64,000 nt of DNA from Selaginella tamariscina (lineage: Eukaryota > Streptophyta > Lycopodiopsida > Selaginellales > Selaginellaceae): positions 354,501-418,500 of the forward strand of contig PUQB01000167.1 of assembly GCA_003024785.1 (NCBI GenBank), read 5' to 3'. The notes under the pieces are model-generated. The model worked only from the letters and a program-made list of their open reading frames with translations. It was not told the DNA's origin and searched no databases. Shown here piece after piece: positions 1-64,000 of the stretch (positions within the stretch are counted from its first letter, which is position 1; the number at the start of each line of letters is the position of its first letter). Both the position numbers and the translations under genes were made by a program.

Positions 1-3000
1 CTTCTGCATCTTCTATTGATGTTTCCATGGGTCCTGGAGTGTGCGAATGTTCTGTACTCCTCGAGATAACTTCCGGTCTAATATCTGATTGAAGTTCGTT
101 CTCAGACTCCGAGATTGAACCAGATTCACCTTCAGAGCTATCGCACTTATCTGGAGGGAACTTTCTCAAATACGCCTTTATGGATTCGTTGGGGTACTCA
201 GTTGAGACCCAATCTATCCACTTGTTCAGGTCCTCAACCATGGTCTTATCCTTTTCAACGGCAAACACACATGTATGCCGAAGGTAACACTCCTTCAAGA
301 CGGACCCCCTAGTGCAGTAGTCAAAAACCCACGCATCACTGTGAGGACCCCTGATCAAGTTGACGATGCTCCGTGCCGCTTGACTTGTAATGTTTGGATA
401 ACGTACATTGCCGAATACGTCACTCACCTATCGGTGTATCGGATGGAGGTTCAGGGCCGTTGGAGTGCAAACAGATGCCTGGCCAGTCATTTGGAAGCTT
501 GAAATTGTTTGGCGCATTCCTAACAACCAAGTGAACAACGGTATCAATGCACTTGGGATTAGCATCGTTCATATAAAATCCTGTCCAACGATGTCTATTC
601 TTCTTGGCGAAGGCGAAGGCAAAAGTATCGGTGACATGAGCAAGAATCAAGAAATAAATACCTGAAAAAGTAGGTATCAGTGAAGAGCGCAAGCATGAAT
701 TCAATAATAAATACCTTCTATGTATATGCTTGCACGGCTAAGTTTCTCCACCAGATCCTCTAGTGCCCTATCTGTCGAAAGATTTTTTGACACCCGCCGA
801 TCCATCACGAACAATTGAAACGGTTTCCTACAAGCAGTGATGTTACCCCATAAAGTCTCCGAATCTAACAACAAACATCTGTAGGGCTTGTCGTGATTCG
901 TAGCATCCTCCTTTATAAGGTTCAATTCGGTTCTCCGCTGCTGAAGGACTGCCATAAGAGAAGGCGTCATCCCAATGTTCTCCTTTTTGGCGTTGGCGTG
1001 CAATAGATTCTTGCCTAGATCTTCCGATTGGTTCACCCATTCGACAAGCATATCATCGTTCGTCACATGCAAATATTTGCTGACCTCTTCATATGTTGAA
1101 GTCGAGGTCCAACCCAGTTTGTGGCAGTGTATTCCCAACCACTCCTTGAAATGCCTGACCGTCTTCAACTCCATTGCCTTGAGATGAAAAGGAGAGGTTG
1201 GGCTGCTGTTATTAATTTGTAGTTTGCCATCGATCACCAAATCAGCCAAGACTTCCATCTCCTCCATCGTTGTTCCATTTAAAGGCTTCAACCATGTGAG
1301 CTTGAAATCGTTGTCTACATCCTTTGTAGATTGAACAGACTTAGCCTTCGGCGTCTTACTGGGTTTCTTTGCAGACTTTTCTGAGGGCTCCCCTTCACTT
1401 GTCTGCTTCTTCTTCAGTGTTCCTTTTGAAAAGGATTCCATAATCCCCAACCATTTGGCAAAGATCCTATCTTCGGGGCAAGAAATCAACATCATCAGAA
1501 AGGATGTTTCCTTCCCGCCCACCTGGGCAAAATCAACTGCTGCAATTTCTTCAACTCTCTGAGGAAAAAGACAGATTAATATACCGGCGAGATAAATCCC
1601 GCCCAAACAATTTGCTTACCCGGTATTCCGCAGATTGTGTATTCCCTGCGGTAGCTCTTTGTGGTCGCTGAAGAGATTCCCACACGGCTCGCGTGTGTTT
1701 AAACTTCTCCCATATTTTGCTGTTGTAGTGGTTGGTGTCGGCAGCGTCCCATTCCGCCGATAACTTATGGTACTGCTCGATTGTGAGATTCGGCTTAGCT
1801 AAAAACGCCGATCTTTTTGTCAGCTTCTCACGGGTATGCTCGGAAAGTTTTGTTGCCATCGTTCCTTTGTTGTGTTCATCGAGAAGTCGTTGGGCTGCCG
1901 TTATTGTGTGCTGGCCACTAATGATGTAGTACTTGATAGATTTTTATTCTCCGTCTGAATCTTCATGAGTTGTTCTGGTGTTGTGATCCAGACTTTGTCA
2001 GCGCCCTTCCTTCTTTCATAGTATGGACACAAAACAGCATTATGTGGAACGGTATAAGAATTGTCGTCCTTCATCTTCTCCATGAGCTCAGCTACACGTT
2101 CCTGGTTGAGTGGCCTGTAATTGAAGTTTGGGTTGACGCTGCAATATTTAACCCTACAAGGATAAATCTTATCATCCAACATCATTTCCTTGTGACTTAT
2201 TGCAGCATGAGATGCCACAGGTGCAGCTGACAAAACGATTGATGATTTTCTTTTGCGATCCGAATCAACATGTGTGATCCCCGACTGCAGCTGTTCTAGT
2301 GTTCTCGGTACACTCTTCCAGCTCCCAAGCTTCCTAAGCAAATTGAACGTGATCTGTAGAGAACCTGAGACCGAGCCACCCTCTCAATCTCCATTATGAT
2401 GTCGCTGTGTTCTTCTTCAATGTGAAGAGGGAAGATTGCTCCACTTGCTGATTTTCTGTATTGTGAAGCAATATCTCCTGACAATACACCTACTCGATGA
2501 GTCTGAAGATTTTCGAAGTAGACATCCAGATGGATCCCCTCCATAGATGGGCTTTCGTTGAGTTGAAGAAGAACTCCAAGGTCAACATCATTAGTGAACA
2601 CGTGAACGTCATTATCCACAAGTCGACAAAACCACCCGAAATTAATGTTGTAACTGACGACCTCTGGATCCGAGAACGTGACATTGGATGGAACAAGGCA
2701 TATGTGTCGAGCATCGTCCAATCTGGGTTCGCAGCCTGCTTTCGGGTGCTTGACTAGCGAATCTACTTTCCATTGTTTTGCTTGTCCATGAGATGTGACA
2801 GAGGTTAATTTGACAGCAGCCATGGTTGCTCCAATGCGCTTCCCATTTATCTTAAAATATGGCCAAGTTGATTCCAGAATCCCCCTGCCCATCTCTTCTC
2901 CTGCTCTTGTCTTTAATGTCACCTCAATTCCACATCTGAATACAAAAATGATTAGTTCAAGTATCCGAGTATAACAGATTTTATTTTAATTCTTACCCAG

Positions 3001-3058
3001 AATTTGACGACGACTCCATACTAATGACTCGATCTCCTTGTTTGATCAAATCGTCCTT
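1..3058 (-). pseudogene. ParB-like domain plus DNA methyltransferase-like gene, multi-exon, frameshifted, runs off the left edge
   Basis: Not a gene I know by name. Read on the minus strand: exon 3058-2997, intron 2936-2996 (61 bp), exon from 2935; introns 1559-1619 (61 bp) and 662-714 (53 bp), all GT-AG, with joins that keep frame. The first possible Met is at 3019. Domains in order: a GDRV-type N-terminal domain (about 3050-2800); a ParB-like core (about 2160-1860) with RPLNQERVAELMEKMKD, then YYIISGQHTITAAQRLL, matching the R-x-L...GxHR layout of ParB/sulfiredoxin-like domains (family knowledge); a basic Lys/Ser/Thr linker near 1400; then a methyltransferase-like module with motif IV position CLLLDSETLWG (about 830), a strand GIYFLILAHVTDTF, and motif I position WVFDYCTRGSVLKECYL followed by acidic FAVEKDK (about 250). 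The order IV-then-I is beta-class. The DPPY motif is not canonical. Frameshifts near 2340, 1940 and 425 suggest decay or assembly error. Divergent to the gene at 9047. Confidence 0.6.
1586..1603. repeat. Degenerate copy of the 18-bp palindrome inside an intron
   Basis: Reads GGCGAGATAAATCCCGCC, two mismatches from the perfect palindrome GGCGGGATTAATCCCGCC of the clusters at 3361 and 8423. It lies in the intron 1559-1619 of the ParB-like gene, so the palindrome family is also found inside the transcription unit. Confidence 0.6.
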
Positions 3059-3160
3059 CTGCAAAATAATACACTATAATACAAATTATATAAAAACGCA
3101 CACACACTTGTATAAACCCGAATATACAAAAATAATACACAGAGAGAAGTAGACGTAATT

Positions 3161-3247
3161 AACTGTCCGAAGCTCACATTTGTGTTAGTGCAAAAGAAAG
3201 ATAACATTTCGTTTTAGAACCACCACAAATGTGAGCTCTGGACAGTT
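3161..3247. repeat. Hairpin-forming inverted repeat upstream of the ParB-like gene
   Basis: Arms of about 24 bp (3161-3184 and 3224-3247) are near-perfect reverse complements, centred on CTCACATTTGTG / CACAAATGTGAG, with a 39-bp loop. It lies about 100 bp upstream of the first recognised exon of the minus-strand gene. It could be a foldback element, or a promoter/5'-leader stem-loop. Confidence 0.65.
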
Positions 3248-3577
3248 TTACATAGATTCCTAGCTTTTACTCGAAATATTATGATAAGATGATAAAAGTA
3301 AATAAAATGAGATATGCAACTTATATATACTAATACACATATATATTCACATGGAAGGTGCGGCGGGATTAATCTCGCCACCCCTTCAATGCCTCCTGAA
3401 AGAGTGGGCGGGATTAATCTCGCCACCTTTCTGGAGGCCTTGAACGGGAGTGCGGAATTAATCTTGCCACCCTTCTCGGTCTCAGAGAGAACTGGGCAGG
3501 ATTTATTTCTCACACCCCTTCAGTGACTCCAGAAAGGAGGCGGGATTAATCTCGCCCACCATGTAAGGGATGGTTAA

Positions 3578-3700
3578 ATGAATCTCGCCACCCTTCCCAG
3601 TCCTCCATTGGTATGTTGTAAACCTTCTACGTCTTAGACAGAAACGTTTGGGATTGGTCCACTCACCAATGGAGAAAAAGGAAGGGTGGCGAGATTCATT
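3578..3700. repeat. Foldback hairpin unit, copy 1
   Basis: Outer arms of 20 bp (3578-3597 and 3681-3700) are exact reverse complements (AATGAATCTCGCCACCCTTC and its complement), with inner complementary blocks CTCCATTGG / CCAATGGAG. The loop holds GTAAACCTTCTACGTCTTAGACAG. A diverged second copy is at 4018-4143. MITE-like in form. Confidence 0.75.
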
Positions 3701-4017
3701 CTCCAACAGGCATTGAAGACTCGGCGGGATTAATCCCGCCGCCCAGGGCCTTCACAGGCCATGCGGCGGGATTAAATCCCGCCCAATTCGCGCAGGAATG
3801 GGTCGCGGGATTAATCCCGCCTCCCAGGCCTTCACTCGGCCTTAGTCGGCGGGATTAATCCCGCAATGCCAATGCCCTGTGCAAAATCTTGCGGGATTAA
3901 TCCCGCCGCCTAGGCCCTTCAGGCAGGCCAATGGCGGCGGGATAAATCCTGCCCGATTCCGCGCAGGGCATGCGTACGCGGCGGGATTAATCCCGCCCAC
4001 CATGTAAGGGATGGTGA

Positions 4018-4143
4018 AATTAATTCCACCACCCTTCTCAGTTCCCTCCATTGGTATTTTGTAAACCTTCTCCGTCTCAGACAGAGTTAGTCGGGATTAA
4101 TTCAACATACCAATGGAGGAAAAAAAGAAGGGTGGCGGGATTA
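4018..4143. repeat. Foldback hairpin unit, copy 2
   Basis: Same organisation as the unit at 3578: the left arm contains CCACCCTTCTCAGTTCCCTC and CATTGGTAT, the right arm ATACCAATGGAGG and GAAGGGTGG, and the loop the related TTGTAAACCTTCTCCGTCTCAGACAG. The right arm runs directly into a perfect palindrome at 4134, so hairpin and palindrome families are interleaved. Confidence 0.7.
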
Positions 4144-4879
4144 ATCCCGCCACCGGGTAATGAAGGTTCGGAGAGACTAATCCGCCGCCCTTTCGTAAAT
4201 CATGCGCTCACACATATATATTGGCTGCGGCATTTTGAACAGGGATGGGTGGGGGCGGGATTAATCCCGCCACTTATATCCTGCGGAAGTGCCTGAGCGG
4301 CGGGATTAATCCTGCCGCTCCGCGAAGGGCATGAGCGTGGGGCCGGATTAATCCCGCCGTTCATGTCCTGCGTGAATTCCCTGGGCGGCGGGATTAATCC
4401 CGCCGCCTTACGCGTAGGACATGTCATGCAAGCTCTTCGGTTAGCCTTCCGTGCAGGATCTTTCATGCAGGCTCTTCGGTTAGCCTCATGAGCGGCGGGA
4501 TTAATCCCACCGCCCATCCCCTGTAAATGCCCTGTGCAAATCCGGCGGGATTAATCCGCCCATTAGGGCCTTCATACAGGCCATTGTCGGCGAATAAATC
4601 CCGCCGCATTCCGCGCAGGGCATGGGTGAGCGACGGGATTAATCCCGCCGCCGAGGCCCCTCACGCAGGCCATGGGCGGCGGGATTAATCTCGCCGCTCT
4701 TCGGTTTGTCCTAGAGCGGCGGGATTAATCCCGCCGCCCATGGCCTGCGTGAAGGGCCTCAGCGGCGGGATTAATCCCGCCGTCGAGGCCATAAACTTAT
4801 AGCGGCGGGATTAATCCCGCCGCTCGAGGGGCTTAGCGTGTGTGCGAGAGATAAAATTAATAAATAAAAAAATTATACA

Positions 4880-4903
4880 GATAAAAACACACACACATAT
4901 ATA

Positions 4904-4934
<31 letters not shown>

Positions 4935-5575
4935 GTATGTATGTATGTATAGGAGTGTACGTGTGTGTGCAAGAGATAGATAAATAAATAAAATTATACA
5001 GTACTGGTACACATAATATATGTGTGTACATAGGTATATATATGTGTGTATATGTATATCGTGTGTATGCGTGTGAGCGAAACAAATAAAATCATACAGA
5101 TAAACAAACACACACACACACATATATATACATAGGAGTGTGCGTGTGTGTGCGAAAGATAAAACTAATAAACAAATAAAATTATACAGATAAACACACA
5201 CATATATATGTGTGTATATAATATATAATCCATAAAGAAAGAGAGAGACTCTGTGAATATATAAGCATATATATAAACTAGTGTTGTATGTATGTATATA
5301 TGTATATAGGTTATATATATGTGTATATGTATATTGTGTGTATGCGTGTGTGAGCGAAACAAATAAAATCATACAGATAAACAAACACACACACACACAC
5401 ACATATACATACACAGGAGTGTGCGTGTGTGTGCGAGAGATAAAACTAATAAATAAATAAAATTATACAGATAAACACACACATATATATGTGTGTATAT
5501 AGATATATAACCCATATGAATATATAAGCATATATATAAACTAGTGTTGTATACTATTTGTTAATATGCATTGAT

Positions 5576-5607
<32 letters not shown>

Positions 5608-5925
5608 GTGTGTGTGTGTGTGTAAAGCAGTGTGTGTGTGTGTGGGAGAGATAGATCAATAAAAAAAAATTTACAGATACTGGTACACATAATATATGTA
5701 TGTATATATGTATATAGGTATATATATATATGTGTATATGTATATCGTGTGTATGCGTGTGTGAGCGAAACAAATAAAATCATACAGATAAACAAACACA
5801 CACCCACACACATATACATACATAGGAGTGTGCGTGTGTGTACGAGAGATAAAACTAATAAATAAATTTATATGCACACTCCTATACATATATACATACA
5901 TACACACACACACACAGATCTCACC
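4880..5925. repeat. Compound TG/TATA microsatellite block with internal duplications
   Basis: Consists of (TG)n, (ATGT)n, (TA)n and (AC)n tracts plus a reiterated phrase (GAGCGAAACAAATAAAATCATACAG, at about 5077, 5352 and 5763; quoted region is 5352-5376 for one copy) showing duplication of units of several hundred bp. The long His/Tyr/Thr-rich reading frames here are microsatellite artefacts, not genes. Confidence 0.9.
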
Positions 5926-6900
5926 TGTGTGCACAGCCGCCGCCTCTTGAAACCCTAAGAATATACCTAAACCCTAAAGGAATTAAATATATATATTAAC
6001 CCTAATAGAATATTCCTTCTGAGAATATACTTAAACCCTAAAAAGAATAAAATATAGATTCGCCCTAAACGAATATTCTTTCATTATATTATTAGCGCGT
6101 GCGTGTGCGTGGGTGTATCACATACACCCCAAAAATATAAATCATGCAGGGATTTAACATGTGTGTGTCCATGAGAGTGTTAAAGTTTCATGTGTATCAA
6201 TACATACATACACATTGCATATATTAATATACATAATATTACAGACACACATACATATTACATGGGTTTAGGGTTTAGGGTTTAGGGTTTTGGATTTAGG
6301 ATGGATCATGCATGGTGTGTATGTATGAAGAAGAGAGAGTGTTGAAAAATTATTTTTGTACACATTGCATATATTAGTACACATATATACTTACACATAT
6401 TATACACAGATATACATACATAGTATATGAGAGAAAGAGACAGTACATATTATGGATCATGCATGGTGTGTATTATACACACAACATACATACATATTAG
6501 TACATAATATTAGAGAGACCGAGTACATATTATAGATCATGCATGGTGTGTATGTTTGAGAGAAGAGAGACAGTACATATTAACATGGATCATGCATGGT
6601 GTGTATGTATGAGAGAAGACAGAAAGTACACATATATACATACAGAGTACACATATATACATACACACGTGTATACACACAGACATACATACATATTACA
6701 TGAGTAAATTCATTGTGTTAGGGTTTAGGGTTTAGGATGGATCATGCATGGTGTGAAGAGAGAGTGTTGAAAAATTATTTTTGTACACACATGTATACAC
6801 AGGGTTTAGGGTTTAGGGTTTAGGGTTTGCTCCCAACAAGCTTAATATAAATATTACACATGTAAATTCAATGTGTTACATACACACAGATTGAGTACAT
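5926..6900. repeat. Interstitial telomere-like tracts and a dispersed 15-bp motif
   Basis: Short runs of the plant telomere repeat TTTAGGG occur at about 6265-6295, 6718-6736 and 6802-6830, with CCCTAAA-oriented pieces near 5950-6070. Among them ATCATGCATGGTGTG recurs five times (about 6304, 6456, 6534, 6592 and 6740) with GAGAGAAGAGAGA-like tails. No gene is seen. Confidence 0.8.
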
Positions 6901-7039
6901 ATATCATACATGCGTTGAACATGATGTTTTCAATAAAGAAGCAACATATTTCTTCAGTTTGGTTTAGGGTTGTGCATGTGTGTGCATATGTGTTTTTGTA
7001 AGTTCTTGTAATGCGTGTGTAAATTTATGATTGTGTTTA

Positions 7040-7960
7040 TATATGTGTGCAAAACAAACATCGAATAATTAAGAAAATAATATTAATAAACACACTATGA
7101 ACATATTTTAAATTATACATAATAATATATGATTTTATCTAATATATAGCCATATATAGTTTTAATAATATATATTAATTTAATATTGATAAAAAGGTTT
7201 AACATTGAAATATTCTTGAAATAATAAGAAATTAATTGAGAAAATCCCATTAATATATACAAATGTAAATTAAGTACTCAAATAATTAACTAAATTAATT
7301 ATCATAATCATGTTTAATATTGGAATATTCTTGGAATAATAAGAAAATAATAAAGAATATCCCATTAATATAAAGAAGATTAATTACTCAAGTAATTAAG
7401 GAAATGATATTAATATATATTATTAAACTATATATGACTAATATTAAATAAAATATGTATTATTATTATATTTAAATATGTTCATATGTGTATTAATTTA
7501 ATATTGATAATAAGGTTTAACACATGAATATTCTTGAAATAATAACAAATTAATTGAGAAAATCCCATTAATATATACAAATGTAGAATAATTACTGCAA
7601 TAATTAAGAACAAGACTAATTTAATTATGATAATCAGGTTTAATATTAGAATATTCTTCAAATATTAATAAAATATAAAGAATATCCCATTGATACTAGG
7701 AAATGAAAACTAAATACTCGAGTAATTAAGAAAATAATAATAATAAACAGACTATGAATATATTTTAAATGATACATAATAATATATCAATTTATTTATT
7801 GTATAAGTATATATATTATATATATATATATATATAATATAATATACTTGAATACTAAGAATGTAGAATATAGTCTAAAATTTCGTAATATTAAACAGCT
7901 TGAATCACTTGAATAACATTAAATGCAATTTTAAAATACTCATTGGAACTGGAGAGTATA
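7040..7960. repeat. AT-rich diverged tandem repeats
   Basis: Units containing GGTTTAA...GAATATTCTTGAAATAATAA...AATCCCATTAATATA recur near 7195, 7310, 7513 and 7638; a longer segment (TAATAAACACACTATGAACATATTTTAAATT-like) is present near 7085 and 7742. Repeat length is about 120-200 bp with strong divergence. No coding potential is seen. Confidence 0.65.
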
Positions 7961-8067
7961 TATGTCAGAGTGTCGGATATTTGTGTCAACTCATCTTAAA
8001 TTTTATTTTTGTTCTTTTTAAAAAATTTGAATTTCTGACATATGTATTGTCGGTCTGACATGTAAAT

Positions 8068-8252
8068 TTGAAAATGCATTTAATTTCCCACTCAAATTCA
8101 GATCTGGTTCTTTCTCCGGCAAGGGTTTCTTCATTTCTGTATTTTTCACTCTTTAGATCTTCTTTTTTCTTCATAGTGATCATCTCAGGAGCGAGATTAA
8201 ATTGGGTGCTATTCTTTATAGGAAAGCACGGCGCCTTCAGTGCTGTTTACAA
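8068..8252 (+). other. Possible 5' leader exon of the downstream transposase-like gene
   Basis: A less AT-biased stretch ends at ACAA|GTAAGT (8252/8253), a good splice donor. The next good acceptor, TTTATGTGCAG, ends at 9041, directly before the first exon of the gene at 9047. The frame entering that exon has a stop (TAG near 8153) and no upstream ATG, so this exon would be untranslated. Inference from splice signals only. Confidence 0.35.
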
Positions 8253-8422
8253 GTAAGTATTATAAACAAATTTAAAAATACTTATAAAGATTCACTCTCT
8301 TACATTCTCTCTTAAAATTACAATTTAGGGGTTTAGGAATGCATTAGGATTATAATATATTCCGTTAGGGATTTATCCCGTTTAAATATCCTTTTAACTT
8401 AATATTCTAGGTTAACCGGGGC

Positions 8423-8892
8423 GGCGGGATTAATCCGGCCATTTCTTTTTCGCCTCTTCGAAGAGGTGGCGGGATTAATCCCGCCACCATCTCTCGGGCA
8501 ATGCTTCTCCGCCACTGAAAAAGAGTGGCGGGATTAATCCCGCCGATAACCTTCTCAACTGATGAAGAGTTACCAGAATTTATTAGAAAGAGTTGTCGGC
8601 GGGATTAATCCCGCCAACCATTTTAGGAGGCAGGGAAGGGGTGGCGGGATTAATCTCGCCACCACATCCCTGTTTTAAGGATTTGGGGACAGGATTTATC
8701 CCGAGATCTCTTTGAAATCATAGTTTTGGAGAGAGTTATGTGCGGGTTTAATCCCGCCACCCATTCCCCGTCGTAAGAATTGTGGGCGGGATTAATCCCG
8801 CCGACTCTCTCCGAAGGGGTTGAGTCGGCGGCGGGATTAATCCCGCCGACCGTTCCTCGTCGGAGGGATTCGTGGGCGGGATTAATCCCGCC
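8423..8892. repeat. Palindrome cluster 2, within the putative leader intron
   Basis: About ten copies of GGCGGGATTAATCCCGCC. Perfect copies start at 8468, 8527, 8598, 8785, 8830 and 8875; one-mismatch copies at 8423 and 8643; weaker ones at about 8690 and 8741. The last three perfect sites are exactly 45 bp apart. Elsewhere spacing is looser than in cluster 1, and the spacers are unrelated to cluster 1 spacers, so the palindrome is what is conserved. Confidence 0.9.
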
Positions 8893-9046
8893 CATCAGTT
8901 GTATTAATCAAACATGAGATATTATCTCTAAACATAATTATGTATTATTGCATATGCATATTATTAAGTAACCGTAATTCAGATTTCTTAGAAATATTGC
9001 ATAAACAGATATCATAAATAATACAATTATTTATGTGCAGGACAAT

Positions 9047-12000
9047 ATGTTTAATACTGGAGATAAAGTATGTCTTCTTCGGAACAACGAGATAGTTGGC
9101 ACTGGAACTGTGGAAGTTCGAGATAATAATGCATCATGTCACAATATTGCCCAAGGATCTTGTGTGTACGTATGGGTGAACACCATTTACAAGCATGTTG
9201 AGGTTCTGGGAATGGAATTTGAGGAGGGTTCTCCTGTATTGTGGAATTTGGATGAAGTCAAGGCTGACACAGAATATGCAGAGTCACAAACAAATAGTAG
9301 CACGAGTTTACCAGATGATGGCTTGCCTGCTGTGATGGATGAGGTGATTCTCTTTCTTCGTGAGATTGAAGTCGGAAGAGGCATCATCACAGCTATAAAT
9401 CCAATGGAAGCAGTGTCAGAAGAGAAACTAGGGTCCGACTTCGTGGGTGTAGTTGTGACAGAGGTTTCACCTAATGGCACATTGTATCCTGGATCCCTCG
9501 TGAGGTGGCGAACATCTGAATTAAGACGGCAAGATGGTTCAACATATTCTGGGTTGGATTTCAATAATAACAACCCGGAAGAACAACTCATATTTGAAGA
9601 GGTTCCTTGCATTGGTCCTATTGTAAGAAAAAGGCGATTCATGGGTTGTAGATCTTCCCCTGCAAGTTTCAGCAAGAGGGTAAAGATGGATCCTACATCT
9701 TCCGAAAGTGTTACGAGCATTTCCACGATTGACTGTTGCAAGAAGAAGTGTTGTCAGATGGCAGACCGGAATGAAATTACCCAATGTAGACATGTCTTTC
9801 GTATGCTCACCCAAAAGCAAAGGCATGAGTTTGTATATGCTGCACTAACTGGGTGTATTGATGGAATGGCCTCGGACACAGGTTATCAGAGTACATCCAT
9901 GGTATTTAATAAGGTGGCCATCTGCTTCAAAGCTTGGTACAGTATATACGGGATCCCAAAGACCACGTTCTACCGTCGGAGGGATGAGTGGCTAGATGGA
10001 GCGCGAACCTCAGTTCATGGGAACACTCGCTTGGTCAAAACCCGCTCTCACATCATGGCAGCCATAGAGATACTCAAGGCTTTTGTGGAAGCAAATGCAG
10101 ACAGGATGCCTCACAAATGCCGAACCACAAATGCAGGGGTCAGGGAAAATCTCAAGGTTTTGCCTTCAATCTACACTCAATTGAAGCTGTGTGAACATGT
10201 GAACAAGTGCCTCAGTTTGATGGGGCTCCAAGCAATCTGCACTGGTACCTTCAACAACATATGGAATACTCATTTTAAGGATGTGGAGATTGCAAAACAC
10301 TCTAGCTTTTCCAAGTGTGACACTTGTACATCATTGAAGGCTGCAGAGGCTTGTGCAAAAACCTTGGTGGAGATCACTACCATTCAAAAGAAGATGGAGG
10401 CCCACATGATTGCACAACAAACTTGCCGGTCTCAGTACTATGCACACCGCATGCTTTCTGTGTCACGCCCATCAGAGTACCTGTGCTTGATCCATGACAA
10501 GATGGATCATTCAAAGACCAGCATTCCAAAGCTCTTTGCAACACCAAAGTGCCTTGGAAATGTCATGAAACTTCCGATTTCATTGACAGGTGTGCTAACA
10601 CATGGACACGGTTGTGAGTCATATGGACACTTTTCACTTCCACATTGGTCTAGCGACTCCAATTTCACTATTGGGTCGTTAGCCATGTGTTTCAGAAACC
10701 TTGAAGCCCACTCACAGACAAGTCCTATCAGTGATCTCAAAGTGAAGAAACAACACCTTCAACCTTTACATAATGCTCTCATGAACACATCTGCACTTGA
10801 GGCTACTTGGGAATATGAGAGGCATTGTCAACAGCCTGCACAGAAAAAGATGGCCCTGTTGAGAGTTCTGGTTCAGTGGAGGGATCTAGCTCAAATAGTG
10901 TACATGTGTCCTCAACATCAAATAAGCTTCCTCGTCATTTGCTTTTACAGATGGATAATTGTGCAGGCGAGAACAAAAATAGGTAAATCATTTTACTTAA
11001 GGGTTTCTCAAGCTCATACTTACTTTTATTTTCTAGATATGTGCTAGCATACTTGTCAATGCTTGTTGCCAAAGGTGTGTTTGAAACAATCACGCTCAGT
11101 TTCCTTATGGTTGGTCACACTCATGAAGATATTGATGCGTTCTTCAGCAAGGTCTCCAACTCTACAAAAAGGACAAGTGCACTTACCTTACCGCATATGA
11201 TGAATCTTTTTGAAAATTGCATCTCCAAAAAAAGTTGTGCTTTGCTTGTGACTGAGGTGCCAGACTTCAAAAAATTTCTCAAGGAGTATATAAAAGAAGG
11301 GAGTGATTCTTTAGTTGGTCACCTTGTGCCGCTACAATTCTTTTTCTCCATACGAGATGGTATACCTATTATGCAGTACAAGTTACGGCCATCAGAGCAG
11401 GAGTGGTTACCGAAAGAGGGCTTAATGCTCTTCAAAAGTGGAGAGGATGGAAAGCCACTTCTCCCAGAAGGACAACCAGACCCTATTCCATTGAGTGCCC
11501 AGCTCAAGGAACAAGAGGTTATTATTGATGGCATCAAAAAATATGTGGCATGGGTTCAAAAATCGATGCCAAAGAATTCTGATAAGGCAACTGGTTACTC
11601 AGAACTATATAAGCATGTGGTCACTATTGGGAGACTGTTGTTCGAGAGTTGGAAGGGCCTACTGTCACAAGTACAGAATTGCAACACCCTTTCTGGCCTA
11701 AAACAAGGTGGCGAGAGGAGATTGAAATGACATCACTGAGCATAGACGACATAGAAGCCAGTAGTGATGTGGAAGTGCAAACCCCACACTTTGTTGGACA
11801 AAGGAACCAAAAACCTAAAGCATACTTTGATTGCTGCAAGGATCTTCAAAAACTAATGATGGTTCTCATTACTCCAGATGCGTCATATAATCAGCCTATT
11901 TGGATGGGTCAAATTATCGACACACCTGAAGTAATCACAAAAATAGTATTGTTAAGGTTGCATGGTTCAAACCACAAAAAAGGCGACACGAGAAGGAGAG

Positions 12001-12163
12001 CGAAAGATATAATGGATGCCTAGAGAAAACATGGTCTCCCAATCAAAAAGACCCAGCATGTTTTATAAATGTTAAATCCATTCGATATGGGTGGATGTCA
12101 AGAAGCGTTGATAAAGTCACGATTAACAAAACTGCAAGGGAATGTATGTTTTCTGAAGCTTAA
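9047..12163 (+). pseudogene. RNase H-like transposase-like protein (DUF7869-like), frameshifted
   Basis: Start taken at 9047, just after the acceptor ending at 9041. N-terminus: GDKVCLLRNNEIVGTG, a small domain like that in the divergent gene, possibly repeated (MDEVILFLREIEVGRG near 9335). Then a Cys-rich CCKKKCCQ segment (about 9737), a helical region with YGIPKTTFYRRRDEW, and a zinc-binding-like KCDTCTSLKAAEAC (about 10315). The catalytic-like core follows: LCLIHDKMDHSKTSIPK (about 10482), MDNCAGENKN (about 10951), and FLMVGHTHEDIDAFFSKV (about 11100), which give three acidic positions as in DDE/RNase H-fold proteins. An intron with GT-AG ends lies at about 10983-11035. The C-terminal segment (IWMGQIIDTP, then VAWFKPQKRRHEKESER) ends at TAA 12161-12163. 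Frame changes near 10840, 11650 and 11950 are needed. Transposase activity is inferred from fold motifs; the family label is from memory. Confidence 0.6.
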
Positions 12164-12655
12164 AGCAATTACAAAATTATAAAATATCATATATTTAATA
12201 TTCATAATTATTATAAACTCTTTAATAATAGTACCAAATTGTATACTTAACTATATAAATTTAAAAAATGATATGGAAGATTGACTATATTATTATAGGA
12301 TTTTATATATATATTATTACTACTACAAATTTTTAATTAATAATGTTATATTTAAATATTAATATTTTAATAACAACATCAATATTTATATAATGTACCT
12401 CTTATGCTCTTCCTTAATTGTTATATTAGGCAATATATTATATAATTTAATACCTTCTACTTTTATAATGTTATTAATTTTTGTTCAATGAATGCTATAA
12501 TTTATTAAAGGGTAGAATACAAAATAGAATATTCTAAAGAATATTCTTTTCAAACATATATTCTAAAGAATATTCCTTTAATATTAGAAAATGCTAATTA
12601 AATAGCTAAAATTGCTAATTATTAGGAAATGGGACTATAGCCATGCCCATTTTAG
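12164..12655. other. AT-rich intergenic stretch
   Basis: About 490 bp of A/T-rich sequence with several GAATATTC-like palindromes (about 12520-12580). I see no coding region and no clear promoter or polyadenylation site. Confidence 0.6.
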
Positions 12656-12659
12656 TTAC

Positions 12660-14540
12660 AACTTGCATACTTGGGGAGGAGTGGTTCCAAGAAGGTGACA
12701 AACATCTCTCATAAGCAGTGTCGCTGGATGGGCATTGAGAAGCTGTATGCGATGTCAAGGGCGAAGATTCCAAACATGATGCGACTCCGATACCTGAACA
12801 AGCTCACCTGTCTCGAATCCAAGGCAGAACAACAACACTTGGGCTACCGGGCATGTAAGACAAGAGTGGATCAAGTGGTTCACCTTGGACTTTATATTGG
12901 AAGGTTGTGCGCGAGAAGCCATTCAGATCCTTAAGGGTTGCGAGAGGATGGTGAAGAAGTTGGAACGGATCGACTTCATTAGCTGGTTTGACGAGATGAG
13001 AACTCGGAGCAAGTGCCTGGTCTTTCAGCCCTTCCATGACTGCATACGGTTCACTTATTCGATGGAGCCGAATGAGTTTCTGGAGCGTGAGGAATCTACG
13101 CGTCGGATGATATGGAGGTAAGCTTTCAATCCAACATTGCTACTGTCTGACTTTGTGTTGCAGGTTCATACTGGCGAAGCAAATGACACCGTCCCATACG
13201 ATGAAGCTGTGGACAGATCATACAAGCGAGCCTCACATGTGGTCGAAGAGCAGAGGAGCTCTAACACCGTTCGAACGGGAGCATGTTCCATTCTGGCTCG
13301 ACTGTCTGTCGCAACAGCCACCAGCTTGGGAGAGCACACTATTCGACATGCACGGCAATGATCTACCAACGATTGTTTGGGAGCCAGAAGAAGTAGAGGC
13401 TATCAAGAAGAGCAAAATGAAGAAGACGGTGCGGAAGACAACTACACCTGCAAAGGGATCGGGAGCGGGACCAAGCTCTTCTACAGCACCTCCGCCGGCA
13501 TTCGACTTTACAATCAATGAGGTACAGCCACTTGTAGCTAGTTTGGACATCAAGGACGACCTGATGACCTTCATCCCGACCCTAGCTGCATCCCATGGAT
13601 CCTACGACCTAGTTGTGTGTGACATGGAGGAGATGAGCAGGTCTTTCTTCGAGCCGGGTGCTTCCTAGACAGAGGTGTACACCAAGCTCTGACAACAGGT
13701 TGACAGACTACATACGGTTGAGTCACAAACGGTGTTCCAGGAAGTGGTAGGTGAATACGGCTTCAACCTCATCATCCTCGACTTGCCCAATGAGCTTGTA
13801 TATGGAGGTGCTAGCATCAACAAGGACATTGTGCAGCTAGATCCGGTGAAGTTTGAGGAGGCCTTGTAGTTCAGTGGAATGCACTTGGCAGCGAGTGGTT
13901 TCATGGTCGTCTTTGCGAGTTCTCCTTCTGTTTCGGCGGTGATTCAGGCGGCTGCAGTAATCAACTTGGAGGTTGCAAGGACTTACAGCGTCTATTGTGC
14001 ACGAGGCTGGGGATACCGTGACAAAATTAAGGTAAGCTGGCTATTCAAGTTCAAGTTTAACTTGGTCTATGTGGCAGGATAACTTGTTAGTTCTCTTGGT
14101 GCTGCAAAGCTCTGAGAAGAAGTCGAAGAGGCCAAACCCTCTGGCGTTGACGAACACGATCCTCGTTGACACTGCCGACCGTTATCAGGAGGCTTGGTAA
14201 GGAAGTACTTTGCTATGTTTATCCTAATGGAAGTTTGTGCAGGATTATGATTCAACCGAAGAGTGTTCGACTCATGCAGCTTTTGATCGAGCGTCTCAGT
14301 AGACCTGACGACCTAGTCTGGGATATTGGTTCCGGAACCGGGTCATCATTGTTAGCTGCCGTCGAGCTCGGAAGGAATATTATAGGAACCGAGAAGAGTT
14401 TCAAACTCTCTAGGTTGGCAACAAACAAGCTTGCAGAGAACATTAGACCAAAAGAGTTACCTACTCAAACACCTCCACGTCCAAGCGTAACTGGTGGTTT
14501 GAGAACTGCAGCTTTACTTAAGATGAAGAAGAAACTTTAG
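12660..14540 (+). pseudogene. DNA methyltransferase-like paralogue of the minus-strand gene, decayed
   Basis: Coding-like segments in more than one frame: 12671-12934, 12885-13118, then after a short GT-AG intron (about 13119-13162) a long segment to 13668 with a basic linker (MKKTVRKTTTPAKG) and FDFTINEVQPLVASLDIKDD, which matches the layout of the minus-strand gene linker. Next, FNLIILDLPNELVYGG (about 13750) occupies the methyltransferase motif IV position. AASGFMVVFASSPSVSAV (about 13885) fits the following strand-helix, and DLVWDIGSGTGSSLLAAVEL then IIGTEKS (about 14310-14400) is a good motif I plus acidic loop. Order IV-then-I is beta-class (N4/N6-adenine or cytosine type). In-frame stops at about 13668, 13690 and 13868 break it. 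No ParB-like domain is seen in this copy. DLPN instead of DPPY questions activity. Confidence 0.55.
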
Positions 14541-14731
14541 CTAATGTATATTGAGTAATAAATTAAGCTAAAATAAAAAAAAATAAAATAGAAATACAAC
14601 ATTTTAATAGAATTCTTTTTTGCCGACTGAGGCCAATACTGCCAACCAAAAAGAATATTCCAAAATATTCTAGAATATTCTTGAATATTCAAGCCCAGGC
14701 TTCCTGGGCCCCAAGCCTCCAAAATGGCGAC
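14541..14731. other. Right flank of region 1, with clustered GAATATTC palindromes
   Basis: A-rich sequence followed by several copies of GAATATTC/AAATATTC (14648-14690) and CCCAGGCTTCCTGGG, a 15-bp dyad (14694-14708). Homology to the Crinkler-like gene begins abruptly at about 14732, so this is a candidate element boundary. No terminal inverted repeat can be checked because the left end is outside the window. Confidence 0.4.
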
Positions 14732-14830
14732 ACTCCTTTTGAACGTGTGCAACGATGGTTACATCTCTATCGTGATCATGTTTCCTACAACGGTGGATCG
14801 TGAGAAGCAGAAAAACAAGAGCAATGAGAA
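14732..14830 (+). pseudogene. Crinkler-like gene, 3' fragment (unit 0)
   Basis: About 95% like 60952-61050 by eye: TTTTGAACGTGTGCAACGAT onward, through the lysine-rich EKQKNKSN segment. It begins abruptly after region 1 and diverges after AAGAGCAATG. It is the tail of a copy whose body is missing here, in the same orientation as the longer gene at 57967. Confidence 0.8.
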
Positions 14831-14906
14831 GAAAGGGCTTTAAGGAGGGAAAAACAATTGCTTACCAGATCTTTAAGATCTTAAGACAGAGAGGAAGGAG
14901 ACATAC

Positions 14907-15122
14907 CTAGCAGCTTGAGGTGCGGCTGAAGCTTCTTAGCAGCAAATACTAGCACTTTCATGCCAATCACTTCGTCGTATGTGAGCTCCTTCAGCTCTTC
15001 CACATACCGGTAGCATCCAGATTTTCCACAGTACGATCAATCACAACCACTTTGTCAACAGCCATTTGTGATTCCAGATATGCCCGCACGGTAGGGCTTC
15101 GATCCGGCATTTTGGCATCCAT
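14907..15122 (-). pseudogene. Unidentified minus-strand exon fragment
   Basis: Starts with ATG at 15122 (MDAKMPDRSPTVRAYL, then VDKVVVIDRT); after one frameshift it continues GCYRYVEELKELTYDEV and MKVLVFAAKKLQPHLKLL, ending at a good splice donor (GTATGT, 14906-14901). The amino-acid pattern looks like genuine coding sequence, but I do not recognise the family. It lies between a Crinkler tail and a GST. Confidence 0.4.
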
Positions 15123-15640
15123 CTTCACCTAATGTTTAGGGTTTTCAACAAGATTCTCAACCCTTTCAAAAGTTAAGTTGGTATTGCTGAAGTCAAATGT
15201 TGTACCATTTAGGAAAACATTATCTTCTAAAAAATTCCTTAACTATACTAGCTAAAATAATACATTTTAGCATTGGGAGCGCTCCATGGAAAGGTATGAA
15301 TACATACTAATGAACATGAAAATTTTTGGTCACTAACAAACTTCTATAGAATGTAATGTTGCTGAAGAGCAGTAAGAGCCATTGAAATGGCAAGTTGGAA
15401 GTTCTCTTCCTTTAGAAATTAAACTTTTCTTTTCTTTATTTTACACAGTACAAGTGTCATATTACAAATTAAATTTCTCCTTTGACCATTGACCTTATGG
15501 TCTTACAATGCAATTTCCGAGTCACCAGATTGGAAAGATTACAAAAACTAAAATGCGTTGTCATCCTTTTCTAGAAACTTCATATATAAACAAGTTATAT
15601 ACAGCATAAAGACAACAAGTGCATATTTCACATTGCAGAA

Positions 15641-15916
15641 ATGCCACATGAAGAAGTAAAGCTCCTCACAGCATGGACAACTCCATTTGGCACTCGAGCA
15701 CATATCACTATGGAGCTCAAAGGTATCAAATATGACGTCCTCCCGCAGGATCTAAAAAATAAGAGCAAATTGCTCTTGGATTCAAATCATGTTCACAAGA
15801 AGATCCCTATTCTAATCCATACTGGCAAACCCATTCCATCATTTTACATTATGTGGATGAAACTTGGCCTAAGAAAGCTCCATTTTTATCTTTTGATCTG
15901 TTTGAGCGTTCTCACA
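15641..15916 (+). pseudogene. Tau-class glutathione S-transferase, exon 1 (GST A), interrupted by transposons
   Basis: Encodes the thioredoxin-fold N-terminal half: VKLLTAWTTPFGTRAHITME, LKGIKYDVLPQDLKNKSKLL, and VHKKIPILIHTGKPI, which match the tau-GST pattern (W-x-S-P-F near the catalytic Ser, then VHKKVPVLIHNGKP). The Ser position reads Thr (WTTPF). About 11 bases are missing after GKPI compared with the copy at 57328, which shifts the frame before the ESSIILHYVDE motif. Homology stops at about 15916 (CGTTCTCAC), where family C retrotransposon sequence begins. Exon 2 of the same gene is most likely at 54020. GSTs conjugate glutathione to electrophiles in the cytosol; this copy cannot. Confidence 0.75.
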
Positions 15917-16395
15917 CCTCCATTGGGCTACACCCAATTGTAGTGTGTGTCAAGTTATTATAACATATCTCAGCCATATCCAAGTGTTCAGCCTAATCAA
16001 GTTAATTACTTTTAACTTACCATTCGTAAATAAATGGTCAAATGGAGAGGATGAACCGACAAGTTGAGGATTATCTTGAAATGTTATGTTCTATTGAACC
16101 CCAGCATCGTAACAAACTGTTTAAACAACGTTCCCCAAGACTTTTTAGTAAATCGGAGATTCCGACATGAGATCATGATTTTCGATAGTCCGCGCACTCT
16201 TATGACTTTATGGAAAAACAAATTTGTTGCTTGTTTTGCATTCACTATTTGTACAGTTGGAATGAAATAAACCAATTGACCACTACCATGAGGGCATTAA
16301 AACCACAAAATTTGGCAATCTTGTAACAAAGTCCAAAGTAACACTTTTGAAATGGTTGCTACGGATCAATATACATTGCAACTTCCTGTCCAAGG
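15917..16395. mobile_element. Scrambled Ty3/gypsy (family C) integrase fragments
   Basis: Three blocks match the C1 integrase (35790-36240): 15920-16010 minus, about 16035-16090 plus, and 16090-16390 minus. The minus block reads VIRVRGLSKIMI and TLFKQFVTM, equal to the C1 reading around 35960-36050. The orientation switch shows inversion after insertion. Confidence 0.7.
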
Positions 16396-16674
16396 AGCTA
16401 GTCAATTCTTGGGCTTGTCAATTTGCTTGCAAGCCTAAAAGGATTGCCCTAGTTCATGTTTTATAAGACTAGTGGATGAGGCCTTGCTCTGGTCGCCTCA
16501 TTCATGCCAAGTTAGGAACAATACTTGCAACTCGGCTAGCCCACACATCATGAGTCATGAGGTGAGCCTTAATCATGGACTTGGACAATTGGGGGTATGA
16601 GTTCCTAAGTGATGAGTTCCTAATGCATGCACTTTACTAGATAATGTAGGGGTTTCCAAAGAGGGATTTGAATG
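16396..16674 (+). repeat. Partial LTR of family C (left piece)
   Basis: Matches the reverse complement of 53060-53310 in the C2 LTR (for example GATGAGGCCTTGCT and GGCTAGCCCACACATCAT). It is interrupted at GAATG (16670-16674) by the outer gag-only element and resumes at 31840. Confidence 0.65.
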
Positions 16675-17328
16675 TGGTTGACGGTGGTCTAACACCTTCA
16701 AACTACCAATCAGTGCGGACAAGCGACGGGATGAAGGACGAGCGACCGGGACGAAGGACGAGTGACTTGTAAGGAAGGTACCACCATGGATCAACTACCC
16801 ATGGTACGTAGGACAACACATGTGTGGGAGGCGCATAAATGAGATTGACAGGACTCTGTCACATGGCGGCATGCCAATAAGTAAGTGCCACTTGTACCTA
16901 GGTTCTAGCGCTAAATGACCCACTACATAAGCAGGAAGGCGAGTAGTGGGTCGGGGGTCTTTTGGAGTCAAGTCTGCGTCTTGTATCTTGCTCCCCTGTC
17001 GGAGGTAGTTTGTACTCAGGTAGGCACTACATTTATAAATGCATACTCCTATTCACCATCTTAACGTGTGTTCCCTACTGCCCCGCGCCTAGGAAGCAAC
17101 ACACTCTGTTAACCACCACAGTGATACCCACAGGAGAACTCCCCCACCCCTATACACGAACCCTTGAGGCGTCCAGGTAGAGGCTATTCAGCACCTTTCA
17201 GTACTTCCGAGGTAACACCGGCTTGCCGGTTCGAACCCCCTAGGATTGCATGCTATCCATAGCATCCTGGTGACCACTGAGGCTTCCTAAGAAGCACCAC
17301 ATCTAGCCTGCGAAGTCCCCGACAACCA
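16675..17328 (+). repeat. LTR of outer family A element, left
   Basis: Closest to the LTR at 31170-31839: both contain TAGCGCTAAATGACCCAC-like sequence and the promoter-proximal phrase GGAGTCAAGTCTGCGTCTTG. Ends at GACAACCA, followed by TTTGTGGCGGAGGG, the presumed primer-binding region (tRNA not identified). Confidence 0.8.
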
Positions 17329-17359
17329 TTTGTGGCGGAGGGATAAATAATACACACGG

Positions 17360-19228
17360 ATGGAGTTCACTATAGCAAGTAGAGTTGCAGCCCGAAGGAG
17401 AGCCGGGATTAACTTGTTCAAACAACTAGAGATCAACGAGCATCAGCTAGCCAGGAGAATGCGACAAGCCGGTCGAGGGAGGTTGATGGAAGGCAGCGAG
17501 GCACCTCGATTGCCACAATTGGCCCCTGCCTCACCTACCCGAGGGAACAACGCAAATACTGCATGGTTGAATCTCCGAGTAGTGATAAACCCGGCACAGC
17601 AGCGGCAGAGGTGGTTGCACGCTGCCGACAACAAAGAAGGATATGAAGTAACTGCAGCACATCTGAACGTTAGTCTAGGCACACAGCATGTGGGAATGAG
17701 TAGCACCCCGATGGGTGACTTCGCTCGACAATGACCTATGATATAGAGTGGGATGGATGGCAGGACGATGGAAGCCCTCCACCTCTCGACGTAGGCAAAA
17801 GTGACGGTCACGATGAGCCTCCACACCAAATAGCAGAACCCGTGTTCGACGAGTACCCCGAAGGAGGAAACCCCGCATAGAAGAACCCCAGAAAAGGGAA
17901 GGCCTGCGGCGGAGGCAGGAATCTCGAGGTGGTGAAAGCAGCACGGATAGCAATGAGGGACGTGAGTCGGAGGTCTAGCATGGCCAACGCCACGACGGAC
18001 ATAAGGTAGGAAACCCAGGGCCACCGTCACCCACCATGGTAAGGCGGGGGCCTATGGCTTCCCGGAAAGAGGGGGGAAGAGCCTCATCCAGAAGGCCCCT
18101 GTAGGGAGGGGCATCAATTGCCAATAAGGCAACCTTTGCATCAGGAGTTCAGCCGATTAGATGATGTAGCAGGCCAGGTGGTTACCAGGATGAGAACCCA
18201 AGACCTCGGAAGGCCAGGGTACACATGGGACGACCACCAGCACGAAGGCAATTGGACGTCGACGAGCTGACAAACTGGTAAGAGGTACCAGTAAGGGGGG
18301 CTGCATAGTAGCCACTCTGGGCAAGGGATGAGGAGATTCTGTCTAGGGGCAGAGGAGATTCGCTCGAGCGACCAGCACCGTACCGGCCCCGTGAGGGAAA
18401 TCCGCCAGGGCCACGACAGAGCCGCAATCATCACTAGATGAGGGAATACCATCCAGCCGAGGTAAGCTGCACTATTAGCTGATGTTAGTCCCATGGAGGG
18501 GGCCCCAAGGGACAACTAGGAGGAGCCCGTCCTTGTCACCCACCCTCAACAGAAGGGTAGGGCCGCGAGGGAGGAGAAGGGTACCCACAGAATACCAAGA
18601 CGTCGACTACACTACATCCAAAGCGGAGGGTCCAAATCGGAGCATTTCTCAGGCTCAACGAGACGTCATGGGAATCGATCTGGATAACTTACTAGCCCAC
18701 GCACTCAATCAGATGTAGGAGAGCACCGTAACAGTGCCCTTACCCACATTTCATGGAGCGAAAGGGGAAGACGCAGACCAACACGTACACAAGTTCGAAC
18801 ATGTATGCAAACTCCAGAGCATAATCAACAATCACAAGAAGCTGAGTGCATTTGCATGCACTCTAGACAAGAAGGCACACGCCTGGTGGATGCGATTCCA
18901 CGAGGCAAACGAAGGAGCTTGCTGGGAAACCGCACGGAGGGCGTTTCTGGATACCTTTCGGAAGGAAAAGAGTGAAGAAGAGGTGATCCACAAGCTAATG
19001 AGCTTGAAACAAAAAGCGAGAGAGTCGGTCAACGAATACACGGTTCGCATGTTGGGATACATCGCCCGGCTAAGGGATGCCCCAGTTGACTTAACCAAGA
19101 AAATGTGGTACCGAAAGGGACTACGGCCGGAGATCTACAAGTGGATCGGCTTAAATGACGACCAAATGTTCGGCAAACTACTCCGATACGCCAAGAAGGC
19201 TGAGAAGCGGGAAGCCGAAAGACGTTAG
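17360..19228 (+). pseudogene. Family A gag polyprotein (outer copy), stops inside
   Basis: One reading frame carries the blocks 17360-17734 (MEFTIASRVAARRRAG...), 18482-18718 and 18734-19228, interrupted by a few stops (17732, 18716, 19226), as in a decaying single polyprotein. The last block is a retrotransposon gag capsid domain: AHAWWMRFHEANEGACW, then FRKEKSEEEVIHKLMSLKQ and YTVRMLGYIARLRDAPVDL. Gag forms the cytoplasmic virus-like particle. The inner copy has a close parallel at 22462-24470. Confidence 0.75.
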
Positions 19229-20690
19229 GGAGGAAGATGTAGGACATATCGAATGCTGAAGAGGCAAATGACACCACCTCTGATGAGGAAAACCTCTCCG
19301 ATGTTCCAAAGCTGGCCAAAAAGGAGAGACGGTCGGGAGCCAAGGGGCACATGCAGCTGCAGCGTGGGGAGGCCCAACGAGGGGCCACACGGAAGGAAGA
19401 CTTAACCACAACACTGGCTCAAATGGGATACACCGCACGCAGGGACAAGTACGGCCGGGTATGTAGCATCCGTGGGTCCCACAACATGGACGATTGCTAT
19501 TGGATGGCCAAACTCCTGAGCAACAGGCTACCACAAGCGGCCGCATTGATGGTAGAACGAAGGGCCAGAGGGGATGCAGATAGCCGAAGGAGTTACGGCC
19601 GCAAGACGAAGGGAGATAATCATCTCGTAGGAGGTCTCGTTCTGGAGACCGGAATCGTAGATCTTCTTCCCGCGAGCGACAATTGTACCGACCCAGGTAT
19701 GGCGACAGAGAGAGATAGACGGAACACAAGGAGATGATGTGCGCACTTTGCAGAGGCCCACACCCACTTTACCGATGTTCATGGGTATCAATAATCAAAC
19801 TGATGCTAGAGGCACAAGCAACCAACGTCGCTAGGGCGGGTAACGGGTAGATCCCCGCTAGCCCAACGCCCATCCCCCACACCGCAAGTAAACCAAGTAA
19901 ATGTCGTACTACTAGGATAGGACATCGGGACAAACATAGTGCCGTAGGCTCCCTTAGCAGATGAAACCAGGCAACCGCAAGGGCGTGGAACCAGGGGAAC
20001 ACAAAGGTGTGCAGAAAGGAAATAGGCAACAAAACCCCCAGTGTTAAAGCAGTGGCTAAGGAAGCAAATTGAAGGACCGACTGCCTCAGGACATGAAGCC
20101 CAGCCAAGGCCAAGAATCACTGAGAAAGGCAAGGAGACAACGACGCCATGCCTTCATAAGGGGAGAGGCCCAGACGTCGACGGGACAGGAAGCACCGCTG
20201 ATTCCAGCCACACGATGGGAGAATCGGGCACAACCATCAGCAAGGCCCCCACCAAAAGGCAGTGCAACCACAATGGACTACATAAATGACATGCCAACCA
20301 TTCCGATTCACATGACAGGCCACATCATTAGCGAGATGATTATAGATGGAGGGTTGGCAGTCAACGTCATGTCAGCAAAGCTCCATAGGGAGCTGCGTAT
20401 GCCGACTCCGGAGCCTACTCCCTTCTAGGTACGCATGACAAATTAGACCGAGGTGGCACTTAAGGGCATCTTGAGGGCAGTAGAAGTGAGGTCCAAACGG
20501 TCAAATTTTGGATAAACGTTGTGGTCCTAGACATGCACGCCAGGGGGGGATTCGACCTACTCCTTGGTCGACCTTAGCTCAGGGGTGCGAAGGTGCAGCA
20601 CAACTGGGAGCACCAACAAATAAGATTCCAAACCAGACGGGTGATAAGGTCTGTACCCATAGGCCAAACCTAGGCCCTCGCACAAAAATT
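19228..20690 (+). pseudogene. Family A zinc knuckle and aspartic protease (outer copy)
   Basis: A CCHC-like knuckle CSIRGSHNMDDC follows the capsid (about 19460), and a second one, CALCxxPHPLYRCSW-like, is near 19740. A retropepsin-like domain lies at about 20280-20430, with IISEMIIDGGLAVNVMSAKL where an active enzyme would have D-S/T-G; here it is DGG. A downstream FDLLLGRP (about 20550) is the typical protease C-terminal motif. Several frameshifts occur. Confidence 0.65.
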
Positions 20691-21742
20691 TAGGGCGCTG
20701 GAATACCAGGAGCCCAACAGGCGTGGAGGATGGAACAAGGGCACAACGGCGACCCCTTAGGCCGACCTCCGAGATCGGGCCGCACCAGGCATGAGGCCCA
20801 TCATTAGAGGCAACTTAGCACGAATGAACCAAGGATCGAAGGGTTCATGGCCAAAGCCCGAAACTATTCAGACACAGTGGGCGCAAAAATTGGTTCACCG
20901 ACCACCAGGACGATTCTAGAGGACCCATTTGGGCACACCCCAGTCGGACAATCGCACCAATCAAGCAGGGCCGCCCCAAGCCTAGTATCAGCAAGGACCG
21001 ATAGCCCTATATCGGCCCTGGCCTCAATGACAAGAACCCACTACCACGGACGATCGGAGAACAACCCTGGAAGTGGGGGGGGAGGAGCTTCGATAGAGAC
21101 CCTCCCTGGTAGAAGTAGGACACGAAGTCCCAGGTGTGGGATGTGTGGGGCCAATATGGGGAAGGAGTGGTAGGAAGGGATCAATAAGTAAGGCTTTGCA
21201 GTTAGAACCAGGGTGGGCCCCACTAGGCACCATCAAGACCACAACAGGCGACAATGACGGACAAGTACCACAACAGCAGCCAACAATAGCTGCTTTGGCC
21301 ACCCAGATGGAGCACAGTCCAAGGAACCTCGAGGAAGGGCAAGTAGACCTCGAGGAAACACAACAGGGACGACGGAGAAGTCGGAAGCAAGATCTCCAAA
21401 CACACGTGTGGCCAACTCACAAGATCACATGGTTCATGAGGTTGGACCGCATGCGTGAGGCACGTACTATGAAGACAATGATGGTCGGGGGCGCCATCAT
21501 TGCGTATCTAGGCGCAGGGATAGTCGTGCCAGTCACCTTGGAGGATGTCACAAGGATTGCCACAACACCTATATTCGGGAAGGAGGCTTACAGTGCCACA
21601 CTCCCATTGCCATGACCATAGGGTGGACGGAGAGGAATCAACCAGTGGTAATCGAAGAGATTCGTGTGTTCATCGAGGGCCAGGAATGAGCAACGGAACT
21701 AGTGTCGCCCAGGCACTCCAGGTTCAAGGAATTAATCGGGTG

Positions 21743-22424
21743 TGGTTGACGGTGGCCCGTCATTGCGGCCATCTGGCAAGTCGCCACCAGCACGGACAAG
21801 CGGTTGGATGAAACGCCGGATAAGGGAGGTACTTCAGGTACGGACTGATGGCGACCAGTGTAAGGCGGCAGCGTAAGCGGGCGAAGATCCGATTGTCCAG
21901 ACCAACTACCCAGGGTACGTAGGACAGCACGTGTGGGGAGGCGCATAAATGTGACAGGCAGGACTCTGTCACCAGGCGGTGGACCAGTGAGAAAAAGCCA
22001 CCTGTAGCTAGGGACTAGTGGTAGGTACCCACTATATAAGCCGAAAGGCTGGTAGTGGGTCGGGGTCTTTTTGGAGTCAAGTCTACGTCTTATAGATTAC
22101 TCCATTGTCGGAGATAGTTGTACTCAGACAGGCAATATATATCCATTTCCTTTTATTCTCCCCACAAGCGGGCGTTCCCCGCTTGCCGACTCCTGGGTCC
22201 CGCAACCCTCTCTGCCTAGTCATCTCAGTAGAACTCCCCTCTCACTTGTACACGGACCCTCGCGGCATCCGGGTAGAGGCCATCCCAATACATTCCACCA
22301 TTCTTGAGGTAAGGTTGGCGTTCCAGACCAAACCTCGGGGGTTGGACGCTCTCAACAGCGTCCTGGCGACCACTGCAGCTTCCTGAGAAGCACCACAATT
22401 GGCATGTGGAGTCCCCGACGACCA
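21743..22424 (+). repeat. LTR of inner family A element, left
   Basis: Contains GGTAGGTACCCACTATATAA (TATA-like, about 22020) upstream of GGGTCGGGGTCTTTTTGGAG, then a transcribed part. Followed by TTTGTGGTGACCACGGAGGG, the presumed primer-binding area. Confidence 0.8.
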
Positions 22425-22461
22425 TTTGTGGTGACCACGGAGGGATAGATAGTACACATAG

Positions 22462-24470
22462 ATGGAGTTCACTGTAGCAAGTAGAGTGGCGGCCCAACAA
22501 AGAGCCAGGATTAACTCATTTGAGCAAATAGAGATTGACGAGCAATAGTTGACCAAGAGAATGTGACGGGCCGGCCGAGGAAGATTGATGGACGGCGGTG
22601 AGGCACCTCGGTTGCCACAATCGGCCCCTGCCTCACCTAACCAAGGGAACGACGGTAATGCCGCATGGCCGAATCTCCGAGCAGCGGTAAACTCGGCACA
22701 CCAGTGACAGAGGCGGTCGCATGCCGCTGACAACGAAGAAGGATATGAAGGAACCGCAGCACGTTCGGACGACAATCTAGGCACGGCAGCATGCGGGCAT
22801 GATTAGCACCCGGACGGGCGACTTCGCCCGACAGTAACCTATGAAGTAGAGTGGGACGGATGGAGAGACAACGAAAGCTCTCCGCCTCTCGATGTAAGTG
22901 AAAGTGACGGCCACGAAGAGCTCCCATACCAACAAGCAGAACCAGTGTTTTGACGAGTACCCCCGAAGGAGGAAACTTCGCCCAGGACAACCCCAGGAGA
23001 GGGCAGCCCTGCGACGGAGGCAAGAATCTCGAGGGGGCAAAAGCAACACGGATAGCGACGGGGGACGTGAGCCAGAAGCCCAACATGACCAGTGCCACGA
23101 TGGAGGTAAGAAAGGGAACCCAGGGCCATCGTCACCCATCAGGGTGACGCGGGGGCCCGTGTCTACCCGGAAAGAGGGGAGAAAGAGCTTCATTTGAGAA
23201 GCCCCCGTAGGGAGGGGCATCGATTGCTAACAAGGCAACCTCTGCACCAGGAGTTCAGCCGATCAGACGACGCAGCAGGTCAGGGTGGTTACCAAGGTGA
23301 GAACCCAAGGCTTCGAAAGGACGGGGTACACATGGGACGACCGCCTGTGCAGAGGCGACTGGACGTCGACGAGCTGACGGACTGGGAGGAGGCATCAGAA
23401 AGAGGGCGCACAGTGGCTACCTTGGAGAAGGGATGAGAGGAATTTGTCCAAGGGCAAGAGAGATTCGCCCAAGCGACTAGTATCTCACTGACCCCGCGAG
23501 GGCACACGGCAAAGCCGCAACCATCACCAGATGGGGGATACTGTCTCGGGGCAAGGAGGAATCGCCCCATCAATCACGATCGTCTAGACGTCGCAGGGGG
23601 ATTCTGCGCACGATCATACAAAACTACTCGCTGGAGGAGGGAAAACCGTCCAGCCAAGGTAAGCCGCGCAACCAGCCGTCAGGTTGGTCCTGCGGCGGGG
23701 GCCCCGAGGGACAGTCGGGAGGAGCCCGTCCTTGTCACCAACCCTCAATGGGAGGGCAGGGCCGCGAGGAAGGAAAAGGGTGCCCGCAGAATACTAGGAC
23801 GTGGACTACACCACGTCCGAAGCAGAGGGTCCGGATTGGAACAACTCTCAAGCACAACGGGACGCCATGGGAGCCGACCCGGTCACCTTATTAGCCCAAG
23901 CACTCCTTCGGATGCAGGAGAGCACTGTAACAGTGCCCTTACCCGCGTTCTGTGGAGCAAAGGGGGAAGATGCAGACCAACACGTACACAAGTTTGAATA
24001 GGTGTGCGAACTCCGGAGTGTGAGCGACAATCACAAGAAGTTGAGTGCCTTTGCATGCACTCTAGACAAGAAGGCACATGCTTGGTGGATGCGATTCCAT
24101 GAGGCGAACGAAGGAGCCTGCTGGGAGACCGCACGCAGGGCGTTTCTGGATACTTTCTAGGAAGAAAAGAGTGAAGAGGAGGTGATCCACAAGCTAACGA
24201 GCTTAAAACAGAAAGAAGGAGAGTCGGTCGATGAGTACACGGTCCGCATGCTAGGGTATATCGCCCAGCTAAGAGACGCCCCAGTTGACCTGACCAAGAA
24301 AATGAAATGTGAGTACCGAAAGGGACTGCGGCGGAGATCTGCAAGTGGATCGGCTTGGACGACGACCGGACGTTCGACAAGTTACTCTGGTACGCTAAGA
24401 AGGCCGAAAAGCGGGAGGCTGAAAGACGCCAAGAAAGGAAGGCATAGGATAAATCGGACACAGAGGAGGC
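22462..24470 (+). pseudogene. Family A gag polyprotein (inner copy)
   Basis: Begins MEFTVASRVAAQQRA and is colinear with the outer gag. The capsid region (24040-24440) has AHAWWMRFHEANEGACW, EEVIHKLTSLKQKEGES and YTVRMLGYIAQLRDAPVDL. Stops (for example TAG near 23998 and 24158) and frameshifts break it. Confidence 0.75.
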
Positions 24471-24619
24471 GAACGATACCGCATCGGATGAGGAAAACCT
24501 CTCAGATGTTCCAAGGCTGACCAAAAAAGAGAGCCGGTCGGGTACCAAGGGACATAGGCAGCTGCAGCGGGGGGAAACCCTAGCAGGGGCCACGCGGAAG
24601 GAAGACTTATCCACGACAC

Positions 24620-25760
24620 TGGCTCAAATGGGATACACCACACTGGGGGATAAGTACTGTCGGGTGTGTAACATCCGTGGATCTCACAACACAGATGATT
24701 GCTACCGGCTGGCCGAACTCCTGAGCAAAAGGCCACCACAGGTAGCCACACTGGCAGTAGAACAAGGAATCGAAGAGGGTACAGATGGCCAAAGGAGTTA
24801 CGGCCGTAGGACGGAGGGAGACAACCAACCCCATAGGAGGTCCCATTTAGGGGACCGTAATCATAGGCCCCACTCTCGAGAACGGCCATCATACCGACCC
24901 AGATATGGCGACAGAGAGAGATGACCAGAACGCAAGGAGGTGTTGTGCGCACTGTGCGGAGGCCCACACCCGCTTTACCGATGTTCATGGGTATTATTGA
25001 TCAAACCAATGCTAGAAGCGCAAGCAGCCGGTGTCGCCAGGACGAGTAACGGGCAAATCCCCGCCAACCCAATTCCAAACTCCACACCGCAAGTAAACCA
25101 AGTAACGGGGGTACTACCAGAACAGTACGTCAGGATAGACATAGTACCACAGGCTCCCTCAGCGGACAAAACAAGGGAAACCCAAAGGCGGAGAACCATG
25201 GGGGTGTGAAGGATCGAAAAGAGAAGACAGGCAATAAAGACCCCGGTTTTGAAGCAGTGGGTAAGGAAGCAAACGCAAGAACTGACAGCCTCGGAACCTG
25301 TGGAGCCCCACCGAGGCCAGGAATCGCTAAGAAAACTGAGGAGAAGGCAAAACCGTGCATTCATAAGGGGGGAGGCCCAGAAGGGGTCAGAACAGGAAAC
25401 GCCGCTGGTTCCCATCGCACAATGGGAGAATCGGGTACGACTAGCAGCAAGACCCCCATCGAGAGGCACTGCAACCACAGTGGACTACGTGAACGACGTA
25501 CCAACTATCCCGGTTCGCATGGCAGGACACACAATCAGCAAAGTAATTATAGATGGGGGTCAGCAGTCAATGTCATTTCAGCAGAGCTCCACAGGAAATT
25601 ACGTATGCCAACTCCAAAACCCACCCCATTTCAAGTACGCATGGCCAATCAGGCCGAGGTGGCGCCCAAGGGCATTCTGAGGGCAGTGGAGGTCGAGATC
25701 CAAATGGTCAAATTTTAGATCAACGTTGTGGTCCTGGATATGTACGCTAGGGGAGGATTC
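24620..25760 (+). pseudogene. Family A zinc knuckles and protease (inner copy)
   Basis: CRVCNIRGSHNTDDCYRL (about 24660) and LCALCGGPHPLYRCSW (about 24945) are two Cys/His knuckles typical of Gag nucleocapsids. The protease region near 25510-25700 has ISKVIIDGG in one frame and INVISAELHRKLRMPTP in another, showing a one-base shift at the active-site loop, then FNLLLGRPWLRGAKVQHDW (about 25755) as the C-terminal motif. Confidence 0.65.
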
Positions 25761-25810
25761 AACCTACTCCTCGGTCGACCCTGGCTCAGGGGTGCAAAGG
25801 TACAGCATGA

Positions 25811-28660
25811 TTGGGAGCACCAACAGATACAGTTCCGCACCAGACGGGCAATAAGGTCCATACCCACACGAAACCTAGGCCCCTGCACAGAGATTCGGGC
25901 GATGGAGTATCAGGGGCCCGGCGGGCGCGGGGATGGAGCGAGGGCGTAACAGACCTCCGCAAGCCGGCCCCCAAGATTGGGTTGTGCCAGACAGGAGACC
26001 TCGCATCGGAGGCAGGCCTACGTAAAGGAGCTAGGGATCGCAGAAGCAACCAAAGCCCGAGACTATCCGGCACCAAAACGTTGGTTCCCCGACCACCAAG
26101 ACAAGTCCGGAGGGCCTATGTGGACATACCCAAGCCAGACGGCCACCCCAATCAAGCGGAGCCACTCCAGAGCCGGTATCGACAGGGATCGGAAGCCCTT
26201 TTACGGTCCTGGTCCCAAGGAGAGATATCCTCTACCTGGACCGATCGGAGATCGGCCCGAGAAGTGGGGGGGGAGAAGCTCCGGCGTAGACACGCCCGGG
26301 TGGAAGTAGGACACGGTAACCTAGATAGGGGACATGCGGGGCCAGTATGGGGAAGGAGTGGCAGGAAGGGATCAACAGGTAAAATTGTGCAGTTAGAGCC
26401 ACAAGGGATCTCACTAGGCGGCAGCAAAACAACCACAGTCTACATTAACGGACAAGTACTATGACGAACGGCCGATAGTAGCAGCGCTGGTCACCCAGAT
26501 GGAACACAGATTGAGGAATCCCGTGGCAGAACTAGCGAACCATGGGACAAAGAGATAGGGAGGATGGAGGAGCCAGAAGCAGGATCTCCAAACGCACGTG
26601 TGGCTAGCTCACAGGACCACATGGTCGACGAGGTTGGACCACAAGCGTGAGGCACACACTACGAAGGCAATGATGGTCAGGCGGCGCCATCATTGCATAT
26701 CCAGGCGCATGGATAGAGGCGCCAGACACCTCGGAGGTCGCCGCAAGGACATCCACGGCACCTACACTCAAAAGGCGGTGCACAATGCCACACTCCATTA
26801 CCATGACCATGGGTGTGGACAGAGAGAAATCAGCCAGTGTGATCAAGAAATTCAAGTGCTCATCAAGGGCCAAGAACGAGCAGTGGAGCTAGTATCGCCC
26901 AGGTTACTCCAGTTCAAGGAATTAATCGGGCAACCCGACGTCCGGCAGTCAGGAAACAATTACGATTGGATGAATTCTTCAACCTTCCGTGGGGAGAAGT
27001 AGAGGACCCAGGATTTGAGGAAAGGCCAGACAATTCCTCCAGTCAGCGGAATTAGTGGCTAGTCAAACCGGGTGTAGGGGGATACAATTCTGCAAGGATG
27101 GGAGTGCCATCTTCCGCATTATGTTCGATGAATGGCGATAGTCTTCTGGCTACCAGGGACGGCCTAGCCCTAGGGGAATGCTCGGATGCGGAGGTTCAAC
27201 GGCCCGCCACCACAGGAAGTCATGGACTACGAGGCATACAAGCGAAGGAAAAGCAGCCGAGTTCGTAACGCTAGTGGCTTCATGCTCACAGGAAGAACAG
27301 GGAGTCGGATCACCAGACGATTGGCGAACGGTCTTTGCAGGGCGTGGGAAGGAGTCGCGATAAATTGGGCTGACTGCCTTAAGCAGTACCTGATTCCGGC
27401 TCTAACTAGTGGGATTCACGGGTTCGAGCCGGCACTGAGCAAAGGCTACCCACGGCTGGCACATTGCTATTTGACCACGGGCTCGTTCGGCCGAACGGTA
27501 GTAAGAGCACCACCACCACTCCAAATGGGGGAACAGCCAGAACCCCCGGAGTCAACAGAAGAACAGGATTCAACGGAGGGAACGGCGTCTACAGAAGAAC
27601 AGGGCTCAACAGAAGAACAGGCGTCAACAAGGAGCAGGCGGGAGGGTAGCCTCCTTCCGGACCAGGAATCACCAGGGTATGTACCAGGGAACCCATCCAC
27701 GCGATTCCCCTGGCTATAGGACCCCACTACCGGAATCCTCGTCAGACGCAATCGAGCAATCTACCGGACCCAGCCAGGGAGGGAAGAAGGACAAGCCCGA
27801 GGACGACGAGAGTAACTACAACACTTCCAGGCCAACGGACGATGGACCTCCACGGTCTATACCAGGCTCGCGGGGGTCTTCGACCGAAGCCATGGCGATA
27901 TATGACGGCCTCGACCTCCCAGCGGTGGCAAGGGAACACGACGACATAGTGACAGAACTCACGGAGCGGCGGCAGGAAGCCCGGAAGTCGCCCAAAGGGC
28001 TAAGGAGCTACTGAGTGAAGGAGGCCGACTGTGTATGATGACAATGAAGAGAACAAGGACGCCTGGGAAAGCTGGAGCGAAAGGAAGAGCGGACTTCCAG
28101 TGGTTGTACAGTGAGTGCGAAACTCTCCTAGGGCTACTCAACGATGACCAGCACGCCCGCAGCCGGTCATAGCCGAAGGGAACAACAGATACAGGAATGC
28201 AAAGCTCGGTTAGAACGAAGGTGTAGGGAGCTCGCTGAGGCACAAGCAGAACTAACACGGTCAGAAGGGAATTACTGACAAAGACGCAACTCTCCAAAAC
28301 CAGTAACCCTACAGCCGTCCAACCGGAACCCCTACTCAGGAGCCAGAAGCGAGCGCCCCGGCCAGCCAGCCCGGGACAGGACTTGGCCCGGACCATCAGG
28401 GAGCTAGAGGTACACAGCCAGCTACAGGCCCAACTCCTCGCGGCAAAGGAACAAGAATTACAATGCTCCCGGAAAAGGATGCAGGACCTGGAGGATCAGC
28501 TCCAGCAGGCCCAGGAGCAACAGACAGGGTCTGAGGCAAAGCTCCGAAGGGTGATCGCGCTTCGAGAGGCGACCATCACCACATTAAAAACCACGCTAGC
28601 GGCAACAGAGAGCGAGATCGCCCATGTACCGGGAGCTCCAAGGAGCAGATAACTAGGGCA
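25811..28660 (+). pseudogene. Family A 3' coding region: low-complexity and coiled-coil segments (inner copy)
   Basis: No reverse transcriptase or integrase motif is seen in about 2.9 kb. Visible parts: an Arg/Pro-rich stretch (25811-26464); RTGSRITRRLANGLCRAWEG with WADCLKQYLIPAL (about 27290-27400); a Glu/Ser/Thr repeat STEEQ (about 27545-27640); and a coiled coil (28383-28652) with LQAQLLAAKEQELQCSRKRM and heptad-like spacing. The outer copy has the same order at 29373-31125, so this is a conserved, unrecognised 3' protein region. Confidence 0.5.
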
Positions 28661-28695
28661 CATGGCCCGAGGACGTGCCAACGAATAAGCCCATC

Positions 28696-29372
28696 TGGTT
28701 GACGGTGGCCCGTCATCGCGGCCATCCGGCAAGTCGCCACCGGTGCAGACAAGCTGGACGAAACGCCGGATAAGGGAGGTACTTCAGGTACGGACTGATG
28801 GCGACCAGTGTCAGGCGGCGGCGTAAGCAGGCGAAGATCCGATCGTCCGGACCAACTACCCAGGGTACATAGGACAGCACGCGTGGGGAGGCGCATAAAT
28901 GTGACAGGCAGGACTCTGTCACCAGGCGGCGGACCAGTGAGAAAGAGCCACCTGTAGCTAGGGACTAGTGGTAGGTACCCACTATATAAGCCAAAAGGCT
29001 GGTAGTGGGTCGGGGTCTTTTTGGAGTCAAGTCTGCGTCTTATAGATTACTCCACTATTGGAGATAGTTGTACTCAGACAGGCAATATATATCCATTTCC
29101 TTTATTCTCCCCACAAGCGGGCGTTTCCCGCTTGCCAACTCCTGGGTCCTGCAACCTCTCTGCCCAGTCATCTCAGTAGAACTCCCCTCTCACCTGTACA
29201 CGGACCCTCATAGCATCCGAGTAGAGGCCATCCCAATACATTCCACCATTCTTGAGGTAAGGTCGGCGTTCCGGACCGAACCCCGGGGGTTGGACGCTCT
29301 TGACAGCGTCCTGGCGACCACTACAGCTTTCTGAGAAGCACCACAATTGGCCTGCGGAGTCCCCGACGACCA
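28696..29372 (+). repeat. LTR of inner family A element, right
   Basis: Near-identical to 21743-22424, including GGTAGGTACCCACTATATAA. A purine-rich stretch with AGGAGCAGATAACTAGGGCA precedes it by about 45 bp. Confidence 0.8.
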
Positions 29373-31169
29373 GGGCGACTCGACGTTTGGCGAGTCAGGA
29401 GACAGATGCGGTTGGACGAATTCTTTGACCTTATGTGGGGAGAAGTGGAGGACCCAGGATTCGCCGAGCAGGCCAGACAATTCATCTAGTCATCGAAATT
29501 AGTAGCTAGTCAAATAGGGCGCAGGGGGATACAGTTCTATGCGGATGGGAGTGCAGTCTTTCGCATTATGTTCGATGAACTAGCGATGGTCTTCCGACTA
29601 CTAGGGGACGACCTCGCCTTAGGGGAATGTTCGACACGGAGATTCAACATCCTGCCACCACAGGGACCCATGGGCTACAAGGCATACAAGCAAAGGAGGA
29701 AGCATCTGAGTTCATAGCACTAATAGCCTTCATGCTTACGGGAAGAACAGAGAGATAGATCACCAAGCGATTGGCAAACGGTCTCTACAGGGCATGGGAA
29801 GGAGTCGCGGTAAATTGGGGTTGATTGCCTTAAGTAGTACTTGGTTCCGGCTCTAACCAGTGGAATTCATAGAGTTTGGACCGGGACTGAGCAAAGGCTC
29901 TCCATGGCCGACCACATCGCTATTATGACCACAGGCTCGTTTGGCCATACAACAGTTAGAGCACCACCACCAAACAAGGGATGAAGAACAGAGGAGGAAA
30001 GATCAGTACAACCATAGGGAGCAGCCAGGACCTCCTAGGTCGACAGAGGAACAGGCGGAGGGTAGCCCTTCCTTGACCAAAGAATCACCAGAGCATGGGA
30101 CGTCGGAACCCATACACGCGATTCCCCTGGCTGTAGGATCCTTGCTACCACCAAAATCCCCAACAGAAACACCTGAGCAATCAACTAGACTCGGCCAGGG
30201 AGAAAAGGGAGGCAAGTTCAAGGGTGAGTCAAAGGGTAGCTACCAACATTTCCAGGCCGACGAACGATGGGCCTCCACAGCCTATACCAAGCTTGCGGAG
30301 GCCTTTGACCAGCTAAAGGAAGCATTGGCGGTATATGACAACCTCAATCTCCCAGCTGTGGCGAAGGAACACGATGACATAGTGGCGGAGCTCACGAAAC
30401 GACGGTAGGAAGCACGGGAGGATACCCAAAAAGCTAAGGAACTGTTGTGTTAAGGGGGCCAACTATGTATGATAACATTAAAAAGGAAGAAGGACGCCTG
30501 GGAGCTCTGGAGCGAGAGGACAGTGACATTCTGGAGGTTATATGGTGAGTGCGAAACCCTCCTAGGGCTACTCGATGATGACCAGCACACTTGCAACTAG
30601 GCCATAGTAGAGAAGGAATAGCAGATACATGAACTTAGATCCTGGATAGAGTGGGGGAATGGGGAGCTCGCAGAAGCACAAGCAGAATTGACAGCGATCA
30701 GAGAGGAGCTACGAACAAGAGCTCAACTCACAAGGGCCAGCACCACACCTATGGCCAGCCAACAAGGACCCCTACCCGGGGAGCCAGAGGTGGGTGGTGC
30801 ATTACTGTCATGTACAAGACAAGAGCACAACCCAACCAGGAAACATGACACCACACTAATCACTGCCTCAGGGTTGAGGGAGCACGCCCGTCAACAAGCC
30901 CAACTACTCACAACAAGGGAACAAGGGTTATAGCACTTGCAGGAGCGAGTCCAAGGGTTGGAGGCTCAGGTAAAACACGCACAGGAACAGCAGGAGGCGG
31001 GGTTCCAAAGGGAGTTACAGAAGGCTACCAAGCTACATGAGGCCACGATCGCAACCTTGAAGCAGAAGCTAGCCACCATGGAAAACAAAGCCACTACCTA
31101 CTGCAACCACTCGGGCATAGCATAGGGGGAGGGAGCACATGGCCTGAGGACGTGCCAACGAATAAGTCC
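29373..31169 (+). pseudogene. Family A 3' coding region, outer copy, right part
   Basis: Continues the outer element after the nested copy. Contains 29941-30408, with STEEQAEGSPSLTKESPE and YQHFQADERWASTAYTKLAE then VYDNLNLPAVAKEHDDIVAE, and a coiled coil at 30937-31125 (VQGLEAQVKHAQEQQEAGFQ). The same protein blocks occur in the inner copy and in the fragment at 62030, so the region was under coding constraint in the family. AGGGGGAGGGAG near 31126 is the likely polypurine tract. Confidence 0.55.
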
Positions 31170-31839
31170 GGGCAGATGGTGGTCTAACACCGTCAAACTA
31201 CCAGTCGGCGTGGACGAGCAACGAGATGAAGCACTAGGTAAGGAAGGTACCATAGGTACATGCTGATGGCGACCGATGTCAAGTAGTGACATAATCAGGT
31301 GTAGATCTGATCGTCTGGATCAACTACCCAGGGTACGCAGGACAGCACGCGTGTGGAGGCGCATAAATGAGATTGACAGGACTCTGTCACAGGGCAGCAG
31401 GCCAATAAGTAAGCGCCACCTGTACCTAGGGTCTAGCGCTAGATGACCCACTACATAAGCAGGAAGGCGGGTAGTGGGTCGAGGGTCTTTTTGGAGTCAA
31501 GTTTGCGTCTTGTATCTTGCTCCCCTGTTGGAGGTAGTTTGTACTCAAGTAGGCACTACATTTATAAATGCATACTCCTTCTATTCACCATCTTAATAGT
31601 GAGGAAGCAACACACTTTGCTAATCACCACAGCGATACCCACATGAGAACTCCCCCACCCCTATACACAGACCCTTGCGGCGTCCGAATAGAGGCCATTC
31701 AACACCTTCCAGTACTTCTGAGGTAACACCGGCTTGCCGGTTTGGACCCCCTGGGATTGGACGTTATCCATAGCGTCCTGGCAACCACCAAGGCTTCCTA
31801 AGAAGCACCACATCTGACATGCAAAGTCCTCGACGACCA
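31170..31839 (+). repeat. LTR of outer family A element, right
   Basis: Pairs with 16675-17328. First bases are degenerate (GGGCAGATGG versus TGGTTGACGG); the end is CGACGACCA, directly followed by the target duplication GAATG. Confidence 0.75.
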
Positions 31840-32757
31840 GAATGTTGGCATCTGGCAAGTGCCTTCGTGGCACCAGGTAAAAACTCTGACAATTATTATT
31901 GGAGTAAGTTCTCTACAGTCAATAGGACTGCCTAAGTCTTAGGGTGTTTCAGTGTTTAAATAACTCTAAATTCTTGATCTACTTTATCATTTTTGGTTGA
32001 CATGTCTATATTCTGTGTAAAGAGTTTAATTATGTGAGTTATCAATCTTCGGAGAACACTCGCTCAGCGAGTCGATTTTAGGTATGTCTAAAATTCTTGT
32101 GCTGGTTTAAGCTAATGTGTGTGGGTGTACAACTTGTGTATTCCATATTGGGAATATTCCAAGCATATTCTTTGAGTGTTGAAACTAAGGTTCAATATGA
32201 TGAGCAAGGGGAAGTAACTAGAGCTTGAGGTAGAGAGGGCTGTTATAGAGGCTCAAAATGAGGACATGGATGAAACTAAACTAGGTCAACCCCCTAGGGT
32301 TTGACAGCACCCTAGTTGGCAAGAAATAATGATGGATGCCCTGAATGAACTTCGAGGGGTTTTGGGCTTTGAATGATCGAATCAATAATGTTGCTGTTCG
32401 GATTTCAGTGGCTACCGCAATACCAGATGTTTCACAATTAGATACACAAAAAAAAGAAGAGAGCATGATTTAGAATCAGGTTCCTCTAAATCAAATTCTT
32501 CAGCAAATGAAGGTGGTAGTAGTCCTAGTAAATTCAAGCCAGTCAAGCCTTCGGGTTTAAAATACTACAAAATTCTGGATGACTGGTTATATGATATGGA
32601 AAGTTATTTAAGGCTACTTCTATGAGAAAGACAAAGGGTTATGTGTGCCAAACAATTTCTCAAAGGAGAAGTTAAGACTTGGTGGCAAATTGTTAAAGGT
32701 GAATGTGGATACAGAAAAAGTTGGAAACACATAAAAAGAAAGATCAAAAAGTAGTAT

Positions 32758-33015
32758 ATGCCGGATGATCTCAGATTGCGATTGCGTGTTGACTTTGCAC
32801 TTTGTAAACAAGGAGTTCAGGGAAACCCGGTGGACAATGTTTACCGGTTCAAAGATGTACGGCATTTGGTCCTGAACATGAGCGATAATGAAGCTCAAAG
32901 TTACTTCATGGCTAGCTTGAATGAAAAGATACGAAAGGAAATCTTAAGATACAAGCCAACAAGCATCAGGAATGTCATGAGGCAGCTCAAAAGGTTACTT
33001 ATGGCATGTTATTAG
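32758..33015 (+). pseudogene. C1 gag capsid fragment
   Basis: Open segment MPDDLRLRLRVDFALCKQGV with VYRFKDVRHLVLNMSDNEA, YFMASLNEKIRKEILRYKP. This is the helical capsid region upstream of the knuckle at 33276. The neighbouring frames complete it after single-base shifts. Confidence 0.6.
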
Positions 33016-34079
33016 AAGACTTGTACAATAAGGGCGAGGAACCAAAACCTAAACAACGGAGTTATCCTCCAAAGTCTAGGTTTAGAAGGTTTGATAAACG
33101 CCCAAATCAATTACCATTAGTTTGAAGTGCAAGTCCCTTGTCAGCAGAACTAAGTTTTTAGACACATCAAGACCCATTGGATCTCAAAAACATATTAATG
33201 TTACCACCACCTTAATAGGCTAACAGCTCAGCTCTGAAGTCTGTTCCTCCACAATCCACAAGCAAAGTTCCAAAATGCTATAATTGCAATGAGATTGGTC
33301 ACTTGGCTAGAGAATGTTGGGCAACCTCACAACATTTCAAGACTATGATAGAAGAGAAAGTTGTTGAACTTGAGACACTTGAGGATCTGGAAGATGAATA
33401 AGAAGAGATAATGTTATGTTAGACACAACCTGCCTTATTCGCTATTTAAGACAAAACTAACCCTTTGCTATATTTGATATAAAGGATACGAAGGGACCAA
33501 ATCTAAATGATGATCAATACTAAAGCAACATACAACTTCATATCGACTAGTTTAACTTAACGATTGTATTTAGATGTAATAAAGATAAATGAAATAAATA
33601 TCAATTTTGACAAAGGTTTTTAAAATACTAATAATATAGCAAGGGCAGTTCCTATCTAAATTAAAAGTTGGAAGGCTAAGCTAGACTTAGTTGTCTTGAA
33701 TATGACAGGGTTTGATTTTGTATTGGGTATGAAATGATTTCATAAACACGTAGTTGAAATGAGGGGATATGGAGATAATTGAATCACATTAGCAATGAAC
33801 AAGGAGGATGTTAAAAAAATAATGCTTAGGATGGAAATACTAGCTGATAAGGATTGGAATCCTATGTTCTTCACATTAACTTAGTTGCGAAAGGCGATTA
33901 AACATCAGGAACGTGTATTTTTTGCAATGGTTTTAGATATCAATAAAGTCAAAATAGGGGGATGGTCAAGAATCTGTTCCTGGTCTCATTTTGGAAGTCT
34001 TAAACATGTTTAAGGACATGTTGCTAGAGGAGTTACCACATGAGCTACCTCTACGTTGAGGTGTGGATCATAAAATAAA

Positions 34080-35340
34080 AATTCTGTCAGGTTCGTCTCC
34101 ACCGGCAAGAGCCCCATATTGGTTAAACCCTCAAGAGTTGGTGGAATTGAAGAGACAATTGACAAAATTGATTGGTCAATGACACATTTAGCCTAACCAA
34201 TCTCCATATGGTGCACCAATCCTATTTGTAATGAAAAAAGATGGTATAATGCGGATGTGTGTAGATTATTGATTGTTGAATGTGATAACTATCAAAAATA
34301 AGTATCCTCTTCCGCGAGTGGATGATTTATTTTGATAGGTTATTGAAAGCATAGTATTTTTCAAGAATAGACTTGAGATTTGAAATACTATCAGATTCGA
34401 GTAGCATAGAATGACATTGAAAAGACTGTTTTTTGAATGTGTTATGGATTATTCAAGTTTCTAGTCTTGCCATTTGGATTGTGCAATGCTGCAGTGACTT
34501 TCTGCACAATAATGGATGATGTGTTTAAAAACTAATTTGTAGTGGTGTATATTGATGACATTTTGATCTTCAATTTGACAATTGAGGAACATGCAAAACA
34601 CTTAAACAAGTGTTTTAAAGATTGAAGGAGAATCAATTATATGTTAAGGAAAGCAAGTGCACGTTTGGTCAAATCAAGATAGATTTCTTGGGATACTCAA
34701 TATCAGGTGGGAAATTTATGATAGATCCAAAGAAAGTTCAAGCCATTACCAAGTGGACGATCTTGAAAGATGTGAATGAAGTCAGATAATTTCTTAGTCT
34801 AATAGGTTATTACTGCATGTTCATAAAAGATTACTCAAAGATAGCAACCCCATTGATAGATCTTACGAAGAACATTCCATGGCATTGGACTCCAAAGTGT
34901 CAACATGTGTTCGTCAAACTCAAAAAAGCTATCTCTTATGAGCCAATTTTGCAGTTGCCCATCTTTGAAGATTTATTTAAGGTAGAGTGTGACACTTTCA
35001 ACTTTGTAATTGGTGGTGTATTGCAACAGAAAGAACATCTAGTGTTCTTTTTCTCGAAGAAGTTGGATGCTACACAAATTCATTGGCTAATAACGATAAG
35101 GAGATGTATGCTATTGTTGCTTCCTTGAAGTATTTGTGTCATTATTTTCCAAGTCATGGCACTATAGTTTGGACAGATAATGTAACTTTAAGATACTTTA
35201 AAACGCAGCCGAAGCTATCACCAAAGTATGCTAAATGGCAGTAGAAGTTGGCACAATTTTAGCTTGAAATTAAACACAAAGCTGGAAAAGACAATGTGGT
35301 AACTGATGCACTCAGTAGGAAAGGTCATCTTCGTATTATG
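34080..35340 (+). pseudogene. C1 reverse transcriptase and RNase H
   Basis: RT blocks are visible in shifted frames: a MKKDGIMRMCVDY-like block (about 34225), LPFGLCNAAVTFCTIMDD (about 34470), VVYIDDILIF (catalytic D-D), and FLGYSISGGKFMIDPKKVQA (about 34690). RNase H/connection: MFIKDYSKIATPLIDLTKN (34817), VVTDALSRKGHLR (about 35300). At least five disruptions. Confidence 0.7.
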
Positions 35341-35559
35341 TCGACACTAGTGTCAACTTTGGTGGATGAATTTGTCATGACATATCTTCAAGACGAGTTT
35401 GCTAAGGAGGCTTTGAACCTGGTAGCAGAGAGGAAACATGTTCATCAATTAGGAAGAAATGATAATATTTCAGTAAGAATAAAAAGTCGAATGGATGCAC
35501 TCAAACGGGTGCATTTTGTAGTACATGATGGAGTTTCTTTATAAAGAGAAAAGACTTTA

Positions 35560-36840
35560 TGTTCCAGAAGAGATATGGAGACAAATGTTATTAAGAGAAC
35601 ATCATGATGTTCCTTTGGTAAAACATGGTGGAAGGCATAAAACATTGACTTTGCTGAAGTAGGGATTTTATTGGTCATGAATGATAAACGACGTTGTTGA
35701 ATATGTTAAGATATGCCCCATATGTCAACAAGTGAAGAGTCGATTGTAAAAAACGAGTTAGAAAGTTACAATGTATACCAATTTCGGAACAACCATCTCA
35801 AAATGTTACTTTGGACTTTGTCACAGGATTGCCAAAATCTTGTAGTTTCAATGCCCTCATGGTGGTGGTCGATCGGTTTTCAAAGGTTGCTCATTTCATT
35901 TTAATTGTAGAAATACCGAATGCAAGTAAACAACAAAGTTGTTCTTCCACAAGGTTGTAAGAGTGTGCGGACTATCAAAAATCATGATCTTACATTGGGA
36001 TCCTCAGTTTATAAGCAAGTTTTAGGGAACGTTGTTTAAACAATTTGGTATGATGCTAAGGTTTAGTACGGCTTATCATCCTCAAACAGATGGTCAAACG
36101 AAGAGGCTGAACCAATAATTTGAGGACTATCTTAGATGCTATGTTCAGGATAATCGATTTGATTGGGCTGAACACTTGGATATGGCTGAGATATGTTATA
36201 ATAACTCTACACACACTATGATTGGGTGTAGCATGATGGAAGTGTTAAATGAGAATAAGGGTAGTATTCCTTAGAGCATGGTGTTACCGAAAGACAATGT
36301 TAATCGAGTTCTCTTTGTAGTAGAGTTCACTAGACAGTTGTATCATACATGGGACACTGCTCGTCAAGCGATGACTGTAACACATGAAAAATATCATCAA
36401 TAATACAATAAGCATCAACGAAATGTAGAGTATCAAGTTGGGAATATAGTATTGTTGAGTACTTGAAACCTGAAGGTTCTAACAACTCTTTCGACGAAGT
36501 TTCTTTTGCACTACATAGGTCCATACAAGGTGATAAAAGTGAGTAGGGAAGGTGGCTTATGGGTTAGATTTTTCTCCAAAGTTGGGAACGATACACAATG
36601 TGTTTCATGTCAATTTGTTCGAACCATTTTACAAGGATGAAAAACATTTATAGAGATATGAAAACTTACGTCCGCTTCCTGAGTTGGTTGGTGATATAAA
36701 AAAGTTAAAAGTTGAGTCAATTTTGGATGCAAAGGATATCAAACGTTGAGGGTTGCAGAAACATAAACATGAATATCTTGTTAAGTGGAAAGGTTACCCA
36801 ACATGCAAGTTGACATGGGAACCATTAAAGAATCTACAAA
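35560..36840 (+). pseudogene. C1 integrase and chromodomain
   Basis: A zinc-domain region with PLVKHGGRHKTL (about 35620) is followed by the core around 35800-36110 (MVVVDRFSKVAHF-like, HWDPQFISKF-like, TAYHPQTDGQTKRL) and a chromodomain ending the ORF, HEYLVKWKGYP then TWEPLKNLQN. Chromodomains steer integration to methyl-histone chromatin (family knowledge). Confidence 0.7.
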
Positions 36841-36843
36841 ACT

Positions 36844-38585
36844 AAGCCTAGCTTAGCCTTTCGACTTTTAATTTGGATAGGAATTGCCCTTGCTATATTA
36901 TAATATTTTAAAAACCTTTGTTAAAATTTTATTTCACTCATCTTTATTACATTTAAATTCAATCGACCAACTAGACTAGTTCATATTGAAGTTGTATGAT
37001 GCTCCAGTATCGATTATCATTTGGACTCGGTCCCCTCGTAACTTTTTTATCAAATATAACAAAGTGTCAGTTTTGTCTTGAATAATGAATAAACAGGTTG
37101 TGTCTAACATAACATTATCTTTTCTGATTCATCTTTTGGATCTTCAAGCGTCTCAGGTTCAACAACTTCCTTTTCTAGCATAGCCTTGAAATGACCCGAT
37201 TGTTATGAGGTTGCCCGACATTCTCTAGCTCAGTGACTAGTTTTATTGCAATTATAACTTTTGAAACTCCGCTTGTGGACTATGGAGGAACAGACTTTAG
37301 AGCCAAGCTCCTAGCCGTTGAGGTGGTAGTAACACTAACGATTCCTGAGATCCAATAAGTTTTGATGTGTCCAAAAACTTGGAACTACCAACAAAGTGAC
37401 TTGCACTTCGAATTGATAATGATTGATTTAGTTATTTATTAACCTTCTAAACCTAGACTTTGGAGGATAGCTCCGTGGTTTAGGTTTTGGTTTCTCGCCC
37501 TTATTGTACAACTCTTTTAACGACATGCCATAAGCAACCTTTTGAGCTGCCTCCTGACATTCCCAATAGCTTGTTGGCTTGTACCTTAAGATTTCCTTTC
37601 ACGTCTTTTTATTCAAGCTAGCCATGAAGTAACTTTGAGTTTCATCATCGCTCATGTTCGAGACCAAACACTGTAGACCTTTGAATTGATAAACATTGTC
37701 CACCGGGTTTCCCCAAACTCCTTGTTTTAAAAGTGCCAAGTCAACATGCAATCGCAATATAAGGTCATCCGGCATATACTATTAACTTCTCCTTTGAGAA
37801 ATTGCTTGGCACACGTAACCCTTTCTGTCTTTCTCACGGAATTAGCCTTGAAATAACTTTTCATATCATATAACCAATCGTCCATAATTTTGTAGTCTTT
37901 TAAATCCGAAGGCTTAACTAGCTTGAATTTACTAGGACCATTACCACCTTCATCTGCTGAAGAATCTGATTCAGAGGAACCTAACTCTGAATCATGCTTC
38001 TTCTTCTTTTTGTTGTGTCTGGTTGTGGGACATCTAGTATTGTGGTAACCCACTAGAATCCGATCAACAACATTATTGATTCAATTGTTCAACCCTAAAA
38101 TATCCCTTGGAAGTTTGTTCAGGCATCCATCATTATTTCTCACCAACCAAGCTACTATCTAACTCTAGAAGGTCAACCTGGGTCAGCTTCATCCATCTCC
38201 TCATTTTCAACCTTTGCGACAGACCTCTTTGCCTCAGGCTCTAGTTGTTTTGTCTTGCTCATCATATTGAACCCTAATTTTAACACTCAGAGAATATGCT
38301 TAGAATATTCCCAATACAAAGTTGGAAACACCTTGCATAGGTTGTACACCCACACAAATCAACTTAAACTAGCACAAGACTTTCAGACATATATAAAATC
38401 TCACGCCGACTTGCTGAGCAAGTGTTCTTTAAATATTAATAATTCATAAGATCAAACTCTCTTCATAGAATATAGACATGTCAATTAAAAGTAATAGAGT
38501 AAATCAAAAATTTAAAGTTATCTAAACACTGAAACATCCTATGACTTAGGCAGTCCTACTAACCGTAGAGAACTTGCTCCAATAC
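36844..38585 (-). mobile_element. Family C copy 2 (C2): inverted leader-gag-protease part
   Basis: Reverse complement of the C1 segment 31891-33700: leader (AGTAGGACTGCC near 38555), gag segment with ESDSSADEGGNGPSKFKLVK and KIMDDWLYDMKSYFKANSVR (37727-38053), knuckle region near 37260, protease near 36990. It faces C1 across the junction at 36843/36844. The C2 LTR lies beyond the B insertion at 52800-53921. Confidence 0.75.
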
Positions 38586-38985
38586 TGTCACGACCTTGTG
38601 CAAAGGGCGAAACCTTTAGAACAAGGGCAGAACCTTGAAAGGAGGAGATTGTATTCAAGAAAGAAATGAATACAAAATGAAACACAAGGCCGAAGACTGG
38701 TGTTAAATGATTCTGAAAAACCTGGAACTGGAACCCTGTTTATATATCTGAGGTCCTAAGGATTGTATGGTCCACAACTGGTCTGGAATGTGTGATCCAC
38801 AACTGGTTTGGAATGTGTGGTCCACAATTGGTCTGGAACATGCGTATGAATATACGCCTTGCTGTTGATGGTGTAGTTCAGCATCCAAGATCATATGGAC
38901 CAGTTGGTTAACACATGTGTGTGTTAGTCAAAAGGTCTCGGGTTCAAGTCCCGTGAAAGGCAAAAAATAACCCATGATCCTTACA
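38586..38985 (-). repeat. Family B 3' LTR
   Basis: 400 bp, about 97% like 51774-52100 by eye over the shared part. Contains TGTTTATATATCTGAGG and three tandem variants of GGTCCACAACTGGTCTGGAA (38768-38838). Includes a tRNA-like stretch at 38893-38962. Confidence 0.85.
38893..38962 (+). other. tRNA-like sequence embedded in the family B LTR
   Basis: On the plus strand (antisense to element B) the stretch has a D-arm/A-box-like CAGTTGGTTAACACATG, then a perfect T-arm: CGGG-TTCAAGT-CCCG with B box GGTTCAAGTCC, spaced as in a tRNA. The 5' and 3' acceptor strands do not pair, so it is not a functional tRNA; it resembles the head of a tRNA-derived SINE. The right LTR carries the same stretch with a mutated B box (about 52768). 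Confidence 0.6.
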
Positions 38986-39019
38986 CTATCTCCCCCGTCG
39001 ATGACGAGCACCGCGCGTC

Positions 39020-40030
39020 ACTGAACAAGATGAACAAGATGAGCAAGCACCGCGCGTCACTGAACAAGATGAGCAACAGGCTCCCAAGTGCGTTCGCCAG
39101 GTGGATAACCGATCCAATAGTGAAGCTGACCACGAACAAGTTTGGAGTCATGACCTGCTCCCAAGTGCGTTCGCCAGGTGGATAACCAATCCAAGTGCGT
39201 TCGCCAGGTGGATAACCGATCCAATAGTGAAGCTAACCACGAACATGACTCCAACCGATCCAATAGTGAAGCTGACCACGAACAAGTTTGGAGTCATGAC
39301 CTGCTCCCAAGTTTTGGAGTCATGACCTGCTCCCAAGTGCGTTCGCCAGATGGATAACCGATCCAAGTGCGTTCGCCAGGTGGATAACCGATCCAATAGT
39401 GAAGCTAACCACGAACAAGTTTGGAGTCATGAAGCTGACCACGAACAAGTTTGGAGTCATGACCTGCTCCCAAGTGCGTTCGCCAGGTGGATAACCGATC
39501 CAATAGTGAAGCTAACCACGAACAAGTTTGGAGTCATGACCTGCTCCCAAGTGCGTTCGCCAGGTGGATAACCGATCCAATAGTGAAGCTGACCACAAAC
39601 AAGTTTGGAGTCATGAAATAGTGAAGCTGACCACGAACAAGTTTGGAGTCAAGAATTGCAGCAACCTCGAACTCAGGAGCATGCGTTCGCCAGTGGAATA
39701 ACCGATTCAGTCCACAAAAATAGTGAAGCTGACCACGAATAAGTTTGGAGTCAAGAATTGCAACAACCTCGAACTCAGGAGCATGAACAACATGAGCAGC
39801 AGGCTCCCAAGTGCGTTCGCCAGGTGGAATAACCGATCCAGTCCACGAAATAGTGAAGCTGACCATAAACAAGTTTGGAGCAACCTCAAACTCAGATTCA
39901 CCAGCAACTGTAACTGGAGGAGGTGGTGGAAGAAGTCGGCCAGGTTTCAAAATTGCAGCAACCTCAAACTCAGGTTCACCAGTAACTATAACTAGAGGAG
40001 GTGGTGAGTTCGAGGTTCACCAGCAACTGT
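39020..40030 (-). repeat. Tandemly expanded chromodomain-coding tract of element B
   Basis: The phrase GCGTTCGCCAG(G)TGG occurs nine times (39090, 39167, 39197, 39339, 39369, 39476, 39553, 39683, 39813), mostly with AACAAGTTTGGAGTCA and CCGATCCAATAGTGAAGCTG, in units of 30-140 bp. On the minus strand the unit encodes chromodomain pieces: LDSKLVRGQLHYFVDWIGYP-like and GERTWEPAAH. The C-terminal Gag-Pol chromodomain has been duplicated, often out of frame. Confidence 0.75.
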
Positions 40031-41099
40031 AACTGGAGGAGGTGGTGGAAGAAGTCGGCCAGGTTCAGAAGGAGAATGATAAGGCTCCAACAAAGAAACA
40101 TGGAACACGGGATGGATCTGGATGGTTGGCAGAAGCACGGGATGGATCCGGATGGTTGGCCCCAAGCGTTGATAGTCCAGCTTGTCACAGGGACGTGTGG
40201 TTGGCCAATGACGTCGGAGGAGCCACACTTGGTCACCAATTGTGAATGCTGGAGGAGAGGAATGGGAATGCTGGAGGAGAGGAATGGGAATGATCAGCAG
40301 CTTGTCATTGCAAATCCCGAGCGCGTTGAAGATGATGCTGCACTTCTTCATGGACCTGTCGGAGATGCTCAACACGATCATCGGCAACAGTGGTGAGGCC
40401 AGGAACCATGGGCAAGTTGTAGGACCAGCGAGGATGAACACCAGAGAACGCAAAAAATGGCGACACACCTATGGATGAGTGTGCCGTGTTGTTGTACGCA
40501 AACTCGGCAGCAGGAAGGAGATCGACCCAATCATCTTGCAGATGAGAAATGAAACACCGGAGATATTGTTCCAGAGTCTGAATCGTGCGCTCCGATTGTC
40601 CATCTATTTCAGGATGATGTGCAGTAGATAGCTTCCCAGTGATACGTAGCCGATCTAGGAATCTCCGCCAGAATGCCGAAGTGAACTGGGGACCTCGATC
40701 AGTGACAAGTTCATCAGGAAGACCATAAAGATGGAACACCTCCCGGTACACCAGATCTGCAGCATTAGGACCCGAACATGTCTTGTTGCAGGGAACAAAG
40801 TGCGCCATCTTAGAGAACCGATCAACAATGACTAGGATAGCATCAAACCCTCTAGAAGGCGGTAAATCCGTGAGGAAAATCCATGGTGATGGATGACCAT
40901 GGTCGCTGAGCAATAGGAAGAGGTTGTAGTAGTCCAACCGGTCGATGACAAGGAAGCTTTGTACGCTGGCATGTGTCACAAGATTGCACAAATCTCTCAA
41001 CATACACGCAAAGCCGAGGCCACCAGAACACCCAATCGTCTTCCGAATGCCAAAATGTCCTACAGCTGTGTTGTCATGGCAATGTTGGACAGCTCGCAC
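40030..41099 (-). pseudogene. Family B integrase
   Basis: HCHDNTAVGHFGIRKTIG is part of the zinc-binding N-domain. The catalytic triad is visible: FDAILVIVDRFSKMAHF (D), LVTDRGPQFTSAFW (D), and HHPEIDGQSERTIQTLEQYL (E). The C-terminal part follows in another frame (40468-39992: [20 protein letters not shown], then [10 protein letters not shown]). It inserts cDNA into host DNA. Mostly open over 264 residues, so this copy is younger than C1. Confidence 0.85.
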
Positions 41100-41100
41100 C

Positions 41101-42542
41101 TCAGTTCTCCGTCCGGAACATAGATTTGGATGTGGTGGTACAGCAACCCATTATAAAGATGGAAAGCAGCATAATCTTGTAGTTGTGACCTTGAAGACAA
41201 TGGTGAACTCGTGGAACATGTGCAAGAACATCACGAGCAAACTCGTCTTGAGGGAGATTTTCTCGGATTAGATCCAAAAACGAAGTGTCAACTGAAGCAG
41301 AAGAACGGGAAAGCGCGTTTACCAACAACTGGTCGGAGCTCATGATGACTTGTTCTTGTTGATCAAATCGGATTTCACCTGGTACTGGAGCTAGGTAACT
41401 GCGACGAGATAAGGCATCTGCTTTGCCATTTAGACGACTGGGACGATGAATAATCACGTATCGGAACCGGGACGAAGACTGTGCCCATTGCGCCTGACGT
41501 CGATTGAGAACTCGTGCTGTTGCCCAGTACTGGAGGTTCTTGTGATCACAATACACCTTAACCACATGCGGGGAACCTTCAAGGAATCTGTGCCACTCCT
41601 CAAAGGCATCGACGATCGCCAGCAGCTCCTTGTTGTAGACATCGTAGTTGATCTCAGGTGCAGTGAACTTGCGGGAATGGAAAGCAATGGGATGGAGAAG
41701 ATGATCTAGACCTTCCTAGGACAACACTCCACCAATGGCAAAGTCAGAGGCATCAGCTTCAACGAAATATGGCTTCGCAAGGTCAGGATGGATAAGAACA
41801 GGTGCCGAGGTGAACGCCTTCTTTAGGAACTCAAATGCCTCCTCAGCCTCAGAGGACCAAACAAATGGAACATCCTCGCCAGTCAACTTCCTCAATGGCA
41901 ATGCAATCTTGGAGAAATCCTGAACGAAACGTCGATAGAAGTTCGCAAACCCAAGGAAACATCGAACATCACAAACATTTGATGGTCTCTCCCACTCCAA
42001 TATAGTCCGGACTTTTGCAGGATCCATGTGAACACCTTCAGCTGAAATGATGTACCCCAAGAACTCGACAGACTGCTGACTGAAAGAGCACTTCTCCAAC
42101 TTGGCAAACAAGTGGTGCTTCCGGAGCCTCTCCAAGACTAACCGTACATGCCGTTTGTGTTCTTCTCGAGTCTTGGAAAATATCAGGATGTCGTCTAGGT
42201 ACATGATGACAAACAAATCCAAGAAGTCCCGGAAAATATCATTAGCCATGTGCTGGAACACAGCAGGTGCATTTGTCAGGCCGAACGGCATTACTACGTA
42301 CTCGAAATATCCGTAGCGTGTACGAAAAGCTGTTTTCCACTCGTCCCTTCTCGAATTCGGATGAGATTGTACGCTCCTCTTAAATCGATCTTTGTGAAGT
42401 ACCGGGCACCAGAAAGACGTTCGAGCATGTCGGAGACGAGCAGGAGAGGATACTTGTTTGGAATGGTGACCTTATTCAGATCTCGGTAGTCCACCATGAG
42501 CCGGAGACTTTCATCCTTCTTGGAAACAAAGAATACTGAAGC
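41101..42542 (-). pseudogene. Family B reverse transcriptase (C-terminal part) and RNase H
   Basis: 42542-42294 holds [20 protein letters not shown] and [15 protein letters not shown]; after one shift, 42291-41716 holds MPFGLTNAPAVFQHMANDIF, then VIMYLDDILIF with the catalytic Asp pair, and FLGYIISAEGVHMDPAKV. RNase H/tether follows (FVEADASDFAIGGVLS; VYCDHKNLQYW at 41560; LNGKADALSRR). The 5' half of the domain is at 49818-50146, across element D. Confidence 0.85.
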
Positions 42543-44314
42543 TGTCATAGTTTTTACTATGACTCAACCCTTTACTTTGGACGTTGACTGTTGTTACCTA
42601 CTGTACTATGTTGATAAGCCTTAGGTGTAGAAGAAACAGGCCCACTTAGTGCACTTGGATATCTAGTGATGGTCCGGCCGGGTGTCATTAGGTATTTGCA
42701 AGAAACTCTGGGCGAAGCTAGCACTTCCATCTAGAAAACTCTTACCTTGGTTTTTCGTGTCCCGGTTGGATTAATGGCTATCTCCAGTGAGTTCGGCATG
42801 TTGGATATGCTTAGAAATACCCCCAAGTTTGACAGGTTAGGGTTTAGGGGTCAATGGATAACTCAAGTATGTTCCTCTGGGAATGAGATTTCAATGCTAG
42901 CCCACTTATGTAAACAGGAAAATAGGGGGGGGCCTCTGTCACATAAATAAGGTAGTATATAGGAGTGAGGGTTCCTGGGTTCATGACTGAGCTCGTTACT
43001 CTTCTCCCGGTGCAAGCTCTAGTTTGTGTCGTTAAGGCACAACCCTCTATTGTGCCGCTTTAACTTCCAGATGCCAGGGTACGTCCCACCTTCGGGGTAG
43101 CTTACCCTTAACGTTGGCGAATCCATGCCTGGGAGGTCTTGTCGGAATGCACGTTCCAAGAGGCAGAGGTTGAGGCTTGTCTCCAGCCTCCTCCTCCACG
43201 TCAAGCTAGACGTTGCACTCATGGCCAAGTGAGGCACATCCGTGTCCTTGACCAACTATGGGTGTGGGATCTTGTTTGACAGGTACACAGTACCAATTCC
43301 TGAGGGTTCATTGAGGGATTCTAGAGTTGGCATTTAGGAGCCACGTTTGTGGTACTTGGTGCAACTCTTGAATCTAAGGGCTATGGCATGATAGCCCACA
43401 TCGGGGAAGGCAGTGTCACATGGAGATGTGACACTAGGCTAAACGTCACATGGTACAACGCCTGAGGCACGTCCTTTGGGGTTATGTCATGGGCTTGTCG
43501 CCAAGGGGTTGGATACTTTAGCAAACAGACATGCTTGTGCTTGCACTAGGGTGCTAAGCCTTGGGCATCCGCTCAAGGGAGGTTAGGTCTCATAACTAGG
43601 TGTGCTTTGGCACACTTGGCTAGGGGAGTGTTCTCCTTGGATTTCTAGGGTTGAACAACCTAAACATGTTAGCAGGAGCCCTTTCGTGAGGCACTCGCAA
43701 GGTCATGTGCTTAGGGTTATCCCAAACCTAGCCTTAGGAGTTTGCTTAGCAGAACACTCGTGTCCGCCTACGGCACACACTCGTGTCCTCACTAAGTACT
43801 AACCCTAGGTCTAGGGTATAACTTGGCCACTCAAACCCTTAGGGGTTAGTCGTGGTTCAGGGTACCCCTTGTCGCCCTAAAGGGGTTGTACTCCCGGATG
43901 AGGGTGATTCCTCAAGGGATAAGTGACAATGCCTTAGCTTTGTCCAGGGGTATGTGTGGAACACACGTCTCCTTGATGGGGGTTAGGGCATGAGCATGTC
44001 TAGGTCTTCTAGGGCAAGACCCTAAGTCAACTAGGGTTATCCCTCAAGGGTTTTGGGGTAGACACTCTAGGGAGACTTAGGCTAAACCCTAAGTCAACTA
44101 GGGTTATCCCTCAAGGGTTCTGGGGGTAGACATTCTAGGGAGACTTAGGCTAAACCCTAAGTCTCCTGTCCACTTGGGCATTAGAGTCTAACCCTAGGGG
44201 TCGTTGGGGTTGTTTTGGGAAACTTAGCGTTGCTCACACAGGGTGATGACGCCAAATGGCCACCTGGCAGCCATGTGTTGCCACGTGTTGGCCCTTTGGG
44301 TTAAAACTCTGACA
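42543..44314 (+). repeat. D element 5' LTR
   Basis: Begins with an internal dyad, GTCATAG-TTTTTA-CTATGAC. Contains a duplicated block AGTCAACTAGGGTTATCCCT (near 44030 and 44090). The open frames inside are antisense or chance frames repeated in every LTR copy and are not genes. Confidence 0.9.
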
Positions 44315-44316
44315 AT

Positions 44317-44329
44317 TGGTATCGGAGCC
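44317..44329 (+). promoter_or_regulatory. D element primer-binding site (initiator Met-tRNA type)
   Basis: TGGTATCGGAGCC begins 2 bp after the LTR end, one base from the common plant PBS TGGTATCAGAGC complementary to initiator Met tRNA. Confidence 0.8.
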
Positions 44330-47300
44330 TATTCTCTACGGTCAGTAGGACTACCTAAAGTGTAGTGTATTTTAGGGTTTAGTTAGTTCTAAATTCTTGA
44401 AGTACTCTATCACTTTCGGCTAATGTCTGAATTCTGCGTGGAGAGTTGGTCCTGAGATCTATAACTCTTTAGAGTACACCTACTTCATAAGTGGGTGTGG
44501 GTTATGGACTCGAATGTCAAAGGTAGCACTTGGAAGGCAACTTCCAAGTTGTATGCCAGGTTACTTTACCTTAAGGTTGTCCAGGTTTTTTACCATATGT
44601 TTCCACAAGACGTGGCGTGTTAGTTTGTTCTGGTTTACAAACTAAGTCTTGTGAAGTGGATCATGTGATATGCTAAGCTTACTCATTATTGAAAATTTTT
44701 TTTTTTCTTTAAGGTGTTTGAATTTGGGATAACACATGATTTGGAAACAGACAGTGTTCTTTGAATTTTGGCTTATGTCAAGATTTAATATCGGATCCAA
44801 CTATAGTGTTCAAACGGGGAAAGACTTATGTTCAAATGTGCGTCTTTGACTTCAGAACAAAGGGGCATATTCAAACATAAGAGGGAATACTACATTTTGA
44901 CATAAAGTGTAAAATAGCTCTTATTATAGTGCATGTTTTCGAGAGTGTAACTCTAAAAGCAAACTATGGTGATGAACTTATAATACAACTGAATGTCGAA
45001 TATTAATATATGATGAATATGTTAAGCAGTTGGTTCGAAGATCCAATGTAATCAAAGTATTGTCCGATGGACGTAATACTTTGATGACGCTAGCTGCAAG
45101 TAACATTAGGTGAAATAGTTTACTAAGTTCAAGTCGTTTGATTTGAACAAAGTACAACTTGAAACCTTAGTTGGTTGTAGGCGCGCACTTTGTATTCAAG
45201 TTAGTTAACTCAACTAACTTGATTATAAAGTTATCTCATGTGGAATCTTAAGAATGGGATAGAATAATATATTTTAGCAATAGACGGATTTAATGTTGCA
45301 TCCCTATCAATGCAACTTTTGGGATAGATATATGATCTATCAGAAAGAGTAATGTTGGAAACATACGTTTACATTTTCAGTTTATTGAGTAATAAGGACT
45401 TGCATAGTGAAGGCGTTCGGTGCACACTTGTGCATTTTCATTATAAACTCTTTAATCTTGAAATCTATAATGTTGTTTGCAATGTGGGGATAAGCTCTTG
45501 AACAAGGGTGATTCCTTGGTTAGGAAGAGCATGATTTGGGATTCTCCACTCTGCTTATTGACTAAGTAAGGAAACTTGCTAAGTTTAATAAGTTATGTGT
45601 GGTGGTGTTAAATGAGTCGAAAGTTAGTTGGGTATACATTTTGGAGGTTTAAGTGCATGTACCTCCTCAAAGAGTTGGTGTTCGATGAGAATTGAAAAGT
45701 TGATATTGATTTTCAATATCAATTTCATTTTAGAGTCGAATACGATTATTCAAAAGACGGTTTCTTGACTCTGTATCATGGTTGAAAATGTGGGCACTTA
45801 AAGAACAAAAAAGTATGTATCTTCAATCTTTCGGAATATTGAAAAATAGAACTATTCTTGACTCAAGATTTGATAGTATTCCTTGGGTTAGTTGTTCGTT
45901 CTATCTCAAGGTTTGATGGTGTTCCTTGAGTTGGTTCAATAATATAATATTGTGTAGCGGGATTAGCTCAAGAAGATGGTGTCCCTTCTTAATGTTTGCA
46001 GTTCAAGGTTCGTCCAATATCCGGTTTGAGAATATGAGGTTTCCTATCACCTCATCAATGACTTATCAAAGTATGGTATGATATCTCTTCAATATTGAGT
46101 TTGGAGCACTCAATATCAAACTTGATAATGATCACATGAGGTGGCCGTAATCATATAACATAAAGACTCAAGTGGATTTGAGTCTGACACTTTGGTAAGG
46201 CACTACCTTAGTGTTATAACTTGAAACGTGTTTTCAAGTTAGTTGAGAAATGAGACATTTCTCAATATATATTGCTTGAGGGGCAATGTGATACTTTTTG
46301 GATTGCTAGGTGTCTAGAGTGAATAATGTATCTTAGTTCATGAACTAGATATTTTATTCATGTTTGGGGAGATCTATTGAATTATAAGGTATGACTAAAA
46401 CATGAAGTTGATATAACACTTCAGTGTTATGATAACATTTATGTGAAGGTTGATATCTTACTAAATTAAATAGATAAACCAGACACTAGTTCATGATTCC
46501 TCTTAGTCTCTGAACAAGATCCTCTGAATACTGTCATAACATTTTATGTCCATCTTAAAATTGAAGTTCGGTTCATGTAAACTAAGACCATATCTATAAT
46601 GTAGTTGTAGCATTTTAATAAATTGATATGATTGTAAATTTATATCCACTAGTATAACAACTAGTTGATAAACTTAGGATTTGAACGTTTAAACAATCAT
46701 TATCCATTCGAGAGTATCAATATCAAAATTGTGACTATTTATAAAATAAGGATTAGTTTTAAAAGATGTTTATCAAAAACACTAGTTGCTTCAATTAGTG
46801 AAAATGCTATACTTCGGTATAGTGTTAAGAAACATTACGAAATCAATTTCAAAGTTGAAAATTGATATAATGTTATGGAGGCGTGCAGTATTACGAGTTC
46901 AGGGAGACTCTTATCGTGGAAACTAAGTTCTAAAATTCGGTATTTTGAACTTAGTACGATAAGGAGTTAGGAAGTATTGAACAACATCTAGTACGATGTG
47001 CTCTTTGGGGAATGAGTATAAGAAAGTGACAATTAAAAGATGTGTTATCTAAAGGTTGTCGATTGAGGCACTAGAGATGGGTTGAATTCTTTGGTTTCCA
47101 CATTGGTTTGTAAGAAAGGTATGTTAGCTTATCTGGTCCCTGAACTGGTTGGTGTTAGAAAGAGTACAAAGTTGGTTGCGAAAGATGAATAGTAGTGCTA
47201 TCACACTTGGTTGCGGATTTGACTAATTTGATTCCTATCGGGAATAAATTTATGTTAATAACACACCAAGTGGATGGCAGTTGGCAAATTGGCAAGACCT

Positions 47301-48034
47301 TATTGTATACATGTGTACAGCCATGCGCCTCTATGATCGCCTCTGGCCAGATTGACATGTTTACAAAGAACAGGGTTTTACGAATTGTACTCTTGTATCC
47401 GAAAAGAGCTTGATTCTGATAAAAGTTTCATACTTAGTCTAGCGAAGCTATACACTAACGAGGGGTAGGTATAGTAGCAGACCCTTATGAAAAGGGGTAA
47501 TGAGAAAACCGAGGGATGCACAAATGTGAAGCTATAATACCGTAACATGTGGAAATGTGGAACAATTGGAGAAACGAGAAGGCATTTGGTTAAGCACTTG
47601 AGATGGACGTCAAAGTGCTTGTTGTGCGCTAAGATGACAAGGTCGTCAATAGCGTTTGATATTAAGGAATAAAGCAAGTCTTTATTTCTTGTTAACCAAG
47701 GGGCCGGCAACAACACTAGCTAGAGGCCTCTAATATAAATTCTAGTTAAGTAAAGAAATTAACCATTGTGTTGTGTGTGTCGGGTGACAGACCTTTGCAG
47801 ACGTGCAAAAGGTCTCCAAGTGACTTCATGTCGCAGGTGGTGCCTCCGGCAGCTAGGTTTACGACTTAGTGAACGACGGTTCTGAAGTACTTGGTTTCGC
47901 GTAATGCAAGGGGGGTAATAAACTTATGTGAACTTTTGGCTGACTCCGCATAGAGTGATATGTTAGTTTTGGTTAGTTTTCTCTAACATTATCTAGTCTT
48001 GGAGTTGGACGTCAACGAGGACGTTGACATTTTC
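44330..48034 (+). other. D element interior, no coding capacity found
   Basis: About 3.7 kb. The first 150 bp match the C1 leader (31892-32040: TTCTCTACGGTCAGTAGGACT, CTAAATTCTTGA). Near 47130, CTGGTCCCTGAACTGGTTGGTG resembles the pre-chromodomain stretch of C1 (36676), hinting at descent from an autonomous C element. Otherwise no motif and no long open frame was recognised. Confidence 0.6.
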
Positions 48035-48046
48035 AAAGGCGGGGAG
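48035..48046 (+). promoter_or_regulatory. D element polypurine tract
   Basis: AAAGGCGGGGAG lies 2 bp before the 3' LTR, as expected for the plus-strand primer of an LTR retrotransposon. Confidence 0.75.
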
Positions 48047-48048
48047 TG

Positions 48049-49817
48049 TGTCATAGTTTTTACTATGACTCCCCTTTACTTTGGACGTTGACTGTTGTTA
48101 CCTACTGTACTATGTTGATAAGCCCTAGATGTAGAAGAAACAGGCCCGCTTAGTGCACTTGGATATCTAGTGATGGTCCGGCGGGTGTCATTAGGTATTT
48201 GCAAGAAACTCTGGGCGAAGCTAGCACTTCCATCTAGAAAACTCTTACCTTGGTTTTCCGTGTCCCGGTTGGATTAATGGCTAGTTCCGGTGAGTTCGGC
48301 ATGTCGGATATGCTTAGAAATACCCCCAGGTTTGACAGGTTAGGGTTTAGGGGTCGATGGATAACTCACCAAGTATGTTCCCTCTGGGAATGAGATTTCA
48401 GTGCTAGCCCACTTATGTAAACAGGAAAACAGGGGGGGGGCCTCTGTCACATAAATAAGGTAGTATATAGGAGTGAGGGTTCCTGGGTTCATGACTGAGC
48501 TCGTTACTCTTCTCCCGGTGCAAGCTCTAGCTTGTGTCGTTAAGGCACAACCCTCTGTTGTGCCGCCCTAACTTCCAGATGCCAGGGGTACGTCCCACCT
48601 TCGGGGTAGCTTACCCTTAACGTTGGCGAATCCATGCCTGGGAGGTCTTGTCGGAATGCACGTTCCAAGAGGCAGAGGTTGAGGCTTGTCTCCAGCCTCC
48701 TCCTCCACGTCAAGCTAGTGTGCACTCATGGCCAAGCAAGGCACATCCGTGTCCTTGTCCAACTATGGGTGTGGGATCTTGTTTGACAGGTTCACAGTAC
48801 CATTCCTGAGGGTTCATTGAGGGGTTCTAGAGTTGGCATTTAGGAGCCACGTTTGTGGTACTTGGTGCAACTCTTGAATCTAAGGGCTATGGCATGATAG
48901 CCCACATCGGGGAAGGCAGTGTCACATGGAGATGTGACACTGGGCTAAACGTCACATGGTACAACGCCTGAGGCACGCCCTTTGGGGTTATGTCATGGGC
49001 TTGTCGCCAAGGGGTTGGATACTTTAGCAAACAGACATGCTTGTGCTTGCACTAGGGTGCTAAGCCTTGGGCATCCGCTCAAGGGAGGTTAGGTCTCATA
49101 ACTAGGTGTGCTTTGGCACACTTGGCTAGGGGAGTGTTCTCCTTGGAATTCAAGGGTTGAACAACCTAAACATGTTAGCAGGAGCCCTTTCGTGAGGCAC
49201 TCGCAAGGTCATGTGCTTAGGGTTATCCCAAACCTAGCCTTAGGGAGTTTGCTTAGCAAACACTCGTGTCCGCCTACGGCACACACTCGTGTCCTCACTA
49301 AGTACTACCCTAGGTCTAGGGTATAACTTGGCCACTCAAACCCTTAGGGGTTAGTCGTGGTTCAGGGTACCCCTTGTCGCCCTAAAGGGGTTGTACTCCC
49401 GGATGAGGGTGATTCCTCAAGGGTAAGTGACAATGCCTTAGCTTGTCCAGGGGTATGTGTGGAACACACGTCTCCTTGATGGGGGTTAGGGCATGAGCCT
49501 GTCTAGGTCTTCTAGGGCAAGACCCTAAGTCAACTAGGGTTATCCCTCAAGGGTTTTGGGGGTAGACACTCTAGGGGACTTAGGCTAAACCCTAAGTCAA
49601 CTAGGGTTATCCCTCAAGGGTTCTGGGGGTAGACATTCTAGGGAGACTTAGGCTAAACCCTAAGTCTCCTGTCCACTTGGGCATTAGAGTCTAACCCTAG
49701 GGGTCGTTGGGGTTGTTTTGGGAAACTTAGCGTTGCTCACACAGGGTGATGACGCTGAATGGCCACCTGGCAGCCATGTGTTGCCACGTGTTGGCCCTTT
49801 GGGTTAAAACTCTGACA
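48049..49817 (+). repeat. D element 3' LTR
   Basis: Near-identical to 42543-44314 with scattered substitutions and one-base indels, so insertion is recent compared with families A and C. Confidence 0.9.
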
Positions 49818-50160
49818 AAAGCACTAGCCAGTGATCGCGAATGACAGATAAATCCGGTGACAAGATTCTCCTTAATGTATTTCCTCAATGTCTCCAACTC
49901 TGTTGGTGAGAGACCGTAAATGGGACCGAAGGACGGCTGCTTACCCTCAACGAGATCGATAGGACAGTCGTACTCACGGTGCAGTGGCAAGGCAGAAGCT
50001 TTCTTTTTGTCAAAGACGTCTGCAAAATCGGCATACTGCTTTGGTAAGGCAGGAGGAACAGAAACATCCTTAACAGAGCAGGGATAGACTTTGATCGCGA
50101 ACACGGATGCTGGGTCATGTCGGCTATCTTTCTTGAACTGCTTCAAGGTGATATGCGAGA
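49818..50160 (-). pseudogene. Family B reverse transcriptase, N-terminal part
   Basis: KVYPCSVKDVSVPPALPKQY, then YADFADVFDKKKASALPLHR, YDCPIDLVEGKQPSFGPIYG and ETLRKYIKENLVTGFICHSR: the classical start of Ty3/gypsy RT. Continues after D at 42542. Confidence 0.85.
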
Positions 50161-50161
50161 C

Positions 50162-50584
50162 TCAAAGTGGAGGAGGAACTGGAATAGGATCGGAATCAAA
50201 GAGTGTGGTTGGAGTTGAAACAGTTGGAAAACTGTTCATGAAACGTTCTCTCCAACCAGGATCCACCAACTCGATCCACGGCAAACCAAGGATAATCGTA
50301 GAGTCTGGAATAGAAACAACATTGAAGGAGATGTTGCACACAGCACCGCAAGCAACGACCTCAACGAACTCCATGTCATTTATTACTGCTCCAGATTTGA
50401 TATCTCGTCCATCAACGACCCATACAGAACCAGGAGTCTTCAAATGATGTAGACGGATCCCGTGCTTGACAACAAAATTCTTGTCGATGAAATTTGCGTT
50501 CGCTCCGCTATCCACCAAAGCTTTACCAGAGAACTCCACCTCTGGTGTCTTCAGCTGCACCGGAACATGGAACGGCTTGCACAC
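50162..50584 (-). pseudogene. Family B aspartic protease
   Basis: ALVDSGANANFIDKNFV has the D-S-G catalytic loop; IILGLPWIELVDPGW is the typical C-terminal flap partner. It processes Gag-Pol. Open over 140 residues. Confidence 0.85.
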
Positions 50585-50686
50585 CTTCGTGGATGGAATG
50601 GATCCAAGATGAGGAAGGGAAGATGTTATGAGTGAAGAGCCTTGAGGAATATGAGTTGTTCCACGGCAATCCAGCCGGACGGCTCC

Positions 50687-51591
50687 TATTCGGGCTGGAT
50701 CTTCTCGTTTCCCGATAGCACAGCAAGGGCCACTTCACGAGCTTGTTTTGAATGTGGATGACAATTCTCCAACTTGTGGTACGGGTCCCCACAGTACAAA
50801 CAAAGCTTGTACTGAATCCGCTTTTGACGTTTGGTTGGCAAAAGCTTGCCTCGGCGTGATCGCCCTAATTCCATCGGGGATGGTTCTACTGAGGAAGATG
50901 ATGAATCAGCATATGAGGGAACAGGGACTGCAGAAATGGAAGAAGATGGCACCAAGAAGAAAGAAGGATGCTGATGTTCTTGTTTCCGCTCGATCAACCG
51001 GTTGTCACAACGAATTGCCAACTCGATCATGCTGGTGAGGGTTTCCGGAACCGCAAAATTCAACAACATGTCTTTGACCTCGTCCTGCAACCCCGACCGG
51101 AAAACCTCCTTGAGAGCACGATCTCCCCATGTGACATCACAAGCAAGAAGTTGAAACTTCGATGCGTACTCTGCTACCGACATACCCCCTTGGTGAAGCT
51201 GACGGAGTTTGGTGATGGCAGCACTCTCACGATCCACGTCACTGAACATCGCCGTGAATCGTTCCACAAACTCGTCAAAATTCCCAAGGATTGGATCATT
51301 GTTCTCCAGCAAGGCTGAGAACCATGAAAGAGCAGAACCAGAAAGCAGCGACCCGATCAATCCAACCTTAATGGGTTCTGTGCTGTAGCGCCTCGGCTAC
51401 ATCACGATCCATAGATGAACTTGATTGAGAAAACCTCGGAACTTCGATCGGGTACCATTGAACTTTTTGGGCATATTGATCTTTAGCTCTGGAGAATTCG
51501 CACGCTGTCGGAGCCGATCATTCTCCAGGTGTAGTTGTTCGAGCTACTACTAGAGGGCAGCAACTTGCTCATGAAGAGCATGCTCAGACAT
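50687..51591 (-). pseudogene. Family B gag
   Basis: ATG at 51591 (MSEHALHEQVAAL), then two adjacent stops; LHLENDRLRQRANSPELKIN, INMPKKFNGTRSKFRGFLNQ; the long block from 51360 with GSLLSGSALSWFSALLEN, FVERFTAMFSDVDRE and SVAEYASKFQLLA is the capsid. CLYCGDPYHKLENCH is a CCHC knuckle. Three breaks in the first 80 codons. Confidence 0.8.
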
Positions 51592-51773
51592 GATGAGTTG
51601 AAGAAGAAAAATCAAAAGAAAAATAGAAGAAAAATCAAAAGAAAAATAGAAGAAAATTAGAAAAGAAAAAGAAAAGAAAAAATCGAAAAGAAAATTGAAA
51701 AGAAAGAAAGAAAGAAAATGGGATCGATGACAAGCAGAAACAGAAGCTTGTCACTACCTAGAATCATTCAAAC
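51592..51773. other. Family B 5' leader, A-rich on the plus strand
   Basis: AAGAAAAAT/AAAAGAAAA repeats (51600-51720). The minus-strand sequence next to the LTR (after ...GGTCGTGACA) reads GTTTGAATGATTCTAGG; I could not match it to a tRNA 3' end, so the primer of B is unassigned. Confidence 0.5.
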
Positions 51774-52797
51774 TGTCACGACCTTGTGCAAAGGGCGAAA
51801 CCTTTAGAACAAGGGCGGAACCTTGAAAGGAGGAGATTGTATTCAAGAAAGAAATGAATACAAAATGAAACACAAGGCCGAAGACTGGTGTTGAATAATT
51901 CTGAAAAACCTAGAACTGGAACCCTGTTTATATATCTGAGGTCCTGAGGATTGTATGGTCCACAACTGGTCTAGAATGTGTGATCCACAACTGGTTTGGA
52001 ATGTGTGGTCCACAATTGGTCTGGAACATGCATATGAATATACGCCTTGCTGTTGATGGTGTAGTTCAGCATCCAGGATCATACGGACCAGTTGGGACCA
52101 GGATCATACGGACCAGCTTTAGTCCGGGCCTCGCCTTAGATATAGTGGAAGAGCCGCTGGGGATGTCGTCGAGTCAGTGGTACTTCATTCGGGGCTGCAC
52201 CATGTGGGCCATTTGGCGCTCACGAAACGCAGGGGTGTTCAAGGGGAGGAGGTGGACGACTCAGCGCGCAGTTGTCTTCTTCTGGACTACACTAGTATCG
52301 GCAGTGGCTTCCCACCATGAGGTTTCTTGGGAACGAGGTGATCTGGAGGAGCGAGACTTACTAGAAAGACAGTGGCTTCCACTGCTTGGAGTGAAACTTC
52401 AACGTCAGGTGAAGTGGAGATGGAGCCCACCTAGGTGGTTAGTGGATTCCCACGGATGAGGAACCAGGTGCGTATAAGCTTTCTGGTGCTGGCATTGTCC
52501 TGCCTGGCTATCGTGGCTGCTGACGTGGCTGCCGACGTGGCTGCCGACGTGGCTGCTGACGTGGCTGCTGACGTAGTGAGGTGGTGGAACATGGTCTAAG
52601 GTGTACATAGTATTCTTTAGTTAGCTAGCGAAGTAGTACAAACGGCATAGTATGTAGGGGAAAAAACTTGGAATTGTTGGTTGTAATTTTGCCCCATGAA
52701 TAAACTTCTAACATTTCTTCATACGGACCAGTTGGTTAACACATGTGTGTGTTAGCCAAAAGGTCTCGGATTTAAGTTCCATGAAAGGCAAAAAATA
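51774..52797 (-). repeat. Family B 5' LTR, split by a LINE, end truncated
   Basis: 51774-52100 and 52720-52797 match 38586-38970. Lacks the last 15 bp of the LTR before joining C2 LTR sequence at 52798-52800. Confidence 0.8.
52117..52719 (+). mobile_element. 5'-truncated LINE tail inserted in the B LTR
   Basis: Flanked by CATACGGACCAG (52105-52116 and 52720-52731), a 12-bp target duplication. An open segment has WYFIRGCTMWAIWRSRNAGV and FKGRRWTTQRAVVFFW, the W-x-x-W-x-x-RN-x-x-x-F pattern of the C-terminal region of plant LINE ORF2. Near the end, GCTGACGTGGCT-like 12-mers repeat five times (about 52509-52575). No poly(A) is seen. Confidence 0.65.
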
Positions 52798-52799
52798 AT

Positions 52800-53921
52800 T
52801 GTCAGAGTTTTTAAATGCCAACCTTGGAATCCCTATCTTGGTGCCATGAAGATAGCTTGCCAAAGTTTTTAAATGCCAACCTTGGAATCCCTATCTTGGT
52901 GCCATGAAGATAGCTTGCCAAATGCCAACCTTGGAATCCCTATCTTGGTGCCATGAAGATAGCTTGCCAAATGCCAACCTTGGAATCCCTATCTAGAAAC
53001 CCCACATTATCTGGTAATTTTACTTGGTGCCATGAAGATAGCTTGCCAAATGCCAACCTTGGAATCCCTATCTAGAAACCCCCACATTATCTGGTAAAGT
53101 ACCCATGTCAGGAACCCGGCACTTAAGAACTCATATCCCCGTCCAAGTCCACGGTCAAGGCTCACCTCATGAGCTAGGATGTGTGGGCTAGCCAAGCTGC
53201 AAATATCATTCCTAGCTTCGCATGGATGAAGCAGCCAAAGCAAGGCCTCATCTATTAGTCTTGCGGAATGTGAACTCAGGCAATCTTTCTAGGTTTGTGA
53301 GCGGGTTAACAGTTCCAAAAATTGACTAACTCCTTGAACTGATGTACCCGGTCATAAGGGTAAACTAATCTGAAGGTGGAACATACCCTTATTATGTGGA
53401 AGTTAGGGTGGCACAACGGAGAGTTTGCCTTAATGACACAAGCTTAGCTTGCACTAGTAAAAGAATAACGAGCTCTCTTTTGAACCTAAGAAGTCTTACT
53501 ACATATACTGTACCTTATTTATGTGATGGAGCCCCCCCTTATTTTCCTAATTGAGTAAGTGGGCTAGCACGGAATGCCAACCCTTAATGAAATGAGATGA
53601 ACTAAACCTACTAACCCTAAACCTAACCCCTAGCAATAGGGCAACCCTAGGGTTAGGTCAACCCTAGGGGTGTCCCTAACCCTTTTGAGCTATACTTTTT
53701 AAAAAAAACTTAATTGGAATGTTAAACTGAGGGAGAATTTTCTAATTGGAAATGCTAGCTTTGCCTAGAGTTTCTTACAAATACCTAACGACACTCGAGC
53801 AGTTAGATACCCAAGCGCAATACGCGGGCCTATTTTTTCTACACTTTCGTCAACACAACTCTGTAGGTAGCATTAGTTAACCTTTAAAATAAAAGGTCAA
53901 GTGATAGTAAAAACTATGATA
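52800..53921 (-). repeat. Family C LTR (5' LTR of C2), minus strand
   Basis: On the plus strand starts TGTCAGAGTTTTT and ends GTAAAAACTATGATA, the inverted ends of D/C-type LTRs. The first 290 bp contain about five tandem copies of a ~50-bp unit (AAATGCCAACCTTGGAATCC...). Directly beyond 53921 is GST intron sequence, marking the right edge of the 38-kb nest. Confidence 0.75.
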
Positions 53922-54019
53922 GTGCATCTATGTGTGAAATACTATATAGTACTTATTCCTTTTCACATTTATTAGATAATATATACCTCTATGTGTGTGT
54001 ATGGTGGTTTTTTTAACAG

Positions 54020-54193
54020 ATATTTGAGTCCATGATGCAATATGTTCGTGCAACTGAAGAAGAATGCAAAAGAAAAAAGACTTTTACGAGTCTTATGAAA
54101 GTTGAAGATGGTTTAGCAAAGAAGTTTGCTAAGGGTTCGTTTTTTGGAGGTGAGAGCATGGGATTTGCTGATATTATGATCGCTCTATTCTAA
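54020..54193 (+). pseudogene. Tau-class glutathione S-transferase, exon 2 (GST A, second half)
   Basis: After an acceptor (TTTTTAACAG) the frame reads IFESMMQYVRATEEECKRKK, then FTSLMKVEDGLAKKFAKGSF and FFGGESMGFADIMIALF before a stop; the last phrase is the tau-GST signature GG-x-x-x-GF-x-D. The upstream intron 53922-54019 (GTGAAATACTATATAGTACT) matches 57628 in the second GST copy. Best explained as exon 2 of the gene whose exon 1 is at 15641. Confidence 0.75.
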
Positions 54194-54321
54194 TATCCTC
54201 AAATATTTCAAATCGCTCAGTCGTACACACACACACGTATGATGTAGTTTTCTTAGGTTAATGATAAATGTACACCACTAACGATAAATTAAAGTAGGAT
54301 TAGGTCGAAGTTGCAAGGGAC

Positions 54322-54483
54322 ATGGTGGACAGTGTTGTTGTGACGCCAGAAGGCGGTAAGTGTGGTTCTAAACAAGTTTGTCCCGCCACAAGGCAAGGCT
54401 GCCAAAAGAATTCTGGCGATAGTTGAGAAGAAAGGGCGGACTGGCTATCTTTACACAAAGGACTATCACTTTCATTCCATACC
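54322..54483 (+). pseudogene. Crinkler-like gene, truncated 5' exon (unit A)
   Basis: MVDSVVVTPEGG start; about 90% like 57967-58165 by eye, including GCCAAAAGAATTCTGGCGAT. An internal deletion removes the acidic DLDDDD segment, and copia sequence follows at about 54484. Lies 128 bp after GST exon 2, as in unit B. Confidence 0.75.
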
Positions 54484-57250
54484 AATGTCAGTGGCATGGT
54501 AGCAGTTGCAACAACATGAAGAGAAGTACTTTATGGTACTAGTTGATGACTATTTTAGGTAAACATTTGTGTATCTTTTCACAACCAAGAGTCAGGTGCT
54601 TGGAAAATGTAGGATATGGACACAAGAAGTAGAGAAGGAAACTAGATTGGAACTAGGAATTCTCATGTGTGACAATGTAAAGGAGTATGTGTCCCAAGAA
54701 TTTCAAAAAACTCTTAATGAAGGAGGGGTGCGAAGACAATTGGTGGTGACTTATGACACATCACACCAGCGGGGTAGCAGAGAGGAAAATCCAGACGTTT
54801 GAGGGAATCTGCATACTCCATGTTGAAGTTCACTGGGCTTGCTGACTATTTTTGGGGGAGATGCCATTAAACAACTACATATTATGTTCAAAACCAAGCA
54901 CCAATTGTAGCAGTTAAAGGAAGGACACTTGAAAAAGTTTGGATAGAAAGAAAGCCAAATATCAACCACCTACGAATTTGGATGTTTAGCATGTGCCAAT
55001 GTACCAATAGAGAAGAGGCTGAAAACGAACTATCATGCAAGAAGATGCATTTTTTGTGGGATACAATTAGGAAGCAAAAGCATACCAGTTGGTGGATGCA
55101 AGAACGCAAAAGTACATGGTTAGCAAGGTGTGACATTTGATGAAGCTGCTATGGGAGCAAGATCAACATGCTGATGTTGTAGGACTTTTTCAAGATGAGA
55201 CTTAAGTCACAAATTTGTCTGGATCTTCATCCAAATATCATTGACCATGAACCAAGCCAAAGCACACACCATACCAAACACACAATAGCAACAAACCAAA
55301 TCATCCTAAAGTTGAAGGGGTTCTTCCAACATAGTCATCGTCGAATGAATCACCAGGAGAGAAGTTCTAGAGCAAGTGTTAACAAGAAAGATCTCAACGA
55401 CCACACCAACCAACAGAGAGATGGTTGGAGTACATGCAATCTAAGGCCAAGTTTTGCCTAGATGTTAGCCAATGCAAGCTCAAACTTGAGGAGGAATGCT
55501 CAAGTTGGTGGCAAGCTGAGACTATGTTGCTGAAGCTTTTGTATCAGAGTTGTTAAAATCGATGACAGTGAAGGAACCCATGGAAGGACACATGCAAGTG
55601 ATTGGAAGAAAGCAATGGATGAAGAGATTCAGTCCACAACTAAAGACTACAGTTGATGAACAAGTAAGCAAATTTAGAGTTAGGATAGTTGCAAGAGGCT
55701 TAACACAAAAGTAGGGGGATTGATTATGATGAGACTTTCAATCCAGTGGCAAAAATGACATCAATCCGGGTGGTATTAGCTTTGGCAGCTCAAGAGGATT
55801 TTGAAGTACATCAGATGGATGTAAAAAACAACATTTCTCAATGGTGAGCTTGAGGTACATGCAACAACTTGAAAGTTATGTTCAGAAAGGTTATGAAAAC
55901 ATTTGGTTGTCGACTCAAGAAGGCATTGTATGGGTTGAAGCAGAGTTCGAGGCTTGGTACAAACGAATAGATAGCTTTCTCAAGGGGCATGGATATATCA
56001 GTGCACCACAGAGTGGGAATGTATATGCAAAGTATGATGAGCATGAATTAATGATTGTTGTGGTACTTGTCGACGATTTAATCACGACTGGGAATAGGAT
56101 TGTAGTGGTGAATAGGTTGAAGCAAGCACTTTCTCAAACCTTCAGGATGACAAATCTGGGAGATATCCAGACCTGCTTTGGATTACAAGTGGTTCGAGAT
56201 AAGAAGCAAGGAGGCTGCTTCTTCATCATGCTAAAGTAGTGGCTAGAGTATGTCGAGGTTTGGGATGGAGAATGCTACTTTAGACAAGCCTGCAGCTGTA
56301 AAACATTAGGTTATCCAAGAGCATGGAACTAGAAACGACCCAAGAGCAAGGAGAAATGAAGGATGTTCTGTATAGGAATGCTATGGGGGCTTAATGTACT
56401 TAATGGTGAGCAGCATGGCAGATATTGCAGTAGCAATTGGACTGGCGAGTAGATTCATGCAAACCTAGGAAAGGACCACTGGCTAATAGTAAAGAGAATC
56501 ATTAGGTATCTCCAAGGAACACAAGACATGGGAATACTTTATGGATTATACTCAAACGACCCAGAGGTGACTTTAGTAGCTTTTGTAGACTCCGATTGGG
56601 CTGGAGATCCCAAACAACAGGAGGTCAACAACATGATTCTCTATCATGTTGCATGGAGGGGCAATAACTTGGACGAGCTGCAAACAGACAAGTGTTGCTC
56701 TCTCCTCATGTGAGGCAGAGTACATGGCTACATCTGTTATAGTTCGGGAATAGACAGTTTTTGGGGGAGCTGGGATATGAACATAGGAGGCAACTATTGT
56801 GGACAATGATAATTGTAGCAGCATTGCACTTACAGCAAATCTGATTCTTCATAAAAGATCGAAGCACATCAACATGCATCAGCACTACACCAGAGATCAG
56901 GTGCCTGAAGGAGTGATCAACATGGAGTACTGTTCAACTAAGGAAATGCCTGCAGACATACTCACAAAACCTCTAGGACGAAAAACCTTCATCAAGCATC
57001 GTCAAACTCTGGGTATGGTTAGTCTTTCATCTATTATAAGGTTGGCAACAAGAAAGCCATAGTTGTAGTGTAGAGCAGGGTACAAATGCTATTAAAACAG
57101 TAGACATGGGGAACACATTTTGAGCAGAATGAGGCAGTGTTAGGAGTGGGCCGTACACAGTATGGCACTAGATGTAACCAGTTGTTTTTTTCTTTAACAT
57201 AAACAAAAGAAAAAAGGGACTTTGTGCAAGAACCTAGTAACTTATGTCTG
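54484..57250 (+). mobile_element. Ty1/copia fragment, integrase to RNase H, decayed
   Basis: Integrase core: KYFMVLVDDYFR and VYLFTTKSQVLGKC (54525-54600), MCDNVKEYVSQEFQKTL (about 54665; the usual DNGGE is altered). Reverse transcriptase: [20 protein letters not shown] and VHQMDVKNN (about 55727-55830), VVLVDDLITTGNRIVV (about 56065), MTNLGDIQTCFGLQV. RNase H: TLVAFVDSDWAGDPK (56570), KHINMHQHYTRDQVPEGVIN and MPADILTKPLGRKTFIKHRQ (56850-57010). The order IN-RT-RH defines Ty1/copia. No LTRs, gag or protease are seen. Confidence 0.8.
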
Positions 57251-57327
57251 ATTCAAGATTTGTCATAAACAAGTTATATAACCAAGCCACATCAGAAAGG
57301 CAACAAGTGCATATTCACACTGCATAA

Positions 57328-57823
57328 ATGCCACAGAAGAAGTAAAGCTCCTCACAGCATTCGGCACGCGAGCACACATCGCTCTGGAGCATCAAATATG
57401 ACGTCCTCCCGCAGGATCTAAAAAATAAGAGCAAATTGCTCATGGATTCAAATCCTGTTCACAAGAAGATCCCTGTTTTAATCCATAATGGCAAACCCGT
57501 TGCTGAATCCTCCATCATTTTACATTATGTGGATGAAACTTGGCCTGAAAAGCTCCATTTCTTCCTTATGATCCGTTTGAGCGTTCTCACCAGCGGTTCT
57601 GGGGTGACTTTGTCTGCGTGTGCGTGTGTGAAATACTATATAGTACTTATTCCTTTTTATATTTATTGGATATATATATGTATGATGGGTTTTTTTTTGA
57701 GTCCATGATGCGATATGTTCGTCGCAACTGAACAAGATGCACAAGCAGCCGCCAAGAAAGACTTTTACGAGAGCAATGGTTGAGAGCATGGGATTTGCGG
57801 ATATTACGATCGCTCCGTTCTGA
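57328..57823 (+). pseudogene. Tau-class glutathione S-transferase copy (GST B), two exons
   Basis: Starts ATGCCACAG at 57328. A one-base loss against GST A shifts codon 3, and about 13 bases covering the catalytic W-x-S-P-F loop are missing. The remaining exon 1 has VHKKIPVLIHNGKPVAESSI and LHYVDETWPEK, then a one-base loss; the restored frame would run to the F-W-G-D-F motif. Exon 2 (57692-57823) has lost its middle but keeps ESMGFADITIAPF. Upstream 57265-57327 resembles 15590-15640, a shared promoter remnant. Confidence 0.75.
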
Positions 57824-57966
57824 TATCCTCAATTATTTCAAATCATCTCACTCGTACACACACGTATGCTGTAACAGAGATAACCCACAATACATATATT
57901 TTAATAGGTTAACAATAAGAACGAGCAAATAAATTAAATTAGGGTTAGGTCGAAGTTGCAACGGAC

Positions 57967-60900
57967 ATGGCGGACAGTGTTGTTGTGACGCTAGAGAGAC
58001 GGCAGTGTGGTTTCCAAACAAGTCTGTTCGCCACAAGGCAAGGCTGCCAAAAGAATTCTGGCGATAGTTGAGAGGAAAGGGCGGACTGGCTATCTCCAGA
58101 GGGATGGGTTTGATCTGGACGACGATGATCTTGTTTATCCAGGGACTATCACTTTCATTCCTTCAGGCAAGTTATTTGTATCTGCTTGGCCATTGACTGG
58201 CCATGGCGTTCCTTCTGGTGTGTAAACGCTTTTGTTTATTTTTGCAGGCCCTCCTGCGACCACGAGTGGAGCATCAGGTACCCAATATTCTTCCAAAACA
58301 TTATCTAGTTTTGTGCTTGTGTGCCTCCTTGCTATGCCCTGGAGCTGGTGTCATGGACCACCAGATGTTTTCCATTGTTGTCGGTGTTTAGTAGATCATT
58401 TGTGTGTCGGTGGGCTTTTTTGCCGCTTGATTTGGCTTGATTTCTCCATGTTTTGCCCTCTATAGCCGATTTGTGATATAGTTTCTTTTGGATTGTGATT
58501 TTGCCCGTTGTGTGTGGTGTCTTGGCGTCTGTGTGTGTCTTGCTTTCGCTATGGTGTCTTGAGAGGTAATTGTTGTTAGATGTCATCCTTTTTCTTGTTG
58601 GCTTATGGGGTCTTGTGTGAGAGGTTTCTGGTTGTGCTTTGGATCTGTTATTGCTGGTCTAGATTTTGTGTGCTTTGCGGGTGTACGTGGCTTTAGCCAT
58701 GCCTATATGTAGCACTGACAAATCTGTGTTTGTTTTTGCAGCTCCTGCCCTGCCCCTGATCATGCTGGTAAGTTTTATTTATGTTTTGGTTACTTCTGTT
58801 ACTTGTGGTCTCCTATCCCGTCGTGTTACTGGTCGACTTTCGTTGCCTATTGGATCTGGATGCTTGCATTCTCTAGCTTGTGCGTTTTTCTTTTCCTGGT
58901 TCTGTGCATTGTTGTTTTTTCGCAATTACGTGTTTCCTCGCAAATGCCCCCTGTCTGCCCTTGTGTCGGTCTTTGTCTTCAGAGGTTTGAAACCCTGTCT
59001 CATATTGCTATGGCTTTGCCTGTGTCGACTTCATGGTATCTTCATGCCTCTTGATTTTGTGACATTCTTATATTAGAAACTGGTCGGTTTTTGACTGGCG
59101 ACGGCTTTGTGTAGCATCTCCGGAGCAGATATTCGAAGCCTGGGTGGATCGGAGAAAGGACTTTTTCAAACACGATTTTGAGCTACCTCTATCCAAGAAT
59201 TTTGGGGGTCGTTTAGCTTCGAAGGTCAACCTGCCTTGCATTGGGAAGAGTCCATGTTTACTGCTTCATGGTTTGGAACCTGGCATCACCAAACATGAGA
59301 ATTGCAAAGCAGGATACGGGCAGCAGCGATTTGGCAAGAACCTTTTTCCGGTGCTGGGTGTCAGCGGGTGTGGAAAAACACGTCTGGCATACGAACTACT
59401 GGCGCATACTTTTGGCTTTTACTTGGTTGCTGACGTTGACAAGAATGGTGGCTCCAGCGATATAAGTAGCCTGCAAAATGGACCTGAGTACGGATTTTCG
59501 GCCGTGGACAACACTGCAATGGCTGAGCTGGCTACGTTACAGATTATTCTGGCTAGGCTAATGATCTTTAGCACAGTCAGAAAAGCGTCACCGGTTTCAC
59601 TCCTTGCCGCTGGCTTATGATGCAGGCATGTTTCATAGAATTCGTTGGTTATGACCCATTCTTAGAGCTGTCTGTGGCACTCGAGGCATGCTCAAGGGAC
59701 TCTATACAGCACTCAATTGACAAGCTGTGGCTAGATGAAGCTGTTTGGGTGCTCGACGAGGCCCAAGTTCTTGGTACAGGACGAAAGCTATTTCAGTCGG
59801 CTAAGACAAAACACCGGAGGCATGCCTTCTCTCCCATCCTGACAAGCCTTTTGTATCCTAGTGACCGGGCACAGATTCAGAAGCATATAGTGGTGATCCT
59901 GGGCACAGGGCTGAGCTTCTTGAGATTGGAGGAATCCATTGCATCAAAGCTTGCCTGGTTTAGAACGGACATGACAAGAGACGAATTGTTTATTTGGGAC
60001 TTGCACACTAGCTGGTCTGAAGAAACTATCCAGGAGTACGTATCATCTTTATTGGAGGTGGATGCTGCGGTGGTTGCAGAAACGTGCAAGTGGCTTGTTG
60101 GTCGCAGGAGGCCCGTAGCGACACTCGTGGAGCTGATATTACTCTCTGGAGACTTGCCAGGGGTGTACTGGCAGAGTTTGTGCGAGTGTGTACACGAGAG
60201 AACGTAGCTGGGTCCTTCTATGGTAGCATAGCAAAGCTCTATTATGATGAGGATAGACAGGGGAGCTTCTATCTGCGAGGAGGTCAGCCCGTGGATTTTG
60301 CTCAAGTTCTTAGAACAGTGGCTACATTTGTTCTAACTGTGGGGATGGCGAGATTATTGGTGAACGCAATGATCTTCTATTAGTTGAATATGGGCTCGGG
60401 AATGTGACCAGGTTGGAACGGAACAGGCTAGTCTTCACCATTGATGAGCCGTTGGTGAAGGAAGCCATGACGTGCTTCGCGTGGCAGAAAGGTCTTGTAG
60501 CCCATCGGCTGAAGAGTCACATGACGTTGACAGTGGATGTTCCAAGCATTGGTGGTCGCATTTGGGAGAAATTGGCTTGTTTGGACATGGAGGAATGGTT
60601 CAGAACACTTCCGAGGCTTGAAGATTGTCCATGTTTCCAACGACGAGAGGATATACCGCGGGCATGGAGGACTAAACGTGTGGAACTTTTTGGAGTGCGG
60701 CCTGATCTCTTGGCAGTAGAGTCAACTGTGGATATACAGGACTTCATAAATGGGACAGGGATTTGGAAGTTCTACTCGTTTGACGATCAGTCTGGTCCTG
60801 ACATAATGTTCTTTTTGAAGATTAATGGAAAGCTGGTCCCCGTCTTCTGCCAGTTTAAGCTGAGAAAAGACTCTCTGTAGCCGAGGCTAACAAGGCTGTG

Positions 60901-61182
60901 AGAACAACAAAGGTTGGTAAAATGTACCCGCACAACAAGGACAAACGGGACATGCTTTTGAACGTGTGCAACGATGGTTACATCTCTATGGTGATCGTGT
61001 TTCCTGCAACAGTCGATCGTGAGAAGCAGAAAAACAAGAGCAATGTGGCAGCAGAGAAACGGAGGTTGATTGGGTACGTGCAGGAGGCGCACATGGAAGC
61101 TATGTTTGCAGGAAGTCACGAGCTTCTTTGTGCATTAAAGGGTGTTGAGATTCGCCCTGGTAACCGACCCAGACTCGCATGA
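57967..61182 (+). pseudogene. Crinkler-like protein: P-loop NTPase plus restriction-nuclease-like domain
   Basis: Exon 1 57967-58217 (one frameshift near 58010), exon 2 58248-58277, exon 3 from 59115; these joins keep frame. The N-terminal part has AKRILAIVERKGRTGYLQRD and an acidic DLDDDDL. Exon 3: CLLLHGLEPGITKHENCKAG, Walker A GVSGCGKTRLAYELL (about 59357) and FGFYLVADVDKNGGSSDI; Walker B VWVLDEAQVLG (about 59747). The C-terminal domain has GPDIMFFLKINGKLVPVFCQ then FKLRK (about 60800-60865): D...Q-x-K of PD-(D/E)xK nucleases. This layout matches Crinkler/RHS-type proteins (NTPase + REase). Frame changes near 59612, 60150, 60390 and 60880 break it. Pathogen Crinklers act in host nuclei; the role of plant-encoded ones is unknown. 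Exact family assignment is from motifs only. Confidence 0.6.
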
Positions 61183-62025
61183 ATTGACCTTGTTCTTGGA
61201 AGTCCGAGCAAGGTAAACAGGTCATTTTTCAATGGTTTATAAGAGGACAAGCCAAAAGTTTCAAGCATGTAACGCTAAAAATAATACATACTAATACTTT
61301 TTCTTTTTCTTTAAATTTTTACATTAGTTTAATGAAATATAAAATGTTTTGATTTAATTAAAACTCAATTGATAAGTTAGCACCATGCGCTGCTCCATGA
61401 ACATCAGCATCGGAGGCCCATTGTGGTATAGCTGTTCACATGTAAACAGGTGCACACGATTCTTATACACACAATGTACAATATGCATGGTCCTTGATAT
61501 GTATATATTTAATATATATCAATTATATGTGCACCATTTTTCAAACATATATGTATATATATGAATTTTAATTTTTGATTATCCTACACTTCTACTACAA
61601 CATGCCCACACAAAACATGTTTAAGTAATATACATATAAACAATATGCATTATTTTTTATAACATGTGTATGTTAAATGTATTTATAAATCCCATCCCAA
61701 AAACCCTAATTAATATAATAAAAAAACCATTACACGTCGTAAAGGTAAAGAGCAGGAATAAAATTTGTGAATATTCACTGTGGTACTCCATTTGCATTAT
61801 CCAACGGTTCAAAAATTAATATGAAATATTCACTTTATATGCTTTCATATATTTGTGTTGCATCTACGTTATAGTTTAGATATATGATTTGTCACAACAA
61901 TATTATTTAATCACTTCCATTTTTGCATTTTAAAATTTTATATAATAAGGGGTTAAGAGTTCTTGAAATTCCTGACAAATGAAAATGACTAGGATAATGG
62001 CCAAGAGACTAATTATATGGAGGAA
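61183..62025. other. AT-rich stretch after the Crinkler-like gene
   Basis: About 840 bp of AT-rich sequence with TATATA and ATGTATAT runs and no recognisable gene. A candidate polyadenylation-type AATAAT lies about 100 bp after the stop. No match to the corresponding region after 14830 was noticed. Confidence 0.5.
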
Positions 62026-62499
62026 CGAGAGCAAGCCAAAACAAGCCAAGCAAGCAAAGGGGAACAAGTGGAGACCCTGAAGTCGTCATGAAAGTGAGTG
62101 AGAGACAACACATCCCTGGAGCAGGAACAACCCAAGTACTGAAAACCCCAAGAGAAGGACGGAGGCCCCCAACCATGGAACCCATAGAGGCGGTCCCTCT
62201 AGTAGTAGGCCCTCATTATTGCTGGATTCAACACTAGAAGGAGGATAAGGGGAGTGATTCCAAGGAGGAGCTCAACAATACCTACCAGCATTTCCATGCC
62301 AATGGGCAGTGGGCCTCATCGACTCCCTTTAGACTCACAAAGGCCTTAAACCGACTTGGAGAAGCAGTGGTGGTGTACAACAACCTGGATATCATGGGCT
62401 TAGCTAAGGAGCACGATGCCATAATAGCTAAGCTTACAAAAGGCCGCACAAAAGGAAGCCAAGGAATACAAGGAATTGCTCCTCCAAGGAGTCCAACAA
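62026..62499 (+). mobile_element. Fragment of family A 3' coding region
   Basis: Parallels 30010-30440: reads YQHFHANGQWASST-like, then VVYNNLDIMGLAKEHDAIIA and AKLTK, compared with YQHFQADERWASTAY and VYDNLNLPAVAKEHDDIVAE. Diverged; cut at 62500 by a D-type LTR. Confidence 0.65.
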
Positions 62500-64000
62500 T
62501 GCCAGAGTTTTAATCCAAAGGGCCAACACGTGGCAACACGTGGCTACCAGGTGGCCATTCGGTGTCATCACCCTGTGTGAGCAACGCTAAATTTTCCAGA
62601 ACAACCCCAACGACTCCTAAGGTTAGACTCTAATACCCAAGTGGACAGGAGACTTAAGGTTTAGCCTAAGTCTCCCTAGAATGTCTACCCCAGAACCCTT
62701 GAGAGATAACCCTAGTAAAAGACCTAGACAGGCTCATGCCCTAACCCCCATCAAGGAGACGTGTGTTCCACACATACCCCTGGACAGAGCTAAGGCATCG
62801 TCACTTACCCCTTGAGGAATCACCTCATCCGGGAGTACAACCCCTTTAAGGCGATAAGGGGTACCTGAACCACGACTAACCCCTAAGGGTTTGAGTGGCC
62901 AAATTATACCCTAGACCTAGGGCTAGTACTTAGTGAGGACACAAGTGTGCGCTGTAGGCAGACATGAGTGTTTTGCTAAGCAAACTCCCTAAGGCTAGGT
63001 TTGGGATAACCTTAAGCACATGACCTTGTGAGTGCCTCACGAAAGGGCTCCTGCTAACATGTTTAGGTTGTTCAACCCTGAATTCGAAGGAGAACACTCC
63101 CCTAGCCAAGTGTGCCAAAGCACACCTAGTTATGAGACCTAACCTCCCTTGAGCGGATGCCCAAGGCTTAGCACCCTAGTGCAAGCACAAGCATGTCTGT
63201 TTGCTAAAGTATCCAACCCCCTTGGCAACAAGCCCATGACATAACCCCAAAGGGGCGTGCCTCAGGTGTTGTACCATGTGACATTTAGCCCAGTGTCACA
63301 TCTTCATGTGACACTGCCTTTCCCGATGTGGGCTATCATGCCATAGCCCTTAGATTCAAGAGTTGCATCAAGTGCCATAAACATGGCTCCCAAATGCCAA
63401 CTCTAGAACCCCTCAATTATCCCTCAAGACTCAGTAAGGAAACCTTGTCAATCAAGAACCCATGCCCACAGTTGGACAAGGACACGAACGTGCCCTGGTT
63501 AGCTGTGAGTGTTGCTCCTAGCTTGACATGGAAGAGGAGGCTGGAGATAAGCCTCAACCTCTGCTTTTTGGAACGTGCATCCCGACAAGTCCTCCCATGC
63601 ATGGATTCGCCAACGTTAAGGGTAAGCTACCCCGAAGGTGGGACGTACCCCTGTCGTCTGGAAGTTAGGGCGGTACAACAGAGGGTTATACCTTAATGAC
63701 ATAAGCTGAAGCTTGCACCGATAGAAGAGCAACAAACTCAGTCATGAACCCAAGAGCTCTCCTACATATACTCTACCTTATTTATGTGACGGAGCCCCCC
63801 CCTTCTTTCCTATATGTGTAAGTGGGCTGGCACTAAATGCCAACCCCTTAGTTAATGAGATGAGTTTGCACACTAACCCCTACCTCTAAACCCTAACCAA
63901 GGGGGGGTGGAGGTTTTAGGGCGTGGGTTAGGGCAACCCTAGGGGTGTTTCTAACCCTATTTAATATGCCAAACTCATCTTAATTAGGACGTCAAAATTG
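62500..64000 (-). repeat. D-type LTR, minus strand, runs off the window
   Basis: Reverse complement of the D LTR from its 3' end (TGCCAGAGTTTTAATCC here, CTCTGACA end in D): CACGTGGCAACACGTGGC, AGGAGACTTAAGG, and the TCCTGCTAACATGTTTAGG block all match 48500-49810. More diverged than the two D LTRs are from each other, so it is an older insertion or another subfamily. The internal or flanking sequence lies outside. Confidence 0.85.

Follow-up and report, generated by a model that had tools for sequence, protein, structure and literature searches.

Bacterial ParB-parS systems employ a protein that acts at clustered palindromes of 16-18 bp. Among DNA transposons, the Sola superfamily is described as having a 4-bp target duplication (AT-rich in Sola2) and a DDD-type transposase, with some members longer than 15 kb and with representatives in Physcomitrella (PMC10741241, PMC3627910). 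VANC is described as an element-coded protein associated with motif arrays in non-coding DNA (PMC5735166, PMC10398659). In fungi, some DNA transposons encode TET/JBP dioxygenases and so have a non-transposase gene that may affect the epigenetic state of the element (PMC12730594).

The locus considered here is located on contig PUQB01000167.1 of the Selaginella tamariscina assembly GCA_003024785.1 (354,501-418,500, forward strand), and this whole stretch of 64,000 nucleotides is called the window. This locus harbours a DNA transposon copy that has inverted ends and a DUF7869 transposase. The element is 14,482 bp long and extends from -1813 to 12668 in window coordinates (G000:C468:352687-367168), with positions 1-12668 inside the window and 1.8 kb more to its left. 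Alignments with two close copies begin near -1817 and break off near 12669, at the same two points in both cases, and the ends are common to three copies. The 27-bp right inverted end, ATGCAAGTTGTAACTAAAATGGGCATG when read inward, occupies 12642-12668 on the minus strand, and the left inverted end, ATGCACGTTGTAACTAAAGTGGGCATG, starts at -1813 (L001:8187) and carries two differences from the right end. These ends are flanked by the 4-bp target duplication ACTT at -1817 to -1814 and at 12669-12672. Exact 4-bp duplications are found in 11 of 21 copies, compared with 8 of 420 mismatched pairings used as the null; the 10 copies without one include those termed copy B and copy C. Shared and fixed inverted ends, a target duplication and empty sites are the hallmarks of a class II transposon with terminal inverted repeats, and the mode of transposition is most likely cut-and-paste. 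The best reading is that of a candidate Sola-like transposon, and the 4-bp target duplication agrees with what is described for Sola. It differs from Sola in its two accessory genes, its central palindrome arrays and its very many long copies.

From left to right, the element contains a NIF-type phosphatase gene, a minus-strand gene, array A, an AT-rich core, array B and the DUF7869 gene. The core (4822-8422) has a GC content of 27.5%, is located between two divergent genes, and includes microsatellites and telomere-like TTTAGGG runs. The interim idea that the repeating unit consists only of the core and its two arrays was overturned, since copies align through both genes. Frame changes are present in the window copy and in copies B and C, and some of these are perhaps assembly errors.

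The element has inserted into a ParB-like/N4-N6-methyltransferase gene, whose 5' half is found at L001:6804-8186 and whose 3' half is found on the plus strand at 12673-14540. This gene belongs to another repeat family and was split by the transposon insertion. Uninterrupted target sites are present elsewhere in 40 of 40 loci scored (of 718 candidates) and in 6 of 6 read by eye, and the empty sites have a single ACTT. An earlier note, which was based on the sequence alone, had recognized a second methyltransferase-like gene here, and this gene is real, with a match to PF01555 (N6_N4_Mtase) at 14241-14537 (4e-9, 37.2 bits against a cut-off of 26.7). However, because the element ends at 12668, this gene and all of 12669-14731 lie outside it. 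The element limits of 1 to 14731 and the list of three genes in that note are thus ruled out by the copy alignments, which also place the NIF phosphatase gene inside. A terminal repeat that would pair with 14541-14731 was sought in the 20 kb adjoining the window on its left, where no match of at least 60 bp exists; the segment 14541-14731 probably belongs to the outer repeat family. The catalytic motif of N4/N6 DNA methyltransferases is (D/N/S)PP(Y/F/W). The flanking gene lacks it, and reads 'ILDLPNEL' in the window and in L089-L092, L095, L098, L101 and L103. A ParB-like stretch, DGNHRLQAL, can be discerned by eye in the same gene.

The divergent plus-strand gene (9047-12163), which had been proposed as transposase-like, is well supported. 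Its main exon starts at 9047 and is followed by an exon from about 11037 that matches the DUF7869 profile (PF25273) at 1.2e-25, with 90.7 bits against a curated cut-off of 26. The stretches 'HDKMD', 'QMDNC' and 'GHTHEDID' are common to relatives. With regard to an RNase H-like DDD/E fold, D..D..ED stretches are shared in the alignment, and the model of relative P0001 has a very low pLDDT of 37.9. The main exon has pN/pS values of 0.18-0.39. The window copy carries a frame change near 10880 that is absent at this place in copies B and C. There are 300 DUF7869 matches in the S. tamariscina genome and none in 14 control genomes. The best 68 genome matches scored are 94-100% identical to the gene, figures that lean high because only the best candidates were scored. 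Our literature search found no paper naming DUF7869, and titles and abstracts revealed nothing relevant for S. tamariscina with DNA transposons or, among the matches listed, for Selaginella with ParB. The NIF-type phosphatase gene, left of the window, matches PF03031 (NIF/FCP1-like) with 37.2 bits against a cut-off of 21.8 and may be a further accessory of the transposon.

The minus-strand accessory gene encodes about 970 amino acids in several exons, starting from an ATG at 3019 and reaching position 1 within the window, with its stop codon at about -80. The model was built from open frames in the window and in the copies (all gene models were made by eye), with exon pieces near 2997-3019, 2329-2934, 1944-2338, 1617-1931, 713-1558, 426-659 and below 426, the ends of which were likewise judged by eye. 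This gene is under purifying selection across most of its length, with pN/pS values of 0.24-0.29 in 5 of 5 copies of a second subfamily, although these copies are not independent because they apparently share one ancestral split. Constraint is weaker on the first large exon (0.34-0.62) and absent from the last exon (0.74-2.53 on few changes), in which each of the five copies has one stop.

The minus-strand gene of the earlier note is real and constrained, but the ParB and methyltransferase modules ascribed to it yield no significant profile match. A ParB/Srx-like stretch can be recognized by eye at 1866-2140 on the minus strand ('NPNFNYRPLNQERVAELMEKM ... YYIISGQHTITAAQRLL'); it is a single open frame in copy C, and in the window copy a frame change separates its halves. 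When the gene is compared with the flanking ParB-like gene by hhalign, the sole match falls within this stretch and is not significant (E 0.45, with 42 of 1000 shuffles as good). Searches of Pfam, NCBIfam, PHROGs, PDB and phage collections gave no significant match, and no profile search recognized a DNA-binding domain. ParB profiles in particular gave no significant match to the gene, but they may be blind here because they also missed the DGNHR stretch of the flanking gene. None of 7517 candidate homologues of the minus-strand gene reached E <= 0.001, and none of 6359 reached E <= 1. One PDB sequence search gave a single chance-level row (E 0.35) and a second gave none, and viral-contig and Rfam searches produced no matches. 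For the ParB-like frame, taken from copy C, AlphaFold gave a model of very low confidence (pLDDT 35.5).

There are 31 occurrences of the 18-bp palindrome GGCGGGATTAATCCCGCC in the window at up to three mismatches, where 0.03 are expected. They form the two clusters reported previously, together with a lone copy with two mismatches at 1586-1603 in an apparent intron (by eye) of the minus-strand gene. Array A (3362-4821) has a period of about 44 bp and is located upstream of the minus-strand gene. Array B (8423-8892) has a period of about 45 bp and is located upstream of the DUF7869 gene, possibly in its first intron as judged by eye. In all 15 comparisons between copies, the palindromes change less than their spacers; the alignments were anchored on palindromes picked in the window. 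Non-coding arrays whose short motif is better conserved than the spacers would fit a VANDAL/VANC-type system. There is no excess decay of CpG in the arrays (36 CpG transitions at 4 sites, compared with 98 at 8 other C/G sites). The observed/expected CpG ratios of the arrays, 0.97 and 1.09, exceed those of the DUF7869 exons, 0.39 and 0.41, but this contrast is weak because the palindrome itself contains CpGs. The core of the palindrome is GATTAATC.

These palindromes look like candidate docking sites for a protein, and the earlier suggestion that the transposase or a ParB-like protein recognizes them is plausible from the sequence. Constraint is evident on the transposase, on the minus-strand gene and on the palindromes. 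We lean toward a reading in which the arrays of this DUF7869 transposon are a candidate platform for protein binding, with the accessory protein of the element as its simplest ligand and with a VANC-like anti-silencing role. The two arrays, at the 5' sides of the divergent genes, would form a multi-site platform for a sequence-specific protein, and the most economical ligand would be the conserved minus-strand protein of the element. Once bound, this protein would counter host silencing and so keep the promoters of the element active, in the way that VANC acts on VANDAL arrays. Two features are shared with VANDAL elements, which are MULEs: an accessory protein encoded beside the transposase, and non-coding arrays of a short motif, which differ from one related element to another. 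In contrast, the transposase and the target duplication are different and the 18-bp motif is palindromic, and VANC would serve as an analogy for the minus-strand gene. The fungal TET/JBP transposons similarly carry an extra non-transposase gene, but belong to other superfamilies and have other accessory enzymes. It is doubtful, but worth stating, that the system is parS-like, wherein a ParB-like accessory protein would load on some 27,000 dispersed palindromes and hold about 1,400 copies open or clustered. If so, one protein would link and protect the whole family, and ParB-parS would have a counterpart in a eukaryote that is carried by a transposon and serves anti-silencing, not segregation. 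The proximity of a protein with a ParB-like motif to clustered palindromes resembles ParB-parS, but the minus-strand gene shows neither a significant ParB profile match nor a helix-turn-helix, and there is no episome.

Other assignments of the palindromes must be weighed against this platform reading. En/Spm-type elements have subterminal motifs that are bound by their transposase, and the transposase of this element might likewise bind the palindromes, or these might act as an enhancer of transposition-complex assembly. The joint presence of transposase gene and arrays in 7 of 11 sources (the window and L033-L038) agrees with this possibility, as does a weak match of the N-terminal part of the DUF7869 protein to Transposase_23 (TNP1/En/Spm; E 0.012, below cut-off). 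However, the arrays are near the element centre, some 5.2 kb and 3.8 kb away from its ends, and the 27-bp inverted ends contain no such palindrome, which makes this explanation unlikely, if worth keeping in view. We consider it rather improbable that the palindromes are sites for a host factor, such as an E2F-like regulator, acting as a promoter/enhancer pair for the divergent genes. The location of the arrays at the 5' sides of both genes would fit, and AAACCCTA boxes occur 3-12 times per locus in 7 of 7 loci checked, as counted across the entire retrieved stretch. The half sites GGCGGGA are E2F-like. Conservation nevertheless peaks at the centre of the palindrome, where positions 7, 10 and 11 are each changed in 1 of 281, whereas the G/C positions 13, 14, 0 and 4 vary most, unlike an E2F core. 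Finally, the minus-strand gene could be a true ParB/Srx-methyltransferase fusion that methylates element DNA at or near the palindromes, as its ParB-like motif and the ParB-like and PF01555 gene of the adjoining repeat family might suggest. This is very improbable, given that neither PF01555 nor any other methyltransferase profile matches the gene, and that its motif-I region scores 17.0 against the flanking methyltransferase gene, below the 21.9 of shuffles. Also, by eye, 'FVMDRRV' stands where a DPPY-like motif is lacking, and the last exon, where motif I would fall, is the unconstrained one. The proposal that the element modifies its own DNA was rejected on the lack of profile matches and on the pairwise test, and the only methyltransferase that scores is in the gene that the element jumped into.

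The earlier view that the region is a large, transposase-bearing DNA element with palindromes is strongly supported by the inverted ends, the target duplications, the empty sites and the abundance of the family. Genome-wide, the end repeat has 2,926 exact matches and the palindrome has 27,128, and there are none of either in the reversed controls. From the exact end counts, we infer roughly 1,400 copies, making up about 7% of the 300.7-Mb genome, and many of these copies are recent. Among the first 100 ends listed, 22 facing pairs of left- and right-type ends have a median span of 14,573 bp, and most end pairs measured are still full length. Most known DNA transposons of high copy number are short and lack genes, and a long three-gene transposon, densely set with conserved palindromes, that occupies perhaps 7% of a 300-Mb genome is therefore unusual. 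If the arrays serve anti-silencing, then sequence-specific anti-silencing arose outside VANDAL elements. With 27,128 natural sites, this role is directly testable by methylome and binding maps. The palindrome is also a simple annotation tag for this transposon family.

Genes and arrays are co-inherited in most copies read. The earlier note had proposed a search for further copies with genes and palindrome as a check, and both genes and both arrays are found together in the window and in 6 of 10 further loci (L033-L038). For L040 and L041, only one side was covered. Two loci depart from the full arrangement. L042 is an incomplete copy with the minus-strand gene and one array, and the 1.8 kb retrieved beyond it contain neither the AT-rich core nor the DUF7869 gene. 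L039 is a decayed and rearranged copy that retains one palindrome cluster and, from the DUF7869 gene, a piece of 108 bp.

There is a 14,482-bp DNA transposon at positions -1813 to 12668 of the window, where negative coordinates lie in the left flank (L001:8187 corresponds to -1813). Its limits are marked by two close copies on contig C1, copy B aligning from -1814 to 12668 and copy C from -1817 to 12669. Identity to the window is 86-99% per aligned block, and similarity ends at the same two points. The ends are 27-bp inverted repeats with two differences between them, ATGCACGTTGTAACTAAAGTGGGCATG from -1813 and, read inward, ATGCAAGTTGTAACTAAAATGGGCATG to 12668; the outer bases of the left end of copy C deviate (ATTAC vs ATGCAC).

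The inner 21-mer of these ends, GTTGTAACTAAARTGGGCATG, occurs 1,482 + 1,444 times among the 300,702,823 bases and 1,391 contigs searched (the window is C468:354501-418500), and its reversed control does not occur. Simply halving this count of exact end matches, we infer about 1,460 copies and about 21 Mb of the genome. The first 100 listed ends yield 25 facing pairs within 30 kb, none of them closer than 10 kb; 22 are of the left/right type, and these span 10.2-26.2 kb (median 14,573 bp). Two copies, at C1:898900 and C1:917600, have the same bases just left of the left end (about 18 are visible), which suggests a duplication that took in an element.

Target duplications were sought in 21 copies (18 of 20 fetched end pairs plus the window copy, B and C). 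Identical 4-bp flanks are found in 11, one of which (L076/L077) matches only if the left end is read one base longer. By comparison, left and right flanks taken from different copies are identical in 8 of 420 pairings. The flanks of the other 10 copies, including B and C, disagree. The duplication of the window copy is ACTT. When its flanks are joined with a single ACTT (126 bases), every one of the 40 loci scored from 718 first-look candidates matches them over their full length at 98-99%, and CCAGACTTGGGG is present in each of six loci read directly. Because the flanks are duplicated and uninterrupted loci with a single ACTT exist elsewhere, the exact point of insertion can be given; it is within another multi-copy gene.

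This interrupted gene is made up of a 5' half at L001:6804-8186 and a 3' half at window 12673-14540, and its uninterrupted copies at L098 and L101 contain 'CWDGNHRLQALQKL', by eye a ParB/Srx-like signature. The ParB-like frame has no match in a Pfam scan, and the 3' end matches N6_N4_Mtase (PF01555, 4e-9), a domain with at least 150 matches, all of those scored, among 739 first-look candidates in the genome. N4/N6 methyltransferases carry a catalytic DPPY motif, and at its expected position DLPN is found in the window and at L089-L092, L095, L098, L101 and L103. The second methyltransferase paralogue that the earlier note had assigned to the element is this host-site gene, which the limits and empty sites place outside the transposon. 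It belongs to a second high-copy repeat family (also at L089-L103), encoding a ParB-like (DGNHRLQAL, by eye) and PF01555 gene. Such a combination is unusual in a plant, and the family merits separate study.

Within the element, the DUF7869 gene gives a profile match of 1.2e-25. The family has 4,250 first-look candidates in the genome. The best 68 of 7,587 first-look candidates for the gene itself are 94-100% identical, and 62 of these 68 are stop-free; many extend no further than residue 600 of 645, the point at which the window copy changes frame. Three database relatives share 33-37% identity. The stretches HDKMD, LQLDN and GHTHEDID are common to P0001 and P0003, and P0002 is too short to include the latter two. 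A weak En/Spm Transposase_23 match (0.012) falls below the cut-off. A NIF/FCP1-like phosphatase gene (minus strand, -1521 to -309, L001:8479-9691; PF03031, 3e-9) is also present in copies B and C and in all five second-subfamily copies for which the left part was fetched.

The other minus-strand gene encodes about 970 amino acids and has no significant match in Pfam, NCBIfam, PHROGs, PDB, phage or protein-database searches. It had been read as carrying ParB-like and methyltransferase-like modules. A ParB-like motif pair is indeed visible by eye, and it coincides with the sole match that hhalign gives between this gene and the interrupted one, which is not significant (E 0.45; equalled by 42 of 1,000 shuffles). 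The supposed methyltransferase region has a score of 17.0 against the interrupted gene, under the shuffle mean of 21.9.

Constraint was estimated from five subfamily-2 copies compared with the window element. These seem to have one ancestral split in common, and the five values are therefore not independent tests. The pN/pS ratio is 0.24-0.29 for the minus gene in all five, 0.18-0.39 for the DUF7869 main exon in all four copies with sequence (L042 has none), and 0.63-1.03 for the phosphatase, where just 2 to 6 changes are synonymous. Exon by exon in the minus gene, the ratio is 0.00-0.24 for the ParB-like and middle exons, which are constrained, 0.20-0.33 for one later exon and 0.34-0.62 for the first large exon. 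For the last exon it is 0.74-2.53, from few changes, with no sign of constraint and a single stop per copy in all five. The exons of this gene carry indels in all five, mostly not multiples of three, reflecting decay or assembly error. The diverged copy L039 has six stops in this gene and a ratio still at 0.31. One exon block (window 1944-2338) has 15.5-17.5 silent changes at 75-77 sites between subfamilies, two to four times its neighbours, and this excess suggests a mosaic or recombined origin.

The 18-bp palindrome occurs 31 times in the window and at 27,128 exact sites in the genome (reversed control, 0). In seven of 11 sources (the window and L033-L038) two clusters surround an AT-rich core, and the two genes lie outside them; for L040 and L041 a single side was fetched. 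Two other copies are incomplete. At L042 (C1:128000-133000) the minus gene and array A are present, and the 1.8 kb fetched past them contains neither the core nor the DUF7869 gene; L039 (C1:2055000-2062000) is old and rearranged, with a single cluster, a minus gene in decay and 108 bp of the DUF7869 gene. The 11 sources give 281 instances with up to three mismatches, in which positions 7, 10 and 11 (from 0; the central T, A and T) each changed once, against 39 changes at position 13 and 33 at position 14. Equal-length spacers are just 30-59% identical. Divergence between aligned copies is 0.6-8.1% in palindromes and 4.6-20.1% in spacers, the palindromes being less diverged in 15 of 15 comparisons, to which the window-based choice of sites adds some bias. 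CpG transitions in the palindromes show no excess (36 at four CpG sites vs 98 at eight other C/G sites). A singleton at C1:2071485 (L044, about 3485), among those listed on C1, lies just outside copy C in an apparently older, decayed array; copy C may lie beside or inside that array, with elements inserting into each other. Telomere-like TTTAGGG runs occur in the core (window 6264-6300 and 6801-6828), and over the whole fetched stretch this motif is found 5-13 times in all seven loci checked, against a rough expectation of about 1-2.

The inverted ends, target duplication and conserved acidic residues suggest that the DUF7869 protein would move the element via its 27-bp ends. The arrays (3362-4821 and 8423-8892) are 3.6 kb apart, 5' of the two divergent genes and distant from both ends, and it is unlikely that they are sites for this transposase. 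Their constraint argues that they are likely bound by a protein; recognition by a host factor seems slightly less probable than recognition by the transposase. That the element methylates its own DNA, as the earlier note proposed, is highly improbable, given the profile searches above and the low-scoring methyltransferase region. The simplest candidate binder would be the constrained, otherwise unexplained minus-gene protein.

VANDAL transposons likewise pair an accessory protein with motif arrays in non-coding DNA: their YAGTATTAY motifs are bound by VANC21, with loss of DNA methylation (PMC5735166; PMC10398659). There is perhaps an even chance that the arrays of the present element serve anti-silencing or activation. 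The 4-bp target duplication, the putatively DDD-like transposase, the size and the non-flowering plant host are in line with Sola elements (PMC10741241; PMC3627910). On these features the element may be classed as a Sola-like transposon that also carries accessory genes and arrays of palindromes.

A glutathione S-transferase fragment (PF02798, 1.6e-8; tau-class by eye) and the telomere-like TTTAGGG runs are signs of a land plant. Minus-strand frames at L001:1852-4940 appear transposase-like by eye and may encode the transposase of the outer repeat family; of the five scanned, one matches the SWIM zinc finger weakly, below the cut-off (0.0036), and four have no match. A 2.9-kb repeat at window 58717-61595, perhaps the Crinkler of the earlier note, has no Pfam match at 0.01 in three frames. 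It has a second copy to the left of the window (-11264 to -8456), and the outer repeat is flanked by small pieces of it (-8458 to -8328 and 14722-14826), a pattern suggestive of nested insertions.
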